Assembly: GCF_020103725.1 (NCBI RefSeq) | Contig: NZ_JAHXBG010000039.1 | Span: forward strand, 1-64,000 | DNA: 64,000 nt | Source of the DNA: Hyalangium gracile | Lineage (GTDB): Bacteria > Myxococcota > Myxococcia > Myxococcales > Myxococcaceae | Reading direction: 5' to 3' | Part shown: positions 1-64,000 of the stretch, piece after piece | Layout of the letters: every line of letters begins with the position of its first letter | Numbering within the stretch: the first letter of the stretch is position 1 | Translations under genes and position numbers: made by a program | Notes under the pieces: model-generated | The model's input: only the letters and a program-made list of their open reading frames with translations | What the model was told of the DNA's origin: nothing | The model's database searches: none

Positions 1-1
1 C

Positions 2-163
2 TCGTACCTGAGCGTGGAGGCCTATGCCTCCGTCAACTACGGCGAGAAGGGCGGCGAGTTCCGCTTCGCCATGGACTCTCCACCCTTCCAGACCGAGGAC
101 GGTCGGCCGCTACTGCCCGCCCCCACGTTCCAGGTGGGCGGGGGCCTTCGCATCAACCTCTGA
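2..163 (+). CDS. C-terminal end of an unidentified protein (partial)
   Basis: An open frame enters from the left edge and stops at TGA 161-163; about 53 residues are visible. The tail is rich in aromatic and alternating hydrophobic residues and ends GGGLRINL, which resembles the last beta-strands of an outer-membrane barrel protein, but too little is present to assign a family. Its stop directly abuts the stop of the convergent SDR gene (TGATCA). The N-terminus is outside the window. Confidence 0.55.
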   Translation, partial: SYLSVEAYASVNYGEKGGEFRFAMDSPPFQTEDGRPLLPAPTFQVGGGLRINL

Positions 164-901
164 TCAGAAGCCCCGCATCCAGCCGCCATCGATCACGATG
201 GACTGGCCGGTGATGTAGCCCGCGCGATCCGAGGCCAGGAACGTCACCAGGGCGCCCAGCTCCTCCGGGCGCCCGAGCCGCCGCGCCGGGAGCTGCGGCG
301 CGAGCTTCTCCTCGGTGAAGCCCAGCTCCGCCAGACGCTCGGTGGCGTGGAAGCCGGGCAGCACGGCATTGACGGTGATGCCGTCCGCCGCCAGCTCATT
401 GCTGGCCGACTTCGTGAGCCCCAGCAGCCCCGTCCGCAGGCTGCTGGAGATCGTCATCCCCGGGATGGTCTCCCGGGCCGACACGGACGTGATGAGGACG
501 ATCCGGCCCCACTTCCCTTCCCGCATGATCGGCGCCGCCGAGCGGATGCCCTCCACCGCCCCCATCCACAGGCTCTGGAAGTTCGCCTGCCACTGCACAT
601 CGGTGAGGTCCATCACCCCACCCTTCGGCGGGCCACCCGTGTTGATCACCAGCACCTCCAGGCCCCCGAGCGCCTCCCTCACCTGGTCGATGACCACCTT
701 CGTCGAGCCCGGCATGGCCAGGTTCGCGGCCACGCCCAGGGCGGCGCCCATGTTCGCCGCGGCGGCGCGGATGCGCTCCTCGCTGCGGGAGCAGATCGCC
801 ACGCGCGCACCCTCGCGAACCAGCTCCGAGGCGACGGCGAAGCCGAGCCCCGCCGAGGCCCCCAGTACCAGGGCCCTTCTACCCTTCAGTCCTAAATCCA
901 T
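164..901 (-). CDS. SDR family oxidoreductase, atypical active site
   Basis: A 245-residue short-chain dehydrogenase/reductase with an N-terminal nucleotide-binding motif (LVLGASAGLGFA), an NTGGP segment and a C-terminal TGQSIVIDGG motif. The start at 901 is chosen because GGAGGAG lies 7 nt upstream; an upstream extension to 970 would overlap kmo heavily. The usual catalytic YxxxK is not visible: the aligned stretch reads ISSSLRTGLLGLTKS, as in an SDR subgroup without the canonical Tyr. It is the last gene of the kynurenine operon, its start lying inside the end of kmo (about 23 nt overlap). No SDR step is known in this pathway, so its substrate is unknown. Confidence 0.85.
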   Translation of the reverse strand: MDLGLKGRRALVLGASAGLGFAVASELVREGARVAICSRSEERIRAAAANMGAALGVAANLAMPGSTKVVIDQVREALGGLEVLVINTGGPPKGGVMDLTDVQWQANFQSLWMGAVEGIRSAAPIMREGKWGRIVLITSVSARETIPGMTISSSLRTGLLGLTKSASNELAADGITVNAVLPGFHATERLAELGFTEEKLAPQLPARRLGRPEELGALVTFLASDRAGYITGQSIVIDGGWMRGF

Positions 902-2276
902 CTGCGTGCTCCTCCAGGAATGGAGCGAGCCGCTCGCGGACGAGCCGGGCGGCGCGCTCGAGATCCACATCCTCCGCGCGGGAAATCCCCCCGGTCAGTT
1001 CAGTGACGATGCTCCCGGCGATGCTGCCCACTTCGTAAGCCAGGCGATACGGCACACGGCTGAAGCTCACGAGAGTATAGCGGCTGAGGAACTGCCCCGG
1101 GAAAGCGTTGAGCAACAACTTCTCCACCTGCTTCTCCAGCAGGAAGCGCGGACTGGCGGTGCTGTCGCGCATCTCGATGAAGTTCTCCACGGCCATGTCG
1201 GCGATGGCGTCCGCGTTGGGTTTGCGCGCACGGAAGAACTCGGAGAAGGCCTCTTCCCAGCGGGAGTGCCGGGCCAGGAGCCCGTCGAGCACCACGCAGT
1301 CCTCGAAGCCGCAGTTCATCCCCTGCCCGAAGAAGGGGACGATGGCGTGGGCCGCATCCCCCAGCACCAGGGCGCGACTTCCTACGTGCCAGGGCGTGCT
1401 CTTCACGGTGACCATGGAACCCGTCGGGTTCTTGAAGAAGTCGTGGGTGAGCTCGGGGATGAGCTCCAGGGCGTCCGGGAACTGTTCTGTGAAGAACGCC
1501 GTGAGCTTTCCGGGCGAGTCCAGGGTCGCGAAGCTCACCGGCCCCTCGAAGGGCAGGAAGAGCGTGCAGGTGAAGCTGCCGTCCTCGTTGGGCAGGGCGA
1601 TGAGCATGAACGAGCCGCGCGGCCAGATGTGCAGCGCGTGCTTCTCCATGCGGAAGGTGCCGCCCGGACCCGCGGGGATGGTGAGTTCCTTGTAGCCGTG
1701 GCTCAGCAGCTCCTGGGTGGAGGAGTGGCCCGGCAGCTTCATCATCTCCTGGCGCACCGCCGAGCCCGAGCCGTCCGCGCCCAGCAGCACCGGGGCGCGC
1801 TCCTCGCGGGTGGCGCCGCTCGCGTCGTCGTGGACGGCGAGGAGGCCCGACTCGAAGTCCACGTGCTGGATGCGCTGCTTGAAGCGGATGCGCACGCGGC
1901 CCGTGGCTTCCGCGTGCGTCATGAGGAACTTGTTGAGCCACGCGCGAGAGATGCTGTTGATGTGCTGCGAGTCGTCCTTGCCGTAGGGCTGGAGCGTCAG
2001 CTCTCCGGACAGCGGGTGGATCATCCGCCCGCGCATGGGGATGGCGTGCCGCCGCGCCTCCTCCTCCAGCCCCACCTGCCGGAGCGCATGCAGCCCTCGG
2101 GTGGAGATGGCCAGGTTGATGGAGCGCCCGGCCTCCACGGTCTCTCGCCGCATGTCCGGCCGCCGCTCGAGCACCTCCACCTGGAAGCCACGCCGGGCCA
2201 GGAACATGGCCATGAGCGAGCCCACGAGGCCCGCTCCGGCCAGGGTGACGGGCTGGGTCCGATCAATCTCGCGCAT
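879..2276 (-). CDS. kmo: Kynurenine 3-monooxygenase
   Basis: A 465-residue FAD-dependent aromatic hydroxylase that would convert L-kynurenine to 3-hydroxykynurenine with NADPH and O2. The N-terminal dinucleotide fold has GAGLVGS at residues 14-20, and the second flavin motif reads LGDAAHAIVPFFGQGMNCGF. The length matches bacterial KMOs. Its start overlaps the end of kynU by 14 nt, and its end overlaps the SDR start, so it is coupled in the minus-strand operon. The assignment rests on family features plus the unambiguous pathway neighbours. Confidence 0.93.
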   Translation of the reverse strand: MREIDRTQPVTLAGAGLVGSLMAMFLARRGFQVEVLERRPDMRRETVEAGRSINLAISTRGLHALRQVGLEEEARRHAIPMRGRMIHPLSGELTLQPYGKDDSQHINSISRAWLNKFLMTHAEATGRVRIRFKQRIQHVDFESGLLAVHDDASGATREERAPVLLGADGSGSAVRQEMMKLPGHSSTQELLSHGYKELTIPAGPGGTFRMEKHALHIWPRGSFMLIALPNEDGSFTCTLFLPFEGPVSFATLDSPGKLTAFFTEQFPDALELIPELTHDFFKNPTGSMVTVKSTPWHVGSRALVLGDAAHAIVPFFGQGMNCGFEDCVVLDGLLARHSRWEEAFSEFFRARKPNADAIADMAVENFIEMRDSTASPRFLLEKQVEKLLLNAFPGQFLSRYTLVSFSRVPYRLAYEVGSIAGSIVTELTGGISRAEDVDLERAARLVRERLAPFLEEHADGFRTEG

Positions 2277-3549
2277 GGCTCTCGAGGATCCTCACGAAGC
2301 GGTATACGTCGAGGAAGCTGCAGTACAGCGGCGCGGGCGCGGCGCGGATGACGTCCGGCTCGCGGAAGTCGCAGAAGACGCCCGCCTCCCCCAGCTTCGC
2401 GAGCAGGCGCCGTGGCTCCTTGCGGAAGCGAAGGGACAACTGCGAGCCCCGCTCCTTCATGTCCCGAGGCGTGACGATCTCGACGATGCCTGGGGGCAGT
2501 CGATCGAGCAGGAACTCCAGGTAGCTGGTGAGCAGATCGCCCTTGAGGCGCAGCGCCGGCATGGTGGCCTGATCGAACAGCTCCATGGACGCGCGCAGCG
2601 CCGCGAGCTGGAGGATGGGCGGGTTGGAGAGCTGCCAGCCCTCCGCGCCCGGGAGCGGGACGAAGTTGGAGCCCATCTCGAAGCGCGTGGCCTTGTCGTG
2701 GCCCCACCAGCCCTCGAAGCGGGGGATGCCGGGCATGTGGGCGTGGCGCTCGTGGACGAAGACGCCGCCCAGCGTGCCCGGGCCGCCGTTGAGGTACTTG
2801 TACGAGCACCACACGGCGAAGTCCGGCCCGTCGTCATGCAGCGACAGCCGCAGGTTGCCGGCGCCGTGCGCCAGGTCGAACCCCACCCGGCAGCCCCGCT
2901 CGTGAGCGGCGCGGGAGATGGCCTTCATGTCGAAGGCCTGGCCGGTGAGGTAGTTCACGTTGCCCAGCAGCACGAGGGAGATCTCGGACCCGCGTCGATC
3001 GATGGTGTCGAGGATGTCCTCCAGGCGCAGGGTGTCCTCGCCGAAGCGCGGCTCGAGGCGGAGGATGGCCTCCTTCGGATCGAAGCCATGGAAGCGCGCC
3101 TGCGAGGCCACCGCGTACTGGTCCGAGGGGAAGGCACCGCCCTCGATGAGGATGCGGAAGCGCTCGCGGGTGGGCCGGTAGAAGGACACCATCATCAGGT
3201 GAAGGTTCACCGAGAGGGTGTTCATCACCACCACCTCGAGCGGCTGGGCGCCCACCAGGCGCGCCGTCTGGGCGGTCAACGTCTCGTGGTAGGGCAGCCA
3301 CGGGTTGCGGGCGTGGAAGTGGCCCTCCACACCCAGGCGCTCCCAGTCCTCCAGCTCCTCCAGGACGTACTGCTTCGCCTTGCGAGGCTGCAGTCCGAGC
3401 GAGTTGCCCACGAGGTAGATGACGGGCTCGCCGTCCTTGCCTCGGGGGAAGAGGAACTCGTCGCGGAAGTGGCGCAGGGAGTCCTCGCCATCCATGCGTC
3501 GGGCGAAGGCCTCGCCCTCCTCGAAGTGCACCGAGCCGTGTTTCATCAT
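2263..3549 (-). CDS. kynU: Kynureninase
   Basis: A 428-residue PLP-dependent enzyme of fold type I, expected to cleave 3-hydroxykynurenine to 3-hydroxyanthranilate and alanine. The PLP lysine lies in SYKYLNGGPG, and the N-terminal part has the family pattern YLVGNSLGLQP and the LPYHETL segment. ATG at 3549 was chosen because it overlaps the ACMSD stop as ATGA; an upstream in-frame start at 3600 would add about 17 basic residues not seen in the family. Coupled on both sides in the operon. Confidence 0.95.
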   Translation of the reverse strand: MMKHGSVHFEEGEAFARRMDGEDSLRHFRDEFLFPRGKDGEPVIYLVGNSLGLQPRKAKQYVLEELEDWERLGVEGHFHARNPWLPYHETLTAQTARLVGAQPLEVVVMNTLSVNLHLMMVSFYRPTRERFRILIEGGAFPSDQYAVASQARFHGFDPKEAILRLEPRFGEDTLRLEDILDTIDRRGSEISLVLLGNVNYLTGQAFDMKAISRAAHERGCRVGFDLAHGAGNLRLSLHDDGPDFAVWCSYKYLNGGPGTLGGVFVHERHAHMPGIPRFEGWWGHDKATRFEMGSNFVPLPGAEGWQLSNPPILQLAALRASMELFDQATMPALRLKGDLLTSYLEFLLDRLPPGIVEIVTPRDMKERGSQLSLRFRKEPRRLLAKLGEAGVFCDFREPDVIRAAPAPLYCSFLDVYRFVRILESHARD

Positions 3550-4562
3550 GAGGCGAAGTCCTCTCGCGAGCGCCCGAGCCACTCGAGCGCGTTGCGCCAC
3601 AAGAGCCGCTCGCGGATGGAAGGTTCCACGTCCGACAGGGATTCGATCAGCGTGCCAGGGCGGTCCTCGCCCAGGGGGAAGGGGTAGTCGCTGCCGAGCG
3701 CCACCTTCTCCGAGCCGAACAGCTTGACGATGAAGCGCAGCGTCTCCGCGTCATGGACGAGCGAGTCCACCCAGAAGCGTCCCAGGTAGTCGCGCGGCGG
3801 CACCTTGTTGTCCACGGCGACCAGGTCCGGCCGGGCGTCGAAGCCGTGCTGGATGCGGCCGACCGTCCCGGGGAAGGCGCCGCCGCCATGGGCGAAGGCG
3901 AGCCGCAGCCGGGGCAGGCGCTCCAGCGTGCCGGAGAAGATGAGGGTGGAGATGGCGATGGCCACCTCGGCGGGCATGCCCACCAGCCAGGGCATCCAGT
4001 ACTTCTCCAGCCGCGCCCCGCCGAGCATGTCCCAGGGGTGGACGAACACCGCCGCGCCCAGCTCGGCCGCCGCCTGGAAGAACGGGAAGAGCGCCGGGTC
4101 TCCCAGGTTGGTGCCGTTGACGTGCGAGCCGATCTGCACGCCGGGCAGCCCCAGCTCGCGCACGCAGCGCTCCAGCTCGCGGATGGCCAGGTCGACGCTC
4201 TGAAGGGGCACGGTGCCCAGGCCGGCGAAGCGCCGGGGGCTGGTGCGCACCACCGAGGCCACGTGGTCGTTGAGGAAGCGGGACAGGTCCAGCCCGTGCT
4301 CGGGCTTCGCCCAGTAGCTGAACATCACCGGCACGGTGGAGAGCACCTGGACGGAGACTCCCGCCGCGTCGCACTCCTTGAGGCGCTGAGCGGGGTCCCA
4401 GCAGTTGCTCTCGATCTCCCGGAAGAACTTCCCGTCGTCTCGCAGCATGCGGGCGCGGCAGGGGGCGTGGTGCTCCAGGGTGATGAAGCCGCCATAGCCA
4501 TAGCGCTCGGCGAAGCGTGGCAGCTCGGCCGGGAGCAGGTGCGTGTGGATGTCGATCTTCAC
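3546..4562 (-). CDS. 2-amino-3-carboxymuconate-6-semialdehyde decarboxylase (ACMSD)
   Basis: A 338-residue amidohydrolase-superfamily decarboxylase. It diverts the ring-cleavage product of 3-hydroxyanthranilate away from quinolinate and NAD synthesis toward 2-aminomuconate semialdehyde. Metal ligands are visible: DIHTH at the N-terminus, FVHPWD in the middle, [11 protein letters not shown] and GSDYPFPLG near the C-terminus. The preferred start is GTG at 4562, whose codon overlaps the upstream HAO stop (GTGA) and places VKIDIHTH at the N-terminus; a start at 4595 would run into HAO. Its presence marks the operon as catabolic. Confidence 0.93.
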
Positions 4563-5080
4563 TTGCCCCCGCTCCGGGTCATCTGGAAGCCGCACTGCTT
4601 GCAGGTGCAGTGCGCGGGGTCGCTGTAGAAGCGGTCGAACACGGGCGGCAGCTGCGTGACGATGTTGGAGACGTGGAGGTACTCCTCGTACAGCTTGGAG
4701 TCACAGCGGGGGCAGAACCAGGCGAAGCCGTCCAGCTCGTGGCCCTGGCGTCGCCGCTCGATGACCAGGCCCACCGTGCCCGCGGGCCGCTGCGGGGAGT
4801 GCGGCACCTTCGGCGGCAGCAGGAAGATGTCGCCCTCGCGGATGGGCAAGTCCCGCGGCTTGCCGTCCTCGATGATGCGCAGGTTGATGTCGCCCTCGAG
4901 CTGGTAGAAGAACTCCTCGCTCTCGTCGATGTGGAAGTCGGTGCGCGAGTTGGGCCCGCCCACGACCATGACGATGAACTCCTGGTCCTTCCACACCAGC
5001 TGGTTGCCCACGGGGGGCTTGAGCAGGTGGCGGTGCTCGTCGATCCACTTCTTGAAGTTGAAGGGCGGCATCAAGGCCAT
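4559..5080 (-). CDS. 3-hydroxyanthranilate 3,4-dioxygenase
   Basis: A 173-residue cupin dioxygenase that opens the ring of 3-hydroxyanthranilate. Substrate and Fe(II) residues are visible: Arg46 in NSRTDFH, His50, Glu56 in ESEEFFYQ and His94 in [10 protein letters not shown]. The C-terminal part carries the rubredoxin-like metal site of the bacterial enzymes (CPRC about residue 122 and CTCKQC near 160). It lies 3 nt downstream of the RidA gene and overlaps ACMSD by GTGA. Confidence 0.95.
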
Positions 5081-5083
5081 GGC

Positions 5084-5509
5084 TCAGTCTCCGATGGTGG
5101 CGATGCACTTGAGTTCGATGGCGATCGGCGTGGGCAGCGCGTTGATCTCCAGCGTGGTGCGGCAGGGCGGGTTCTCCTTGAAGTACTCCGCCCAGAGCTG
5201 GTTGTAGCGGGGGAAGTCCGCCTTCATGTTGGTGAGGTAGACGGTGACGTCCACCAGCCTGTCCCAGGACGAGCCCGCCTCCTCGAGGATGTACCGCACG
5301 TTGCGGAACACCGAGTGGCACTGCGCCTCGATGTCATAGGAGACGATGTTGCCCTGGGCATCCAGCTCCACGCCGGGGATCTTCTTGGAGCCGCGCTCGC
5401 GCGGGCCCACGCCCGAGAGGAACAGGAGGTTGCCCACGCGTCGGGCATGGGGATAGAGGCCCACCGGCTCGGGGGCCCGCTTCGACTCGATCCGCTCTTC
5501 CTGGCTCAT
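5084..5509 (-). CDS. RidA/YjgF family 2-aminomuconate deaminase
   Basis: A 141-residue RidA-fold protein. The family signature around the substrate-binding Arg is present (PPCRTTLEINALP), as is the FLSGVGP segment. Between 3-hydroxyanthranilate dioxygenase and aminomuconate semialdehyde dehydrogenase, its expected role is hydrolysis of 2-aminomuconate to 4-oxalocrotonate and ammonia. The ATG at 5509 overlaps the dehydrogenase stop as ATGA. A general RidA imine-deaminase role is possible, but context favours the pathway step. Confidence 0.88.
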   Translation of the reverse strand: MSQEERIESKRAPEPVGLYPHARRVGNLLFLSGVGPRERGSKKIPGVELDAQGNIVSYDIEAQCHSVFRNVRYILEEAGSSWDRLVDVTVYLTNMKADFPRYNQLWAEYFKENPPCRTTLEINALPTPIAIELKCIATIGD

Positions 5510-6948
5510 AGCTTCACGCACACGTTCTTGGGCTCGGTGAAGAAGCGCAGCACCTCGTGGCCGCCCTCGCGGCCCACGCCCGAGTCCTTCACGCCGCCAA
5601 ACGGCGTACGCAGATCCCTCAGCATCCAGCAGTTGATCCACACGATGCCGCTGTGCAGCCGGGCGGCGAAGCGGTGGGCGCGGCTGAGGTCCTTGGTCCA
5701 GACGGTGGCGGCCAGGCCGTAGTTGGTGGAGTTGGCCCAGGCGAGCACCTCCTCCTCCTTCTCGAAGGGAGTGAGGGTGGCCACCGGACCGAAGATCTCC
5801 TCCTGGTTGGTGCGGCACTCGGGCCCGAGCCCCTCCACGAGGGTGGGCTCCACGAACCAGCCGTTGCGGCACCGGCCCTCGAGCTTCGCGCGAGCGCCAC
5901 CGGTGAGGACGCGGCCGCCCTCCTTGCGGGAGAGCTCGATGTAGCTCAGCACCTTGTCGAAGTGCTGCTGGGAGACGAGCGCGCCCTGGTCGGTGCTCGG
6001 CTCGAGGGGATCGCCGACCTTGAGGGCGCGCGTGCGAGCCACCAGCGCCTCCTTGAAGCGCTCGTAGATGGGGGCCTGGACGAAGATGCGCGGGCCGCAG
6101 AGACAGATCTGCCCCTGGTTGGCGAAGGACGAGCGCATGGTGGTGGCGAGCGCCTCGTCGAAGTCGCAGTCGGCGAAGATGACGTTGGGGTTCTTGCCGC
6201 CCATCTCCAGGGAGATCTTCTTGAAGAGGGGCGAGGCGGTGCGGGCGATCTCGGCGCCGACGCGGGTGCTGCCGGTGAAGGAGATGGCGCGGACTTCCGG
6301 GTGGCGGCTCATGGCGGCGCCGACCTTGGGGCCCAGCCCGTGGACGACGTTGAGCACGCCGGGAGGCAGCCCCACCTCGCGACACACCTGCGAGAGCAGG
6401 AAGGCCGTCATGGGGGTGACTTCGGAGGGCTTGGCCACCACGCAGTTCCCGATGGCGAGCGCGGGAGCGATCTTCCAGGTGAACAGGTAGAGCGGCAGGT
6501 TCCACGGCGAGATGCACCCGACGACGCCCAGCGGCGAGCGCAGGGTGTAGTTGAGCGCCACGGAGTCGGTGGCGTGGGCCTCGCTGGAGAACTGGGTGGC
6601 GGCGTCCGCGAAGAACTCGAAGTTGAGGATGCTGCGCGGGATGTCGACGGTGGAGGCCACCGAGAGCGGCTTGCCGGTGTCGACGGATTCGGCGCGGGCG
6701 AAGTCGTTCAGACGGGCGCGGATGGTGTCCGCGATGCGGCGCAGCAGGCGCGAGCGATCGGCGGCGGGGGTGGCGGCCCAGGCAGGGAAGGCGCGCGAGG
6801 CGGCCTCGACGGCGCGCCAGAGATCGGTCTCGTCCGAGTCGGGGACGTGGGCGTAGACCTCGGCGGTGGCGGGCTCGGGCTTGTCCAGCCACTTGTGGGC
6901 GTTGGGCTCCACCAGCTCCCCACCGATGTAGTTGAGGACCTTCAGCAC
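5506..6948 (-). CDS. 2-aminomuconate-6-semialdehyde dehydrogenase (ALDH family)
   Basis: A 480-residue NAD-dependent aldehyde dehydrogenase: first gene of the kynurenine operon, oxidising 2-aminomuconate semialdehyde to 2-aminomuconate. The catalytic Glu is in LEMGGKNP, the nucleophile Cys in ANQGQICLCGPR, and FTGST binds cofactor. The start is GTG at 6948, preceded by AGAGGAGGT with good spacing; the longer ATG-started frame to 7164 would extend into the divergent gene and has no dehydrogenase-like sequence. The family fits the ALDH8/AMSDH branch. Confidence 0.92.
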   Translation of the reverse strand: MLKVLNYIGGELVEPNAHKWLDKPEPATAEVYAHVPDSDETDLWRAVEAASRAFPAWAATPAADRSRLLRRIADTIRARLNDFARAESVDTGKPLSVASTVDIPRSILNFEFFADAATQFSSEAHATDSVALNYTLRSPLGVVGCISPWNLPLYLFTWKIAPALAIGNCVVAKPSEVTPMTAFLLSQVCREVGLPPGVLNVVHGLGPKVGAAMSRHPEVRAISFTGSTRVGAEIARTASPLFKKISLEMGGKNPNVIFADCDFDEALATTMRSSFANQGQICLCGPRIFVQAPIYERFKEALVARTRALKVGDPLEPSTDQGALVSQQHFDKVLSYIELSRKEGGRVLTGGARAKLEGRCRNGWFVEPTLVEGLGPECRTNQEEIFGPVATLTPFEKEEEVLAWANSTNYGLAATVWTKDLSRAHRFAARLHSGIVWINCWMLRDLRTPFGGVKDSGVGREGGHEVLRFFTEPKNVCVKL

Positions 6949-7109
6949 GGCGGATACCTCCTCTGGCAGACGAGCGCCGGAATAGCACGGGGGCAAGCGT
7001 CGGGTCACGGCTCCGCCGCTCTGGATTTCACATAGGAAGCAGAAGCTGCTTGCGCTGGTGGTGGGGGGCCTCCGAAGCTCGCCCGCCCTGGCTCGCGGGG
7101 AGCAAGCAC
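6949..7109. promoter_or_regulatory. Divergent promoter region of the kynurenine genes, with an inverted repeat
   Basis: 161 bp separate the divergently transcribed dehydrogenase operon and the decarboxylase gene. It contains a perfect 6-bp inverted repeat with a 3-nt spacer (AAGCAG-AAG-CTGCTT, 7037-7051), suitably placed for a regulator acting on both directions. No convincing -35/-10 pair could be fixed by eye. No regulator gene is adjacent. Confidence 0.45.
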
Positions 7110-7901
7110 ATGGCGATGACGGAACGGAATCATCAGGAGCTGGCGCGGCAGCTGGACCAGGCACGGCTGGAGGCCCGGGAGGTGCCCCCGCTCACACGGA
7201 CGCACGCCGACCTGCCGCTACCGGACGCCTACTCCATCCAGGCGGAGGGCATCCGGCTGCGCCTGGCGCGGGGCGAGCGCGTAGTGGGCCTGAAGATGGG
7301 GCTGACGTCCGAGGCCAAGCGCAAGCAGATGAACCTGGACTCGCCGGTGTACGGGGTGCTCACGGACCGGATGCAGGTGCAGGCGGGAGGTATCTTCCGG
7401 CTGCAGGGCTTCATCCACCCGAAGATCGAGCCGGAGATCGCCTTCCGCACCTCACGCGAGCTGCGCGGGCGGATTACGCGGGAGGAGGCGCTGGACGCAT
7501 GCTCCAGCGCGATGGCGGCGATGGAGATCCTCGACTCGCGCTACCTGGACTTCAAATACTTCTCGCTGCCGGACGTGGTGGCGGATAACTCGTCCTCGTC
7601 CATGTTCGTGCTGGGCACCACCGAGCGTCCGCCGCGCGAGCTGGACCTGGGGCGGCTCCAGATGTCGATGGAGGTGAACGGCACGCAGGTGCAGTCGGCG
7701 CTGTCCAACGCCATCTCGGGAGACCCGGTGCTGTCGGTGGTGCAGCTGTGCGAGCTGCTGGCTCAACGCGGTGAGTCACTGCCGGCGGGGAGCATCGTGC
7801 TGGCGGGAGCGGCCACCGCCGCGCACATGATGAAGCCGGCGGATCAGGTCCGGCTCACCGTGGACGGGCTGGGGAGCGTGGAGATCTCCGTGGCGCCTTG
7901 A
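7110..7901 (+). CDS. 4-oxalocrotonate decarboxylase (2-oxo-3-hexenedioate decarboxylase)
   Basis: A 263-residue fumarylacetoacetate-hydrolase-superfamily protein. The segment KMGLTSEAKRKQMNLDSPV and the following GVLTDRM match the decarboxylase branch (DmpH/XylI type) rather than the hydratase branch; IEPEIAF contributes metal ligands. It would decarboxylate 4-oxalocrotonate made by aminomuconate deamination to 2-oxopent-4-enoate. ATG 7110 has GGGGAG upstream and removes an implausible Trp-rich extension. Divergent from the operon it completes; the hydratase and aldolase for the last steps are not in the window. Confidence 0.88.
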   Translation: MAMTERNHQELARQLDQARLEAREVPPLTRTHADLPLPDAYSIQAEGIRLRLARGERVVGLKMGLTSEAKRKQMNLDSPVYGVLTDRMQVQAGGIFRLQGFIHPKIEPEIAFRTSRELRGRITREEALDACSSAMAAMEILDSRYLDFKYFSLPDVVADNSSSSMFVLGTTERPPRELDLGRLQMSMEVNGTQVQSALSNAISGDPVLSVVQLCELLAQRGESLPAGSIVLAGAATAAHMMKPADQVRLTVDGLGSVEISVAP

Positions 7902-7937
7902 AGCCCTGGAGCCTCGGGGACTCTGAGAGGATGTCTC

Positions 7938-9293
7938 ATGTCTCCGCGTCATCTGTCCGTCGTGGTTCTCCTCTGGGCACTGGCCACCGCTTGCAGCGGC
8001 ACGCGCGTGGTGCGCCTCGACACGGGCCAGGGCGAGCCCTTCACCCACATCCCCCGCACGGACGATGCCAGTCCAGTGGTTCTGGGGGAGGAAGAGTTCA
8101 CCCAGGCAATGGTGAAGGAGGTCCGGCGGCAGAGGCCCTCGTTCAACCCCGAGAAAGCCGCGCGAGAGTTGTTCGAGGTTCCCCCTCGCAGCGGCTGGTA
8201 CCGCTACACCCCGCGTGAAGGTGTTGTTCCTCTGGACGAGCCGCTCTCGGCTTCGCAGTGGGCCGAGGTGGCTGCACGAGTGACGCAGGAGTACCTGCGG
8301 TTCTGCGAGGCACTCGGGAAACCGGGCGATTGCCGGAAGGCGCTGATGAACAGCCCCGTCCTCACCGGGGATGGCCGCTATGCCCTCGGCATGTCCTTCG
8401 CTATCGAAGAGATCGTTCCCGAGATGATGCAGTCCTTCAAGGACATGGCCGATCCTGAGGCGATCAAGGCGTCACTCTACTGGACCATGGCGATCTACGC
8501 GGCGATGTGGCTGGCACCCGAGCCGGTGTTCTCCAAGGGGCTCGCGGCGGTCCTCACGGCCAGCTTCGTCTGCTACATCGGAGTGGACACGTTCTGGACG
8601 CTCATCCAGGGTTGGAGGCGGCTGGTGGAGGAGGTGGATCACGCCACCTCGTTCGCTGCGATCCGCGAGGCCGGGAAGAAGTATGGCAAAGTGATGGGGA
8701 AGAATGCGGCGAGGGCATTCGCCCTGCTGCTCACGGCTGCCATCGGCCAGACGGCAGCCAGCTTCTCAGCCAAGGTGCCCACCCTGCCCGGCTCGGCTCA
8801 AGCGTCAGCGGCGGGCGCGGCGCGGGTGGGAGTCCAGCTGACTGAGGTAGCGCAGGTGGAAGCAGTAGCCGTGACTGCTGATGCAGTCACCATCGCTCTT
8901 GCGCCCAACGCGGTCGCTTCAACGGCGGAAGGCTTGAGCGGTGCGGCATCAGGGCCGGTGGATGCAGAAGGCCCCTGGCACCACATCGCCTCTGACAAGT
9001 TCAGCACGTCGACAAACAACGGAGGGCCGTGGACGCCCAGGTATCAGGCACTCTTCGACAAGGCCGGAATGTCACTGGACGATGCAGCCAACAAGGTTCG
9101 TGTTCCGGGCCACAAGGGACCTCATCCGCAGGAGTACCACGAGGAGGTCTTCCGACGTTTGAGGGATGCAACGCTGGAGTGCCGTAGCATCCTGGAGTGC
9201 CGAGCGGCACTGACGAGCGAACTCCAACGACTGGGACGGCAGATCTCCACCCCGGGTACACGGCTCAACAAGCTTGTGACGCGGAACCCATGA
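7938..9293 (+). CDS. SitA-like lipoprotein toxin with C-terminal AHH nuclease domain
   Basis: A 451-residue protein with a lipoprotein signal (LWALATAC) followed by RVVRLDTGQG, a conserved middle region with hydrophobic segments (about residues 175-220 and 255-275), an Ala/Val-rich linker and a C-terminal nuclease-like domain from about 345 with WHHIASDKF, NNGGPWTP, KVRVPGHKGPHPQEYH. This matches AHH-type polymorphic toxins. Myxobacterial SitA toxins are lipoproteins exchanged between kin through TraAB outer-membrane exchange and neutralised by a downstream immunity gene; the layout here fits, most like the SitA5 group. Nuclease activity and delivery route are inferred. SD GAGAGG upstream of ATG 7938. 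Confidence 0.85.
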   Translation: MSPRHLSVVVLLWALATACSGTRVVRLDTGQGEPFTHIPRTDDASPVVLGEEEFTQAMVKEVRRQRPSFNPEKAARELFEVPPRSGWYRYTPREGVVPLDEPLSASQWAEVAARVTQEYLRFCEALGKPGDCRKALMNSPVLTGDGRYALGMSFAIEEIVPEMMQSFKDMADPEAIKASLYWTMAIYAAMWLAPEPVFSKGLAAVLTASFVCYIGVDTFWTLIQGWRRLVEEVDHATSFAAIREAGKKYGKVMGKNAARAFALLLTAAIGQTAASFSAKVPTLPGSAQASAAGAARVGVQLTEVAQVEAVAVTADAVTIALAPNAVASTAEGLSGAASGPVDAEGPWHHIASDKFSTSTNNGGPWTPRYQALFDKAGMSLDDAANKVRVPGHKGPHPQEYHEEVFRRLRDATLECRSILECRAALTSELQRLGRQISTPGTRLNKLVTRNP

Positions 9294-9308
9294 TTCAAGG
9301 AAGCGACG

Positions 9309-9878
9309 ATGGCGAAGCGGTACTTCGACCTCTCCGATGACGTTTACATTGCCGGCCGCTGGCATCTGGGCACACCCATCGATTCAGCAGGACAGGAGCA
9401 TGGGTCGTGGCTGTTCATGCAGGGAGAACCCGCTCGAGTCCAGGGACAGCTGCGGGTCCCCCTCTATCGTCCTGGCAGGCCGCTCGACTTTTCGCTCGCG
9501 GATGCTGGGGCCATTCCTGTTGTCCACGCCAGGGTCGCTTCGCTCCTGAAGCAATTGGCCCCTGGGGATATCCAGCTCTTCCCTGTCGAGATCGATGGAC
9601 AGACGGATCAATTCTGCCTCATGAATGTCACTCGTCTGGTGATGTGCATCGACGATGCCGCATCCGAGGAGGTGGAGTATTGGACTCCCGAGGATGGGCG
9701 TCCGGAGAAGACCGGCAAGTACCGAGCCGTGGCCGGTATGCGAATTGATCCCTCGAAGGTGGGGGATGCCAGGGTCTTCCGCCCTTGGGGATGGACCATC
9801 GCCCTCATCGTCGCCGAGGAGATCAAGGAAGCTCTAGATCACATCGGAGCCACAGGGACGAAGTTCAAGGAGGTGTAG
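9309..9878 (+). CDS. Imm11-family immunity protein (SitI-like)
   Basis: A 189-residue cytosolic protein, 15 nt downstream of the AHH toxin and co-oriented. The C-terminal half carries the family pattern of Imm11 (DUF1629): NVTRLVMCIDDA, EYWTPEDGRPEKTGKYR, GMRIDPSKVGDARVFRPWGW and a GATGTKF ending. Its expected role is to neutralise the neighbouring toxin in the producing or recipient cell. Cognate specificity is inferred from adjacency. Confidence 0.88.
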   Translation: MAKRYFDLSDDVYIAGRWHLGTPIDSAGQEHGSWLFMQGEPARVQGQLRVPLYRPGRPLDFSLADAGAIPVVHARVASLLKQLAPGDIQLFPVEIDGQTDQFCLMNVTRLVMCIDDAASEEVEYWTPEDGRPEKTGKYRAVAGMRIDPSKVGDARVFRPWGWTIALIVAEEIKEALDHIGATGTKFKEV

Positions 9879-9934
9879 TTCGTCGGGTCACTCACCGTGG
9901 GCACAAGCCACGCTGTGAGCTATTCTCCTCGTAT

Positions 9935-10870
9935 ATGATGGCCCTAGAACAGCTTCGCGTCCGCGTCAGCGATGACCTTGTGCTTGATGCAGGAGAGTGC
10001 AGAATAGTAGAGGGGTCACATGGTCTCGAACGAATCGTTCAGCCTCCACGGACCACCCTCTTCCACCAGCTTATCAATTACCTGAGGGCAAAACCTGCTC
10101 CGCAAGATCAACCTTCTGGAACCTTCCTTTCCCGAGAGGGAGTCGCAGCCGCTGCCGTGACTCTCCGATGGGGCTCCTACCTCTCGGTGCTTGCTGACCG
10201 CAACAAACCTATATGGCGCGAGGTGCGCTCCCCAGACGTCAGCCGCATAAGCGATGATGAGATGGCGCGGATTAACATCGAATCATCAGCGGCAATGGCG
10301 GAGTGGATTGACATCTTCCGCACGGATGCAGTGGGCTACGCGTCACTGGTGGACAAGGCCGTGAGTTACCTGCCCGTGCCAAGGAAGCTATCGAAGCCAA
10401 GCCATGTCCCCCCACAGGAGTTACTGCCCTCCACATTCACCAACATCCCTGACATCTTGAAAGCTCAAGCGCCCCAGTTTTTTTCATCGCCAATAAAGAG
10501 CGCCATCGAGCAACACCCGAGCAGGATGCTTGCGAATGCGCTGATCAATGCTGCTTGGCGTAACGGGCCCGTCGAGAGTCTCCATGCTGGAGATTTTCAC
10601 GGCTACCCACTCAATAAGTGCCGTGTAACGCCCAAAGATGTGCGGGAACTACTAGGTTTCGCGAGTGACAGAATGGCGCGTGGGATGGACGTGTGCCTCG
10701 TGCTGAAGAAGCCAAAGCACTCCTGGCCGCAGCAGGTCCTGTCATACCTAGCGCTCCAACCTTTCATTGTTCCTTCTGGTTGGTCACTGACGGAGTCGTC
10801 TCGCGAGATTCGCCTGATAGATCATCCCAGTGCTCGCGCAGTAGCCGATGCACGAAGAACTAAGCAGTGA
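9935..10870 (+). CDS. Unknown protein in the toxin island
   Basis: A 311-residue protein of no family I recognise. The start at ATG 9935 (MMALEQ...) was chosen over an upstream extension overlapping the immunity gene. Visible features: no signal peptide or membrane segment, a conserved-looking stretch NAAWRNGPVESLHAG, then a segment beginning CRVTPKDVRELLGFA, and a C-terminal WSLTESSREIRLIDHP. Base composition is clearly lower in GC than neighbours and uses rare codons such as ATA, so it was probably acquired horizontally. It could be an accessory factor, an orphan immunity protein or a remnant defence gene. Confidence 0.7.
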   Translation: MMALEQLRVRVSDDLVLDAGECRIVEGSHGLERIVQPPRTTLFHQLINYLRAKPAPQDQPSGTFLSREGVAAAAVTLRWGSYLSVLADRNKPIWREVRSPDVSRISDDEMARINIESSAAMAEWIDIFRTDAVGYASLVDKAVSYLPVPRKLSKPSHVPPQELLPSTFTNIPDILKAQAPQFFSSPIKSAIEQHPSRMLANALINAAWRNGPVESLHAGDFHGYPLNKCRVTPKDVRELLGFASDRMARGMDVCLVLKKPKHSWPQQVLSYLALQPFIVPSGWSLTESSREIRLIDHPSARAVADARRTKQ

Positions 10871-11231
10871 AGTCCTCGAATCACCGGCACGGCAGACATC
10901 CTCGGGTGCGAAGTTCTGCAACCGATCTGCTTAACCGGGTTCAGCATCAGCGCATAGGGTGGGTGCCGAGCGAGCAGAGGGGCGACACCTCGAACCAACT
11001 GGTCCTACAACCATACCAGTTCGCCCAGAGCGTGCCGGTGAGGGGTTCCCGCGAACTGGTTGAGTGAAGGAGAGCCGTGTGCCGAGGGAGAGCGGGACGA
11101 CCGGCGCGGGAGGACCCGTCAGAACGGGAATACCTGCGCCGAGACGAGGGCTCCGTGACCTGCGTTCCCAAGACGTAGGCCCGTACTCTCCGTCTAGTCA
11201 CTCGGGGGTTCGCGGACAGTCCATTAACCCG
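10871..11231. other. Noncoding, structured stretch of the accessory island
   Basis: No credible protein. The segment 10991-11059 has complementary blocks: CCAGTTCG at 11016-11023 can pair either with the upstream block around 10991-11002 (with a bulge) or with CGAACTGG at 11052-11059. Downstream, GAAGGAGAGCCGTGTGC (from 11067) resembles the 5' side of group II intron domain V, but the matching 3' strand ending in ACGGTTC is absent. It may be decayed retroelement RNA or an unrelated structured RNA. Confidence 0.35.
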
Positions 11232-11260
11232 CTTCAGGTAAGTCGCTTGAGCAGTCTCAG
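11232..11260 (+). repeat. Left terminal inverted repeat
   Basis: 29-bp arm starting CTTCAGGTAAGTCGCTT; pairs with 12041-12069 in inverted orientation, 27 of 29 identical. Lies about 200 bp upstream of the retropepsin-like gene. Confidence 0.75.
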
Positions 11261-11435
11261 AGGGAGGATGGGCAACCTCTCCAAGGAGACCGCTTTAATA
11301 CTTGTCGCTCAAGGATGTGCCTGAGTGGCTGGCGTGCCTCGCGCGGGTACCACCGATGGTACCACCCGGTACCAACGACTAGACTGGCGGACCTCAACAG
11401 GAGCGATCAGCTCACGGACGAAAAGCGGCCACGAG

Positions 11436-11963
11436 ATGACCATTCGCCACGAGATCGTTGAGGAGTTTACGTTTCGCAACGGGACCCGCGCATTCACCAC
11501 CGACAACGCAGTTATCGACACCGGCGCGCAGCGCACGATCATTACTCAGGCAGTTGTCGACGCACTTGAACTCGACGCGTGCGGCACAGTCGACGTGTCG
11601 AGTCCAGGGCATGAACCGATGATCGCCGTCGAATACCGGTGCCTCGTCGCATGGACGATGTACGAGGGCCAGGGGTTTGCGTCAACCCACGATGTGCTCT
11701 GTATCCCGGGAGCAGAGTAGGTGCTGATTGGTTTCGCCTTCGTGCGCGCTCACAAGTTGTCCGTGGACTTTCAGAACCAAGGACTGGTTGGCACCGCACC
11801 GAACAGCGCAGTGCCCCTGACGGGAGGTGGATACGCCCTCAACATGCCGCGCTCGTACCTGCTCAAGCTCAACAGCGAAAGGGCCAATGCTGCGAAACCG
11901 GGGGCGATCCTACGACCGCATCCTGCGTGGCGACTCGAGCTGCCTGCTCTCATCAAGAAGTAG
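11436..11963 (+). pseudogene. Retropepsin-like (clan AA) aspartic protease gene interrupted by in-frame TAG
   Basis: ATG 11436 opens a 94-codon stretch with the aspartic protease signature AVIDTGAQRTIIT; the frame meets TAG at 11718-11720 and continues in the same frame for 81 more residues beginning VLIGFAFVRAHKLSVDF. The downstream half carries the family's second motif (hydrophobic-LIG, then a DF/VDP-like strand), so the two halves make one ordinary domain of this small-protein family. No frameshift is needed. Either a recent nonsense mutation or readthrough would explain it; I favour a pseudogene because it sits in a decaying element. Confidence 0.7.
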
Positions 11964-12040
11964 CGCAAGGAGGACACCCCTAACCTGCCTCAACAGCTTC
12001 CGCTAAGACGGGCTCCTCGAAGAAGCCGTCTGTTCTCCCG

Positions 12041-12069
12041 CTGAGGCTGCTTAAGCGACTTACCTGAAG
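12041..12069 (-). repeat. Right terminal inverted repeat
   Basis: 29-bp arm ending AGCGACTTACCTGAAG; the inverted copy of 11232-11260. It lies 45 bp before the stop of the GreA/GreB-like gene on the opposite strand, marking the right limit of the accessory island. Confidence 0.75.
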
Positions 12070-12113
12070 GGATTTAGCCTGCTCCGCTTCGTTCACGGCC
12101 GCCGAAGAGACCC

Positions 12114-12629
12114 TCATGCCACGTCGAGCACGGTCCACTCGTGCACTTCGCCCGCGAGCGTCACGTCGACGCTTTCTCCCGCGCGGCGCCCCATCAGGGC
12201 ACGGCCCACGGGTGAGGCGGGAGTGATAACGGACAGGAAGCCATCACCGCCGGGGCCGGTCAGCTCCGTGCCTGCCCCCACCGGGAGCAGGAAGAAGGTG
12301 CGCTCGTCGTAGCCCGTGTCGTCTTCCGTGCGCACATCCACGATGGCGCCCAGCGCCACCGGAGTACGCCGGTTGAAACGCGGCAAATCCGCCTCCCGGA
12401 AGGCGGTGAGCAGGCTGATCTCCTCCTGGACGCGACGGGCCCGAGCGGCCTGTCCCGTGGCCAGGCTGCCGTACTCAATCGCGGCTCTGCCGTCTTCCTT
12501 CTTCTCGGATTCGGTCGCCAGGGAACGCGCGGCCTCGCGCGCCTCGATCTGGGCACGGACGGCGAGCCGGTCGCTGTGCTGGAGACGTTCGGCGAGCTGA
12601 GCCATCAGCTCTCTCTTGTCGAGTCCCAT
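12114..12629 (-). CDS. GreA/GreB-family transcription factor-like protein
   Basis: A 171-residue protein with an N-terminal charged coiled-coil (residues 1-80, ending near RVQEEISLL) and a C-terminal FKBP-like domain with LGAIVDV, the FLLPVGAG strand, ITPASPVGRALMGRRAGE and a VTVDVA-like terminal strand. Gre factors act in the RNA polymerase secondary channel to rescue backtracked complexes; this family also includes non-cleaving regulators. ATG 12629 is preferred; a longer in-frame extension to 13511 covers the divergent DUF4336 gene and is spurious. Next to the accessory island, but normal in composition. Confidence 0.85.
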   Translation of the reverse strand: MGLDKRELMAQLAERLQHSDRLAVRAQIEAREAARSLATESEKKEDGRAAIEYGSLATGQAARARRVQEEISLLTAFREADLPRFNRRTPVALGAIVDVRTEDDTGYDERTFFLLPVGAGTELTGPGGDGFLSVITPASPVGRALMGRRAGESVDVTLAGEVHEWTVLDVA

Positions 12630-12740
12630 GACACACCACTGTAGCGGCGGCACGGACGGGCTCCAGTTTCTGGACGGTGGCCACGCCAGCAGGCTCCCCG
12701 TGCGCCGTGGCCCCGCGTAACGTCCCTCCCAGGAGCCCCT

Positions 12741-13481
12741 ATGTTCGTGTACGAGCCCCTCAACACGTTGAAGCCCGTCGCCGAGGACCTCTGGGTGGTG
12801 GATGGGCCCGTCGTCCGCATGGCGATGTATGGCGGAACCATCCCGTTCCCAACGCGGATGACCGTGGTCCGGCTCGGAGCGGGCGAGCTCTTCCTCCACT
12901 CGCCGACGGCGCTCGTCGACAGCCTCCGGGCAGAGCTCGATCGCCTGGGCCCCGTGCGGCACCTCGTCTCGCCGAACAAGATCCACTACGCCAGCATCGC
13001 GGCCTGGAAGGCGGCCTATCCCGAGGCGATCGCCTGGGCCTCGCCCGGAGTTCGCGAGCGCGCGGCCTCCCAACGGATCGCCGTGACGTTCGACGCGGAT
13101 CTGGGTGACGCACCCGAGCCAGCCTGGGCCGCCGACGTCGACCAGTTTCTGTTCCGCGGCAGCCGCTTCATGGACGAGGTCGTCTTCCTCCATCGAAAGA
13201 GCCGGACGCTCCTGCTGGCGGATCTGATCGAGAACTTCGAGCGCCAGCGGGTCAGCGGCCTGCCGAAGTTGCTCATGCGGCTCAGCGGCGCGGTGGATCC
13301 CGATGGCAAGGCCCCACTGGACCTGCGGATGACCTTCACGGGTCGCAAGCAGGTGGCGCGCGAGTGCTACCGGCGCATGGCCGCCTGGAAGCCCGAGCGC
13401 ATCATCCTCGCGCATGGCCGCTGGTACCCAGCGGATGGCGAGCGGGAGCTCCACCGGGCCTTTCGCTGGCTGGGAGCATGA
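12741..13481 (+). CDS. DUF4336 domain-containing protein
   Basis: A 246-residue cytosolic protein matching the DUF4336 pattern: N-terminal PLNTLKPVAEDLWVVDGP, FPTRMTVVRLGAGELFLHSP, HLVSPNKIHY (equivalent to a metallo-beta-lactamase-like LV.PN..HH region) and AWKPERIILAHG. The family is thought to have a degenerate metallo-hydrolase fold; its function is unknown. Divergent from the Gre-like gene with a 111-bp intergenic region. Confidence 0.82.
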   Translation: MFVYEPLNTLKPVAEDLWVVDGPVVRMAMYGGTIPFPTRMTVVRLGAGELFLHSPTALVDSLRAELDRLGPVRHLVSPNKIHYASIAAWKAAYPEAIAWASPGVRERAASQRIAVTFDADLGDAPEPAWAADVDQFLFRGSRFMDEVVFLHRKSRTLLLADLIENFERQRVSGLPKLLMRLSGAVDPDGKAPLDLRMTFTGRKQVARECYRRMAAWKPERIILAHGRWYPADGERELHRAFRWLGA

Positions 13482-13583
13482 CCCGGCCATGGACAGCCCG
13501 GCTCTTCTCAAAGCCCCAGCCTTGGGCTAACTCCTGCCCGGCCTCTGAAATCGGGGCCTTCTCCTCTCACTCCTCCTTTGCCC

Positions 13584-15749
13584 ATGCGCCTCTCCCGCCT
13601 CCTCTTGGTCGCGCTCCTCGCGGCCTGCGCCACGCCTCCCCCGCCGACTCCCACGCCGGAGGCCGCCGCGCCTGCTCCCGCCGCCGCGGCGCCCGCCCCC
13701 GCGCAGCCCACGCCGCCCGTGGCCAGGCGCGTGCCGCACCCCGTCACGCTCCACGGGGACACCCGCCAGGACGACTACTTCTGGCTGCGAGAGAAGGAGA
13801 ACGCCGAGGTCCGCGCCTACCTGGAGGCGGAGGCCGCCTACACCGCCCAGGTGATGAAGCCCACCGAGGCCCTGCAGAAGAAGCTCTACGAGGAGATGCT
13901 CGGGCGCATCAAGCAGACGGACCTCGAGGTGCCCTACCGCCAGGGCGACTTCTACTATTACACCCGCACCGAGGAGGGGAAGCAGTACCCCTTCTACTGC
14001 CGGAAGAAGGGCAGCCTGGACGCGCCGGAGGAGGTGCTGCTCGACGTCAACGCGCTCGCCGAGGGCCACAAGTTCTACCGCGTGGGCACCTTCCAGGTGA
14101 GCGATGACGGCAACCTGCTGGCCTACGCCGTGGACACCACGGGCTACCGCCAGTTCACCCTCTACGTGAAGGATCTGCGCACCGGGAAGCTCGGCCCCGA
14201 GCAGATCGAGAAGACGGTCGGCTACAACGCCGCCTGGGCCGCCGACAACAAGACCTTCTTCTACGTCACCGAGGACTCCGCCAAGCGCCCCTACCGCGTG
14301 TGGCGGCACACGGTGGGGACCGACGGCAAGAGCGACACGCTCGTCTACGAGGAGAAGGACGAGCGCTTCACGGTCCGCGTCAGCCGCACCCTCTCCAAGG
14401 ACTACATCCTCTTCGACTCCCAGAGCGCGACGACGAGCGAGGTGCGCGTCCTCCCCGCCGGCAAGCCCACGGCGGCGCTCCAGCTGGTGGAGCCTCGGAA
14501 GCAGGACCACGAGTACAGCGTGGACCACCATGGAGAGCTCTTCTACATCGTCACCAACTCGGGGGGCCGCAACTACCGCCTCGTCACCGCGCCGGTGAAG
14601 GCTCCGGGCCAGAAGAACTGGAAGGAGCTCATCGCTCACCGGCAGCAGGTGATGCTCGAGTCCATCGTCCTCTTCAAGAACCACCTGGTCGTCTTCGAGC
14701 GCGACAACGGCCTGCAGCAGCTCGTCGTCACGAACCTGAAGACGCGCGACAGCCACCGCATCACCTTCCCCGAGCAGGTCTACACGGTGTTCGCCAGCGC
14801 GAACACCGAGTTCGACACCACCCAGCTGCGCTTCCAGTACACGTCCTTCATCACGCCCTTCTCCGTCTTCGACTACGACCTGGTCAGCCGGGAGCGGAAG
14901 CTGCTCAAGCAGCAGCCGGTGCTGGGTGGCTATGATCCGTCTCGCTACGAGACCGAGCGGCTGCTGGTGCCGGCCAAGGACGGCGTGCAGGTGCCCGTGA
15001 GCCTCGTGTACCGCAAGGGGATGAAGAAGGACGGCAGCGCGCCGCTGCTGCTCAAGGGCTATGGCTCCTATGGCTACCCCTCCTCGACGTACTTCGACTC
15101 CGGCCAGCTGTCGCTGCTGGATCGCGGCATGACGGTGGCCATCGCGCACATCCGCGGCGGCGGAGACATGGGCAAGCCCTGGCACGACGCGGGCCGGATG
15201 AAGAACAAGATGAACACCTTCACCGACTTCATCTCGGTGGCCGAGGCGCTCATCGCCCAGGGCTACACCTCCAAGGAGCGCCTGGCCATCATCGGCGGCA
15301 GCGCCGGCGGCCTGCTGATGGGCGCCGTCACGAACATGCGCCCGGACCTCTTCAAGGCGGTGGTGGCGCTCGTGCCCTTCGTGGATGTGATCAACACCAT
15401 GAGCGACACCAGCCTGCCGCTCACCGTGGGCGAGTTCGAGGAGTGGGGCAACCCGCAGGTGAAGGACGAGTACGAGTACATCCGCCAGTACAGCCCCTAC
15501 GAGAACGTCACCGCCAAGGCCTACCCGACGATGCTGGTGAGGACGGGCATCAACGACAGCCAGGTGGGCTACTGGGAGCCGGCCAAGTGGGTGGCGAAGC
15601 TGCGCGCGACGAAGACGGACAAGAACCCGCTGCTCTTCAACATCAACATGGCCGCGGGCCATGGCGGCTCGTCCGGGCGCTACGACTTCCTCAAGGAGAT
15701 CGCCTTCGACTACGCCTTCCTGCTCACGCAGCTCGGCGTGGAGAAGTAA
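13584..15749 (+). CDS. S9 family oligopeptidase B-like peptidase, lipoprotein
   Basis: A 721-residue prolyl-oligopeptidase-family serine peptidase. The N-terminus is a lipoprotein signal (LLVALLAAC), followed by an Ala/Pro linker, an N-terminal beta-propeller region and a C-terminal alpha/beta hydrolase domain. The catalytic triad is visible: Ser573 in GGSAGG, Asp658 in GINDSQV, His693 in AAGHGGSSGR. The oxyanion-region IRGGGDMG and YPSSTYFDSG are conserved. ATG 13584 is preferred over TTG 13578. It probably trims oligopeptides at the cell surface or in the periplasm, fitting a predatory or proteolytic lifestyle. Confidence 0.93.
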   Translation: MRLSRLLLVALLAACATPPPPTPTPEAAAPAPAAAAPAPAQPTPPVARRVPHPVTLHGDTRQDDYFWLREKENAEVRAYLEAEAAYTAQVMKPTEALQKKLYEEMLGRIKQTDLEVPYRQGDFYYYTRTEEGKQYPFYCRKKGSLDAPEEVLLDVNALAEGHKFYRVGTFQVSDDGNLLAYAVDTTGYRQFTLYVKDLRTGKLGPEQIEKTVGYNAAWAADNKTFFYVTEDSAKRPYRVWRHTVGTDGKSDTLVYEEKDERFTVRVSRTLSKDYILFDSQSATTSEVRVLPAGKPTAALQLVEPRKQDHEYSVDHHGELFYIVTNSGGRNYRLVTAPVKAPGQKNWKELIAHRQQVMLESIVLFKNHLVVFERDNGLQQLVVTNLKTRDSHRITFPEQVYTVFASANTEFDTTQLRFQYTSFITPFSVFDYDLVSRERKLLKQQPVLGGYDPSRYETERLLVPAKDGVQVPVSLVYRKGMKKDGSAPLLLKGYGSYGYPSSTYFDSGQLSLLDRGMTVAIAHIRGGGDMGKPWHDAGRMKNKMNTFTDFISVAEALIAQGYTSKERLAIIGGSAGGLLMGAVTNMRPDLFKAVVALVPFVDVINTMSDTSLPLTVGEFEEWGNPQVKDEYEYIRQYSPYENVTAKAYPTMLVRTGINDSQVGYWEPAKWVAKLRATKTDKNPLLFNINMAAGHGGSSGRYDFLKEIAFDYAFLLTQLGVEK

Positions 15750-15782
15750 CCGGCGCAGAGCGAGCACGGCATGCGCTCGCGT

Positions 15783-15813
15783 CCGCCCGTTCCTCCGCAT
15801 GCGGAACGGGCGG
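15783..15813 (+). terminator. GC-rich hairpin after the S9 peptidase gene
   Basis: A perfect 11-bp stem (15783-15793 with 15803-15813) around a 9-nt loop, 34 nt past the peptidase stop. No T-tract follows, so termination is plausible but not certain. Confidence 0.5.
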
Positions 15814-15863
15814 GCCCATGAGCGTGGGGAACGGCATGGAGGCCCTCACGGTTCCGGGGGCCC

Positions 15864-17123
15864 ATGAAACGCATCCTCCTATCGCTTGCTCTCCTGGTGC
15901 TCGGTGCCTGTGGGCCCGAGTTCGCTGAAGACTCCACCTCGGACACCCTCTCGACCGAACAGGCGCCCCTCGTCGGCCCGGTGTCGGGCGCCATCCCCAG
16001 AGGCCTGCCCAAGCGCCTGCTGGTGGGGCTCTTCGAGGACACCGGCCAGACATGGATGAAGAGCAGCGCCGTGCCGTGGAACGTGCGCTACCGCTACTTC
16101 GTCAAGGGCTGGATGGACAACTGGGGCTGGGGCCCGACGAACGGCCAGTGGGGTCTGCAGTACCTGCGCGAGTGTGATGCGCAGGGCTTCATCCCCGCCG
16201 TCCAGTACTACCAGATGAATGGCGAGCCCGGCGGCGGCGAGGAGCAGTTCCTCTCCAAGGCGCAGAACGCCACCACCATGCGGAGCTACTTCTCCGACTT
16301 CAAGGTGCTCATGCAGCGGGCCCGCGAGTTCGGAAAGCCGGTGCTGGTGCTCGTGGAGGCGGACGGCTTCGGGCTTCTGCAGAAGCAGGCGCAGAGCAAC
16401 CCCAACACGTACGCGGCGGTGGCGGCCACGGGCCTGCCGGAGCTGCGGGGCCTGCCCAACACCGTGGCGGGCTGGGGGCTCTCCTTCCTCCAGCTCCGCA
16501 AGGCGGTGGGCGCCACCAACGTCATCCTCGGCATCCACGTGTCCGCGTGGGCCGGGGATGGAGACCTGGCGCACTTCTCCGTCACCACCCCGCTGCAGAG
16601 CGAGGTGACGAAGGTCTACAACTTCCTGCGGCCGTTCGGCCTGGCCTCCAACGTGACGGGCACGACGTGGGACGTGCTGGTGGGAGATCCGCTGGATCGC
16701 GACGCGGAGTTCTACCGGCGCGCCTACGGCCAGGACCGGTGGTGGGACCCGAGCGACTCGGCCCCCATCAACTCCAAGAGCTTCAACCGCTACGCGGAGT
16801 GGCTGCGCCTGTGGAACGTCACCTCCGGCAAGCGCTGGGTGCTGTGGCAGGTGCCGCTGGGGAACTCGAACCACCTGAACGTGGACAACACGCGCGACGC
16901 CGCGCGCGAGGGCTACCGCGACAACCGCGCCGAGTACTTCTTCGGGCCCGCGGGCGCGGCGCACCGCGAGAAGTTCGCCAGCAGCGGCGTCATCGCCCTG
17001 CTCTTCGGACGGGGCGAGAGCCGACAGAGCTCGTACACGAATGACTACTACACGGACGGCCAGCTCTTCATGAAGAGCCGGGCCGGCGCCTTCCTGAAGG
17101 CAGGCGGGCTCGCCCTCCCCTAG
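15864..17123 (+). CDS. Secreted lipoprotein, probable TIM-barrel glycoside hydrolase-like protein
   Basis: A 419-residue protein with a lipoprotein signal (LALLVLGAC) and a Ser/Thr-rich linker. The body is rich in Trp and aromatic residues with strands such as RLLVGLFEDTG, FIPAVQYYQMNG, PVLVLVEADGFG, VILGIHVSAWAGDGD and WDVLVGDPLDRDAEFYR, and ends KRWVLWQVPLG; this rhythm of strand-helix units with acidic residues at strand ends suggests a glycoside-hydrolase-like barrel. No specific family is recognised and catalytic residues are not assigned. Free-standing gene. Confidence 0.75.
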   Translation: MKRILLSLALLVLGACGPEFAEDSTSDTLSTEQAPLVGPVSGAIPRGLPKRLLVGLFEDTGQTWMKSSAVPWNVRYRYFVKGWMDNWGWGPTNGQWGLQYLRECDAQGFIPAVQYYQMNGEPGGGEEQFLSKAQNATTMRSYFSDFKVLMQRAREFGKPVLVLVEADGFGLLQKQAQSNPNTYAAVAATGLPELRGLPNTVAGWGLSFLQLRKAVGATNVILGIHVSAWAGDGDLAHFSVTTPLQSEVTKVYNFLRPFGLASNVTGTTWDVLVGDPLDRDAEFYRRAYGQDRWWDPSDSAPINSKSFNRYAEWLRLWNVTSGKRWVLWQVPLGNSNHLNVDNTRDAAREGYRDNRAEYFFGPAGAAHREKFASSGVIALLFGRGESRQSSYTNDYYTDGQLFMKSRAGAFLKAGGLALP

Positions 17124-17168
17124 CTCATCCGCCCAGCACCCGAGCACCTTCGGCACATCACAGTGTGA

Positions 17169-17236
17169 CCGTTGGCATCACACCCTCCGGCCTGCTCCAC
17201 TCGGAAACAGGCCGGATACCCATGGGTTGCCAACGG
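17169..17236. promoter_or_regulatory. Nested palindromes upstream of the His-rich secreted protein gene
   Basis: Outer arms CCGTTGGCA (17169-17177) and TGCCAACGG (17228-17236) enclose a second perfect stem TCCGGCCTG (17186-17194) / CAGGCCGGA (17208-17216). The inner stem alone could terminate the upstream gene; the two-tier arrangement just 49 bp before the next start suggests a regulatory role as well. Confidence 0.45.
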
Positions 17237-17284
17237 CACACCGGGTGCACCTCCTGAGAGCTGACCTCAGCACTCTCCTGGAGG

Positions 17285-18250
17285 ATGCGCACCATGATGA
17301 CTCTCCCGAAGGCTCTGCTCGTGCTCGGCCTGCTCAGCCTGGGCGCCGCGCGTGCCGCACAAGCCCACGAAGGCTCTCATGCTCAGCCGGGCGCCAGGCC
17401 CACCACCCCAGTGGCTCCCTCCCCCGCTCCGAGCGCCGCTCACGGCGGCGCGCATGGCAAGGGGCACATGGAGCACAAGCCGGAGCCCGGTGGCCAGCCG
17501 GGCTTCCGCGCCGAGCTCGAGACGACTCCCTCCACCATCAAGGCGGGCCAGCCGGCCACCCTCACCCTCTCCGTCAAGGATGCGACGGGCACGCTCGTCC
17601 GCGAGCTGCCACGGGTGCACGAGAAGCCCATGCACCTGCTCGCCATCTCCCGCGACCTGGCCGAGTTCGCCCACCTGCACCCGGAGCCCCAGCCGGACGG
17701 CACCTACCAGGTCCGCCACACCTTCCCCAGCGGCGGCGCCTACAAGCTCTACGTGGACTACACCCCTCGCGGCGCACCCCAGGTGGTCAACCAGATCGAG
17801 CTCACCGTGGAGGGCCCCTCCCGTCCGGTGGCTCGACTCCAGGAGGACGCCACTGCCACCAAGACGGTGGAGGGCGTCCGCGTGACGATGCACACGGATC
17901 GGCCGCTGCGCGCGGGGGCGGACGCCCTGCTGCGCTTCTCCGTGGCGGATGCGAAGACGGGCAAGCCCGTGACCGACCTGCAGCCCTACCTCGGTGCGCT
18001 CGCGCACTTCGTCATCCTGAGCGAGGACACCCAGCACTTCCTCCACGCCCATCCCCTGGAGGCTCAGCCGAGCGCCCCCGGTGGGCCGAGCCCCTCGGAG
18101 GTGAGCGCGCACACCTCGTTCCCACGCCCGGGCCTCTACAAGGTGTGGACCCAGGTGCAGCGAGGCGGACGGGTCATCACCGTCCCGTTCGTCGTGCACG
18201 TCGCCCAGGCGACAGCTCCCGCCCCCGCGCACACCGGGCACGGGACGTGA
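17285..18250 (+). CDS. Secreted His-rich protein with YtkA-like domains
   Basis: A 321-residue exported protein: signal peptide (residues 1-27, ARAAQA cleavage region), a His/Gly/Pro-rich stretch (AHGGAHGKGHMEH), then two beta-sandwich-like repeats with KPMHLLAISRDLAEFAHLHPE and LAHFVILSEDTQHFLHAHP, each with the HLLAIS/HFVILS then H-x-HP pattern seen in YtkA-like domains. The His clusters suggest metal (for example copper) binding in the periplasm, which is inference. It ends with another His motif (HTGHGT). Alone in its transcription unit. Confidence 0.75.
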   Translation: MRTMMTLPKALLVLGLLSLGAARAAQAHEGSHAQPGARPTTPVAPSPAPSAAHGGAHGKGHMEHKPEPGGQPGFRAELETTPSTIKAGQPATLTLSVKDATGTLVRELPRVHEKPMHLLAISRDLAEFAHLHPEPQPDGTYQVRHTFPSGGAYKLYVDYTPRGAPQVVNQIELTVEGPSRPVARLQEDATATKTVEGVRVTMHTDRPLRAGADALLRFSVADAKTGKPVTDLQPYLGALAHFVILSEDTQHFLHAHPLEAQPSAPGGPSPSEVSAHTSFPRPGLYKVWTQVQRGGRVITVPFVVHVAQATAPAPAHTGHGT

Positions 18251-18302
18251 GGCGCCGCGCCCCTCGTTCCACGGCTGCCATCTCGGTGAAGGACGTGGAG
18301 TC

Positions 18303-18812
18303 CTAGAACGGGCAGCCGGCCTCGCCGCACGGATCCACCGGCGGATTCGGGGTCGGGTTGCCGATGGCCAGCCGGATGCCGACGAGCGCGCCCACGACGC
18401 CGAGCGCCACTCCGCTCACCAACAGCAGCGTCTTACCGAGGTGGAGCTCGCGGATGCCCGCGGACTTCACGTCGCTCAAGGGGATCTCCACGCTCCGCCG
18501 GAACGCATCCAGGGGGACGGCGCGGAAGTGCTCCGCGTCGACCTTCACGTCGATGTACTTCTCGGCGATCACCATCCCGTTGTTCTGGACGAGCACCAGG
18601 GGAGTGTCCTCGGTGAACGCATGCTCGCGGCCCTCGGTGTCTCGCAGCTTCACGCCGCGCGGCTCCTCGAGCCGTCCATCCCCGGGGTGTTTCACCACCA
18701 GATCCGGCACGTACCAGCCGTTCAGCCGGGAGATCTCCGTCTTCGGCACTCGGTACGTGGTGGTGCACCCCGTCAGTACGAGCAGAAGAGCCATCGATGC
18801 ACGGATACGCAT
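18303..18812 (-). CDS. Small lipoprotein with a C-terminal hydrophobic segment
   Basis: A 169-residue protein. ATG 18812 gives a compact lipoprotein signal (ALLLVLTGC); the frame could begin 5 codons earlier. After a soluble beta-rich region (HFRAVPLDAFRRSVEIPLSDVKSAGI) there is a Gly-rich membrane-like segment (LLLVSGVALGVVGALVGI) and a C-terminal tail with two Cys (CGEAGC). No function is recognisable. Convergent with the His-rich protein gene. Confidence 0.75.
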   Translation of the reverse strand: MRIRASMALLLVLTGCTTTYRVPKTEISRLNGWYVPDLVVKHPGDGRLEEPRGVKLRDTEGREHAFTEDTPLVLVQNNGMVIAEKYIDVKVDAEHFRAVPLDAFRRSVEIPLSDVKSAGIRELHLGKTLLLVSGVALGVVGALVGIRLAIGNPTPNPPVDPCGEAGCPF

Positions 18813-18909
18813 GGGAGCACTCCTCATCTGTCCTCAGGTTAGCGCGGAACCTTCCGGGGGCTGAGAAACGGTTCCCGGGCGTTGGCGCGCGGTGTCAGAT
18901 TCAGCCGTG

Positions 18910-19935
18910 ATGCGTCCCGCTCCCCTCCTCCGCCTCGTCCCGCTCCTCCTCCTCCTCGTCGGCTGCGCCACGGCCGGCACCCGGGAAGCCCCCACGGGGC
19001 AGGCCGCTGCCGCCCATGCCTGGCAGAGCCCGCTGCTCCGGGACCACCCGCTGATCGGCCGCATCTGGGATGTCTCCCAGGGCCGGTGGCTGGAGGAGCC
19101 CGCGCTGCGAGAGCAGCTGGCGAAGGCGCGCTACGTCCTGCTCGGCGAGCGGCATGACAACGCCGACCACCACCTCCTCCAGGCCTCGCTGGTGCGCGCC
19201 CTCGCCGGAAGCGGGCGCCGTCCCGCGCTGGCCTTCGAGATGCTCGACGTGGAGCAGCAGGCCACGGTCGACGCGGCGCTCGCCCGCGAGCCTGGGAATG
19301 CCGATGCCATCGCCCAGGCGGTGGACTGGGCTCACAGCGGCTGGCCGGACTGGGCGCTCTACCGCCCCATCTTCGCGGCGGGGCTCGAGCGGGGGCTGCC
19401 CATCGTCGCGGCCAACCTGTCCCGGGCCCAGGGCAAGGCGCTGGCCATGCAGGGCACGTCCGCCCTGCCCGCGGAGCTCGTCACCCGGCTGGGGCTCGAC
19501 ACCCCGCTGCCCGAGGACGTGTCCCGCGCCATGCGCTCGGAGCTGTTCCAGGCCCACTGCGGCGCCATGCCCGAGACGCACATGGAGCCGATGGTGCAGG
19601 TCCAGCGCGCGCGAGACGCACAGATGGCGGAGCGCCTGCGGGCCTCGGACACGGGCGACGGCGCCATCCTCATCACCGGCGCCGGGCACGCGCGCACGGA
19701 CCGCGGTGTGCCGGCGCACCTGGCTCGCGGGGCCGGCGGGGCCACGGTGCGCAGCGTGGGCTTCGTGGAGGTCTCCGCCGACAAGCGCGAGCCTGGGGAC
19801 TACGTGGAGGCCGATGGCACCGGCCGGCTGCCCTTCGACTATGTCTGGTTCACACCCGCGGCCGAGCGGGAGGACCTCTGCGCGAAGCTGCGCGAGCGGA
19901 TGAAGCACGGCGCCCATCCCCCGCCCCAGAAGTAG
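18910..19935 (+). CDS. ChaN family lipoprotein
   Basis: A 341-residue lipoprotein (LLLLLVGC) of the ChaN/haem-binding Tiki-like superfamily. Motifs: VLLGERHDNADHHLLQ, PALAFEMLDVEQQ, IVAANLSRAQGKAL and ILITGAGHARTDRGVPAHL, the conserved Glu/His/Asn positions expected for the family. ChaN binds haem as a dimer and is linked to iron uptake; no iron-uptake genes adjoin here. ATG 18910 is favoured (an upstream GTG at 18892 would place charged residues before the signal). Confidence 0.88.
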   Translation: MRPAPLLRLVPLLLLLVGCATAGTREAPTGQAAAAHAWQSPLLRDHPLIGRIWDVSQGRWLEEPALREQLAKARYVLLGERHDNADHHLLQASLVRALAGSGRRPALAFEMLDVEQQATVDAALAREPGNADAIAQAVDWAHSGWPDWALYRPIFAAGLERGLPIVAANLSRAQGKALAMQGTSALPAELVTRLGLDTPLPEDVSRAMRSELFQAHCGAMPETHMEPMVQVQRARDAQMAERLRASDTGDGAILITGAGHARTDRGVPAHLARGAGGATVRSVGFVEVSADKREPGDYVEADGTGRLPFDYVWFTPAAEREDLCAKLRERMKHGAHPPPQK

Positions 19936-20013
19936 AGCCCCGGACGAGGGGCAGGCAGGCACGGCGGCGTCGGCCATGCAAACGCCAGGAGGCCGGCGCT
20001 ATACATACCGGGC

Positions 20014-20877
20014 ATGCGTGCTCCCCTGGCGCCAGAGCCTGCCACCTCCGAGCCTCCCGATGTGGGAGCCCTGGTCGAGCTGCTGCGGGGGCGCCGCACC
20101 GTGGTGCTCACGGGCGCCGGCTGCAGCACCGAGTCGGGCATCCCGGACTACCGCGGCCCTGGCACCCGCGCCCGCGCCCGCAACCCCATCCAGCACATGG
20201 AGTTCCTCAGCCGGCCCGAGGTGCGCGCGCGCTACTGGGCCCGGAGCCTGATCGGCTGGCCGCGCTTCTCCACGGCCCGTCCCAACGCGGCGCATCAAGC
20301 GCTCGCGGAGCTGGAGCGGAACGGCCAGGTGCTGGGCCTCATCACCCAGAACGTGGACCGGCTGCACCACGCCGCCGGCAGCGAGCGCATCATCGAGTTG
20401 CACGGAGCGCTGGCGGACGTGCGGTGCCTGTCCTGCGGTGCGCGAGAGGCCCGCTGGGCCCTGCAGCAGCGGCTGCTCGCGCTCAACCCGGGCTTCGTGG
20501 AGCAGCAGGTGGAGCTCCGTCCGGACGGTGACGCAGAGCTCCCGCTGGAGGCCGTGCGCCACTTCCGCGTCGCCGACTGCGAGCACTGCGGAGGGGCCCT
20601 GAAGCCCGACGTGGTCTTCTTCGGCGACAACGTGCCCCGGCCCACCGTGGAGGCCGCGTTCGCGATGCTCGAGGAGGGGGACGCGCTGCTGGTGGTGGGC
20701 TCGTCCCTGGCCGTCTTCTCCGGCTACCGCTTCGTCCTCCGGGCCGCGGAGCGCCACATGCCCATCGGCATGATCAACATCGGCGAGAGTCGCGGGGACG
20801 ATCTGGCGGACGTGCGCGTAGAGGCCCGGGTCGGCGAGGTGCTCCCCACGCTGGTCACGAGCCTGGGGCGACGCTGA
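20014..20877 (+). CDS. Sir2-family NAD-dependent protein deacylase
   Basis: A 287-residue sirtuin. Motifs in order: GAGCSTESGIPDYRG (NAD loop), TQNVDRLHHAAG, ELHGAL with the catalytic His, a zinc ribbon CLSCG ... CEHCGG, KPDVVFFGDNVP and VVGSSLAVFSGYR. The pattern most resembles class II (SIRT4-like) sirtuins, which include deacylases and lipoamidases, so the name is kept general. Cytosolic. Short gap to the following nucleotidyltransferase-fold gene. Confidence 0.93.
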   Translation: MRAPLAPEPATSEPPDVGALVELLRGRRTVVLTGAGCSTESGIPDYRGPGTRARARNPIQHMEFLSRPEVRARYWARSLIGWPRFSTARPNAAHQALAELERNGQVLGLITQNVDRLHHAAGSERIIELHGALADVRCLSCGAREARWALQQRLLALNPGFVEQQVELRPDGDAELPLEAVRHFRVADCEHCGGALKPDVVFFGDNVPRPTVEAAFAMLEEGDALLVVGSSLAVFSGYRFVLRAAERHMPIGMINIGESRGDDLADVRVEARVGEVLPTLVTSLGRR

Positions 20878-20983
20878 GCCACGCGGGAGCGGCTCCCCTC
20901 GGGGAGACCTCCAACGGCTCCCTTGCCTGCCTGCCCTCCTGCGCGGCTGACGAACCGGCGGGAATCGTTCCTACCTTTCGGGC

Positions 20984-21823
20984 ATGCAAGGACACGACAG
21001 CAATCTCGCCAAAGCAGGTGGAGCGGAGACTCGTCCCGCCCAGGCGCCGGGAGAGCCGGCGGACCTGGCTGCCCGCATCCGGGCCCTCCAGTTGCTGCGG
21101 GAGGCGGGCGTCCCCTTCGTCGTCGGCGGTGCGTACGCCTATACCCACTACACCGGCCTCCAGCGCGAGACGAAGGATCTGGATCTCTTCCTGCGCAAGG
21201 CGGATGCGGACCGGGCCATCGACGTGTTCGAGGCGAACGGCTGGCGCACCGAGCGCAACACCCACGGCTGGCTGCACAAGGCCTTCTGGGATGACTCGCT
21301 GGTGGACTTCATCTTCAGCGCGGGCAACGGCATCGCCCAGGTGGATGACGCGTGGGTGGAGCACGGCGTGGAGGGAGAGGTGCTCGGGCAGCGCTGCCTC
21401 ATCTCCCCGGTGGAGGAGATCATCTGGAGCAAGGCCTTCGTCCTCGAGCGCGAGCGCTTCGACGGCACGGAGCTGAACCACCTCATCCTGGCCGCGGGGG
21501 AGCGGATGGACTGGAACCGGCTCTTCCAGCGCTTCGAGCGCTACTGGGAGGTGCTGCTGGGCCACCTGATGTTCTTCCGCTTCGCCTACCCGTCCGACCG
21601 CGAGCGCGTGCCGGCCTGGCTCATGTGGGGGCTGCTCTCCCGGGCGTTCGACAGCGTCCGGGGCGGCAACTGGAGCGGGAAGCTCTGCCGCGGCCGGCTC
21701 CTGTCCCAGCCCGGCTACCAGATCGACGTGGACGAGTGGGGCTACGAAGACGGGCTCACCTGGGATGAGCAGCAACGGGCCCGCGCCGCCCTGCCTCACG
21801 AGTCCCCTCCCGACGAGCGCTGA
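20984..21823 (+). CDS. Nucleotidyltransferase-fold protein
   Basis: A 279-residue protein. The segment FVVGGAYAYTHYTG followed by TKDLDLFLRK gives the GG...DLD pattern of minimal nucleotidyltransferases (also AbiEii-like and DUF6036-like proteins), and VDFIFSAGNG supplies a third acidic strand. The C-terminal part contains a Trp-rich helix bundle of unknown role. No partner toxin or antitoxin gene is adjacent, so a housekeeping nucleotidyltransferase is as likely as a TA-type function. Confidence 0.72.
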   Translation: MQGHDSNLAKAGGAETRPAQAPGEPADLAARIRALQLLREAGVPFVVGGAYAYTHYTGLQRETKDLDLFLRKADADRAIDVFEANGWRTERNTHGWLHKAFWDDSLVDFIFSAGNGIAQVDDAWVEHGVEGEVLGQRCLISPVEEIIWSKAFVLERERFDGTELNHLILAAGERMDWNRLFQRFERYWEVLLGHLMFFRFAYPSDRERVPAWLMWGLLSRAFDSVRGGNWSGKLCRGRLLSQPGYQIDVDEWGYEDGLTWDEQQRARAALPHESPPDER

Positions 21824-22003
21824 GGCCGCCCCTCGGAGGCTCGCGCCCGAGCCTCCACACCGAACGCTCTCTGCGATCCGCTCCGGACGTGGACTCCAAG
21901 TCTCCGAAGCTGGACGGATCCGCGAGGATCCAGACCGGACAGGTAGGGCTCTTCCGAGGGGACGTGGTGCGGCACGCCAGTTGCTTTGGCCTCCGGACGC
22001 AGA

Positions 22004-22045
22004 CGGAGGGCGGGATGGAGCAGGAGGCGGAGGGCGGGATGGAGC
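22004..22045 (+). repeat. Tandem duplication of an RBS-plus-ATG block at the radC start
   Basis: An 18-bp unit (CGGAGGGCGGGATGGAGC) occurs at 22004-22021 and 22028-22045, 24 bp apart, so the reading frame is kept; each copy holds a Shine-Dalgarno-like GGAGGG and an ATG. A third, degenerate ATG unit follows at 22063. Confidence 0.7.
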
Positions 22046-22806
22046 GGGGGTCGGGTGTGGGGATGGAGCGTGAGGAGGAATCTGCGGGTGAAGGGTCGGT
22101 GAGGGCACGGCACCACGGCTTGGAAGAGATGCGGGAGCGTCTCTTCAAGCTGGGCGCCTCGGCCCTCACCGATCCGGAGCTTCTGACGGTGCTGCTGGGA
22201 ACGGGCGCCCGCGCGCACGGGCTGGCCGAGGCGCTGCTCTCCTGGGGTGGAGGCCTCAAGGCCCTGCTCCTGAAGGATCCGCTGGAGCTGAGCATGCACC
22301 CTCAACTGGGGCCGGCGCGGACGGCGCAGGTGGTCGCGGCGCTGGAGCTGGGACGCAGGGCCCAGCGCGTCACGGAGCGGCGCCCGAAGCTGCGCAACCC
22401 CAAGGAGATCTCCACGTACCTGTTCCCGGTGCTGAGCGCGCTGCGGCGCGAAGTCTTCCACGTGCTGTGCTTCAACCCGCGCAACGTGCTGCTGGCGGAT
22501 GTGCGGGTGGCCGAGGGGACGATGAACACGTGCCCGGTGGACCCGCGCGAGGTGTACGCCGCGGCGCTGAGCACGCGCGCCACGGCCATCGTGCTCGCGC
22601 ACAACCACCCCTCGGGGGACCCGGAGCCCTCGGCGCAGGACCTGCAGCTGACGCTGCAGCTCGTCGAGGCCGGTCGCCTGCTGGGCATCAAGGTGCTGGA
22701 CCACCTGGTGATGGGAGACGGGGCATACGTGTCGCTGATGGAGCGAGGCTTCATCACGGAGGACGAGGGCAAGGGTCGATGGAGCGCGGCTGGAGGGGAC
22801 TGGTGA
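22015..22806 (+). CDS. radC: RadC family JAB-domain protein
   Basis: RadC-like: an N-terminal helix-hairpin-helix-type region (ALTDPELLTVLLGTGA, VVAALELGRRA) and a C-terminal JAB metalloprotease-like domain with the motif HNHPSGDPEPSAQD and upstream E (VAEGTMNTCPVDPREVY). Despite the name, a repair role is not established. Three in-frame ATGs at 22015, 22039 and 22063 each follow a purine-rich block; 22015 is given here (263 aa). An upstream in-frame start at 21889 has poor family fit. The stop overlaps the next gene by one base. Confidence 0.88.
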   Translation: MEQEAEGGMERGSGVGMEREEESAGEGSVRARHHGLEEMRERLFKLGASALTDPELLTVLLGTGARAHGLAEALLSWGGGLKALLLKDPLELSMHPQLGPARTAQVVAALELGRRAQRVTERRPKLRNPKEISTYLFPVLSALRREVFHVLCFNPRNVLLADVRVAEGTMNTCPVDPREVYAAALSTRATAIVLAHNHPSGDPEPSAQDLQLTLQLVEAGRLLGIKVLDHLVMGDGAYVSLMERGFITEDEGKGRWSAAGGDW

Positions 22807-23116
22807 TGACGGCGGTGATGGGGTGTGGGAGCGCGGGACAGGGCTCCGGGCAGGTCCTTCAGGTGGACGCGGTGGAGGAAGGACGGGCGCGGGTGGTGGA
22901 GCCAGGCAGCGGCAAGGCCCGGACGGTGGACCGGAGTACCCTGCCCACCGGAGCTCGGGAAGGGGACGTCGTGGTGGACGGTCGCCTGGATCCCGAGCTG
23001 AGGGCCCGGCTTACCCGGGAGGTTGCGGAAACACGGGCGCGGCTGGCGGTCCCCGTCCCACCGGGATTTGACCTGGAAGGTAGTGAGCATCCCCCGTTGA
23101 CGATCCGACCGGAAAA

Positions 23117-23120
<4 letters not shown>
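22806..23120 (+). CDS. DUF3006 family small protein
   Basis: A 104-residue protein whose core (VLQVDAVEEGRARVVE ... STLPTGAREGDVVVDGRL) has the DUF3006 pattern of a small beta-sheet domain followed by the helix LRARLTREVAETRARL. The function of the family is unknown. ATG 22806 shares a base with the radC stop (TGATG), and its own stop overlaps the GTG start of recQ, so radC, this gene and recQ form a coupled set. Confidence 0.75.
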
Positions 23121-25159
<2,039 letters not shown>

Positions 25160-25169
25160 GCCGCGTGCC

Positions 25170-25577
25170 CTACCCCGGCCGGTGGTGGCTGGCCTTCTTC
25201 AGCGCCCGGCGCTCCACGTAGCTGCGAATGCTGCCCACGAGGATGCCCACCATGAACGCCAGCGCGAAGATGATGACGATGGTGGTGCTCGCGAAGATGA
25301 GACGCACCTGGTAGTCGGGGATCTTCGCGTTGAGGTAGTCCGCGCGCAGCGGCTCCATCAAACCGGTGAGCTCCAGCGCCTTGGCCGGCAGCGAGTCCAG
25401 CGACAGGGAGAGCCGCTGGACGAAGCGCGTGGGGTAGATGCGCCGCGCCAGCTCCACCGAGATGCCCACCACCAGGTAGATGATGGAGAGCAGGAAGGCG
25501 TTGCTCCCCATGATGCGCAGCAGCGGATAGGGCGGCGGCGGTGGGTAGGACGGCCCGGGTTGAGGAGAGTGCTCCAC
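25170..25577 (-). CDS. Small membrane protein with two transmembrane segments
   Basis: A 135-residue protein beginning with a Pro-rich cytoplasmic tail, then two hydrophobic helices (about 23-43 and 92-115) separated by a soluble loop, and a basic C-terminus (YVERRALKKASHHR). The start is GTG at 25577, one base after the stop of the upstream TPR gene, so translation is coupled and the two proteins probably work together in the membrane. No family recognised. Confidence 0.75.
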   Translation of the reverse strand: MEHSPQPGPSYPPPPPYPLLRIMGSNAFLLSIIYLVVGISVELARRIYPTRFVQRLSLSLDSLPAKALELTGLMEPLRADYLNAKIPDYQVRLIFASTTIVIIFALAFMVGILVGSIRSYVERRALKKASHHRPG

Positions 25578-25578
25578 G

Positions 25579-28500
25579 CTACTTCACCCGGCGCTTGAGG
25601 TTGGGCAGCGCCTTCTTCACCCGCTTCGCCTCTTCCGCGGAGCCGGCGTGCTTGAGGAACAGCTCGTACTCCTGGATGGCGCGCGGCAGCTCCTCCTGCT
25701 TGTTCGCGAGCACGTCCGCCAGGGCCAGGTGGGCCATCCCGTGGGCCGGATCGTACTCCACCGCCTTGGTGAGGGCCGCGATCGCCACGTCCGTCTGCTT
25801 CTCCCGGAGGGCCACGAGCCCCAGGGCGAGCTGGTTGCGCCCGGTGAAGGGGTCCAGCTTCACCGCCTCCTCCGCCGCCGCGCGGGCCGCCTTCACGTTC
25901 TTGTTGCTCAGCAACACCCGGGCGAGCGTCGCCTGCGCGAAGGCCTTGTCCCAGACCGCGGAGGCTCGACCCGCGAGGGCCTTGAGCGTCTCGGCGGTCG
26001 CCTTGGTCCCCTCCTCCGGGTACACGTAGTGCTCGCCGATCTGGCCGCATGGGGTGTCCGAGCCCGCGTTGCGCGCCTGCTCGAAGGCGTCCGCGGCTTC
26101 CTCCTTCTTGTCCTGACGCAGGAAGATGTGGGCCATCTCGCAGAAGTTCTCCGGGTTCGGCGTCTTGGCGGCGAGCTGCAGGGCGGAGATGCCACCCTTG
26201 GCATCTCCCACGGCGTAGAGGATGAGCGCCTTGAGGCGCTGACCTGAGCCATCCCCCTGCGCCAGCTTCACCCCGCGGATGAGGTCCGCGGCCTGCTGGC
26301 GCTGGCCCATGCGCAGCAGCCCCAGGGAGTACGCCTTCAGCGCCTCCGGGCTCTCCGGACTGTCCTTCTTCCACTCCTCGAAGTGCTTGAAGCCCTCCTC
26401 CGTGCGCCCCAGCGCCAGCAGCGCCCGGCCGAGCGCATCCCGCGCCTCGCCATGGAAGCCGTTGCGCTCCACCGCCTGCGTGAGCGGCTTGAGCGCCAGA
26501 TCGGGCAGCCCGCGCGCCAGCAGCAGCCGGCCCAGGGAGCACGCGGCCTCGTAGTCCCGCGAGTCCTTCATGGCCTCCTCGAACTGGACCTGCGCCTTGT
26601 CCAGGGTGCTCTGCTGCCAGTACACCCGGCCCAGCGCCAGCCGGAGCTCCGGCCGAGGCTGCTTCGACGCGGCCACGGCCTTCTCCAGCACCTCGCGCGC
26701 CTGGTCTCCCGCGTTGCTGTCCAGGGTGTCCGCCATGGACAGGTAGGCCACGGCCTCGGGGACGTAGCGGTTGTTGACCTTGGTCTTCTCCAGCTCCTGC
26801 CGCACGCGCTTCCAGTCCGCCTGCCGCACGTAGGCCGCGGCGCGCACCAGCGCCACCCTGCGCCCCTCGCTGCCCGACAGCTTCTCGATCGCCTCCTTCA
26901 CCCGGTCGCGATCCAGCAGCGTCCGGCCCAGGCCCTCGCGAGCCGCCTCGCTCTTGGGCTGCAGGGCCAGCGCGGCCTCGTAGGCCTGCTGGGCCTTCGG
27001 CAGGTTCCCGGAGGCGCGGCTCGCCTCGCCGAGCGCGAGCTGGGCCTCGAAGGCGAGCGGCCCCTTCGTCCCGGCCTCGAGCAGCTGCAGCGCCTCGTTG
27101 TACTTGCCCGTCTCAGCCAGGAGCCGTCCATGGATGAGCTGCTGACGCGCGCGCAGCGCATCCGACAGCTTCTCGTCCCCGCTGAGCGCCTGCACCTCCG
27201 CGAGCGCCTCGGCCAGCTCCTGTCCCACCGCGAGCCGGCTCTCCGCCAGGCCGATGCGCGCCACCGGGTGCTCCGGGGAGATCTCCTTCGCGGTGGTGTA
27301 CACCCGGAGCGCGCCCGCGAAGTCATCGAAGTCCTGGTAGTAGTGGCCGATCGCCACCAGTGCGCGCACGTTGCGAGAGGAGATCTCCAGGGCGCGCTTG
27401 AAGTGCTCGAGCGCCTTCTCCGGCTTCTTGTCCTCCAGCAGCGCGGTGCCGAGCAGGGTGTGCAGCTCGGCGGAGTCGTCGATCTTGGACTCCAGCAGCG
27501 TGCGGCGGACGGTGGGCCGGGCCTTGTCGTCGGCCACGAGCATGTCGGTGGCGAGGCTCAGCCCCGGGAAGTCGGTCCGCACGCCGGGACGCTCCAGCGA
27601 GGTGAGGGCCATCTGCCGCTCCTCGGTGAGGCCGCCGTGGTCCGCGTAGAGCAGCGCGTGCGTGTACGCCTTCAGGGCCCAGACGCGGCTGCTGCCGTCA
27701 TCCATCTCCTGGGCACGCTCGAGCAGCTCGAGCGCGTTATTGAAGGAGGTGCGGGTGTCCTGGGAGATGGCGCGCTCGGTGCGCTCCAGCACCTCGGCGA
27801 GCGTCTGGCCTCCCTGCTGCGCGCGGCGGAAGCGGTACACGCCGAGCCCCACGCCCAGCACCACGAGCACCACCGCGCCCACGGCCAGCTTCAGCCCGTA
27901 GCGAGCGAAGAAGGAAGGGTTGGCCTTGCTCTTGGCGAGCTTCTCGCGCAGCTCCTTCTCGTACGCGGCGGCAGCGGCCGCGGCGTCCACCTGGGAGGAA
28001 GGCGTGCGCGGAGCGGCAACGGCCTGCGGCTCGCCCGCCTCGGGGATGTCGTCGAGCAGCGAGCGCTTGGCGCCCCCCTTCTGAGCGCGCGACCGCGCCG
28101 GCGAGGCGCTCCGAGCGGAGGAGGACGCGCGCGCGGCGGCGGGCACGGCGGGCAGCTCGTCCTCGTCAGGAGAAGGCAGGTCGCCCAGGAGCCCTCCTCC
28201 GGAAGAGGAGGAGCGTGAGGCCGCTCGAGGCTCTACCTGCGTCTGCGGCTCGGGCGGCAGCTCCTCCTCGTCGTCCGCCCCGGCAGCCTCGTCGCCCGGC
28301 GGCCCCTGGTCGTCGGGCCCGTCCAGATCGGGCAGCAGCCCTCCGGACTCCTCGCGCGCGGCGCGGGACTCGGGGACGCCGTGCTCGGTCACGGGCGTGT
28401 GCTCTTCCCGCTCCTCGTGCCTTCCGCCGTACGGAGGCGGCGTGTCCGCGAGATCCTCCTCGTCGGGCGGCGGCGGCGGCGCGCCCTTGCGAGGCGGGAA

Positions 28501-29241
28501 CATGTACACCTTCACCCTGCCGCCAGGAGTGGCCTGAGCCTGGGCGTCCTCCTCGCTGTGCACAGGTGCCTGCCCTGGAGGCGGCTGGAGCTGGAAGATG
28601 TTGATCTGGCGGGTGATGTCATCGCCACCCAGGTCGTCCGCCTCGGACGGGAGCCCCTCGGACTCCGGGGGCGGGGGCGGGGGCGCGGCGGCCTGCGGCT
28701 CCTCGTCCTTCACCGCCTCGGGCGGAGGCGCGGGGGGCGCGGGCTTCGCCGCGGGCTGCACCTCATCCACGGGCTTGGGCGCGAGCTCGTTGGCGGTGAT
28801 GCCCGGCAGATCCGCGAGCACCGGGGCCGGCCCGCCCGACAGCGCCTGCTGCGTCTGATCCAGCCACAGCTTCACGCGCCCATCGTTGGGCTGCAGCGCC
28901 GCGGCCTTGCGCAGGATGGGCAGCGCCGAGCGGAACAACCCTCGCTGCACCAGCACCTCACCGATGAGGTTGTAGGCGTGGGCGTTGTCCTTATCGACGG
29001 CGATCGCCTGATCGAACTGCTCCATCGCCTGTGCTGGCTTGCCCTGGTGCAGCAGCGCCTTGCCCCACAGCACCCTGCCGATGACCGACTGGGGGTGGTG
29101 GCTCAAGCCCTGCTGGCACACCTCAATGGCGCGAGCGTGCTCGCCCTTCTCGAGAAGAACCTTGGCGAGCTCTACGAAAACCGCGGATGTGGGGTCTTGC
29201 AGCAGGAGCTGCTCGTACCGCTCCACCATCGACTTGGCCAT
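25579..29241 (-). CDS. Large membrane-anchored TPR protein
   Basis: A 1220-residue protein. N-terminal TPRs (residues 1-130, including DPTSAVFVELAKVLLEKGEHARAIE), a long Pro/Glu-rich disordered linker with MFPPRKGAPPPPP-like stretches, one transmembrane helix around 445-465 (LKLAVGAVVLVVLGVGLGVY) and a long C-terminal TPR superhelix to the end. The architecture suggests a scaffold bridging cytoplasm and periplasm. Such proteins occur in myxobacterial motility and envelope machines, but no specific homologue can be named. ATG 29241 avoids a Ser/Arg-rich extension. Coupled to the small membrane protein downstream. Confidence 0.85.
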   Translation of the reverse strand: MAKSMVERYEQLLLQDPTSAVFVELAKVLLEKGEHARAIEVCQQGLSHHPQSVIGRVLWGKALLHQGKPAQAMEQFDQAIAVDKDNAHAYNLIGEVLVQRGLFRSALPILRKAAALQPNDGRVKLWLDQTQQALSGGPAPVLADLPGITANELAPKPVDEVQPAAKPAPPAPPPEAVKDEEPQAAAPPPPPPESEGLPSEADDLGGDDITRQINIFQLQPPPGQAPVHSEEDAQAQATPGGRVKVYMFPPRKGAPPPPPDEEDLADTPPPYGGRHEEREEHTPVTEHGVPESRAAREESGGLLPDLDGPDDQGPPGDEAAGADDEEELPPEPQTQVEPRAASRSSSSGGGLLGDLPSPDEDELPAVPAAARASSSARSASPARSRAQKGGAKRSLLDDIPEAGEPQAVAAPRTPSSQVDAAAAAAAYEKELREKLAKSKANPSFFARYGLKLAVGAVVLVVLGVGLGVYRFRRAQQGGQTLAEVLERTERAISQDTRTSFNNALELLERAQEMDDGSSRVWALKAYTHALLYADHGGLTEERQMALTSLERPGVRTDFPGLSLATDMLVADDKARPTVRRTLLESKIDDSAELHTLLGTALLEDKKPEKALEHFKRALEISSRNVRALVAIGHYYQDFDDFAGALRVYTTAKEISPEHPVARIGLAESRLAVGQELAEALAEVQALSGDEKLSDALRARQQLIHGRLLAETGKYNEALQLLEAGTKGPLAFEAQLALGEASRASGNLPKAQQAYEAALALQPKSEAAREGLGRTLLDRDRVKEAIEKLSGSEGRRVALVRAAAYVRQADWKRVRQELEKTKVNNRYVPEAVAYLSMADTLDSNAGDQAREVLEKAVAASKQPRPELRLALGRVYWQQSTLDKAQVQFEEAMKDSRDYEAACSLGRLLLARGLPDLALKPLTQAVERNGFHGEARDALGRALLALGRTEEGFKHFEEWKKDSPESPEALKAYSLGLLRMGQRQQAADLIRGVKLAQGDGSGQRLKALILYAVGDAKGGISALQLAAKTPNPENFCEMAHIFLRQDKKEEAADAFEQARNAGSDTPCGQIGEHYVYPEEGTKATAETLKALAGRASAVWDKAFAQATLARVLLSNKNVKAARAAAEEAVKLDPFTGRNQLALGLVALREKQTDVAIAALTKAVEYDPAHGMAHLALADVLANKQEELPRAIQEYELFLKHAGSAEEAKRVKKALPNLKRRVK

Positions 29242-29335
29242 GGACGTTCGGAACTCCGGTGCGCGGGCGGACCCGGACGATAGCACTGCGATCTACTTGT
29301 CGGTCCACCTCCGGGTGCTACCGTGACCTACCACC

Positions 29336-29758
29336 ATGCGCTCGCTCGCTCCCCTCCTCTTATTGTTGGCCCTGCTGGGTGGGGCCTGTGCCCACACCCC
29401 CAGGAGCTCCGGGCTGGACGGGCTCAAGCCCCTGGTCCAGGACTTCCACAAGCGCGTGCGCTGGAAGGACTTCCGGGGGGCGGCCCGGGTCATCGTCCCC
29501 GAGAGCCGCGAGCAGTTCCTGCGCGCCCGGACGGACCTCCAGGACGAGAGGGACCTGTCCATCACCGACTTCGAGATCCTCGAGATCGCCCTGGCGCAGG
29601 ACGGGATGCGCGCCACCGTCACCACGCGGCTCGGCTGGATGCGCCTGCCCTCGGCCTCCGAGCAGACGGCCACCGTGTCCTCGGAGTGGGTGTACCGGGA
29701 CGGGGCGTGGCTGCTGGAGCGAATGGAGGGCGGGCCCTTCGCGGGCGAGCTACCCTAG
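29336..29758 (+). CDS. Small lipoprotein
   Basis: A 140-residue protein with signal peptide and lipobox (LLALLGGAC). The soluble part has an NTF2/SnoaL-like rhythm: a helix VQDFHKRVRWKDFRGAARVI, strands ending in MRATVTTRLGWM and a C-terminal SSEWVYRDGAWLLERM, similar to myxobacterial lipoproteins of that fold. Function unknown. Divergent from the big TPR gene with about 95 bp between. Confidence 0.78.
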   Translation: MRSLAPLLLLLALLGGACAHTPRSSGLDGLKPLVQDFHKRVRWKDFRGAARVIVPESREQFLRARTDLQDERDLSITDFEILEIALAQDGMRATVTTRLGWMRLPSASEQTATVSSEWVYRDGAWLLERMEGGPFAGELP

Positions 29759-29802
29759 AAAAAAACCGCCCGTCGACTCGGGGCCGGCCGAGGCGACGGG
29801 CG
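29759..29802 (-). terminator. Rho-independent terminator for the minus-strand epimerase operon
   Basis: A long stem (CGACGGGCG 29794-29802 pairs with CGCCCGTCG 29767-29775, with a further inner CTCGG/CCGAG stem) is followed on the minus strand by seven T (A-tract 29759-29765 on plus). This is the form expected for transcripts coming leftward from 30991. In the plus direction it lacks the U-tract but may also end the convergent lipoprotein transcript. Confidence 0.65.
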
Positions 29803-30067
29803 TCGAAGGTTCCCCTATGGAACCCCCTAACCAGGGTGGCGGGGCGATGACTCGAGTCCGGTCCGTCGTCGCCGCGCCTTCTTGCTGTACCCATAGAGCA
29901 AGGCCGGTGCCACGCCCCTGGGACCCTGGCTTCTCGAGTGGAATCAGGCGCTTGCGCCCAAACCCAGGCTCAAGCCCCATGCCATCGCCGCCAGAGGCAT
30001 GACACGCCTGTCAGCCACCCGCCGCCTTCCCGGCGGATAGGCCATGACATGAGTGTCAGGCCCAGGA
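29803..30067. other. Intergenic region with paired TGACA-N4-TGTCA palindromes
   Basis: No gene. It holds a short hairpin GGTTCC-CCTAT-GGAACC near 29808, two 14-bp palindromes of the form TGACA-N4-TGTCA at 30000-30013 and 30045-30058 (centres 45 bp apart), and between them a CCGCC/GGCGG hairpin. The palindromes lie immediately after the epimerase gene rather than upstream of a start, so their role is unclear. Confidence 0.5.
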
Positions 30068-30991
30068 TTACTCGCCAATGACGGAGCGGATGGTCTCCCG
30101 CATGGAGTAGCGGGGCTTCCAGGCGGCCTCCTTCTGCCAGCGCGAGCCATCCACGTTGCAGAGGAACTGGATGTGGTCCAGCTCGGGGGGCGGGAAGTTG
30201 GCCAGGCGGTACTTGAAGAGCATGCCCAGCAGGGGGCGGGCCACGGGGTGCGGCACGGGGATGGCGGTGTGGCCCAGCTCGCGCAGCACGGAGGACAGGG
30301 GCACCTCGCCGGGGCCGGTGACGTTGTAGACGCCCTTGAGCTCGGGGCGGAGCGCCTCGACCATGGCGCGCCCCACGTCCTCCACGTGGATGAGCTGGAC
30401 GATGGGATCGAACCCCGCCAGCCGCCACGGGTGGCGCAGCCGCAGGTAGTTGGAGGGGGCGTTCTTGATGGTGGGCCCGACGATGTGGACGGGGCGGAGG
30501 ATGACGGTGTTGATGTCCGGGTGCCGCCAGAAGAAGCCGTGCGCGAGCATGTCCACTTCGATCAGATCGCGCACTCCCGAGAAGCGGCTGGCCGCCATGA
30601 GCGGAGCGTCCTCGGTGAGGAAGTTGGAGTTGTCCGGGCTGGGGCCGTAGACGTTGGCCGAGGAGAGGACGACCACCTTCTTCACGCCGTACTTGGCGCA
30701 GTACTCGAGCAGGCGCGTGGTGCCCACCACGTTGAAGGAGTGGTGCTCCTCCTCGCTCATCCGCGGGTCATGCATGATGCCCATGTGGATGACGGCGCCC
30801 ACCTCGTTCTTGCGGAAGACGTCCTCGGCCTTCTTCTTGCGCAGGTCGAGCTGGTACATCTCGACGTCCTTGGGCCGCCCCACGAAGGGGCGCCGGTCGA
30901 TGCCGATGATGCGCTCGCTCTTGTGGAGCAGCTTGGCGAGTGCGCGGCCCAGGTTGCCGCTGATGCCCGTGACGACGACAGCCGGTCTCAT
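30068..30991 (-). CDS. NAD-dependent epimerase/dehydratase family protein
   Basis: A 307-residue extended SDR with an N-terminal TGISGNLGRALAKLL (GxxGxxG), DRRPF for cofactor ribose and VVVLSSANVYGPSPDN. The position normally holding YxxxK reads FSGVRDLIEVD, so the canonical catalytic pair is not evident and the protein may be a binding or regulatory member. It starts 31 nt downstream of the acyltransferase stop, forming a two-gene operon suggestive of lipid or lipid-linked metabolism. Confidence 0.85.
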   Translation of the reverse strand: MRPAVVVTGISGNLGRALAKLLHKSERIIGIDRRPFVGRPKDVEMYQLDLRKKKAEDVFRKNEVGAVIHMGIMHDPRMSEEEHHSFNVVGTTRLLEYCAKYGVKKVVVLSSANVYGPSPDNSNFLTEDAPLMAASRFSGVRDLIEVDMLAHGFFWRHPDINTVILRPVHIVGPTIKNAPSNYLRLRHPWRLAGFDPIVQLIHVEDVGRAMVEALRPELKGVYNVTGPGEVPLSSVLRELGHTAIPVPHPVARPLLGMLFKYRLANFPPPELDHIQFLCNVDGSRWQKEAAWKPRYSMRETIRSVIGE

Positions 30992-31022
30992 GGAGCCCCC
31001 CTCCTCGAACGTTGCCTGACGC

Positions 31023-31877
31023 TCACCAGAAGATGCCCCTTCGCTCCTTGAGCCCTTGGTGGATCATTCCCTGGATGGCCGTCTTCACCACGCGCACCTT
31101 CTTGTCCAGCTCGGTGTCCTCGTCATCGGGGCGACCGGTGAAGTGCAGCGGCTCGCCGAAGTAGATGCGGTACTTGGACGGCAGCGGGAAGGGCAGCACG
31201 GTGGGCGTGATGGGGAAGGCGGGGAAGCCGAGCAGCTTCGCCATCGGCTTGAGGTCCATCAGCGCGGGGGCTTGCTCCTCGCCGCCGATGACGGCCACGG
31301 GGACGATGGGCGTGTTCGTCTCGAGCGCCAGGCGCATGAAGCCCAGGCCGAACTCCTGGAGCTGGTAGCGCTGGGGCCACAGCTTGGAGATGCCGCGAGC
31401 GCCCTCGGGGAAGACGAGGATGGCCTCCTCGGACTCCAGCAGGCGCCGGCAGTTCTCCGGCGTGCCGACGATCTGCCCCACCCGCGCGAAGAAGGTCGAG
31501 ATGTACGGCAGCGTGGGCACCCACTTCTCCACCATGCTGCGGATGGCGCGCGGGGGCTGGGCCTCCATCATCAGGGCCACGCCGATCATCGCGCCATCCA
31601 CGGGCAGCTGGCCGGAGTGGTTGGCGATGAGGAGCACACGGCCGCGAGGCAGCTTCTCGATGCCGAAGGTCTCCACCCGGAAGTACTTGCGGTAGAGCCA
31701 CAGCAGCGGCGCTACCGCGGCGAGGCTGTAGTCCAGGTTGAAGCCGAACGGGTCGACTCCATACTCGTTCTCCGTGCGAGCGAGCGCCTGGAGCTGCTCC
31801 TTGCGCTCCTCGCCTGCCATCTGCTCCGTCCAGCCCTTCAGGCGCTGCCGGACCTTGTCGCCAAGCCCCTCGAACAT
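31023..31877 (-). CDS. PlsC-like lysophospholipid acyltransferase
   Basis: A 284-residue acyltransferase with the block I motif NHSGQLPVD (Hx4D), block II-like GTPENCRRLLES, block III FPEGARGISK and block IV IVPVAVIGGEEQAP. A hydrophobic segment around residues 50-62 could anchor it to the inner membrane. The family acylates lysophosphatidate or similar acceptors. Operon with the epimerase downstream. Confidence 0.9.
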   Translation of the reverse strand: MFEGLGDKVRQRLKGWTEQMAGEERKEQLQALARTENEYGVDPFGFNLDYSLAAVAPLLWLYRKYFRVETFGIEKLPRGRVLLIANHSGQLPVDGAMIGVALMMEAQPPRAIRSMVEKWVPTLPYISTFFARVGQIVGTPENCRRLLESEEAILVFPEGARGISKLWPQRYQLQEFGLGFMRLALETNTPIVPVAVIGGEEQAPALMDLKPMAKLLGFPAFPITPTVLPFPLPSKYRIYFGEPLHFTGRPDDEDTELDKKVRVVKTAIQGMIHQGLKERRGIFW

Positions 31878-31923
31878 GGCCGGCTCTTTACACCACCCAG
31901 TGGAGAGGGCGCATCATGCGTGC

Positions 31924-32622
31924 ATGCGTTTCCGGGCGCTGCTCCTGACGATGTGGCTGGCCGGGGGGTGCGCGACGGGGAGCGCCGCGCGCCCGTCTCC
32001 CTATGTCTTCCACTCCACTCCCCCGCCGCCGGTGCTGCTGGTGCACGGCATGCACGACACCGCGGATGGGTTCGGCCCGTTGAGGACCCACCTGGAGGCC
32101 GCGGGCTGGCCCGTGGTGCGCACCGTGTCGCTGGAGCCCAACAATGGGAGCGTGAGCGTGCCGGAGATGGCCCGCCAGGTGGCGCGCGCGGCCGCGGCGC
32201 TGCGCGTGGAGACGGGAGCCACCCGCATCGACGTCGTCGGGTTCAGCATGGGGGCGCTGGTGACGCGCTTCTGGGTGCAGTGGCTGGGCGGCAGGGACGA
32301 GGTCCGGCGCTTCGTCTCCATCTCGGGGCCGCAGTCGGGCACGCTGATGGCCTACCTGCTGCCGGGGGCCGGGGTGAAGCAGATGCGGCCTCACAGCCGG
32401 CTGCTGCGAGCGCTGAACCTGGATCCCCATCCCTGGGGTGAGGTGGAGGTCTTCTCCTTCTGGACTCCGATGGACCTCATCATCGTCCCTCCGAGCAGCT
32501 CCCAGCTGCCCGACGCCACCGAGCGCACCTTTCCCGTGCTCCTGCACCACTGGATGCTCCAGGACAAGCGGGTGCTCGACGCGGTCGTCGAGGTGCTGGG
32601 CGCCCCGGAGACGCCTCGGTAG
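31924..32622 (+). CDS. Alpha/beta hydrolase (lipase-like) lipoprotein
   Basis: A 232-residue exported lipoprotein (MWLAGGC). The hydrolase core shows PVLLVHGMHDTADGFGPL (oxyanion HG), the nucleophile elbow GFSMG, and a C-terminal His in FPVLLHHWML; an Asp is probably in TPMDLII. It resembles bacterial triacylglycerol lipases and PGAP1-like hydrolases. ATG 31924 is the start; the frame is open further upstream but that part overlaps the acyltransferase gene on the other strand. Confidence 0.85.
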   Translation: MRFRALLLTMWLAGGCATGSAARPSPYVFHSTPPPPVLLVHGMHDTADGFGPLRTHLEAAGWPVVRTVSLEPNNGSVSVPEMARQVARAAAALRVETGATRIDVVGFSMGALVTRFWVQWLGGRDEVRRFVSISGPQSGTLMAYLLPGAGVKQMRPHSRLLRALNLDPHPWGEVEVFSFWTPMDLIIVPPSSSQLPDATERTFPVLLHHWMLQDKRVLDAVVEVLGAPETPR

Positions 32623-32631
32623 GCCCGCGCC

Positions 32632-33573
32632 TCACAGCGTGGGAGCGAGCTGCTCGGCGGCTCCGCGCAGGGTGACGACGTCGGCGTCCGCCCTGAGCCA
32701 GCGGAAGATCTCCGCCAGCTGCTCCATCTTCCGGGCCGAGGGCACCCGCAGGTCTCGCTGCTGGCGGACCAGCTCGGGAGGAATGCCGTCGGCCGCGTCC
32801 AGCACGTCCACGGCATGCAGCTCGAAGTTGAAGAGCGCATCGCCCCGGCACGCGCGCCAGGCGGCGCGCACGGTGGGCAGCGGCAGGGTGGCGGCGAACG
32901 TGCCGATGAAGGGGAAGCGCACGCCCGGCGTCACCGTCATTGGCAGCTCGAGCACCGACCCTGCTCCCCGCCGGTAGGGCTGCCGGGGGTCGGGCCGGTA
33001 GGGCGTGCGGGGCGCCAGCAGGACGCGGGGACTGTCCAGTATCGAACGGGACGGGCGCCGCAGGAGGGCCAGCGCGCCCATCACCGCGGCCTTGGCCGCG
33101 TAGTACGGCGCCGCCGGGAAGGTGGACGAGCCGTAGAGGTAGCCCCGCTCGGAGGTGGCGGCGTAGAGGGCGGCGTTCAGCGTGTAGCCCGGCGCCCGGA
33201 ACCCCACGGGCCGTGTGCCGGTGGCGGAGAGGATGGCCTCCTCGCCTCGCGCCAGCTCCTCGAGGATGGAGGCCGGGGAGCGCCGGGTGAGCGCGTAGTC
33301 GTGCGAGAAGCTGTGGTTGCCTACCTCGATGCCGTCGGCCTGGGAGGCTCGGAGCGCCGCCGCGGCGTCCGCGTCCGCCAGGTCCTCTCCGATGGCGAAG
33401 AACGTCCCGGGCGCTCCCACGGCGCGCAGCAGCTCGCGGAAGCGCGGCACGGCGGTGGAGTACACGAGCCCTCGGGCGCGAGCGTCCAGCACGGACTCCG
33501 GCAGGCCATGGATGCGGCAGTAGTGGTGCAGCGAGTCCAGGTCGACGGAGATGGACGCGAGCCGGGGAGCCAC
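32632..33573 (-). CDS. Polysaccharide deacetylase family protein
   Basis: A 313-residue NodB-like carbohydrate esterase. Motifs: SISVDLDSLHHY (catalytic Asp pair), TFFAIGEDLA, GNHSFSHDY (metal His pair) and GFRAPGYTLN. No signal peptide, so it may act on a cytoplasmic lipid-linked glycan. GTG start at 33573 lies 9 nt after the glycosyltransferase stop. It belongs to the three-gene minus-strand unit with a GT2 and an FAD oxidoreductase, probably for a surface or lipid-linked carbohydrate. Confidence 0.9.
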   Translation of the reverse strand: MAPRLASISVDLDSLHHYCRIHGLPESVLDARARGLVYSTAVPRFRELLRAVGAPGTFFAIGEDLADADAAAALRASQADGIEVGNHSFSHDYALTRRSPASILEELARGEEAILSATGTRPVGFRAPGYTLNAALYAATSERGYLYGSSTFPAAPYYAAKAAVMGALALLRRPSRSILDSPRVLLAPRTPYRPDPRQPYRRGAGSVLELPMTVTPGVRFPFIGTFAATLPLPTVRAAWRACRGDALFNFELHAVDVLDAADGIPPELVRQQRDLRVPSARKMEQLAEIFRWLRADADVVTLRGAAEQLAPTL

Positions 33574-33582
33574 GCGCGCCTC

Positions 33583-34296
33583 TCAGGTGCCTCGGATGCG
33601 GATGACGTAGACGAGCTTGCCGACGTTCTTCAGCACGTTGGGCACGCGCCGGAAGAGGTGGATGGAGGGCTGGCGCTTCTCGTGAAGCTGGATGGGGATC
33701 TCCATCACCTTCAGGCCCTCGCGCCAGGCGCGGATGACGAACTCGCTGGCGAACACGTCCATGTCCACCAGACACTTGGCGATGACGGGCATCAGCGCCT
33801 CGCGGCGGAACGCCTTCAGGCCGTGGGTGTCGGTGCCCTTGAAGCCCAGCGTCACCTTCAGCAGCTTGTTGTGGACCCGCGTGGCCACGCGCCGGACGAG
33901 CGGGCGCTGATCACTGGCCCCCTTGGCGGCCTTGGAGCCCACCACCATGTCCGCGTCGCCGCGCTCCAGCCTCGGCAGCGCCGCCTCATAGAAGGAGAGA
34001 TCGCACAGGTCGATCTCGTCGCAGACGACATAGGTGCCGCGCGCCTTGAGGATGCCGGCCTTGAGCGCCGCGCCGTAGTTGGGCCGCTCCGAGTGGAACC
34101 ACCTCAGGCGCGGGTTGCTGGCGCACATCCGCTCGAGCAGCTGGGGCGTGGCATCGCGCGAGCCGTTCTCCGCGAAGATGACCTCATAGTCCCAGCCGTG
34201 GGCGTCGAGCCCCTGGCAGAGCTCGGCCGCCGCTTCGCCGAGGATGGCCTCTTCGTTGTAGACGGGAATGACGATGGAGAGGTGCGGGGCGGCCAT
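33583..34296 (-). CDS. Family 2 glycosyltransferase
   Basis: A 237-residue GT-A enzyme with HLSIVIPVYNEEAILGE, AENGSRDATPQLLE, NYGAALKAGILKARG and a DEIDL/FYEAALP segment in place of a simple DxD, plus a C-terminal RIRGT. It has no membrane helices and is closest in style to dolichol-phosphate-mannose synthase-like soluble GT2 enzymes. ATG 34296 removes a short N-terminal extension. Middle gene of the carbohydrate operon. Confidence 0.9.
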   Translation of the reverse strand: MAAPHLSIVIPVYNEEAILGEAAAELCQGLDAHGWDYEVIFAENGSRDATPQLLERMCASNPRLRWFHSERPNYGAALKAGILKARGTYVVCDEIDLCDLSFYEAALPRLERGDADMVVGSKAAKGASDQRPLVRRVATRVHNKLLKVTLGFKGTDTHGLKAFRREALMPVIAKCLVDMDVFASEFVIRAWREGLKVMEIPIQLHEKRQPSIHLFRRVPNVLKNVGKLVYVIRIRGT

Positions 34297-34385
34297 GGTC
34301 GAGGGCAGACGCACGGAGGCGGGAGGCTGGACCTAGCACGCCCGCCGCCGACCGTCGACAACAGTCGACGCGGGCCTGCCAGGGA

Positions 34386-35702
34386 TCAGCGCTCGTTGAG
34401 CAGTCGGGCGCTGGCCCGGCCTCCGAGGATGGCGTCCTCCATGGAGGAATACTCCCACTGTCCGTACCGCCCGGCCGTCAGGATGCGAGCGTGCTCCAGG
34501 AAGCGGAGGATCTCCGTCTTCGCCGGCCCGTACGCATCGTCATAGAGGACGTAGGCGTGGGGAATCTCCCGGCCGCGCGCGAAGAGCACGTCCTCCGCCG
34601 AGCCGATCATCTGGGAGCGCACCAGGTCCTCCACCGCGTGCTGCTCGCACTGGGCGGCGGACAGCTCGCCGTGGTGGCTGTACTCCACATAGAAGGTAGC
34701 GGTGTCGGGGGGCGCCAGCGGCGCATACACCGCCGAGGGCGAGCCGATGCGGTAGGTCTTGAACTCGAGCTCGGGCAGGTAGATCCAGTGCCAGGGCTGC
34801 CGGTTCTTCCCTCGGGCCGCCACGCAGACGTAGGTGACGGTGGTGGCGCGCAGGCGGCTGGCGGCGGCGCGGACCTCGTCCGGCACCCCGGCCTCCCCTC
34901 GAGCCAGCAGGCCCACGAGGTGCGGCAGGGAGACCGTGGAGAGGAGCTCCGAGTAGCCGAGCGTCCGCCCGTCCGAGAGGGTGACCTTCCGGGCCTTCCA
35001 GTCGATGGCGGTGGGCTCGGTGCGGACGCTGACCTCTCCCCCCTGGAGGTGGCGGAGCATGGCGCGGGCCAGGCTCTCGATGCCGCCCTCCCGCGGGTAG
35101 AGGAACGAGGCGTTGTAGCCGAGCGCATCGCTGCCCGCGCCGAGCGCCCCATCCACTACCTCCTTGAGGGTGGGCCGAGGCACGAAGCGCCCCACCCACG
35201 CCGCCGACAGCTCCCTCGGGTGCACCGTCCAGAGCTTCTGGTTGTAGGGCACCATGAAGTTCTTCGCGAAGCCCTCCCCCATATAGCGGAGGATGAACTC
35301 CTCGAAGTTTCGAGGCTCGCGCTCGCGCAGCTCGCGGCCCTTCTCGCCGTAGAGGGCCTCCACGAAGCCGACCAGGTTCTCCGAGATGACCTCCGCCGGC
35401 AGCCCGTGGGTGTTCACCTGGTACGGGAAGCGGGTGAAGACGCCTCGGGAGAAGATGCCCGCCTTTCGTTGAATGCTGACCATCTGGCCCGGGAGCCAGA
35501 GCGTGTTCACCAGCTCCTTGATCTCCGGATCCCTCAGGTGGAGCCAGTGGCCGGTCGGGTCGAAGTAGCACCCCTCGATGACCTCGGTCTTGATGAGGCC
35601 GCCGACCCGGTCTGTCTTCTCGATGAGGCGCCAGGGGCGCTTGAGGAAATGGGCTGCCGACAGGCCCGCCAGCCCCGCGCCAAGGATGAGGGTGGGATCC
35701 AT
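34386..35702 (-). CDS. FAD-dependent oxidoreductase, protoporphyrinogen-oxidase/UGM-like
   Basis: A 438-residue flavoprotein with the dinucleotide motif LILGAGLAGLSAAHFL at the N-terminus, DRVGGLIKTE, the substrate-region HWLHLRDPEIKELV, VPYNQKLWTVHPRELSA (typical of UDP-galactopyranose-mutase-like proteins) and a C-terminal AGRYGQWEYSSMEDAILGG. Such proteins near GT2 and deacetylase genes usually act on sugars or lipid-linked sugars; the exact substrate is unknown. First gene of the minus-strand operon. A hairpin between it and the GT2 (34353-34370) has no T-tract. Confidence 0.87.
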   Translation of the reverse strand: MDPTLILGAGLAGLSAAHFLKRPWRLIEKTDRVGGLIKTEVIEGCYFDPTGHWLHLRDPEIKELVNTLWLPGQMVSIQRKAGIFSRGVFTRFPYQVNTHGLPAEVISENLVGFVEALYGEKGRELREREPRNFEEFILRYMGEGFAKNFMVPYNQKLWTVHPRELSAAWVGRFVPRPTLKEVVDGALGAGSDALGYNASFLYPREGGIESLARAMLRHLQGGEVSVRTEPTAIDWKARKVTLSDGRTLGYSELLSTVSLPHLVGLLARGEAGVPDEVRAAASRLRATTVTYVCVAARGKNRQPWHWIYLPELEFKTYRIGSPSAVYAPLAPPDTATFYVEYSHHGELSAAQCEQHAVEDLVRSQMIGSAEDVLFARGREIPHAYVLYDDAYGPAKTEILRFLEHARILTAGRYGQWEYSSMEDAILGGRASARLLNER

Positions 35703-35937
35703 GGCTTCCGGGTCTACCACCTCTGACCGAAGGGTGGGGCGCCCACGTGGGGGCTCCGGGGGCTTCTCCCTGGGGCGTACGGCCCCCTGCCCCCTCGCCT
35801 GGCCTCCAAGGGCGGTAGGAGCGGGGCTTGTTCGCGTTCTTTCCGCCCCGGAAACGCCTCTGATAGCCTGCGCGCGCGCGACGGCATGATCAGCCCGGTC
35901 GCAGGCGCTCGCGCCAGCAGGTCCCTGAAGGAACCCC

Positions 35938-41534
<5,597 letters not shown>

Positions 41535-41617
41535 GCCACATCCCCATTGCAATGAGCAATGGATGAGGTAGAAGGGCGGCCCCGCGCAGCATGGCGGGCC
41601 GCGCGGCAGGCAGTTCT

Positions 41618-41704
41618 GGAGGAGTGGCCGAGCGGCTGAAGGCAGCGGTCTTGAAAACCGCAGAGGGTGAAAGCTCTCCGTAGGTTCGAATCCTACCTCC
41701 TCCG
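41618..41704 (+). tRNA. tRNA-Ser (UGA anticodon)
   Basis: 87-nt class II tRNA: acceptor GGAGGAG/CTCCTCC, anticodon stem GCGGT/ACCGC with loop CTTGAAA (anticodon TGA), long variable arm, T-loop GTTCGAATC. CCA not encoded. Confidence 0.97.
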
Positions 41705-41747
41705 CACTTTGTCCTTGTTTTCTGCAGTTCTTTGACAGAGAAGAGTT

Positions 41748-41839
41748 GGAGAGATGGCCGAGAGGCTGAAGGCACAGGTTTGCTAAACCTGCATACTGGG
41801 TAACCGGTATCGAGGGTTCGAATCCCTCTCTCTCCGCCA
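41748..41839 (+). tRNA. tRNA-Ser (GCU anticodon)
   Basis: Class II tRNA: acceptor GGAGAGA/TCTCTCC, anticodon stem CAGGT/ACCTG with loop TTGCTAA (anticodon GCT), long variable arm, T-loop GTTCGAATC; the 3' CCA is encoded (to 41839). Confidence 0.97.
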
Positions 41840-41868
41840 CTTATCGTTGTAGCAGCGTTGGAAGACAC

Positions 41869-41945
41869 GCTCCCTTAGCTCAGCTGGATAGAGCGTCGGA
41901 CTACGAATCCGAAGGCCGGAGGTTCGAATCCTCCAGGGAGCGCCA
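41869..41945 (+). tRNA. tRNA-Arg (ACG anticodon)
   Basis: Acceptor GCTCCCT/AGGGAGC, D-arm GCTCAGCTGGATAGAGC, anticodon stem TCGGA/TCCGA with loop CTACGAA (anticodon ACG), T-loop GTTCGAATC, encoded CCA. The A34 of this tRNA is the classical bacterial target of TadA, whose gene follows 25 nt downstream. Confidence 0.97.
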
Positions 41946-41970
41946 CCTTCCCCCCACGCTGCTTCTCTCC

Positions 41971-42438
41971 ATGAGTGAAGACGACGCTTTCATGCAGCAG
42001 GCGCTTGCGCTGGCGCGGGAGGCGGCGGCACTCGGAGAGGTCCCTGTCGGCGCGGTGGCGGTGCACGATGGCAAGGTCATCGGCACTGGTTTCAACCGCC
42101 GCGAGGTGGACAAGAGTCCCCTGGCCCATGCGGAGCTGCTCGCGCTGGACGCGGCCTCCAAGGCCCTGGGCGCCTGGCGCCTGACGGGAGTCACCCTGTA
42201 CGTGACGCTGGAGCCGTGCGCCATGTGCGCCGGCGCGCTGGTCCAGAGCCGGGTGACGCGGCTGGTGTTCGGGACGATGGATCCCAAGGCGGGAGCGGTG
42301 GGCTCGCTCTACAACCTGGCCGAGGAGCCGAGGCACAACCACCGGCTCCAGGTGACGAGTGGCATCCTGGCGGACGAAAGTCGTCTGCTACTCAAGGGCT
42401 TCTTCGAGCGACTGCGCGAGAAGAAGCGTGAAAAGTGA
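41971..42438 (+). CDS. tadA: tRNA adenosine(34) deaminase TadA
   Basis: A 155-residue cytidine-deaminase-fold enzyme converting A34 to inosine in tRNA-Arg(ACG). Zinc and catalytic residues: HAE in PLAHAELLALD, and PCAMC in TLEPCAMCAGAL; VPVGAV and the C-terminal RL..FFERLR helix are typical. It stands between its substrate tRNA gene and two serine tRNA genes, so it is likely to be transcribed with them. Confidence 0.96.
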   Translation: MSEDDAFMQQALALAREAAALGEVPVGAVAVHDGKVIGTGFNRREVDKSPLAHAELLALDAASKALGAWRLTGVTLYVTLEPCAMCAGALVQSRVTRLVFGTMDPKAGAVGSLYNLAEEPRHNHRLQVTSGILADESRLLLKGFFERLREKKREK

Positions 42439-42443
42439 ATACT

Positions 42444-42530
42444 GGAGAGCTGGCCGAGTGGTCGAAGGCACCTGACTCGAAATCAGGCGTACCGGCAACG
42501 GTACCGTAGGTTCGAATCCTACGCTCTCCG
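42444..42530 (+). tRNA. tRNA-Ser (CGA anticodon)
   Basis: Class II tRNA: acceptor GGAGAGC/GCTCTCC, anticodon stem CCTGA/TCAGG with loop CTCGAAA (anticodon CGA), long variable arm, T-loop GTTCGAATC. CCA not encoded. Starts 6 nt after the tadA stop. Confidence 0.97.
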
Positions 42531-42546
42531 CTTGTAGCAGGTCCTT

Positions 42547-42633
42547 GGAGAGGTGGCCGAGCGGTTGAAGGCACACGCCTGGAACGCGTGCATACCTTAA
42601 CGGGTATCGTGGGTTCGAATCCCACCCTCTCCG
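42547..42633 (+). tRNA. tRNA-Ser (GGA anticodon)
   Basis: Class II tRNA: acceptor GGAGAGG/CCTCTCC, anticodon stem CACGC/GCGTG with loop CTGGAAC (anticodon GGA), long variable arm, T-loop GTTCGAATC. CCA not encoded. Completes the serine set TGA, GCT, CGA, GGA. Confidence 0.97.
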
Positions 42634-42649
42634 TAGGTGTTATTTTTGT

Positions 42650-42729
42650 GGTCGGGACAACGTGGGGACGTGAACCCCGCCAGGTCCGGAAGGAAGCAAC
42701 GGTAGCGCACCTTCGCGTGTGTCCCGGCC
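42650..42729 (+). ncRNA. ffs: Small SRP RNA (4.5S)
   Basis: The conserved SRP domain IV hairpin is present (GTGAACCCCGCCAGGTCCGG then GAAGGAAGCAACGGTAGC, from about 42669), closed by a terminal stem GGTCGGGACA (42650-42659) / TGTCCCGGCC (42720-42729). It binds Ffh and targets membrane proteins to the translocon. The exact ends may extend a few bases. Confidence 0.95.
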
Positions 42730-42742
42730 GTTTCTCTCGTTG

Positions 42743-42784
42743 AAGAGCCGATGCCCCCTCTCGGGGCGTCGGCTCTTCGCTTTT
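42743..42784 (+). terminator. Strong rho-independent terminator after the SRP RNA
   Basis: A long stem starting AAGAGCCGA at 42743, with an inner GCCCC/GGGGC stem and a CTCT loop, closing at 42777, followed by CGCTTTT (T-tract 42781-42784). Marks the end of the serS/tRNA/tadA/ffs block. Confidence 0.9.
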
Positions 42785-42867
42785 GCGGGCGAGCGCTCCC
42801 CTGGCCAATCGTTTGTTTGTCCACCAGCCACCGGCTCGGCTAAGAGCAGCCCCACCGGAGGGATGCC

Positions 42868-44403
42868 ATGCCAGACGTCATCGTGGTGGGAGCAGGCCAT
42901 AACGGGCTGGTCGCCGCGGCCCTGCTCGCGCGCCGGGGCCTGAAGGTCACCGTGCTCGAAGAGAAAGAGGTGGTGGGCGGCGCGAGCAGGACGGAGTACC
43001 CGTTCCGCTCCGCGCCGAAGCTGGGCGTCTCCACGGGGGCGTACCTGCTGGGGCTCATGCCGCCGGAGCTCATGCGCGAGCTGGAGCTGGAGCTGCCCCT
43101 CAAGCGCAGGGATCCGCACTACTTCCTGCCCACGCTGGAGAAGCGCTACCTGCTGTTCGGCTCGAACGAGAAGGAGATGCGGACGCAGTTCCTGGCTTTC
43201 TTCTCCGAGGCGGACTGGAAGGCCAACCAGGCGATGAATGCCGAGCTGGCCGCCATGCGGGATGACCTGGCGCCGGCGTGGCTGCAGCCTCCCCTCTCGC
43301 TCGAGGAGACGGCCGAGCGCTTCATCCGCCCGGAGCTGCGCACGCACTTCATCCGCCTCTGCCGCGGCACGGCGCACGAGTACCTGGACCGGTTCGGCTT
43401 CGAGTCGGATCTGCTGAAAGCCATGTACGCGGTGACGGACGCCTTCTCGGGGCTGGACGCGGGCTACGACACGCCTGGCGCGGGCATGAACCTGCTGGTC
43501 CACAACATGTGCCGGCTGCCCGGCAGTGGCGGCACGTGGATGATCGTCGGTGGCGGCATGGGCACTGTCACCCAGTCGCTCGCGCGGCTGGTGCAGAAGC
43601 ACGGCGGGGAGATCCGCACCCGGGCGAAGGTGGCCTCCATCCGCACGGACGGCGGCGTGGTGAAGGGCGTGGTGCTGGAGAGCGGCGAGGAGCTCTCCGC
43701 CAGCGTGGTGGTGTCCAACGCGGACCCGTTCCGCACCTTGAAGCTGGTGGAGGCCTCGGCGGTGCCGGCGGCCTATCGCCAGCGGGTGAACGGCATGGCC
43801 ACGCAGGGCACCACCCTCAAGGTGAACCTGTGCCTGAAGGGGCTGCCCACCTTCACCTGCCTGCCCGAGGATCGGGGACAGTTCGGCCCCACCATCCACC
43901 TGCTGCCGCAGGAGGACGTACTCGAGTCGCTCGCGAAGGCGTACGCGGACACCAAGGCCGGGAAGCTGGCCGAGTTCCCCTCCATGGAGTGGTACTTCCA
44001 TACGCCCATCGATCCCAGCCTCCGGGACGAGCAGGGGCACCACAACTCCGCCCTCTTCGTGCAGTGGGTGCCCTACCAGCCCAAGGGCTCCACCTGGGAG
44101 AAGGAGGAGTCGCGCTACGTGCAGCACCTGCTGTCCATCTGCGACCGCTTCGCCCCGGGCACGAGCGATCTCGTGGTGGAGACGTTCGCCCTGCCCCCGC
44201 CGAAGATCGAGTCCCACTTCGGCATCACGCACGGCCACATCCACCACGTGGACAACAAGCTCGGCTTCAACGAGCGGCTCCCGTACGAGACGCCCGTCCA
44301 GGGGCTCTACTTCTGCAGCGCGGGGTGCCATCCGGCCGGCAGCGTCATCGGCGCGGCGGGGCACAATGCCGCGGGAGTGGTGCTCAAGGCGCTCGGGCGC
44401 TGA
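42868..44403 (+). CDS. Phytoene-desaturase-like NAD(P)/FAD-dependent oxidoreductase (PYROXD2-like)
   Basis: A 511-residue flavoprotein of the CrtI/PYROXD2 group: VIVVGAGHNGLVAAALLARRG at the N-terminus, EEKEVVGGASRTE, a middle GGTWMIVGGGMGTV, VVVSNADPFRT and the C-terminal GCHPAGSVIGAAGHNAAG flavin motif. The substrate is unknown; no carotenoid genes adjoin, and PYROXD2-like proteins are widespread. Convergent with the minus-strand gas vesicle arm. Confidence 0.88.
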   Translation: MPDVIVVGAGHNGLVAAALLARRGLKVTVLEEKEVVGGASRTEYPFRSAPKLGVSTGAYLLGLMPPELMRELELELPLKRRDPHYFLPTLEKRYLLFGSNEKEMRTQFLAFFSEADWKANQAMNAELAAMRDDLAPAWLQPPLSLEETAERFIRPELRTHFIRLCRGTAHEYLDRFGFESDLLKAMYAVTDAFSGLDAGYDTPGAGMNLLVHNMCRLPGSGGTWMIVGGGMGTVTQSLARLVQKHGGEIRTRAKVASIRTDGGVVKGVVLESGEELSASVVVSNADPFRTLKLVEASAVPAAYRQRVNGMATQGTTLKVNLCLKGLPTFTCLPEDRGQFGPTIHLLPQEDVLESLAKAYADTKAGKLAEFPSMEWYFHTPIDPSLRDEQGHHNSALFVQWVPYQPKGSTWEKEESRYVQHLLSICDRFAPGTSDLVVETFALPPPKIESHFGITHGHIHHVDNKLGFNERLPYETPVQGLYFCSAGCHPAGSVIGAAGHNAAGVVLKALGR

Positions 44404-44433
44404 GGCGACCGAGCGCGCGGGGCCTCCACCGTG

Positions 44434-44751
44434 TCAGCGGACCTCGGTGGGGGCCGGCAGCTGCTCGAGCTTCGCGATGCGCTGCTTGAGCTCGGCGAGC
44501 TCGGCGAGGCGGTCCGGCCCGGCGTTGGAGGTGAAGTCCGGGTTGCGGATCCACCAGTCCATGCCCATCTCGCGCGCCTTGTCCACCGAGGCGACCATCA
44601 GCCGGATCTGGATGGTGAGCAGCTCGATGTCCACGAGCTTCACCTTGATGTCGCCCGCGATGATGATCCCCTTGTCGAGGACCCGCTCGAGGATGTCGGC
44701 CAGGTTGCTGTGCCCGGTGGAGTTGGCAACCCTTCGAGAGCGCTCGATCAT
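44434..44751 (-). CDS. Gas vesicle GvpA-family paralogue (GvpJ/GvpM-like)
   Basis: A 105-residue member of the GvpA superfamily: LADILERVLDKGIIIAGDIKVKLVDIELLTIQIRLMVAS is the family core, followed by DKAREMGMDWW and a charged C-terminal helix (ELAELKQRIAKLEQL) that GvpA lacks. GvpJ and GvpM paralogues are minor components required to nucleate vesicles. It ends the minus-strand arm and overlaps the gvpK stop by ATGA. Confidence 0.9.
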   Translation of the reverse strand: MIERSRRVANSTGHSNLADILERVLDKGIIIAGDIKVKLVDIELLTIQIRLMVASVDKAREMGMDWWIRNPDFTSNAGPDRLAELAELKQRIAKLEQLPAPTEVR

Positions 44752-45113
44752 ACCTCACCTCGCGGAGCGCTCTCGTCGAACAGGTTTCCCAGGGGCCCCA
44801 GATCGAGGTTGAGGCTCTCGACACCGAAGTGCTTCATCAGCTGCTGCATGTGCTCCTCGAGCCGCATGAGCGTCGTGCCCAGGCGCTCGACCTGCGCCTC
44901 GCTCAGGCTGCCGCCCTCGATGCGCCGCAGGGCCTGCTTCTCCATCAGCCGGCGGACGAACTCCACGAGCGAGAGGACCAGCTGGGTCAGCCCTCGCTCG
45001 ATCTTGTCCGGGGTGACGTTGATGCGGCTCGGCAGCCTGGCCTGGGGGGGCTCGGCGGACTCCGCGAACGCCTCCAGCTCTTCCGCGCTGCCTCGAATCT
45101 CTCCGTAGTTCAT
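44748..45113 (-). CDS. gvpK: Gas vesicle protein GvpK
   Basis: A 121-residue GvpK-family protein: RINVTPDKIERGLTQLVLSLVEFVRRLMEKQALRRIEGG is the diagnostic region, followed by LSEAQVERLGTTLMRLEEHM and LNLDLGPLGNL. GvpK is an essential minor assembly protein. ATG 45113 overlaps the preceding stop (ATGA), and its own stop overlaps the next start, so the arm is tightly coupled. Confidence 0.93.
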   Translation of the reverse strand: MNYGEIRGSAEELEAFAESAEPPQARLPSRINVTPDKIERGLTQLVLSLVEFVRRLMEKQALRRIEGGSLSEAQVERLGTTLMRLEEHMQQLMKHFGVESLNLDLGPLGNLFDESAPRGEV

Positions 45114-45394
45114 GTTCCTTCTCCCTCGAGCTGGGTGGTGGGGAGCCGCGGAGTGGGCGCCTCGTGCTCCCACTTGCGCATCGTCTCCACCGAGGTGACG
45201 ACGACGTTGAGCCCCAGGTAGATCAGGTCCACATCCGCGATGGAGATGAGGACATCCCCCGCGATCACGACGCCTTTGTTGAGCACCCGGTCCAGCGTCT
45301 CGCACAGGCTGACGCGCTGGTGGCGAGAGGCCGGGCTCCGCCGCGCGCTGACGGGACGCGCGGGGCGTGCTCTCGACTGAGGGCTAAGCGGCAT
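45110..45394 (-). CDS. Gas vesicle GvpA-family paralogue
   Basis: A 94-residue protein with a 28-residue basic, Arg/Pro/Ser-rich N-terminal extension before the GvpA-type core SLCETLDRVLNKGVVIAGDVLISIADVDLIYLGLNVVVTSVETM. The extension is unusual for structural GvpA and points to a GvpJ/M/S-type minor protein. ATG 45394 lies 11 nt inside the end of gvpG; a longer frame to 45457 is unlikely. Confidence 0.88.
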   Translation of the reverse strand: MPLSPQSRARPARPVSARRSPASRHQRVSLCETLDRVLNKGVVIAGDVLISIADVDLIYLGLNVVVTSVETMRKWEHEAPTPRLPTTQLEGEGT

Positions 45395-45623
45395 GGCTGG
45401 CCTGGCCCTTCTTGTACTCCTCGATCTGCTCGAGCCGCTCCACCAGCTCGGCCTCACGCTTCGCGAAGTCCTCCTCGGAGACCGCCCCGGCCTCGAGCCG
45501 GGCGTAGAGCTCCATGAGCTCGGTCTTCACCGCCTCGTCGTCGAAGATCTCCTTCTCGGCGCGGTCGGCGATCTCCTCGAAGACACGAACCAGTCCCCGG
45601 AATGGCATCGAAAGAATTCCCAT
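45384..45623 (-). CDS. gvpG: Gas vesicle protein GvpG
   Basis: A 79-residue GvpG-like protein: MPFRGLVRVFEEIADRAEKE followed by DDEAVKTELMELYARLEAGAVSEEDFAKREAELVERL, all helical. GvpG is a small accessory protein in vesicle assembly, usually located beside GvpF/L as here (12 nt from the GvpF/L stop). Confidence 0.88.
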   Translation of the reverse strand: MGILSMPFRGLVRVFEEIADRAEKEIFDDEAVKTELMELYARLEAGAVSEEDFAKREAELVERLEQIEEYKKGQASHAA

Positions 45624-45635
45624 GACGTGCCTACC

Positions 45636-46409
45636 TCAGGCAGCAACCTGCTGCAGATCGAGATCGATGAAGTTGAAGGGCGCCCACGGGCCGTTGAAGT
45701 CGAAGACGTAGTGGGCGGGGAAGGTGTTGGCGACCTCGTAGACCCGCGCCTCGAACTTCTGAAGGTCCTCGCGCTTCACCAGAAAGGCGACGTCCATCAC
45801 CGTCTGCTCGTTCCTGGGCGGGTTCACCTTCGACTCGACGACGCTGGCCTGGAACAGCTCGAGCACGCGCTCCGTCTGCGCCTCGCGCTCCTTGTTCAAC
45901 CGATCCTCGAACATCCGCCCGAGCTCGATCTTCTCGGGCTGGGTGGGCTCCGCTCCGCCTCCGAAGAGCCTGTCCCTCATGGCGGCCAGCTCGGGATCGA
46001 GGCTCGCGATGTGCTCGAAGATGTTGTCCACGCCCCACTTGATCTTGAGCCCCATCTCCACCGAGCCCTGTACCCGCTCGAGCTGAGCCCGGATCTCCGT
46101 GCGGTTGCGGCGCAGCAGCCGGACGATGTCCTTCTCGCTCCTGGCGACGTGGCCGAAGGTCATCGGGATGACGGTCACCGTCTTCATGACTTCACGGATG
46201 ACCTTGTTGTGAGGCTCCAGGTTCTTGCGCAGCGGGAGGATCTTCCCGCTCACGGCGTAGTCCGAGACGACCGCCGCCAGCGAGTCCACGCGTACCGTGT
46301 AGACGCGCCCCGGCTTTCCCTCGTGCGGCAGCCCGATCTCTCCGAACTCTACCGTCTCGGCCTCGGGGGCCGGGATGACTCCATACAGATAACGTCCCGT
46401 CACGGACAT
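45636..46409 (-). CDS. Gas vesicle protein GvpF/GvpL (copy 1)
   Basis: A 257-residue GvpF/L family protein: RYLYGVIPAPEAETVEF at the N-terminus, AAVVSDYAVSGK, VIPMTFGHVARSEKDIVRLL, a helical region with EMGLKIKWGVDNIF, and the C-terminal FPAHYVFDFNGPWAPFNFIDL. GvpF binds GvpA subunits before incorporation. One of three GvpF/L paralogues in the cluster. Confidence 0.95.
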   Translation of the reverse strand: MSVTGRYLYGVIPAPEAETVEFGEIGLPHEGKPGRVYTVRVDSLAAVVSDYAVSGKILPLRKNLEPHNKVIREVMKTVTVIPMTFGHVARSEKDIVRLLRRNRTEIRAQLERVQGSVEMGLKIKWGVDNIFEHIASLDPELAAMRDRLFGGGAEPTQPEKIELGRMFEDRLNKEREAQTERVLELFQASVVESKVNPPRNEQTVMDVAFLVKREDLQKFEARVYEVANTFPAHYVFDFNGPWAPFNFIDLDLQQVAA

Positions 46410-46476
46410 GGTCTTCTCGCTCTCATGTAGGGCCTCACCTGTGACGGGAGGCCAGTGGAATGAACCTCGTGCCCGC

Positions 46477-46803
46477 TCAGTACCGGAGCGTGCGGCGCTT
46501 CTCGTTCGTCTGAGCCTTCTCTTCCGCGGGCGCCCCGCGGCCGCTCTCGTCGCCAGCGGCCAGGCTCGTGACGCCCAGCACCTGCTGATGCTTGCGGATC
46601 AACGCCTCCACCTCGGCCAGGCGCGCGTCGAGGTTCGCGATCCGCGTCATGGCGGCCTTCCGCTCCTGCATCCGCCGGGAGCGCTCCAGCTCCAGGGAGG
46701 CGATCTGGAACTGGTGGACGTGCCGCTCGCCGGAGTGAACGCCGCTGCCACGGATGGCGGCGATGGTCTTGATCTCCGTGGCACCCTTGGCGCGAATGCC
46801 CAT
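46477..46803 (-). CDS. Unassigned coiled-coil protein of the gas vesicle arm
   Basis: A 108-residue protein between gvpN and gvpF/L. It begins MGIRAKGATEIKTIAAIRGSG, has a long helical heptad-like stretch (residues 32-75, with LELERSRRMQERKAAMTRIA then LDARLAEVEALIRKHQQVLG) and an acidic/basic tail (RTLRY). I do not recognise it as any standard Gvp family. Position and spacing (2 nt to the gvpN stop) imply co-expression. Confidence 0.8.
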   Translation of the reverse strand: MGIRAKGATEIKTIAAIRGSGVHSGERHVHQFQIASLELERSRRMQERKAAMTRIANLDARLAEVEALIRKHQQVLGVTSLAAGDESGRGAPAEEKAQTNEKRRTLRY

Positions 46804-46805
46804 GG

Positions 46806-47813
46806 CTAGGCCTCCTGGGGGGCGGCGAGGGGGATGGGGGTGGGCACGGCCTGCAGCTCCGTGCGGGGCCCGCGGCGGCGCGCGTACCGGGCCACGAGCT
46901 CCTCCACGGGGTTCGCTCCCGGGCCCGTCTTGATGGCGAAGCCGCTGAGCACGTCGCCGCACACGTCCATGAACATCGGCTCATCCGCGTAGGCGTGGGC
47001 CCTCGTCTGGGCGAGCACCCGGGCGATCATGATGCAGGCGCGCAGGCTCGGGCTCTGCTTGGTGAGGGCCATCCCGCGCAGCGCGCGGACGATGTCGACG
47101 ATCACCTCCGCCTCCTCGAGCGGAATTCCAGAGCGGGACTGGGTGATGCGCGCCTCGGTGTCGCGGTCGCAGTAGTCCACCTTGATGGTGATGAGCCGGT
47201 CCATCAGCGCGTCCTGCGTGCGGTGTACGCCCGCGTACTCCTCGGGGTTGGAGGTGAAGATGGCGCGGAACTCGGGGTGGACCTCGAGGTACTCGTCGCC
47301 CTGGGGGCCGCGCATGGGCAGCGCCAGGAGTCGCTCCTCGAGCACCGAGAGCAGGCCGTTGTTCGCCTCGGGCCGCGAGCGGGTGAACTCGTCGTAGACC
47401 AGCGTGTCGCCCGTCTTGCAGGCCTGGGTGAGCCGGTTGTCGGCCCAGAGGGTGGTCGTCTGCTCCTCGGTCCTCACCACCGAGTGGATGAAGTTGTCGA
47501 CGACCTTGCTCTTGCGGAACCCGTAGTCGCTGCCGATGAGATCGCTCGAGCCCCGCGCGTCGTCCCCGTGCATCAGGGTCATCGTGCGGCCGCGGAGCGC
47601 CGCCACATGGAGCGCCAGCGTCGTCTTCCCGGTGCCCGCCGGCCCCGAGAAGTGGACGGGATATCCCGCCTGGAGATAGGCCAGCGCCCGGTCCGCGATG
47701 CGCCTCACGTGGGGCGTCAGGACGAAGTTCTCGCTGGCCTCCGCCTGCATGGTGTCTGGGGTCCGAACCTCGGCCAGCGCCGCCTGGCCACTCCTCTTTC
47801 CTTCCCTGCTCAT
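46806..47813 (-). CDS. gvpN: Gas vesicle protein GvpN (AAA/MoxR-like ATPase)
   Basis: A 335-residue MoxR-like ATPase: Walker A GPAGTGKTTLALHVA, a GvpN-typical segment GDDARGSSDLIGSDYGF, LVYDEFTRSRPEANN (Walker B), FRAIFTSNPEEYAGVHRTQDAL (sensor 1) and MDRLITI. GvpN enhances vesicle maturation. A C-terminal extension (ARYARRRGPRTELQ) follows. Located directly after the GvpC candidate, as in cyanobacterial gvpA-gvpC-gvpN order. Confidence 0.95.
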   Translation of the reverse strand: MSREGKRSGQAALAEVRTPDTMQAEASENFVLTPHVRRIADRALAYLQAGYPVHFSGPAGTGKTTLALHVAALRGRTMTLMHGDDARGSSDLIGSDYGFRKSKVVDNFIHSVVRTEEQTTTLWADNRLTQACKTGDTLVYDEFTRSRPEANNGLLSVLEERLLALPMRGPQGDEYLEVHPEFRAIFTSNPEEYAGVHRTQDALMDRLITIKVDYCDRDTEARITQSRSGIPLEEAEVIVDIVRALRGMALTKQSPSLRACIMIARVLAQTRAHAYADEPMFMDVCGDVLSGFAIKTGPGANPVEELVARYARRRGPRTELQAVPTPIPLAAPQEA

Positions 47814-47910
47814 TGGATGCTCCTTTCAGGCAAGACAGCCTCGGCATGCGCCAGCATCACGCCGAGGCTGCAGTTCATGGGGTGAATGGGCGGGCGGCCT
47901 TCGAGCCGAC

Positions 47911-48252
47911 CTACCCGGCGCGGAAAGACTCGCTCGCGCTCCGGAATTCGTGGTTCATCTCCTGCAGATCCTCGGCCCGCTCCTTGCGCTTCATCTCGAA
48001 GCGATCCAGCAGGGAGTGGACGCGGGAGCGCAGCCTGCTCATGAACTGGCGCCGGCGATCCGCCTCGCGCGCGGCCCGCTCGCGGCGCTGAGCCTCGGCA
48101 TCGTTCTGGTGCTTCCGAAAGCCCGCGAGCATCGTCGAGGTGTGCTTGCAGGAGTTGCTGATGAACTCGGAGCGGCGCTGGGCCTTCTCATCGAGCTGGT
48201 GCCTGAGGGCACTCATTGCCTCGGGGGTGAAGCTATTGAAATGCGCGGTCAT
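47911..48252 (-). CDS. Candidate GvpC, vesicle-strengthening protein
   Basis: A 113-residue, highly charged helical protein between gvpA and gvpN. It contains two imperfect repeats of a FxS-x(n)-hydrophobic-x-charged pattern: one beginning EFISNSCKHTSTMLAGF, one beginning QFMSRLRSRVHSLLDRF, then AEDLQEMNHEF. Cyanobacterial GvpC has 33-residue helical repeats with comparable FLS/ELQ signatures, and occupies the same position. ATG 48252 follows AGAGGAGAAAG. Assigned by position and composition, not strong sequence identity. Confidence 0.55.
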   Translation of the reverse strand: MTAHFNSFTPEAMSALRHQLDEKAQRRSEFISNSCKHTSTMLAGFRKHQNDAEAQRRERAAREADRRRQFMSRLRSRVHSLLDRFEMKRKERAEDLQEMNHEFRSASESFRAG

Positions 48253-48399
48253 GGGCTTTCTCCTCTCTCGTCTCTGGGGTGCTCGAGCCTCCTGGCCCTG
48301 AAGGGCCGACAGGCTTTCACTTCCTACAAACCGCTCTCCCGGGGCGGTAAACGACTCACGCCCCGGGAAGCGGAACTCACTCATCAACATCCACCTTCA

Positions 48400-48621
48400 T
48401 CACGGGGTGGGGGCCGCCGCGGTCGACGTCAGGCCGATGGCCTCGGCGTACTTGAGGTACGTCTCGACCGAGGCCACGACCACGCGAGCCTCGATGGAGA
48501 GCAGCTCGATGCCGACGAGCGACACCTTCGCCCAGGCATCGATCACGATGCCCTTGTCCAGGATGCGATCAACCACTTCCGCCAGGCTCGAGGAGTCCGT
48601 CGACTTCATCACCTTTGCCAT
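48400..48621 (-). CDS. gvpA: Gas vesicle major shell protein GvpA
   Basis: A 73-residue GvpA with the nearly invariant core [39 protein letters not shown] and [13 protein letters not shown]. It forms the ribbed protein wall of the gas vesicle. ATG 48621 is chosen because GGAGG lies 8 nt upstream; ATG 48627 would be too close to it. First gene of the minus arm, with a sigma-54 promoter about 50 nt upstream. Confidence 0.97.
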
Positions 48622-48670
48622 TGTCATTACCTCCGTATTTGGGCCGCTTCGTGCGGCTTGCTGATGTGTC

Positions 48671-48688
48671 TAGCAAGGCGGGTGCCAC
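48671..48688 (-). promoter_or_regulatory. Sigma-54 promoter of the gvpA arm
   Basis: Minus strand reads GTGGCACCCGCCTTGCTA: TGGCAC-N5-TTGCT with exactly 10 nt between GG (-24) and GC (-12), matching the RpoN consensus. It lies 49 bp upstream of gvpA, giving a leader of about 40 nt. Confidence 0.85.
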
Positions 48689-48696
48689 GGTTTCGG

Positions 48697-48809
48697 AGGC
48701 GCCTGGCGCGCTCGAATGCACGTGCTTTCGTACGGTGGATCTCCAAGAGGATCACGAGCGCTCCCTTCGAGAGGCGCCTGCCCTATCGATATATGCAAGC
48801 TTTCGCATG
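48697..48809. promoter_or_regulatory. 75-bp-spaced direct repeat, probable enhancer-binding sites
   Basis: Two modules share AGGCGCCT (48697-48704 and 48772-48779), ATGCA (48716, 48793) and GCTTTCG (48724-48730, 48799-48805), with AGGCGCCT and GCTTTCG both 75 bp apart. Module 1 also has a near-perfect palindrome CGAATGCACGTGCTTTCG (48713-48730). They lie between two divergent sigma-54 promoters, where activator sites for an enhancer-binding protein are expected. Confidence 0.6.
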
Positions 48810-49008
48810 GCGCTTCCGCGGGCAGGAATCGGCTTCCCTTTGGAGCAACCAGAAGGGCGTTGCGAAATCCCACGCCGTCGAGGAAGACCGCAACACACCC
48901 GAGCCCAGCCTGCCGTTGCGGCCCCGTGGCCCCTCGCGGACAGCCCCTGCCCCCGGGGAAAGGGCTTCCCCTTTGATCATCTACCCCTCTCCCACCTCAT
49001 GAGCGGCG
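48810..49008. other. Rest of the divergent gvp intergenic region
   Basis: No gene. Contains short purine-rich and pyrimidine-rich tracts and two GTTGCG blocks (48859, 48914) but no further clear repeat. It forms the spacer between the enhancer-like repeats and the plus-strand promoter. Confidence 0.4.
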
Positions 49009-49026
49009 CTGGCGCGGGGCTTGCTA
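49009..49026 (+). promoter_or_regulatory. Sigma-54 promoter of the gvpH arm
   Basis: Plus strand reads CTGGCGCGGGGCTTGCTA: TGGCGC-N5-TTGCT with GG and GC 10 nt apart. The predicted start is near 49036, leaving a very short leader with AGGAGGA before ATG 49049. Confidence 0.82.
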
Positions 49027-49048
49027 TTCCTTTCAGCGAGGAGGAAGC

Positions 49049-49561
49049 ATGGCACCCAAACGAAAACCAGAGTCGGGCCCGATCGATGTTGGACTAGGTG
49101 GGATGTTCCGCAGCCTCGGCGGCTTCATGGAGCTGCTCTCCGAGCTGGCCGAGAAGAGCGGCGGAGAGTTCACTCACTCCGAGGAGCTCGGCGACGACAA
49201 GAAAGGCGTCAAGGCGGTGTATGGCTTCTCCGTTCGCGTAGGCGGCGGAGGCAAGCCAATCGTCGAGAAGTTCGGGAACGTCCAGGACGATGGCAAGGGC
49301 CCCGTGGTGGAAGAGGTCCGCGAGCCCATGGTGGATCAGTTCGACGAGGGGGAGCACCTGCTCATCGTCGCCGAGCTGCCCGGGGTGGACACCCAGGACA
49401 TCCACTTCGAGCTCAAGGAGGATGTGCTCCTGCTGAGCGCCACTCGAGGTGAGCGCAAATACCGCAAGGAAGTGCTGCTCTCGGCGCCCGTCCAGGCCCA
49501 GGCGGCCACCTCTTCCTATCGCAACGGTGTCTTCGAGCTGAAGCTGCCGAAGGCTCGATAG
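49049..49561 (+). CDS. gvpH: GvpH-like Hsp20-family gas vesicle protein
   Basis: A 170-residue protein. The N-terminal half (MFRSLGGFMELLSELAEKSG, then KAVYGFSVRVGGGGKP) matches GvpH proteins; the C-terminal half is an alpha-crystallin-like domain (EGEHLLIVAELPGVDTQDIH and VLLLSATRGERKYRKEVLL). GvpH is thought to act as a small heat-shock-type chaperone for vesicle proteins. First gene of the plus arm. Confidence 0.9.
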   Translation: MAPKRKPESGPIDVGLGGMFRSLGGFMELLSELAEKSGGEFTHSEELGDDKKGVKAVYGFSVRVGGGGKPIVEKFGNVQDDGKGPVVEEVREPMVDQFDEGEHLLIVAELPGVDTQDIHFELKEDVLLLSATRGERKYRKEVLLSAPVQAQAATSSYRNGVFELKLPKAR

Positions 49562-49585
49562 CCTTTGGAGCCCCAGGGGGTAGCC

Positions 49586-50254
49586 ATGCAAGCCACGAAG
49601 TCCGGACAATTAGGTCTCTATGCCGTGGTAGCTGCCGATCAGGCGCTCGCCGCGCGGGCCCGGTTGCGAGGCCTTCGGTGGGTCACCCGAGGCCCCCTCA
49701 CGGCCATCGTTGGCAAGCCCGAGAGCGAGAGCCAGCGTGCCGCGCTGCGGCACGATCGTATCGTCGGGAAGGCACTCGCCGCCTGTGGCGCGGTGGTGCC
49801 TTTCCGGCTGGGCGTCGTGCTCCGCTCCCAGGAGGAGCTGCACCGCGTGCTGACCGCCAACGAGGAAGTGCTGTGCCAGTACCTCGCACGCTTCCATGGC
49901 CGGGTCGAGATGGCGCTCAAGGTGAAACTACCAGAGCTCCTCGCTGGCGGGCTCTCTCAGCTCCCCTTCAGCCTCGAGGGGCTCCGCGCGCTGGCTCCCG
50001 ACAGCCAGTCCCGACGGGAGTCCATGAAGCGGACCCTGACCGGGCAGATGTTCGACGGCTGTTACCTGATCTCGCGTCGGGACGTGGACAGCTTCTGGGC
50101 GGCCACCGACCAGATCCGGCAGGCGTTTCCCTCGCTCCTCATGCTCGGCAGCGGCCCCTGGGCGCCCTACAGCTTCTGTGATTTCACCCTCGCCCCCGCC
50201 GCGGGCGACAGGGTCCTCCTCGATGAGCACAAGGAGAGAGCGTGCGCACGCTGA
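49586..50254 (+). CDS. Gas vesicle protein GvpF/GvpL (copy 2)
   Basis: A 222-residue GvpF/L family protein: GLYAVVAADQALAARARLRG at the N-terminus, VVPFRLGVVLRSQEELHRVL, EMALKVKLPE, a central helical region and C-terminal FPSLLMLGSGPWAPYSFCDF. ATG 49586 has CAGGGGG upstream and avoids a short extension. Shorter than the other two copies, suggesting a specialised role. Confidence 0.92.
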   Translation: MQATKSGQLGLYAVVAADQALAARARLRGLRWVTRGPLTAIVGKPESESQRAALRHDRIVGKALAACGAVVPFRLGVVLRSQEELHRVLTANEEVLCQYLARFHGRVEMALKVKLPELLAGGLSQLPFSLEGLRALAPDSQSRRESMKRTLTGQMFDGCYLISRRDVDSFWAATDQIRQAFPSLLMLGSGPWAPYSFCDFTLAPAAGDRVLLDEHKERACAR

Positions 50255-50850
50255 TCCACGTTCCCATCCTCCACTCGGAGGTAGACCTCGGCAGCCTGGC
50301 GGAAGAGCTGCGCCGGCGCTTCCAGGAGTCCTTCGGGGCCAGCGCGTGGTCCAAGCGCGTGGCCTCGGTGGACTCCATGTGGAACAGCCTCCGGACGACG
50401 CTCCTCGAGCTGCCCATCCCCTGGGAGAAGACCCGGCTCTACCAGGACGGGCTCCCCGTCTGCGACCGGGAGCGCGACATCGTCCAGGTGCTGGCGTCCA
50501 AGGGCAGCCAGAACCACCGCCTCCTGCTGGAGCTGATGGAGCGGGGCGCCACGCTCATGGGCACCGAGAGCCCGGAGCTGCTGGTGAAGGAATACCGCCG
50601 CGGGCAGCAGCTGGTGGAGGCCGCCCGGCAGAGCCCCTCGGAGACGGATGTCCGGAACTTCAAGAACGAGGGCGAGGCGCTGCTGCGCGAGCGGGACAGG
50701 TTCATCGCCCGGCGCATCGGCTCGACGCTCCGGGATGACGAGACGGGGCTGCTCTTCCTCGGGCTGCTCCACCGGGTGGATGACTTCCTCGACCCGAACA
50801 TCGCGTTTCGCCACCTGATTCACCACCTCCCGCGCAGGGAAGCTTCCTGA
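50242..50850 (+). CDS. Unassigned protein of the gas vesicle arm
   Basis: A 202-residue soluble protein starting at GTG 50242 (AAGGAGAG upstream), overlapping the GvpF/L copy 2 stop by 13 nt. It begins RTLIHVPILHSEVDLGSLA and contains helical stretches with WNSLRTTLLELPIPW, DRERDIVQVLASKGSQN, LIRRGQQL-like segments and a C-terminal LGLLHRVDDFLDPNIAF. I do not recognise a family. Tight coupling implies a role in gas vesicle formation or its control. Confidence 0.82.
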   Translation: MRTLIHVPILHSEVDLGSLAEELRRRFQESFGASAWSKRVASVDSMWNSLRTTLLELPIPWEKTRLYQDGLPVCDRERDIVQVLASKGSQNHRLLLELMERGATLMGTESPELLVKEYRRGQQLVEAARQSPSETDVRNFKNEGEALLRERDRFIARRIGSTLRDDETGLLFLGLLHRVDDFLDPNIAFRHLIHHLPRREAS

Positions 50851-50874
50851 CGGCAACGGAAAGAGCGGTAAGCA

Positions 50875-53028
50875 ATGACGGCTGAAGCCAAGAAGAGAGA
50901 GAGCCAGGACGCGGGCACGTCACTCCGAGTCGCGGAGGCCCTGGCCAAGGATGTAGGTCGAGGCGTCGCGCGGCTCGACCCCAAGGACCTGGCCCTCCTG
51001 GGCGCGGAGGTCGGTGACATCATCCTGATCACGGGCGAGCGCACCACGGTCGCCAAGGCCATGCCCGCCTTCAGCGACATGCGAGGCAAGGGGCTGCTGC
51101 AGATCGACGGCATCACCCGCGGCAACGCCAAGGTCGGGCTCGACCAGCGGGTGAGGATCTCGAAGGTCCCCCATGCGCCCGCGACGAAGATCGTCCTGCG
51201 TCCGGTAGGCGGCGCGCCGTCCCTCAAGCGCAACAGCGACTCGCGCTATGTCGTGCGGCTGCTCGAGGGCCTGCCGGTCATCGCGGGGGACCGGGTGCGA
51301 GTCACCCTGTTCGGCTCGCGCTATCAGGACTTCGAGGTCGTCAGCACCTCTCCCAGGGAGGGGTGCGCCGTCGTCCATGCCCAGACGCAGATCACGCTCG
51401 AGGAGCAGACGGAGCGGGGCACCAAGTCGACGGGCATCTCCTATGAGGACGTGGGAGGCCTGCGCAAGGAGATCCGGCGCGTGCGAGAGATGATCGAGCT
51501 GCCGCTGCGCTATCCGCAGATCTTCGAGCGGCTCGGGATCGACGCGCCGAAGGGCGTGCTCCTCTATGGCCCTCCGGGGACCGGCAAGACGCTGCTGGCC
51601 CGCGCCGTGGCCCACGAGACGGAGGCGGCCTTCATCACCGTGAGCGGCCCGGAGGTCATCCACAAGTTCTACGGCGAGAGCGAGGCCAAGCTCCGGGAGA
51701 TCTTCGAGCAGGCCCGCAAGAAGTCTCCCTGCATCATCTTCCTGGACGAGCTGGACGCCATCGCCCCCAAGCGGGAGAACGTGCAGGGCGAGGTGGAGAA
51801 GCGCGTCGTCGCCCAGCTCCTGGCGCTGATGGACGGCCTCGAGTCCCGCGGGCAGATCATCGTCATCGGCGCCACCAACCTGCCCAACTCCCTGGACCCG
51901 GCGCTGCGGCGCCCCGGCCGCTTCGATCGCGAGATCGAGATTGGCATCCCGGACGCCATCTCTCGCAAGGAGATCCTGGAGATCCACACCCGCGGCATGC
52001 CGCTGGCGGAGGACGTGAACCTCGAGCGGCTGGCGGCCATCACCCACGCCTTCGTGGGCGCGGACCTGGAGGCGCTGTGCCGCGAGGCGGCCATGACCAC
52101 GCTCCGCGGCGTCATGCCGGAGATCGACTTCGCCAACAAGGAGCTGCCCTACGAGGTGCTGCTCTCGCTCAAGGTGACGATGGATCACTTCCTCTCGGCG
52201 CTGGCCGAGGTCGAGCCCTCGGGCGTACGCGAGGTCTTCGTGGAGGTGCCCGACGTCAAGTGGGACCAGGTGGGCGGGCTGGACTCCATCAAGCGCGAGC
52301 TGCGTGAGGCCGTCGAGTGGCCGCTCCAGTACGCGGACCTGTTCAGCCACGCGGGCATCCGCCCGGCGAAGGGCATCCTGCTCTACGGGCCGCCCGGGAC
52401 GGGCAAGACGCTGCTGGCCAAGGCCGTGGCGTCGCAGAGCGGCGTCAACTTCATCACCGTCAAGGGGCCCGCGCTGATCTCCAAGTACGTGGGCGAGAGC
52501 GAGCGGGCGGTCCGCGAGGTCTTCAAGAAGGCGCGCCAGGCGGTGCCCTGCATCCTCTTCTTCGACGAGATCGACTCGCTGGCCCCCGTGCGCGAAGCGG
52601 AGGCGGGGGACTCCGGCGTCTCGCAGCGGGTGATCAGCCAGCTGCTCACCGAGATGGATGGCGTCGAGGAGCTCAAGGGCGTGCTCGTCATCGCCGCGAC
52701 GAACCGCCGGGACATGCTGGATCCCGCGCTGCTGCGCCCGGGCCGCTTCGATCTCCACCTGGAGGTGCCGAACCCGGACACGGCAGGACGGGGGAGGATC
52801 TTCGAGGTCCACCTCAAGGGCAAGCCCGTGGCCCCCGACGTCGACATCGCCGAGCTGGCGAAGCAGACGCAGGGGTGCTCGGGCGCGGAGATCGAGATGG
52901 TGTGTCACCGCGCCGCCCTGCTGGCCGTGCGTGAGTTCATCTCGGCTCACGGCAAGGAGGGCTCGCCCTCGAAGATGAAGATCACCCGCGAGAAGTTCGA
53001 GGCCGCGATCGCCGAGATCGCTCGCTGA
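50875..53028 (+). CDS. CDC48/VAT-type double AAA ATPase
   Basis: A 717-residue AAA+ protein with an N-terminal double-psi-barrel-like region (LRVAEALAKDVGRGVARLDP, ISKVPHAPA) and two full AAA domains: Walker A GPPGTGKT at about residues 231 and 503, Walker B IIFLDELDAI and ILFFDEIDSL, and second-region-of-homology motifs NSLDPALRRPGRFDREIEIG and LDPALLRPGRFDLHLEV. This is the archaeal VAT/eukaryotic p97 architecture, which unfolds and remodels proteins. Inside the gvp arm it probably handles vesicle protein assembly or disassembly. Confidence 0.93.
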   Translation: MTAEAKKRESQDAGTSLRVAEALAKDVGRGVARLDPKDLALLGAEVGDIILITGERTTVAKAMPAFSDMRGKGLLQIDGITRGNAKVGLDQRVRISKVPHAPATKIVLRPVGGAPSLKRNSDSRYVVRLLEGLPVIAGDRVRVTLFGSRYQDFEVVSTSPREGCAVVHAQTQITLEEQTERGTKSTGISYEDVGGLRKEIRRVREMIELPLRYPQIFERLGIDAPKGVLLYGPPGTGKTLLARAVAHETEAAFITVSGPEVIHKFYGESEAKLREIFEQARKKSPCIIFLDELDAIAPKRENVQGEVEKRVVAQLLALMDGLESRGQIIVIGATNLPNSLDPALRRPGRFDREIEIGIPDAISRKEILEIHTRGMPLAEDVNLERLAAITHAFVGADLEALCREAAMTTLRGVMPEIDFANKELPYEVLLSLKVTMDHFLSALAEVEPSGVREVFVEVPDVKWDQVGGLDSIKRELREAVEWPLQYADLFSHAGIRPAKGILLYGPPGTGKTLLAKAVASQSGVNFITVKGPALISKYVGESERAVREVFKKARQAVPCILFFDEIDSLAPVREAEAGDSGVSQRVISQLLTEMDGVEELKGVLVIAATNRRDMLDPALLRPGRFDLHLEVPNPDTAGRGRIFEVHLKGKPVAPDVDIAELAKQTQGCSGAEIEMVCHRAALLAVREFISAHGKEGSPSKMKITREKFEAAIAEIAR

Positions 53029-53042
53029 GCAGGAGCAATTCC

Positions 53043-53864
53043 ATGGAAACCGAAGCCCGTGGTGAGCACGTATTGTACCTCTATGGGGTCATCCCCGCGG
53101 GGCAGCCCATTCCCGTGAGCGAAGCCGCCGCGCTCCAGGCCGTCCCCTTCTCCAACCTCGTCGCGCTCGTCGAGCCCGTCTCCGCGACCGAGTTCTCCTC
53201 CCAGGCGCTCAAGGAGAAGCTCCAGCGCATCGACTGGGTCTCCTTGCTCGCGCAGAAGCACACCGCCGTGCTGGACGAGGTCATGCAGCATGGCTCCGTC
53301 GTCCCGGCCCGCCTCTGCACGCTCTTCAGCAGCGCCCAGATGCTCCAGAGCTCGCTCGTCCAGAACGAGGAGCGGTTCCAGGACAAGCTGGAGCGGGTCC
53401 GGGATCGCCAGGAGTGGGGCTTCAAGGTCTTCTGCGACAAGGCGAAGCTCGAGGCCGCCCTCGCCGTGAGCGAGCCCGAGCTGCGGCAGCTCGAGGCCGC
53501 CGCGGCCAGGGCGAGCCCCGGCCAGGCGTATGTCCTCCGCAAGAAGCGCGAGGCCCGCCTGGCGGAGCTCTGCCAGCTGCGGCGCGATGAGGTCTCCGAC
53601 GAGGTGCTCGACGTCCTGGAGGCCCAGGCCGCGGACACCCGAATGCGGCCGCTCCTGTCGGAGGCCACGAGCGGACGAAGCGAGGCCATGACGCTCAATG
53701 TCGCCATTCTCATTGACAACACCGGCGCATCGGCGCTGATTGCCGCCGCGCAGGAGCTGGCCTCGCTCTTCGGCGACGAGGGCTTCATCTTCGATCCGAC
53801 GGGCCCCTGGCCGCCGTACAGCTTCTGCAGTGACGAGGAGCCGGACGAGTTCGAAGAGGTGTAG
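53043..53864 (+). CDS. Gas vesicle protein GvpF/GvpL (copy 3)
   Basis: A 273-residue GvpF/L family protein: VLYLYGVIPAGQPIPVSEA, ALVEPVSATEFSSQALKEKL, GSVVPARLCTLFSSAQMLQ, WGFKVFCDKAKLEAAL and C-terminal FIFDPTGPWPPYSFCSDEEPDE. It lies 14 nt after the CDC48-like gene and ends the plus arm. Length is like typical GvpL. Confidence 0.93.
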   Translation: METEARGEHVLYLYGVIPAGQPIPVSEAAALQAVPFSNLVALVEPVSATEFSSQALKEKLQRIDWVSLLAQKHTAVLDEVMQHGSVVPARLCTLFSSAQMLQSSLVQNEERFQDKLERVRDRQEWGFKVFCDKAKLEAALAVSEPELRQLEAAAARASPGQAYVLRKKREARLAELCQLRRDEVSDEVLDVLEAQAADTRMRPLLSEATSGRSEAMTLNVAILIDNTGASALIAAAQELASLFGDEGFIFDPTGPWPPYSFCSDEEPDEFEEV

Positions 53865-53871
53865 TCCGCCC

Positions 53872-53919
53872 CTCCCGCGCATGCGGGGCCCGCCGTCATG
53901 CCTCGGTCGAGCGGGAGGC
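53872..53919 (+). terminator. Nested hairpin after the gvp plus arm
   Basis: Outer stem CCTCCCGC (53872-53879) / GCGGGAGG (53912-53919) with an inner GCATG/CATGC stem (53880-53884 / 53898-53902), starting 7 nt past the stop. No T-tract. Confidence 0.45.
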
Positions 53920-53958
53920 CCCTCGGTGAAGGCTCCAGACACGCTAGTATGTCGACCC

Positions 53959-55458
53959 ATGCCGAGGCGACACATGCCGCGCCTGTTCGTGATGCTGGTG
54001 GGAATCATCGCGCCAGGACTCGTCTCCTTTCCCGAATTCGCCTTCGCGGGCTCCCCTCCGGCGACAGGTGATGCGTCGCTCTCTCCGCAAGCCCTCGAGC
54101 GGCTCCAGTTCCTGGTGGGAGTCCTGGGAACCGAGCGCGAGTTCTGTGACATGGACGACTGCAACGAGGGGCCCTCGCTCCGGGAGCGACAGGACGCGGC
54201 CATCGCGGACCTGGCTGGCTTCGGACCCGCCATCGTCCCCATCCTCAAACCCTACTGGAAGTACGAGAACTCCAGGCTCCGTGCGAACCTGCTCCGGGTC
54301 TTCGCCCGCATTGGAGATGCCGCCTCGCGGCAGATGATTTTCTCCATGCTCTCGTCCCGGGACTACCATGTGCGCCAGGGCGCCATCGAGAGTCTGGCCT
54401 CCCTGGATCCTCTCCCCGCGGATGCCGTGCCCCGCCTCATGCGGCTCCTGGAAGAGGAGGACTTCGCCGGCACCGCGCTGGAGCAGTTGGTCCGACTGGC
54501 TCCCGCCCAGAAGCCCGCCACCCAGCAGACCCTGGCGAAGAAGCTCCGCGCGATGATCCAGTCCAATAAGAGCGGGAAGAGCTACGAGGCGGTGAAGGCG
54601 CTCGGCGCGCTCCCTCCAGACTTTCCCGATGCCACCCCGATGCTCCTGCTGGCCCTCCAACATCCCGATGCCCTGCTCCAGGTGGAGGCGGCGAAGCTCC
54701 TCACCCTTCGGAACGCTCACACGGACACGGTGGTGTCGACGCTCCAGAAGCTCACCCAGAACCCTGACGCCCATGCCCGTGCCATGGCGATCTCCCAGCT
54801 GGGCGAGTTCGACGCGTCCCTGGCGCGCCCCCACCTTCCCACCGCGCGCTCCATCCTGGCCGACCCGAAAGCCCAGAGCGCGCACTTCCTGGCGTTCCAG
54901 TTCCTGGCCCGGTGGGGAACGCCGGAGGACGGGAGGCTCCTGGTCGAGCTCGTGAACTCGCAAGCCGACGCGTACCAACGCCAGCTGCTCATCAACGGCC
55001 TCATGCAGGTGAAGGAACCAGGGCCCGAGGTCATCTCCCTCCTGGGCACCCTCCTTCGTGCGTACTCCGAGGACAGGAACCGCCCGAGGATGAGCAGGAA
55101 GAACCGCCCCGCGGGGAATGAGCCGCGCACGAAGATCGCCCAGGCGTTGGGGACCATGGGCCACCCCGGGACGGTGGAGCTGCTCCGCGCGCTCGAGCGT
55201 GAGCACGATGAGAAGCTCCCGGTCGCGAAGGCGGCGCTGATCGGGCTCCAGGGACCCGTCAAGGATGCTCCGGAGGAGATCGTCCCGCTGCTCCTCGACC
55301 GCGCCCACCGGGACAAGGACGAGGTCCTCGACGCCGAGATCGTCCAGACGCTGGCCCATGGAGGGCCGCGCGCCGTGCAGCTCACGCAGGAGTGGTCCAC
55401 CCGAGGCCCCGAACGGCGCAAGCGCCTGCTGGCCAAGCTCCAGGAGACCGCGCGGTAA
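53959..55458 (+). CDS. Secreted HEAT-repeat protein
   Basis: A 499-residue protein. A signal peptide (MPRLFVMLVGIIAPGLVSF, possible cleavage after EFAFAG) is followed by HEAT-like repeats through most of its length: ERQDAAIADLAGFGPAIVPIL, HVRQGAIESLASLDPLP, LLQVEAAKLLTLRNAHTDT and GTVELLRALEREHDEKLP. Such solenoids scaffold protein complexes; a periplasmic or outer-membrane location is inferred from the signal. Its TAA overlaps the next ATG (TAATG), so it is coupled to the membrane protein downstream. Confidence 0.8.
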   Translation: MPRRHMPRLFVMLVGIIAPGLVSFPEFAFAGSPPATGDASLSPQALERLQFLVGVLGTEREFCDMDDCNEGPSLRERQDAAIADLAGFGPAIVPILKPYWKYENSRLRANLLRVFARIGDAASRQMIFSMLSSRDYHVRQGAIESLASLDPLPADAVPRLMRLLEEEDFAGTALEQLVRLAPAQKPATQQTLAKKLRAMIQSNKSGKSYEAVKALGALPPDFPDATPMLLLALQHPDALLQVEAAKLLTLRNAHTDTVVSTLQKLTQNPDAHARAMAISQLGEFDASLARPHLPTARSILADPKAQSAHFLAFQFLARWGTPEDGRLLVELVNSQADAYQRQLLINGLMQVKEPGPEVISLLGTLLRAYSEDRNRPRMSRKNRPAGNEPRTKIAQALGTMGHPGTVELLRALEREHDEKLPVAKAALIGLQGPVKDAPEEIVPLLLDRAHRDKDEVLDAEIVQTLAHGGPRAVQLTQEWSTRGPERRKRLLAKLQETAR

Positions 55459-56876
55459 TGAGCCCTCCTCCCGTTCCCAGGACCCAGGCCGCGAAGCAGG
55501 AGCAGTATGTCCTCGAGCAGGTCAGCGTGGAGCTGACCCGTCCCTGGGTGCTGCTTTCGGTGCTGCTGGTGCTGGTGCTGCTCTCCCTCCTCGCCTGGCG
55601 ATGGGTCCGCCGGCTGCCGCGCGAGGCCCGCTCCACCCCGCTGTGGCGCTACGGCCTTTATGCCCTGCTCCTCGCCGGAGGCATCGCCGTCACCCTGGGC
55701 CTGCCAACGAGCTCGCGCAAGCCAGCGCCCCAGGCAGTGCCCGCGAGTGAGCCAACCGTCACGAAGGCTCCGCCCTCTCCCCCGCCGCTCCCCGTTCCCT
55801 TCTCGGGAGAGCTCTTCCGCAAGCTGACCTGGGCTCCCTGGATCGACGTCGAGTGCGAGCGCCAGGGCAAGACGGACGCCAACTGTTGGCCCTGGGTCTT
55901 CTACCCGGAGGGGGTCTACGGCCGCTCCATCCACCCGAACGCGCTGAAGCGCAGCCGCCACGACTCCTATGCGAAGTCCTGGGATGTCCGCGCCTCGAGC
56001 GACACCTCCGGCGTCATCGCCACGGAGGAAGGCAACCTGATGCCCTTCGAGCTGCAGGGCGCGGACCAGATGCTCCTCGCCGGCCGTCCCTTCCGCCGGG
56101 CCGAGGAGCCACTGGAGGGGGCCGAGAAGGCCCCCCTGCGCAAGACACATGTCGCCCCGCTCCCCATCCTCAGAGGCTACGAGCAGCTGGTGAGCACACC
56201 GTGGCTCAAGGTGAACCCCTTCGATCTCGACACGCAGCCAGAGTCCATCACCTTCCTCCCGGAGGGCCGCTTCAAGGCCTCGTACCGCCAGGGGAGCTGT
56301 GTCCACGAAGGCCCGCTCAAGGTCGAGGCGAAGAAGTTCTTCATCGAGTGGGGCACCAACCCCTGCACCGGGGGCGCACAGCGGCCGCCCCGGTTCGTCA
56401 GTGACGATCATCCCAACTGGTTCCTCGGTGAGTGGCTGTTCCTGGAGGATCTCTACCGGCCCGAGAAGGCTCCCGCCTCACCACCCATGGCCCTCGTCGG
56501 CGACCCCAAATGGGGCCTGTTCCTCAAGGGTCAGCTCTCGGCCGAGCTCCGCAAGGGCGTGCCCAATGAACTCGTGCTCAGCCTGCTGAGCACGCGCAGC
56601 CAGGGAAACCTTCAGCTCGGCGAGCTGTGGGTCTGGCTGAGGGAGGCTCCCTCCCAGGGCGGCGAGCCCAGACCGCGCAAGGAGCAGGTCCTCTTCTCGA
56701 AGAACCTGAACGCCCAGCCCGCCGACAAGGTCGTCCAGGAACTCTCCGAGCGCGCCACCTTCACTCCCGAGTTCAGTGGCCCCGCCGAGCTGGAGTTCGA
56801 GCTCCAGATCACCAACCCACCCTGGGAGTGGAGGAAGCGGCTCCACCGTGTCCACCCCGCCAGGGTCGGCGAGTAG
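55458..56876 (+). CDS. Membrane protein with large periplasmic region
   Basis: A 472-residue protein with two transmembrane helices (about 29-48, PWVLLSVLLVLVLLSLLAWR, and 66-84, YGLYALLLAGGIAVTLGL) and a long exported C-terminal part containing a DVECERQGKTDANCWPWVFY stretch, two Cys that could form a disulphide, and an Ig-like C-terminal region (FSGPAELEFELQIT). No family recognised. Start overlaps the stop of the HEAT-repeat gene; the pair probably functions together. Confidence 0.75.
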   Translation: MSPPPVPRTQAAKQEQYVLEQVSVELTRPWVLLSVLLVLVLLSLLAWRWVRRLPREARSTPLWRYGLYALLLAGGIAVTLGLPTSSRKPAPQAVPASEPTVTKAPPSPPPLPVPFSGELFRKLTWAPWIDVECERQGKTDANCWPWVFYPEGVYGRSIHPNALKRSRHDSYAKSWDVRASSDTSGVIATEEGNLMPFELQGADQMLLAGRPFRRAEEPLEGAEKAPLRKTHVAPLPILRGYEQLVSTPWLKVNPFDLDTQPESITFLPEGRFKASYRQGSCVHEGPLKVEAKKFFIEWGTNPCTGGAQRPPRFVSDDHPNWFLGEWLFLEDLYRPEKAPASPPMALVGDPKWGLFLKGQLSAELRKGVPNELVLSLLSTRSQGNLQLGELWVWLREAPSQGGEPRPRKEQVLFSKNLNAQPADKVVQELSERATFTPEFSGPAELEFELQITNPPWEWRKRLHRVHPARVGE

Positions 56877-56912
56877 CCCCCCCCGCCTTGTCACCCGACT
56901 GCTCTCCTCTGT

Positions 56913-58073
56913 ATGAAGGGCCCCATGCTCCTTCCCCTGCTCCTCGTCCTCGCGGCGGCTCCCGCTGCCCCAGCCGCCGCCTCATCGGAACTCGAGCCGG
57001 CCTACCTCGCCTTCGCCCAGCAGATGGAGCAGGGCATCACCGACGGCCAAGGCCAGGTGATCGACTCGAATGTCGACATGGATCAGCTCTTCGCGCGCAT
57101 CTCGAAGGGCATCCCCGCGCCCAAGGAGTTTGCCGACAGCTTCAAGGAGGGCATGCGCCGGCAGGGCATGCAGTTCGGCAAGCAGATCGTCGCGCTCCGC
57201 GGTGAGAACGCCGCCTTCCGCCTCCTCAATGCCCGCACGGAGGGCGGTGTCCCTCGCGCCCTCTACCGCTCCTCTTCCGATGCGGGGCTGAACTACCTGG
57301 ACTTCGAGCTGGCCCGCAACGCCAAGGGCGAGGTGATCATCGTCGACATCTACACCTTCATCTCGGGTGAGAACTTCAGCGAGACGGCGCGGCGCATGTA
57401 CATCGCCGCCCTGGCCGACGCGCAGAAGGGCATCCTCGACAAGCTGATGGGCAAGGAGCAGGAGTTCCTCAAGGAGCTGCCCAAGATGCAGAAGATGCAG
57501 CAGCTCTTCCTGGAGAAGAAGTACCCGGAGGTGCTCGACACCTTCGCGAAGATGGGCGCCTCCATGCGTCAGCACAAGCCGGTGCTGCTCATCCGCATGT
57601 CCGCCGCGGAGAAGGTCAGCGAGGCCGAGTACCAGAAGTCCATCGCCGAGTTCGAGAAGGCCTACCCGGGCGATCCCTCGCTGGACCTCGTCTCCATTGA
57701 CGGCCACCTGCTGCGCAAGGACTACCCCGCCGTGCTGAAGACCATCGACCGGCTCAACCGGCGGGTGAAGGACCCCTACCTCCCGTTCCTCAGCGCCAGC
57801 GTCCTGCTCGACAAGGGCGACACCGCCGAGGCCAAGAAGTACTTCGAGGAGGCCATCCGCACCGATGTCCACTACAACGACGCCTGGTTCGCCCTCATCG
57901 GCCTTTCACTGCAGGAGAAGGCCTACGCGGACACGGCCAGCCTGCTCACCCGCTTCGAGAAGGACGGGGGCGCGGAACTCTCGGATCTCACCGGCATCAA
58001 GGAGTACGAGGGCTTCGTGAAGTCGCCCGAGGGCAAGGCCTGGCTCAAGAAGCGCAAGCAGAAGAAGCTCTGA
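56913..58073 (+). CDS. Secreted TPR-like protein
   Basis: A 386-residue protein with an Ala-rich signal peptide (LLLVLAAAPAAPAAA). An N-terminal domain (AYLAFAQQMEQGI ... YRSSSDAGLNYLDFELARN) precedes a TPR-like C-terminal half (KPVLLIRMSAAEKVSEAEYQ, DTAEAKKYFEEAIRTDVHYN, DAWFALIGLSLQEKAYADTA). Periplasmic; function unknown. Same strand as the preceding pair, 36 bp downstream. Confidence 0.78.
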   Translation: MKGPMLLPLLLVLAAAPAAPAAASSELEPAYLAFAQQMEQGITDGQGQVIDSNVDMDQLFARISKGIPAPKEFADSFKEGMRRQGMQFGKQIVALRGENAAFRLLNARTEGGVPRALYRSSSDAGLNYLDFELARNAKGEVIIVDIYTFISGENFSETARRMYIAALADAQKGILDKLMGKEQEFLKELPKMQKMQQLFLEKKYPEVLDTFAKMGASMRQHKPVLLIRMSAAEKVSEAEYQKSIAEFEKAYPGDPSLDLVSIDGHLLRKDYPAVLKTIDRLNRRVKDPYLPFLSASVLLDKGDTAEAKKYFEEAIRTDVHYNDAWFALIGLSLQEKAYADTASLLTRFEKDGGAELSDLTGIKEYEGFVKSPEGKAWLKKRKQKKL

Positions 58074-58134
58074 GCACGGACCAAGTCCCGTTTTCTCCTG
58101 ACTCACCGAATCAGACTGTCGTGCGCGGCACCTC

Positions 58135-58160
58135 CCTCGCCCTCGTCTCACGGGGCGAGG
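58135..58160 (+). terminator. Hairpin before dnaX
   Basis: CCTCGCCC (58135-58142) pairs with GGGCGAGG (58153-58160) over a 10-nt loop, 62 nt past the TPR-like gene stop and 48 nt before dnaX. No T-tract. Confidence 0.45.
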
Positions 58161-58208
58161 CAGTTGCGCATGGATCCTCGAAGCCAGCGTGTTTAGATAG
58201 GCGCCCCC

Positions 58209-59423
58209 ATGAGCTACCTCGTCCTCGCACGCAAATGGCGCCCGCAGACCTTCGATGACATGACCGGACAGGAGCACATCGTCCGGACCATCGCGAACGC
58301 CATCAAGATGAACCGCGTGGCGCACGCCTACCTGTTCTGTGGGCCGCGCGGCGTGGGCAAGACGACGGCCGCCCGCCTGCTCGCCAAGGCGCTCAACTGT
58401 GAGCAGGGCCCCACCGCCACTCCCTGCGGCACCTGCCGGGCCTGCACCGAGATCGCCGCCGGCACCTCCGTGGACGTGGCCGAGATCGACGGTGCCTCCA
58501 ACAACGGCGTCGAGAACGTCCGCGAGATTCGCGAGAACGCCAAGTACCTGCCGCAGCGGGACAGGCACAAGATCTACATCATCGACGAGGTGCACATGCT
58601 CTCGGGGGCCGCGTTCAACGCGCTCCTGAAGACGCTCGAGGAGCCGCCCGGGCACGTGAAGTTCATCTTCGCCACCACCGAGGCCCACAAGCTCCCGGAC
58701 ACCATCCTCTCGCGCTGCCAGCGGCACAACTTCCGCCGCATCCCCGCCGCGCGCATGCTCCAGCGCCTCAAGCAGATCTCCGACGCCGAGGGCGCTGGCA
58801 TCTCCGACCGCTCGCTGTCGCTCGTGGTGCGCCAGTCCGAGGGCGGCATGCGCGACGCGCTCAGCCTGATGGACCAGATCCTCGCCTCGTGCGGCCCCAA
58901 CCCCACCGACGAGGCGGTGGCCGACGCCATGGGCGCCATCGACCGCACCATGGTGCAGGAGTTCGCCGAGGCGCTCGTCCGCAAGGACGCGAAGAAGGTG
59001 CTCTCGCGCGTGGAGGAGGTCTTCAACCGCGGCCTGGACCTGAAGCGGCTCGCGGAGGAATTGGCGCTCCAGCTGCGCCACCTCTTCGTCACCAAGGCCG
59101 TGGGCGAGGCGCCCTCCGAGCTCGCCGAGTCCGAGCAGAAGGCGCTCCAGGCGCTGGCCCAGGAGGCGGACTCCGCCCAGCTCGCGCGGCTGTTCGACAT
59201 CGTCCACGGCTGCGTGTGGGACGTGTCCCGCGCCGCCCAGCCGCGGCTGGCCCTGGAGATGGCGCTGCTCAAGGCCATCCAGCTCTCGCCGGCCAGCAGC
59301 ATCCCGGACCTGCTCGCCAAGGTGGATCGGCTCGCCCAGGGCCTCAGTGGTGGAGAGGGAGCCGCGAAGTCCCAGCCCGGAGCGCCGGGAGGTCGCTCCG
59401 GTTCCGCGAACTTTCGCGTCTGA
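58209..59423 (+). CDS. dnaX: DNA polymerase III clamp-loader subunit DnaX (gamma-like product, frame 0)
   Basis: The 404-codon frame-0 product has the AAA+ clamp-loader domains: Walker A GPRGVGKTTAARLLAKALNC, zinc module PCGTCRAC, Walker B IDEVHMLS, sensor 1 FATTEAHKLPDTILSRCQR, sensor 2 SEGGMRDALSLMDQI, and the oligomerisation domain III ending in PRLALEMALLKAIQLSP. The frame stops at 59421-59423 right after the conserved part, with a low-complexity tail. The tau-specific domains follow in another frame (see next entry). Alone this would serve as gamma. Confidence 0.95.
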   Translation: MSYLVLARKWRPQTFDDMTGQEHIVRTIANAIKMNRVAHAYLFCGPRGVGKTTAARLLAKALNCEQGPTATPCGTCRACTEIAAGTSVDVAEIDGASNNGVENVREIRENAKYLPQRDRHKIYIIDEVHMLSGAAFNALLKTLEEPPGHVKFIFATTEAHKLPDTILSRCQRHNFRRIPAARMLQRLKQISDAEGAGISDRSLSLVVRQSEGGMRDALSLMDQILASCGPNPTDEAVADAMGAIDRTMVQEFAEALVRKDAKKVLSRVEEVFNRGLDLKRLAEELALQLRHLFVTKAVGEAPSELAESEQKALQALAQEADSAQLARLFDIVHGCVWDVSRAAQPRLALEMALLKAIQLSPASSIPDLLAKVDRLAQGLSGGEGAAKSQPGAPGGRSGSANFRV

Positions 59424-60327
59424 GCGCCCCGCTCCCGCCGAAGCCGCTCGTCCTGCTCCCGTCCCGGCCCCTCAGCCCGCGCCCGCGCCCGCGCCCGCGC
59501 CTTCGAACGGGAACGGCCACGGTCCCTCCGCCCCCGCGCCCGCTCCCCGCCCTTGGGAGGCTGCTCGGAACGGAGGGCCCGCACCCGTTGCCGTCTCGCG
59601 CCCGCCGGAGGCCCCTCCGAGGCCGGAGGCTGGCACACCCGTCGGGGCCACTCCGCTCTCGCGTGTCACCGAGCCTGCACCCGCGGTGCGCATCACCAAC
59701 GTGCGCAAGCCGGCCCAGCCCGAGGTCGTCGACGACGAGCGCCTCTTCCCCGAGGAGGGCTCCGCCGAGGGGTGTGCCTCCGGCGAGTGCCTCCCGGATG
59801 CGGCGCCCGAGCCCGAGCCTGAGCCCGAGCCCACCCCCGCCCCCGTCCGCAACGGCCGCGACAACCCGGGCCTGACCGCGGGAGAGCGCTGGCGCGCCGC
59901 GGTCGAGACCGTCAAGGCGGCGAGTCCCCGCCATGGCGCCGCGCTCGCCCACGGCCGGCTGCTCTGGCTGCGCGCCGGAGAGGTGGGCGTGGCCTATATC
60001 CCCACGGCCGCCTTCCACCGAGCCCAGGTGACGGGCGGCAGCGGCCGGGCCCTGGTGGAGAAGGCGCTCTCGGAGCACTTCGGCCGGCCCACGAGGCTGG
60101 TCGTCGAAGAGGCCTCGGGGGAAGCCGCCTCCGCTCTCAGCATCGCCGAGCAGGAGGCCCAGGTCCGCACCGCCCACCAGCAGAGCACCGAGGGCAAGGT
60201 GCGCTCCCACCCCGCCATCCGCGCCGTCCTGAAGATCCTCGGGGGGGAGCTCGAGCACATCCAGGTGCTCGAACCCGAGCGTCCACCAGCCAGCCCGGCG
60301 GTCGAATCTCCTGAGGAGACCGCCTGA
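59347..60327 (+). CDS. dnaX: DnaX tau-specific C-terminal region, in the +1 frame
   Basis: A 326-codon frame overlapping the dnaX frame-0 end by 77 nt. It begins with a Pro/Ala/Glu-rich linker (tau domain IV type, with APAPAP and EPEPEPEP repeats) and ends in a folded domain with GERWRAAVETVKAASPRHGA, GRLLWLRAGEVGVAYIP and VEKALSEHFGRPTRLVVEE, the pattern of tau domain V, which binds the polymerase alpha subunit. High GC3 starts near 59347. A single +1 (or -2) shift upstream would give a tau of about 700 residues. No own RBS-quality start is evident. Confidence 0.85.
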   Translation: MVEREPRSPSPERREVAPVPRTFASERPAPAEAARPAPVPAPQPAPAPAPAPSNGNGHGPSAPAPAPRPWEAARNGGPAPVAVSRPPEAPPRPEAGTPVGATPLSRVTEPAPAVRITNVRKPAQPEVVDDERLFPEEGSAEGCASGECLPDAAPEPEPEPEPTPAPVRNGRDNPGLTAGERWRAAVETVKAASPRHGAALAHGRLLWLRAGEVGVAYIPTAAFHRAQVTGGSGRALVEKALSEHFGRPTRLVVEEASGEAASALSIAEQEAQVRTAHQQSTEGKVRSHPAIRAVLKILGGELEHIQVLEPERPPASPAVESPEETA

Positions 60328-60418
60328 CAAAGGGCTCGCGCGACGGTAGGTTGCACGTCCATTCTTCCATCGCGGGCGCCCGGCAAGCGCCCGCTTCCCA
60401 GATCGCAGAGGAAGCATC

Positions 60419-60736
60419 ATGCCCGGCATCGACCTGAACTACTTCATCCGGCAGGCGAACAAGCTCACGGAGAAGATCGAGCAGCGCAAGCAGGAGCTGG
60501 CCAACGAGACCGTCGAGGCCAAGTCCGGAGAGGGCCGTGTCACCGTGGTGGCCAACGGCATCCAGGAGATCCGCAGCATCAAGATCGACAAGGCCGCGAT
60601 CGACCCGAACGACACCGGGATGCTCGAGGACCTCATCACCGCGGCCGTCAACGCCGCCCTGGCGAGCAGCCGTCAGCACATGCAGAAGGAGCTCGCGAAA
60701 ATCTCCGGCGGCATCAAGATCCCCGGGATTACTTAA
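60419..60736 (+). CDS. YbaB/EbfC family nucleoid-associated protein
   Basis: A 105-residue YbaB-family DNA-binding protein: FIRQANKLTEKIEQRKQELA helix, VEAKSGEGRVTVVANGIQEI core and DLITAAVNAALASSRQHMQKEL. It binds DNA non-specifically and lies, as in most bacteria, between dnaX and recR. Starts 92 bp after the tau stop; recR follows after 6 nt. Confidence 0.94.
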   Translation: MPGIDLNYFIRQANKLTEKIEQRKQELANETVEAKSGEGRVTVVANGIQEIRSIKIDKAAIDPNDTGMLEDLITAAVNAALASSRQHMQKELAKISGGIKIPGIT

Positions 60737-60742
60737 AGCCGG

Positions 60743-61336
60743 ATGACTCCCGATCCTCTCAACCGCCTGGTTGCCCAGCTGGCGAAGCTGCCGGGCATCG
60801 GCGAGAAGACCGCGCAGCGCCTCGCGTTCCACATCCTGCGGGCCCCCGGCGAGTACGCCGAGGAGCTGTCCGTGGCCATCCGCGAGGTGAAGGAGAAGGT
60901 GCACCTGTGCACCCGCTGCTACTCGCTCACCGACTCGGAGCTGTGCGGCTTCTGCCGTGACACCCGCCGCGAGGAGAAGGTGCTCTGCGTGGTGGAGACG
61001 TTCGCGGACCTGATGGCCCTGGAGCGCACGCGCGAGTTCCGCGGCCGCTACCACGTCCTGCACGGCGTGCTCTCGCCGCTGGAGGGCGTGGGCCCCGAGC
61101 AGCTGCGCATCAAGGAACTGCTCGAGCGCCTCAACGACGGCAAGGTGGAGGAGATCATCCTCGCCACCAACCCGGACGTGGAGGGCGAGGCCACCGCGCT
61201 CTACCTCATGCGCCTGCTCAAGCCGCTGGGGCTGCGCGTCAGCCGCATCGCCCAGGGCCTGCCCATGGGTGGGGACCTCGAGTACGCCGACCAGGCGACG
61301 CTCGCCAAGGCGCTCAGCGCGCGCCGCGAGCTGTGA
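60743..61336 (+). CDS. recR: Recombination mediator RecR
   Basis: A 197-residue RecR: N-terminal HhH (LAKLPGIGEKTAQRLAFHIL), the Cys4 zinc finger CTRCYSLTD ... CGFC, and a Toprim domain with LCVVETFADLMALE, HVLHGVLSPLEGVGP and EIILATNPDVEGEATALYL. It works with RecF/RecO to load RecA at gaps. Third gene of the dnaX-ybaB-recR unit. Confidence 0.97.
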   Translation: MTPDPLNRLVAQLAKLPGIGEKTAQRLAFHILRAPGEYAEELSVAIREVKEKVHLCTRCYSLTDSELCGFCRDTRREEKVLCVVETFADLMALERTREFRGRYHVLHGVLSPLEGVGPEQLRIKELLERLNDGKVEEIILATNPDVEGEATALYLMRLLKPLGLRVSRIAQGLPMGGDLEYADQATLAKALSARREL

Positions 61337-61342
61337 CGGCCG

Positions 61343-63124
61343 CTACCGCTTGACGGTGTAGTCGAAGGGCAGCACCACGTTGACCTCCTGGTCGCGGTGG
61401 GCCGGGAAGCGCAGGCGCTCGGCCTGGGTCTCCAGGCACTGGCCCACCGACTTGGAGGCCAGCGGCCCCTGCGTGGTGGCCTTCACCTTCCCCGAGGAGG
61501 CAATCGAGAGCTGCACACGCACCACGCCCGTGTCCGCGGGCAGGTCCGACTTGTAGCGCTCGAAGCAGCTCGCGATGCGGGCACGGCCCTTGGCCACCAC
61601 CCGCTCCACATCGCCGATTCCCAGCGTCACCGGGCGTGCCTTCGGCGTCCGGGGCGTGTCCTTGGTGGTGGCGGGGGGCTTCGTCTCGGGCTCATCGGTG
61701 GGCGCGGCCGCCTCGGTCGGAGGAGTCTCGAGCTGAGTCTCTGGAGTCGCGGGCGGCGGAGTCACGGCCGTGGTCGGAGTCCCGACGGGAGGAGTCGGAT
61801 CCACCGACGGCCGCGCCACGGGGGTGGTCGGCGTCTCGGGCGCGGGGACGAAGGCCTCGACCGGTCTCGAGAACCCTCGCCAGGCCACGAAGCCTCCTCC
61901 CCCCAGCAGCAGCAGCACGCCGAGCGCCACGCCGAGGAGCAGACCCTGGCGGCGCGGCGGCCCCGCAGGCGGAGGCGTTGGCGGCCTCGCTTGAACCGTG
62001 GCGATGCCCGGAGAGCTCAGGCGCTGCGCGGCGGGCTGGACGGTGGGGAAGACGCCGCTGGAGGCGAACACCACGGGCTGCGCCGGCGCGAGCCCCTGCT
62101 GCGCCAGCATCGTCTGCAGCGTCGCCAGCGTGGGGACGCGGGTCTTCTCCGCGAAGCGCTCCTCGCCGAACTGCGCGCGCAGGTACTCGGCCAGCTCCTT
62201 GTGGGAGGCCAGCGCCACCTTGCCCTTCAGGCCGTGCTCCAGGGCATCCGCGAAGTCGGCCGCGGTGGCGTAGCGATCCTCGGGGCGCAGGGAGATGGCC
62301 TTGAGCACCACCGCCTCCAGCTCCGGAGGGATGTCGCGGCGCAGCGAGCTGGGCGGCACGAAGTCGCCCTGCACCAGCGCGTTGAGGACGGCCAGATCGT
62401 TCTCTCGGGCGAAGGGCCGCACGTTGGTGAGCGACTCGTAGAGGCTCACCCCGAGCGAGAACACGTCCGAGCGGCGATCGACTTCCTTGCCCTGGGCCTG
62501 CTCGGGGGCCATGTAGATGTACTTGCCCTTCACCACGCCGGTGCGCGTCTGCACCAGCCGCGACGCGGCCTTGGCGATGCCGAAGTCCAGCACCTTCACC
62601 TGGCCCTGGTACGTCACGTACAGGTTCGAGGGAGAGATGTCCCGGTGGACGATGTTGAGCGGCTCGCCCTGCTCGTTGGTGAAGTCGTGCGCGAAGTGGA
62701 GGCCGCGCGCCGCGTCCACCAGCACCCGCAGGGTGATGGGCATCGGCGTGTACTGGCGCTTGCGGCCCGCCTGGCGCAGCGTGGTGGAGAAGTCCTCGCC
62801 GGCCAGGTACTCCATGCAGATGTAGTAGCAGCCGTCGACGAAGCCCAGCTCGTGGATCTGGATGATGTTCGGGTGCGCGAGCCGCGCCGCCAGCCGCGCC
62901 TCGTCTCGGAACATCTCCACGAAGTCGGGCAGGCTCGACAGGTTCGACAGCATGCGCTTGATGACGACGTTGCGCTCGAAGCCGTCGGCGCCCAGCAGCT
63001 TGGAGAGGAAGATCTCCGCCATCCCGCCCTCGGCGAGCTTGCGGACCAGCACGTACTGCCCATAGGGCTGCAGGAGCAGCGGGCTCGCGGCCTGGCTCCC
63101 AGACTTGGGCTCGGTGCTGCTCAT
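61343..63124 (-). CDS. Membrane Ser/Thr protein kinase with AgmX/PglI-like C-terminus
   Basis: A 593-residue Hanks-type kinase. Kinase domain (about 21-290): Gly-rich loop LAEGGMAEIF, VVIKRML Lys, HRDISPSN catalytic loop (typical of myxobacteria), VLDFGIAKA, a threonine-rich activation segment (QTRTGVVKGKY) and MAPEQ. Then a Pro/Ala linker, one transmembrane helix (around 390-412) and a Pro/Thr-rich stretch, followed by a C-terminal domain (RIASCFERYKSDLP, GKVKATTQGPLASKSVGQCLE, VVLPFDYTVK) resembling the AgmX/PglI C-terminal domain. ATG overlaps the upstream stop (ATGA). Confidence 0.92.
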   Translation of the reverse strand: MSSTEPKSGSQAASPLLLQPYGQYVLVRKLAEGGMAEIFLSKLLGADGFERNVVIKRMLSNLSSLPDFVEMFRDEARLAARLAHPNIIQIHELGFVDGCYYICMEYLAGEDFSTTLRQAGRKRQYTPMPITLRVLVDAARGLHFAHDFTNEQGEPLNIVHRDISPSNLYVTYQGQVKVLDFGIAKAASRLVQTRTGVVKGKYIYMAPEQAQGKEVDRRSDVFSLGVSLYESLTNVRPFARENDLAVLNALVQGDFVPPSSLRRDIPPELEAVVLKAISLRPEDRYATAADFADALEHGLKGKVALASHKELAEYLRAQFGEERFAEKTRVPTLATLQTMLAQQGLAPAQPVVFASSGVFPTVQPAAQRLSSPGIATVQARPPTPPPAGPPRRQGLLLGVALGVLLLLGGGGFVAWRGFSRPVEAFVPAPETPTTPVARPSVDPTPPVGTPTTAVTPPPATPETQLETPPTEAAAPTDEPETKPPATTKDTPRTPKARPVTLGIGDVERVVAKGRARIASCFERYKSDLPADTGVVRVQLSIASSGKVKATTQGPLASKSVGQCLETQAERLRFPAHRDQEVNVVLPFDYTVKR

Positions 63125-64000
63125 TCCTCGGGACCTCGTTTCAGCGTGCGCACCACGTACACATCCGGGGTGCCTGCATTCTGCATCTTAAACAGGAGGA
63201 CGGGGGGGGCGCCCACTGGCTCGGCCCAGGTATCAAAGCGGTGCTTGGCGTCCAGCGCCACGGACCGACCGTTGATGGACAGCTTTGTCCCCACGGGAGC
63301 CACCCCCACCGCGCGCACACGCTTGCCTGCTCGCTGACCGTTCCGAGGAGCGTTCACCACGAGTACGGGCACGGAGTTGTCGTACACCAACTCCAGCTTG
63401 TTCATGCGCCCGCCGCGGAGCGGCTGTCCGCTGCGGGACAGCGGAGTGACCGACCAGAGGAAGCTGCCCTCGCGCAGCACGCCTGCTTCCAACGGGGCCT
63501 TCGTCTCCGCCACGGTTCGCTCCGCCACGGGCTTGCCCAGCTCACCGGTGCGGTACACCGAGATGCGGTACTTCGCCGCCTGGGGCTCGGCGGCGTAGGT
63601 GAAGACCACCGCCGGGAGCTTGTCCTGGTAGAAGATGGTCGTCTTCTCCGGGCCCTCGGGCACCTCGTTGGTGATGCGCGCCAGGTTCTTCGGCGCCCGC
63701 TCCGGAGCGAAGGTCGCGCTGCCCTTCGTCACCTCGGTGCCGTCCGGGCGGCGCACCCGCCAGAAGAGGCGGCCCCGCTCGGGGGCTCGCACGTTGACGG
63801 AGGGCTGGTGGACGACGCCTCGCAGCAGGAGCCTGGAGAAGGACGGCTCCGAGGCCACCTCCACGATGGCATCCCCCTGCCCCTCCCAGGAGAGCGTCAC
63901 CTCGGGCAGGCCCTGGTGGAACACCTGCACGTCCTCCGTCGCCGCCGCCAGCGCCAGCGGCGCCTTGGCCATGGGGGCCACGCGGGCCTCTCCCGCGTTC
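63121..64000 (-). CDS. Beta-rich protein of unknown function (5' end outside the window)
   Basis: The frame is open to the right edge, so the N-terminus lies beyond the window; GTG 63981 and ATG 63972 are internal. At least 293 residues. It contains fibronectin-like or FecR-domain-like strands: LSWEGQGDAIVEVASEPSFS, RGRLFWRVRRPDG, FLWSVTPLSRSGQPLRGGR, and a C-terminal Ig-like part with APVGTKLSINGRSVAL. Such proteins often precede kinases in myxobacteria. Translationally coupled to the kinase. Confidence 0.75.
   Translation of the reverse strand, partial: NAGEARVAPMAKAPLALAAATEDVQVFHQGLPEVTLSWEGQGDAIVEVASEPSFSRLLLRGVVHQPSVNVRAPERGRLFWRVRRPDGTEVTKGSATFAPERAPKNLARITNEVPEGPEKTTIFYQDKLPAVVFTYAAEPQAAKYRISVYRTGELGKPVAERTVAETKAPLEAGVLREGSFLWSVTPLSRSGQPLRGGRMNKLELVYDNSVPVLVVNAPRNGQRAGKRVRAVGVAPVGTKLSINGRSVALDAKHRFDTWAEPVGAPPVLLFKMQNAGTPDVYVVRTLKRGPEE

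Follow-up and report, generated by a model that had tools for sequence, protein, structure and literature searches.

Predicted outward-facing sigma-54 promoters on both arms of a divergent gas-vesicle cluster in the myxobacterium Hyalangium gracile

Introduction

The 64,000-nucleotide stretch of the Hyalangium gracile genome analyzed here (the window) contains a gas-vesicle cluster whose two arms diverge from a single 427-bp gap (48622-49048), which raises the question of how each arm is switched on. The original prediction placed a sigma-54 promoter of the -24/-12 type before the first gene of each arm and went on to suggest that gas vesicles may be a developmental trait. Sigma-54 promoters and the polymerase that reads them need an enhancer-binding protein (EBP), and the question of an activator is part of the same problem. 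The explanation that best accommodates our data, at a probability of about 0.83, is that both elements are genuine outward sigma-54 promoters, one per arm, inherited with the gas-vesicle module, whose cognate EBP is absent from the contig and which would be either driven in trans or silent.

Organization of the gas-vesicle cluster

The gap is bordered by the starts of gvpA at 48621 (-) and gvpH at 49049 (+). The genes of the two arms, all of them open reading frames, are as follows.

48400..48621 (-), arm A: gvpA, gas vesicle shell protein (PF00741, 1.2e-16)
47911..48390 (-), arm A: 159-aa protein without a Pfam family, adjoining gvpA in several relatives
46806..47813 (-), arm A: GvpN-like AAA_5 ATPase
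45636..46409 (-), arm A: GvpF/L family protein (PF06386)
45110..45457 (-), arm A: GvpA-like protein (PF00741 match at 45194-45310)
44748..45041 (-), arm A: GvpK (PF05121; frame start chosen by us)
44434..44751 (-), arm A: second GvpA-like protein (PF00741 match at 44590-44706)
49049..49561 (+), arm H: gvpH, first gene of the arm, weakly Hsp20-like, with relatives found by a GvpH search
49565..50254 (+), arm H: GvpF/L family protein (PF06386)
50242..50850 (+), arm H: 202-aa protein, kept adjoining the CDC48 gene
50875..53028 (+), arm H: CDC48-type AAA ATPase (PF00004, PF02359)
53043..53864 (+), arm H: second GvpF/L family protein of this arm (PF06386)

We take the AAA_5 ATPase to be GvpN and the GvpA-like proteins at 45110..45457 and 44434..44751 to be of the GvpJ and GvpS type, respectively; gene letters that go beyond the Pfam families are presumptive throughout. 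The name gvpH is that of the original prediction, and the match of its product to PF00011 (9.7e-4) falls narrowly below the cut-off. Elsewhere in the window, a small SRP RNA and five tRNA genes lie in a row at 41618-42737 (+).

Two sigma-54 elements in the gap

Each end of the gap carries one element pointing outward, from which the transcription starts can be predicted.

48672..48687 (-): sigma-54 -24/-12 element of the gvpA arm, TGGCACCCGCCTTGCT, exact consensus with 0 mismatches
49010..49025 (+): sigma-54 -24/-12 element of the gvpH arm, TGGCGCGGGGCTTGCT, 1 mismatch
48661 (-): predicted transcription start of the gvpA arm, from motif geometry (12 nt after the C of the -12)
49036 (+): predicted transcription start of the gvpH arm

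In both elements the distance from GG to GC is exactly 10 nt, and the gvpH-arm site has a G in the fifth position. Both lie outside called ORFs at promoter distance upstream, with 51 nt between the -12 and the ATG at gvpA and 24 nt at gvpH. Both elements lie where the original prediction put them, with the spacing it gave. The predicted gvpH leader would be 13 nt long and still include the AGGAGG ribosome site.

The sites were scored with a matrix whose weights follow the published consensus (maximum 19.0), giving 18.8 for gvpA and 14.9 for gvpH. Over the 127,970 positions of the window, scores of at least 13 occur only at 48687 (-) with 18.8, 29912 (-) with 18.8, 49010 (+) with 14.9 and 21970 (+) with 14.6. 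The two elements are therefore among the three best matches, that of gvpH being the third. The bare motif with up to two mismatches shows no enrichment in the window (19 found, 23.0 expected), so the weight lies on how good and how well placed the two sites are, not on how many matches there are.

The motif classes of the two sites differ in their frequency across the 11.7-Mb genome. The exact motif TGGCAC-N5-TTGCW, the class of the gvpA site, occurs 18 times compared with 5 for a reversed control. Thirteen of the 18 sites lie outside called ORFs and at most 200 nt upstream of an ORF on the same strand, against 16 of 400 random window positions, with ORFs called by a simple gene caller of our own. 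This placement suggests that most exact matches in the genome are likely to be real promoters. The gvpH-site class, TGGCGC-N5-TTGCW, is not enriched (19 versus 23 in the reversed control), so that the gvpH site, not convincing from sequence alone, must be judged by conservation. No sigma-70-like site was found in 48400-49300, a weak test given that merely 0.1 is expected. The host encodes sigma-54, with one rpoN match in the genome (PF04552 on C6, 1.3e-64).

Conservation of the elements among related clusters

Relatives were collected from a GvpH scan of public genomes (7 loci), a GvpA search of 145 genomes of the order (30 with a match, our own included), a GvpH search of 147 genomes of the class (36 with a match, more than half of them weak) and a GvpA search of 195 genomes of the phylum (29 with a match at 1e-15). 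These genome sets overlap, and the relatives are non-independent samples. Loci in which the gvpA start was not located (L032, L034, L037-L040), a doubtful one (L036) and distant loci that have no site within 200 nt (L027-L031, L033, L035) are excluded from the counts.

Seventeen gvpA copies encode a GvpA at least 90% identical to that of the window (L012, L071, L073, L074, L075, L076, L077, L079, L007 with three, L008, L009, L010, L115, L116 and L121; L013, L014 and L114 coincide with L076, L073 and L074). In 16 of them a sigma-54 site scoring at least 10 is present, with 44-70 nt between the -12 and the ATG. L077 has no site, and those of L075 (10.4) and L010 (10.2) are marginal. Most g34 copies score 15.2, compared with the exact consensus match of the window. 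The sites are kept at a similar distance although the flanks have diverged. This speaks against the view that both elements are functionless chance matches and that the true promoters belong to another class, as do the exact-motif calibration and the EBP carried by the clusters of five relatives (see below). In favor of chance, the 12 clusters from the same family (L015-L026, GvpA 75-79% identical) have no site of at least 6.5 within 300 nt of gvpA. We regard this explanation as highly improbable.

Nine of these 12 clusters have gvpH about 4 kb upstream in the same orientation; when the whole loci were scanned, no site of at least 11 turned up near gvpH in these nine. The same scan of L045-L053 gave hits of at least 11 in L047, L049 and L053, none of them near the gvpH start, and no hit in L054. 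Since the sites are present in clusters with a GvpA at least 90% identical and absent near gvpA in the same-family clusters at 75-79%, the promoters follow the gas-vesicle lineage and not the host family. Copies sharing 96% identity with the window's GvpA occur in another family and in two genomes from outside the class; set against the 75-79% seen in the 12 clusters of the host's own family, this suggests horizontal transfer of the cluster. Six other genomes of the genus have no close GvpA (best 47%).

For arm H, a site scoring at least 12 is found before six of the seven gvpH-led operons: L071 (14.9), L078 (14.9), L004 (14.7, 91 nt), L005 (12.9), L006 (12.8) and L120 (14.6), the seventh being L074 (G027), which has none. 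The site of G028 (TGGCGCGGTTCTTGCT) lies 37 nt from the start and that of G029 (TGGCGCGGCGATTGCT; its gvpH is L078) 28 nt, while in G163 the distance is about 50 nt from an inferred start. Operons not led by gvpH were left out of the seven, namely L010 (gvpH behind gvpK) and L007-L009 (gvpH after gvpA), none of the four having a site a short way upstream of gvpH. Since L006 and L115 are apparently one contig, its gvpH and gvpA were each counted once.

These data bear on the proposal that, of the two elements, the one at gvpA alone is a genuine sigma-54 promoter, with a chance match at gvpH and another promoter for arm H. Besides the genome-wide frequency of the gvpH-site class and the lack of a site before gvpH in G027, a precedent in Serratia sp. 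ATCC 39006 agrees with it: according to the passages of the two papers on which we draw, the operon that contains gvrA and gvpH carries potential -10/-30 boxes, and an rpoN mutation leaves it unchanged (PMC4982088, PMC11778176). Against it stand the rank of the gvpH element in the window, its position 24 nt from the ATG and the sites before gvpH in G028, G029, L004, L005, L006 and G163; the lack of a sigma-70-like site says little. We consider this proposal distinctly unlikely. By their quality, position and conservation, and in a host with rpoN, both elements would behave as sigma-54 promoters, as originally predicted.

Across homologous gaps the outcome is thus split: where GvpA is 90% identical or more, the sites are conserved, including beyond the class, and near gvpA in the 12 same-family loci they are absent. 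The head-to-head layout itself is not common to the relatives. Among the eight that have both arms on one contig, the arms are in tandem in seven (G027, G028, G172, L007-L010) and convergent in one (G163), so that the window alone has them head to head. In G163 about 7 kb separate the end of arm A from the CDC48 gene, and in G029 the arms are on separate contigs.

Two further observations concern copies of these promoters. Extra gvpA copies are found off the contig of the main cluster in G027, G028 and G029 (L012, L073, L075, L076, L077), with a site of at least 10 in four of the five (L075 marginal, L077 none). In L115, the promoters of gvpA at 2178 (-) and gvpH at 11032 (-) have 15 of 16 bases in common, spacer included (TGGCATACGCGTTGCA, GGGCATACGCGTTGCA), as if one had been copied from the other.

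Leader and upstream region of gvpA

The predicted gvpA leader contains a potential stem-loop at +5 to +19.

48643..48657 (-): stem-loop GCCGC-ACGAA-GCGGC

Its CGC/GCG core starts at +5 to +9 in all 17 gvpA leaders (the window and the 16 copies with a site), compared with 2 of 16 other sigma-54 leaders and with 9.8% of random 30-mers, in which it was allowed anywhere. This near-constant distance supports the predicted gvpA start. The first outer pair of the stem is T-A in eight leaders, C-G in seven and broken in two. The first 30 nt of the leaders fold with a mean of -10.7 kcal/mol, against -7.1 kcal/mol for the 16 other sigma-54 leaders (Mann-Whitney p 0.012, among related sequences). Folded as far as the start codon, ten leaders mostly fail to outdo their shuffles, and covariation on a MAFFT alignment of the leaders is weak. 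With such mixed statistics from energies, covariation and outer pair, we do not take the stem-loop for a proven RNA element and treat it as a secondary feature; it may act in mRNA stability or as a DNA operator.

The gap was also examined for a shared enhancer and yielded no convincing upstream activator site. It contains the repeat GAGGCGCCTG twice, at 48696 and 48771 (period 75 bp), which was discarded as a candidate, as 64 of 300 shuffles reach it. Among the relatives, an 18-bp GAAA..TCC element is situated 34 or 45 nt upstream of the -26 base at gvpA in L012, L071, L073, L074, L076 and L079, two spacings that differ by about one helical turn, and is absent from L075 and L077. It is a possible activator site of these six g34 promoters; since it was picked by eye from an alignment, and the matrix used to score it came from those six sites, the analysis is exploratory and its scoring circular. 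In the window its best score is 5.9, compared with at least 19.3 in the six relatives.

A second exact match in the window

Besides the gvpA element, the window has one further exact match, at 29912 (-), which precedes an RNA-like stretch with an intrinsic terminator, which folds better than all of 200 shuffles (0 of 200 fold as well; z -3.0).

29912-29745 (-): exact sigma-54 site followed by a probable small RNA (sRNA) of 130 nt, the sRNA at 29886-29750

Of 142 genomes of the order, 96 (our own included) match the sRNA, and a sigma-54 site scoring at least 16.8 is located upstream of it in all 11 relatives examined, which were the best matches (L101-L111). This site serves as an unplanned positive control for our sigma-54 matches. 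In many genomes of genus g19 the sRNA is present in two or three neighboring copies.

The sRNA is possibly Pxr of Myxococcus xanthus, which, in the sections of the two reports used here, has a predicted sigma-54 promoter and adjoins the EBP gene pxrR (PMC5568312, PMC5684412). Unlike at M. xanthus pxr, no match to an EBP was found on the contig of the window. Like the gas-vesicle arms, Pxr is a myxobacterial unit transcribed from a predicted sigma-54 promoter; unlike them, it is an sRNA gene and has no relation to gas vesicles.

The activator

Five relatives of the same phylum (G027, G028, G029, G163 and G172) have an NtrC-type EBP within the gas-vesicle cluster, beside a second receiver protein. 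Pfam searches of three of these EBPs identified receiver and sigma-54 activation domains, with a Fis-type helix-turn-helix in two of the three. The EBPs of G027, G028 and G029 are 78-80% identical. A histidine kinase adjoins the EBP in G028 and G029, as identified by Pfam, and in G163 and G172, as identified by similarity. L004, L005 and L007-L009 have no such EBP in the stretch examined, which in L004 and L005 ends soon after the arm H genes. In L010, a 1438-aa protein combining Ser/Thr kinase, GAF and sigma-54 activator parts is encoded at 7410-11723 (+), downstream of gvpH.

The situation in the window is different. Searches with the EBP, kinase and receiver protein of the relatives by tblastn over the whole 95.6-kb contig gave no match at 1e-3, and no PF00158 domain is found on this contig (C39) among the candidates scored. 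In the genome as a whole, PF00158 has at least 79 matches with 150 of 195 candidates scored, the weakest few being probably other AAA proteins, which leaves about 70 other EBPs. With 150 of 381 candidates scored, matches to the EBP of G028 that span receiver and AAA+ domains are at most 40-47% identical, and matches to parts of its AAA+ domain reach 53%. The genome thus appears to have the promoters and to lack their cognate activator as far as searched.

Without a nearby EBP, the promoters may idle. They could even be intact relics, in a cluster that came without its activator or lost it and is not expressed in this host. The dependence of sigma-54 promoters on an EBP, the lack of matches to EBP, kinase and receiver on the contig, the lack of a close cognate among the candidates scored in the genome and the absence of a close GvpA from the six other genomes of the genus are all consistent with this. 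On the other side, the gvpA element is an exact consensus match where most g34 copies score 15.2, the gvp genes have kept open frames, and any of the roughly 70 other EBPs could act on them. We judge the relic explanation to be unlikely.

Discussion

Sigma-54 control of gvpA is already known from Serratia sp. ATCC 39006, the one enterobacterium to which the literature found on sigma-54 control of gas vesicles is confined, as far as the portions consulted extend. There, as described in parts of PMC4982088, a sigma-54 site precedes the mapped start of gvpA1, and gvpA1 depends on GvrA, an NtrC-family protein. In an rpoN mutant, gas vesicles are lost and gvpA1-gvpY transcription is reduced while gvrA-gvrC is unchanged, according to a passage of PMC11778176 citing Hill 2021. 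The window is reminiscent of this system in the sigma-54 site before the shell-gene operon, and the relatives' clusters in their NtrC-family activator, though none is found in the cluster of the window. It differs in that its arms diverge from one gap, that it has no cluster activator and that it belongs to another phylum. Moreover, where the second Serratia operon (gvrA, gvpH) is rpoN-independent with potential sigma-70 boxes, in the text cited above, the window has sigma-54-like sites on both arms. A search of titles and abstract openings retrieved no paper on gas-vesicle regulation in myxobacteria, Myxococcota or Anaeromyxobacter.

The five relatives with a cluster-borne EBP provide the closest comparison. 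They have the same gene arms over the stretches compared, a GvpA 92-98% identical and a gvpA promoter similarly placed in all but one copy; unlike the window, their clusters include an EBP and a receiver gene. That the EBP is located inside the gas-vesicle cluster suggests that the promoters are ancestral to the module and are not in themselves a mark of the host developmental network. The suggestion that gas vesicles are a developmental trait is left without support, having nothing behind it beyond the general link between sigma-54 and myxobacterial development, and we reject developmental control on these grounds, the EBP of the five relatives being an NtrC-type response regulator in the gas-vesicle cluster.

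In the mechanism that we favor, sigma-54 RNA polymerase would be held as a closed complex on each -24/-12 element, awaiting an EBP. An NtrC-type EBP, driven by ATP and acting from upstream, would open both promoters, so that the shell genes of the gvpA arm and the assembly genes of the gvpH arm would be switched on together. The promoters would have arrived with the gas-vesicle module, which in the relatives also has the EBP, the receiver and mostly the kinase. With this regulatory trio missing from the contig, presumably by loss, activation would come in trans from one of the roughly 70 EBPs of the genome, or the cluster would be silent.

A more detailed scenario can be offered tentatively, and we would sooner doubt it than rely on it: a horizontally moved module lost the kinase-activator-receiver trio while its sigma-54 core promoters stayed, and these came under a resident activator of a myxobacterium with a large genome, with the head-to-head arms sharing one upstream region and the leader stem-loop adding mRNA stabilization or further control.

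For gas-vesicle biology, the cluster would represent a second, distant lineage with sigma-54-like sites at both arms, in which five relatives encode an NtrC-type activator within the cluster, so that the input signal can be tested. The promoters and regulators could supply parts for gas-vesicle production in Gram-negative hosts, and H. gracile itself may be a case of core promoters that have outlived their activator.
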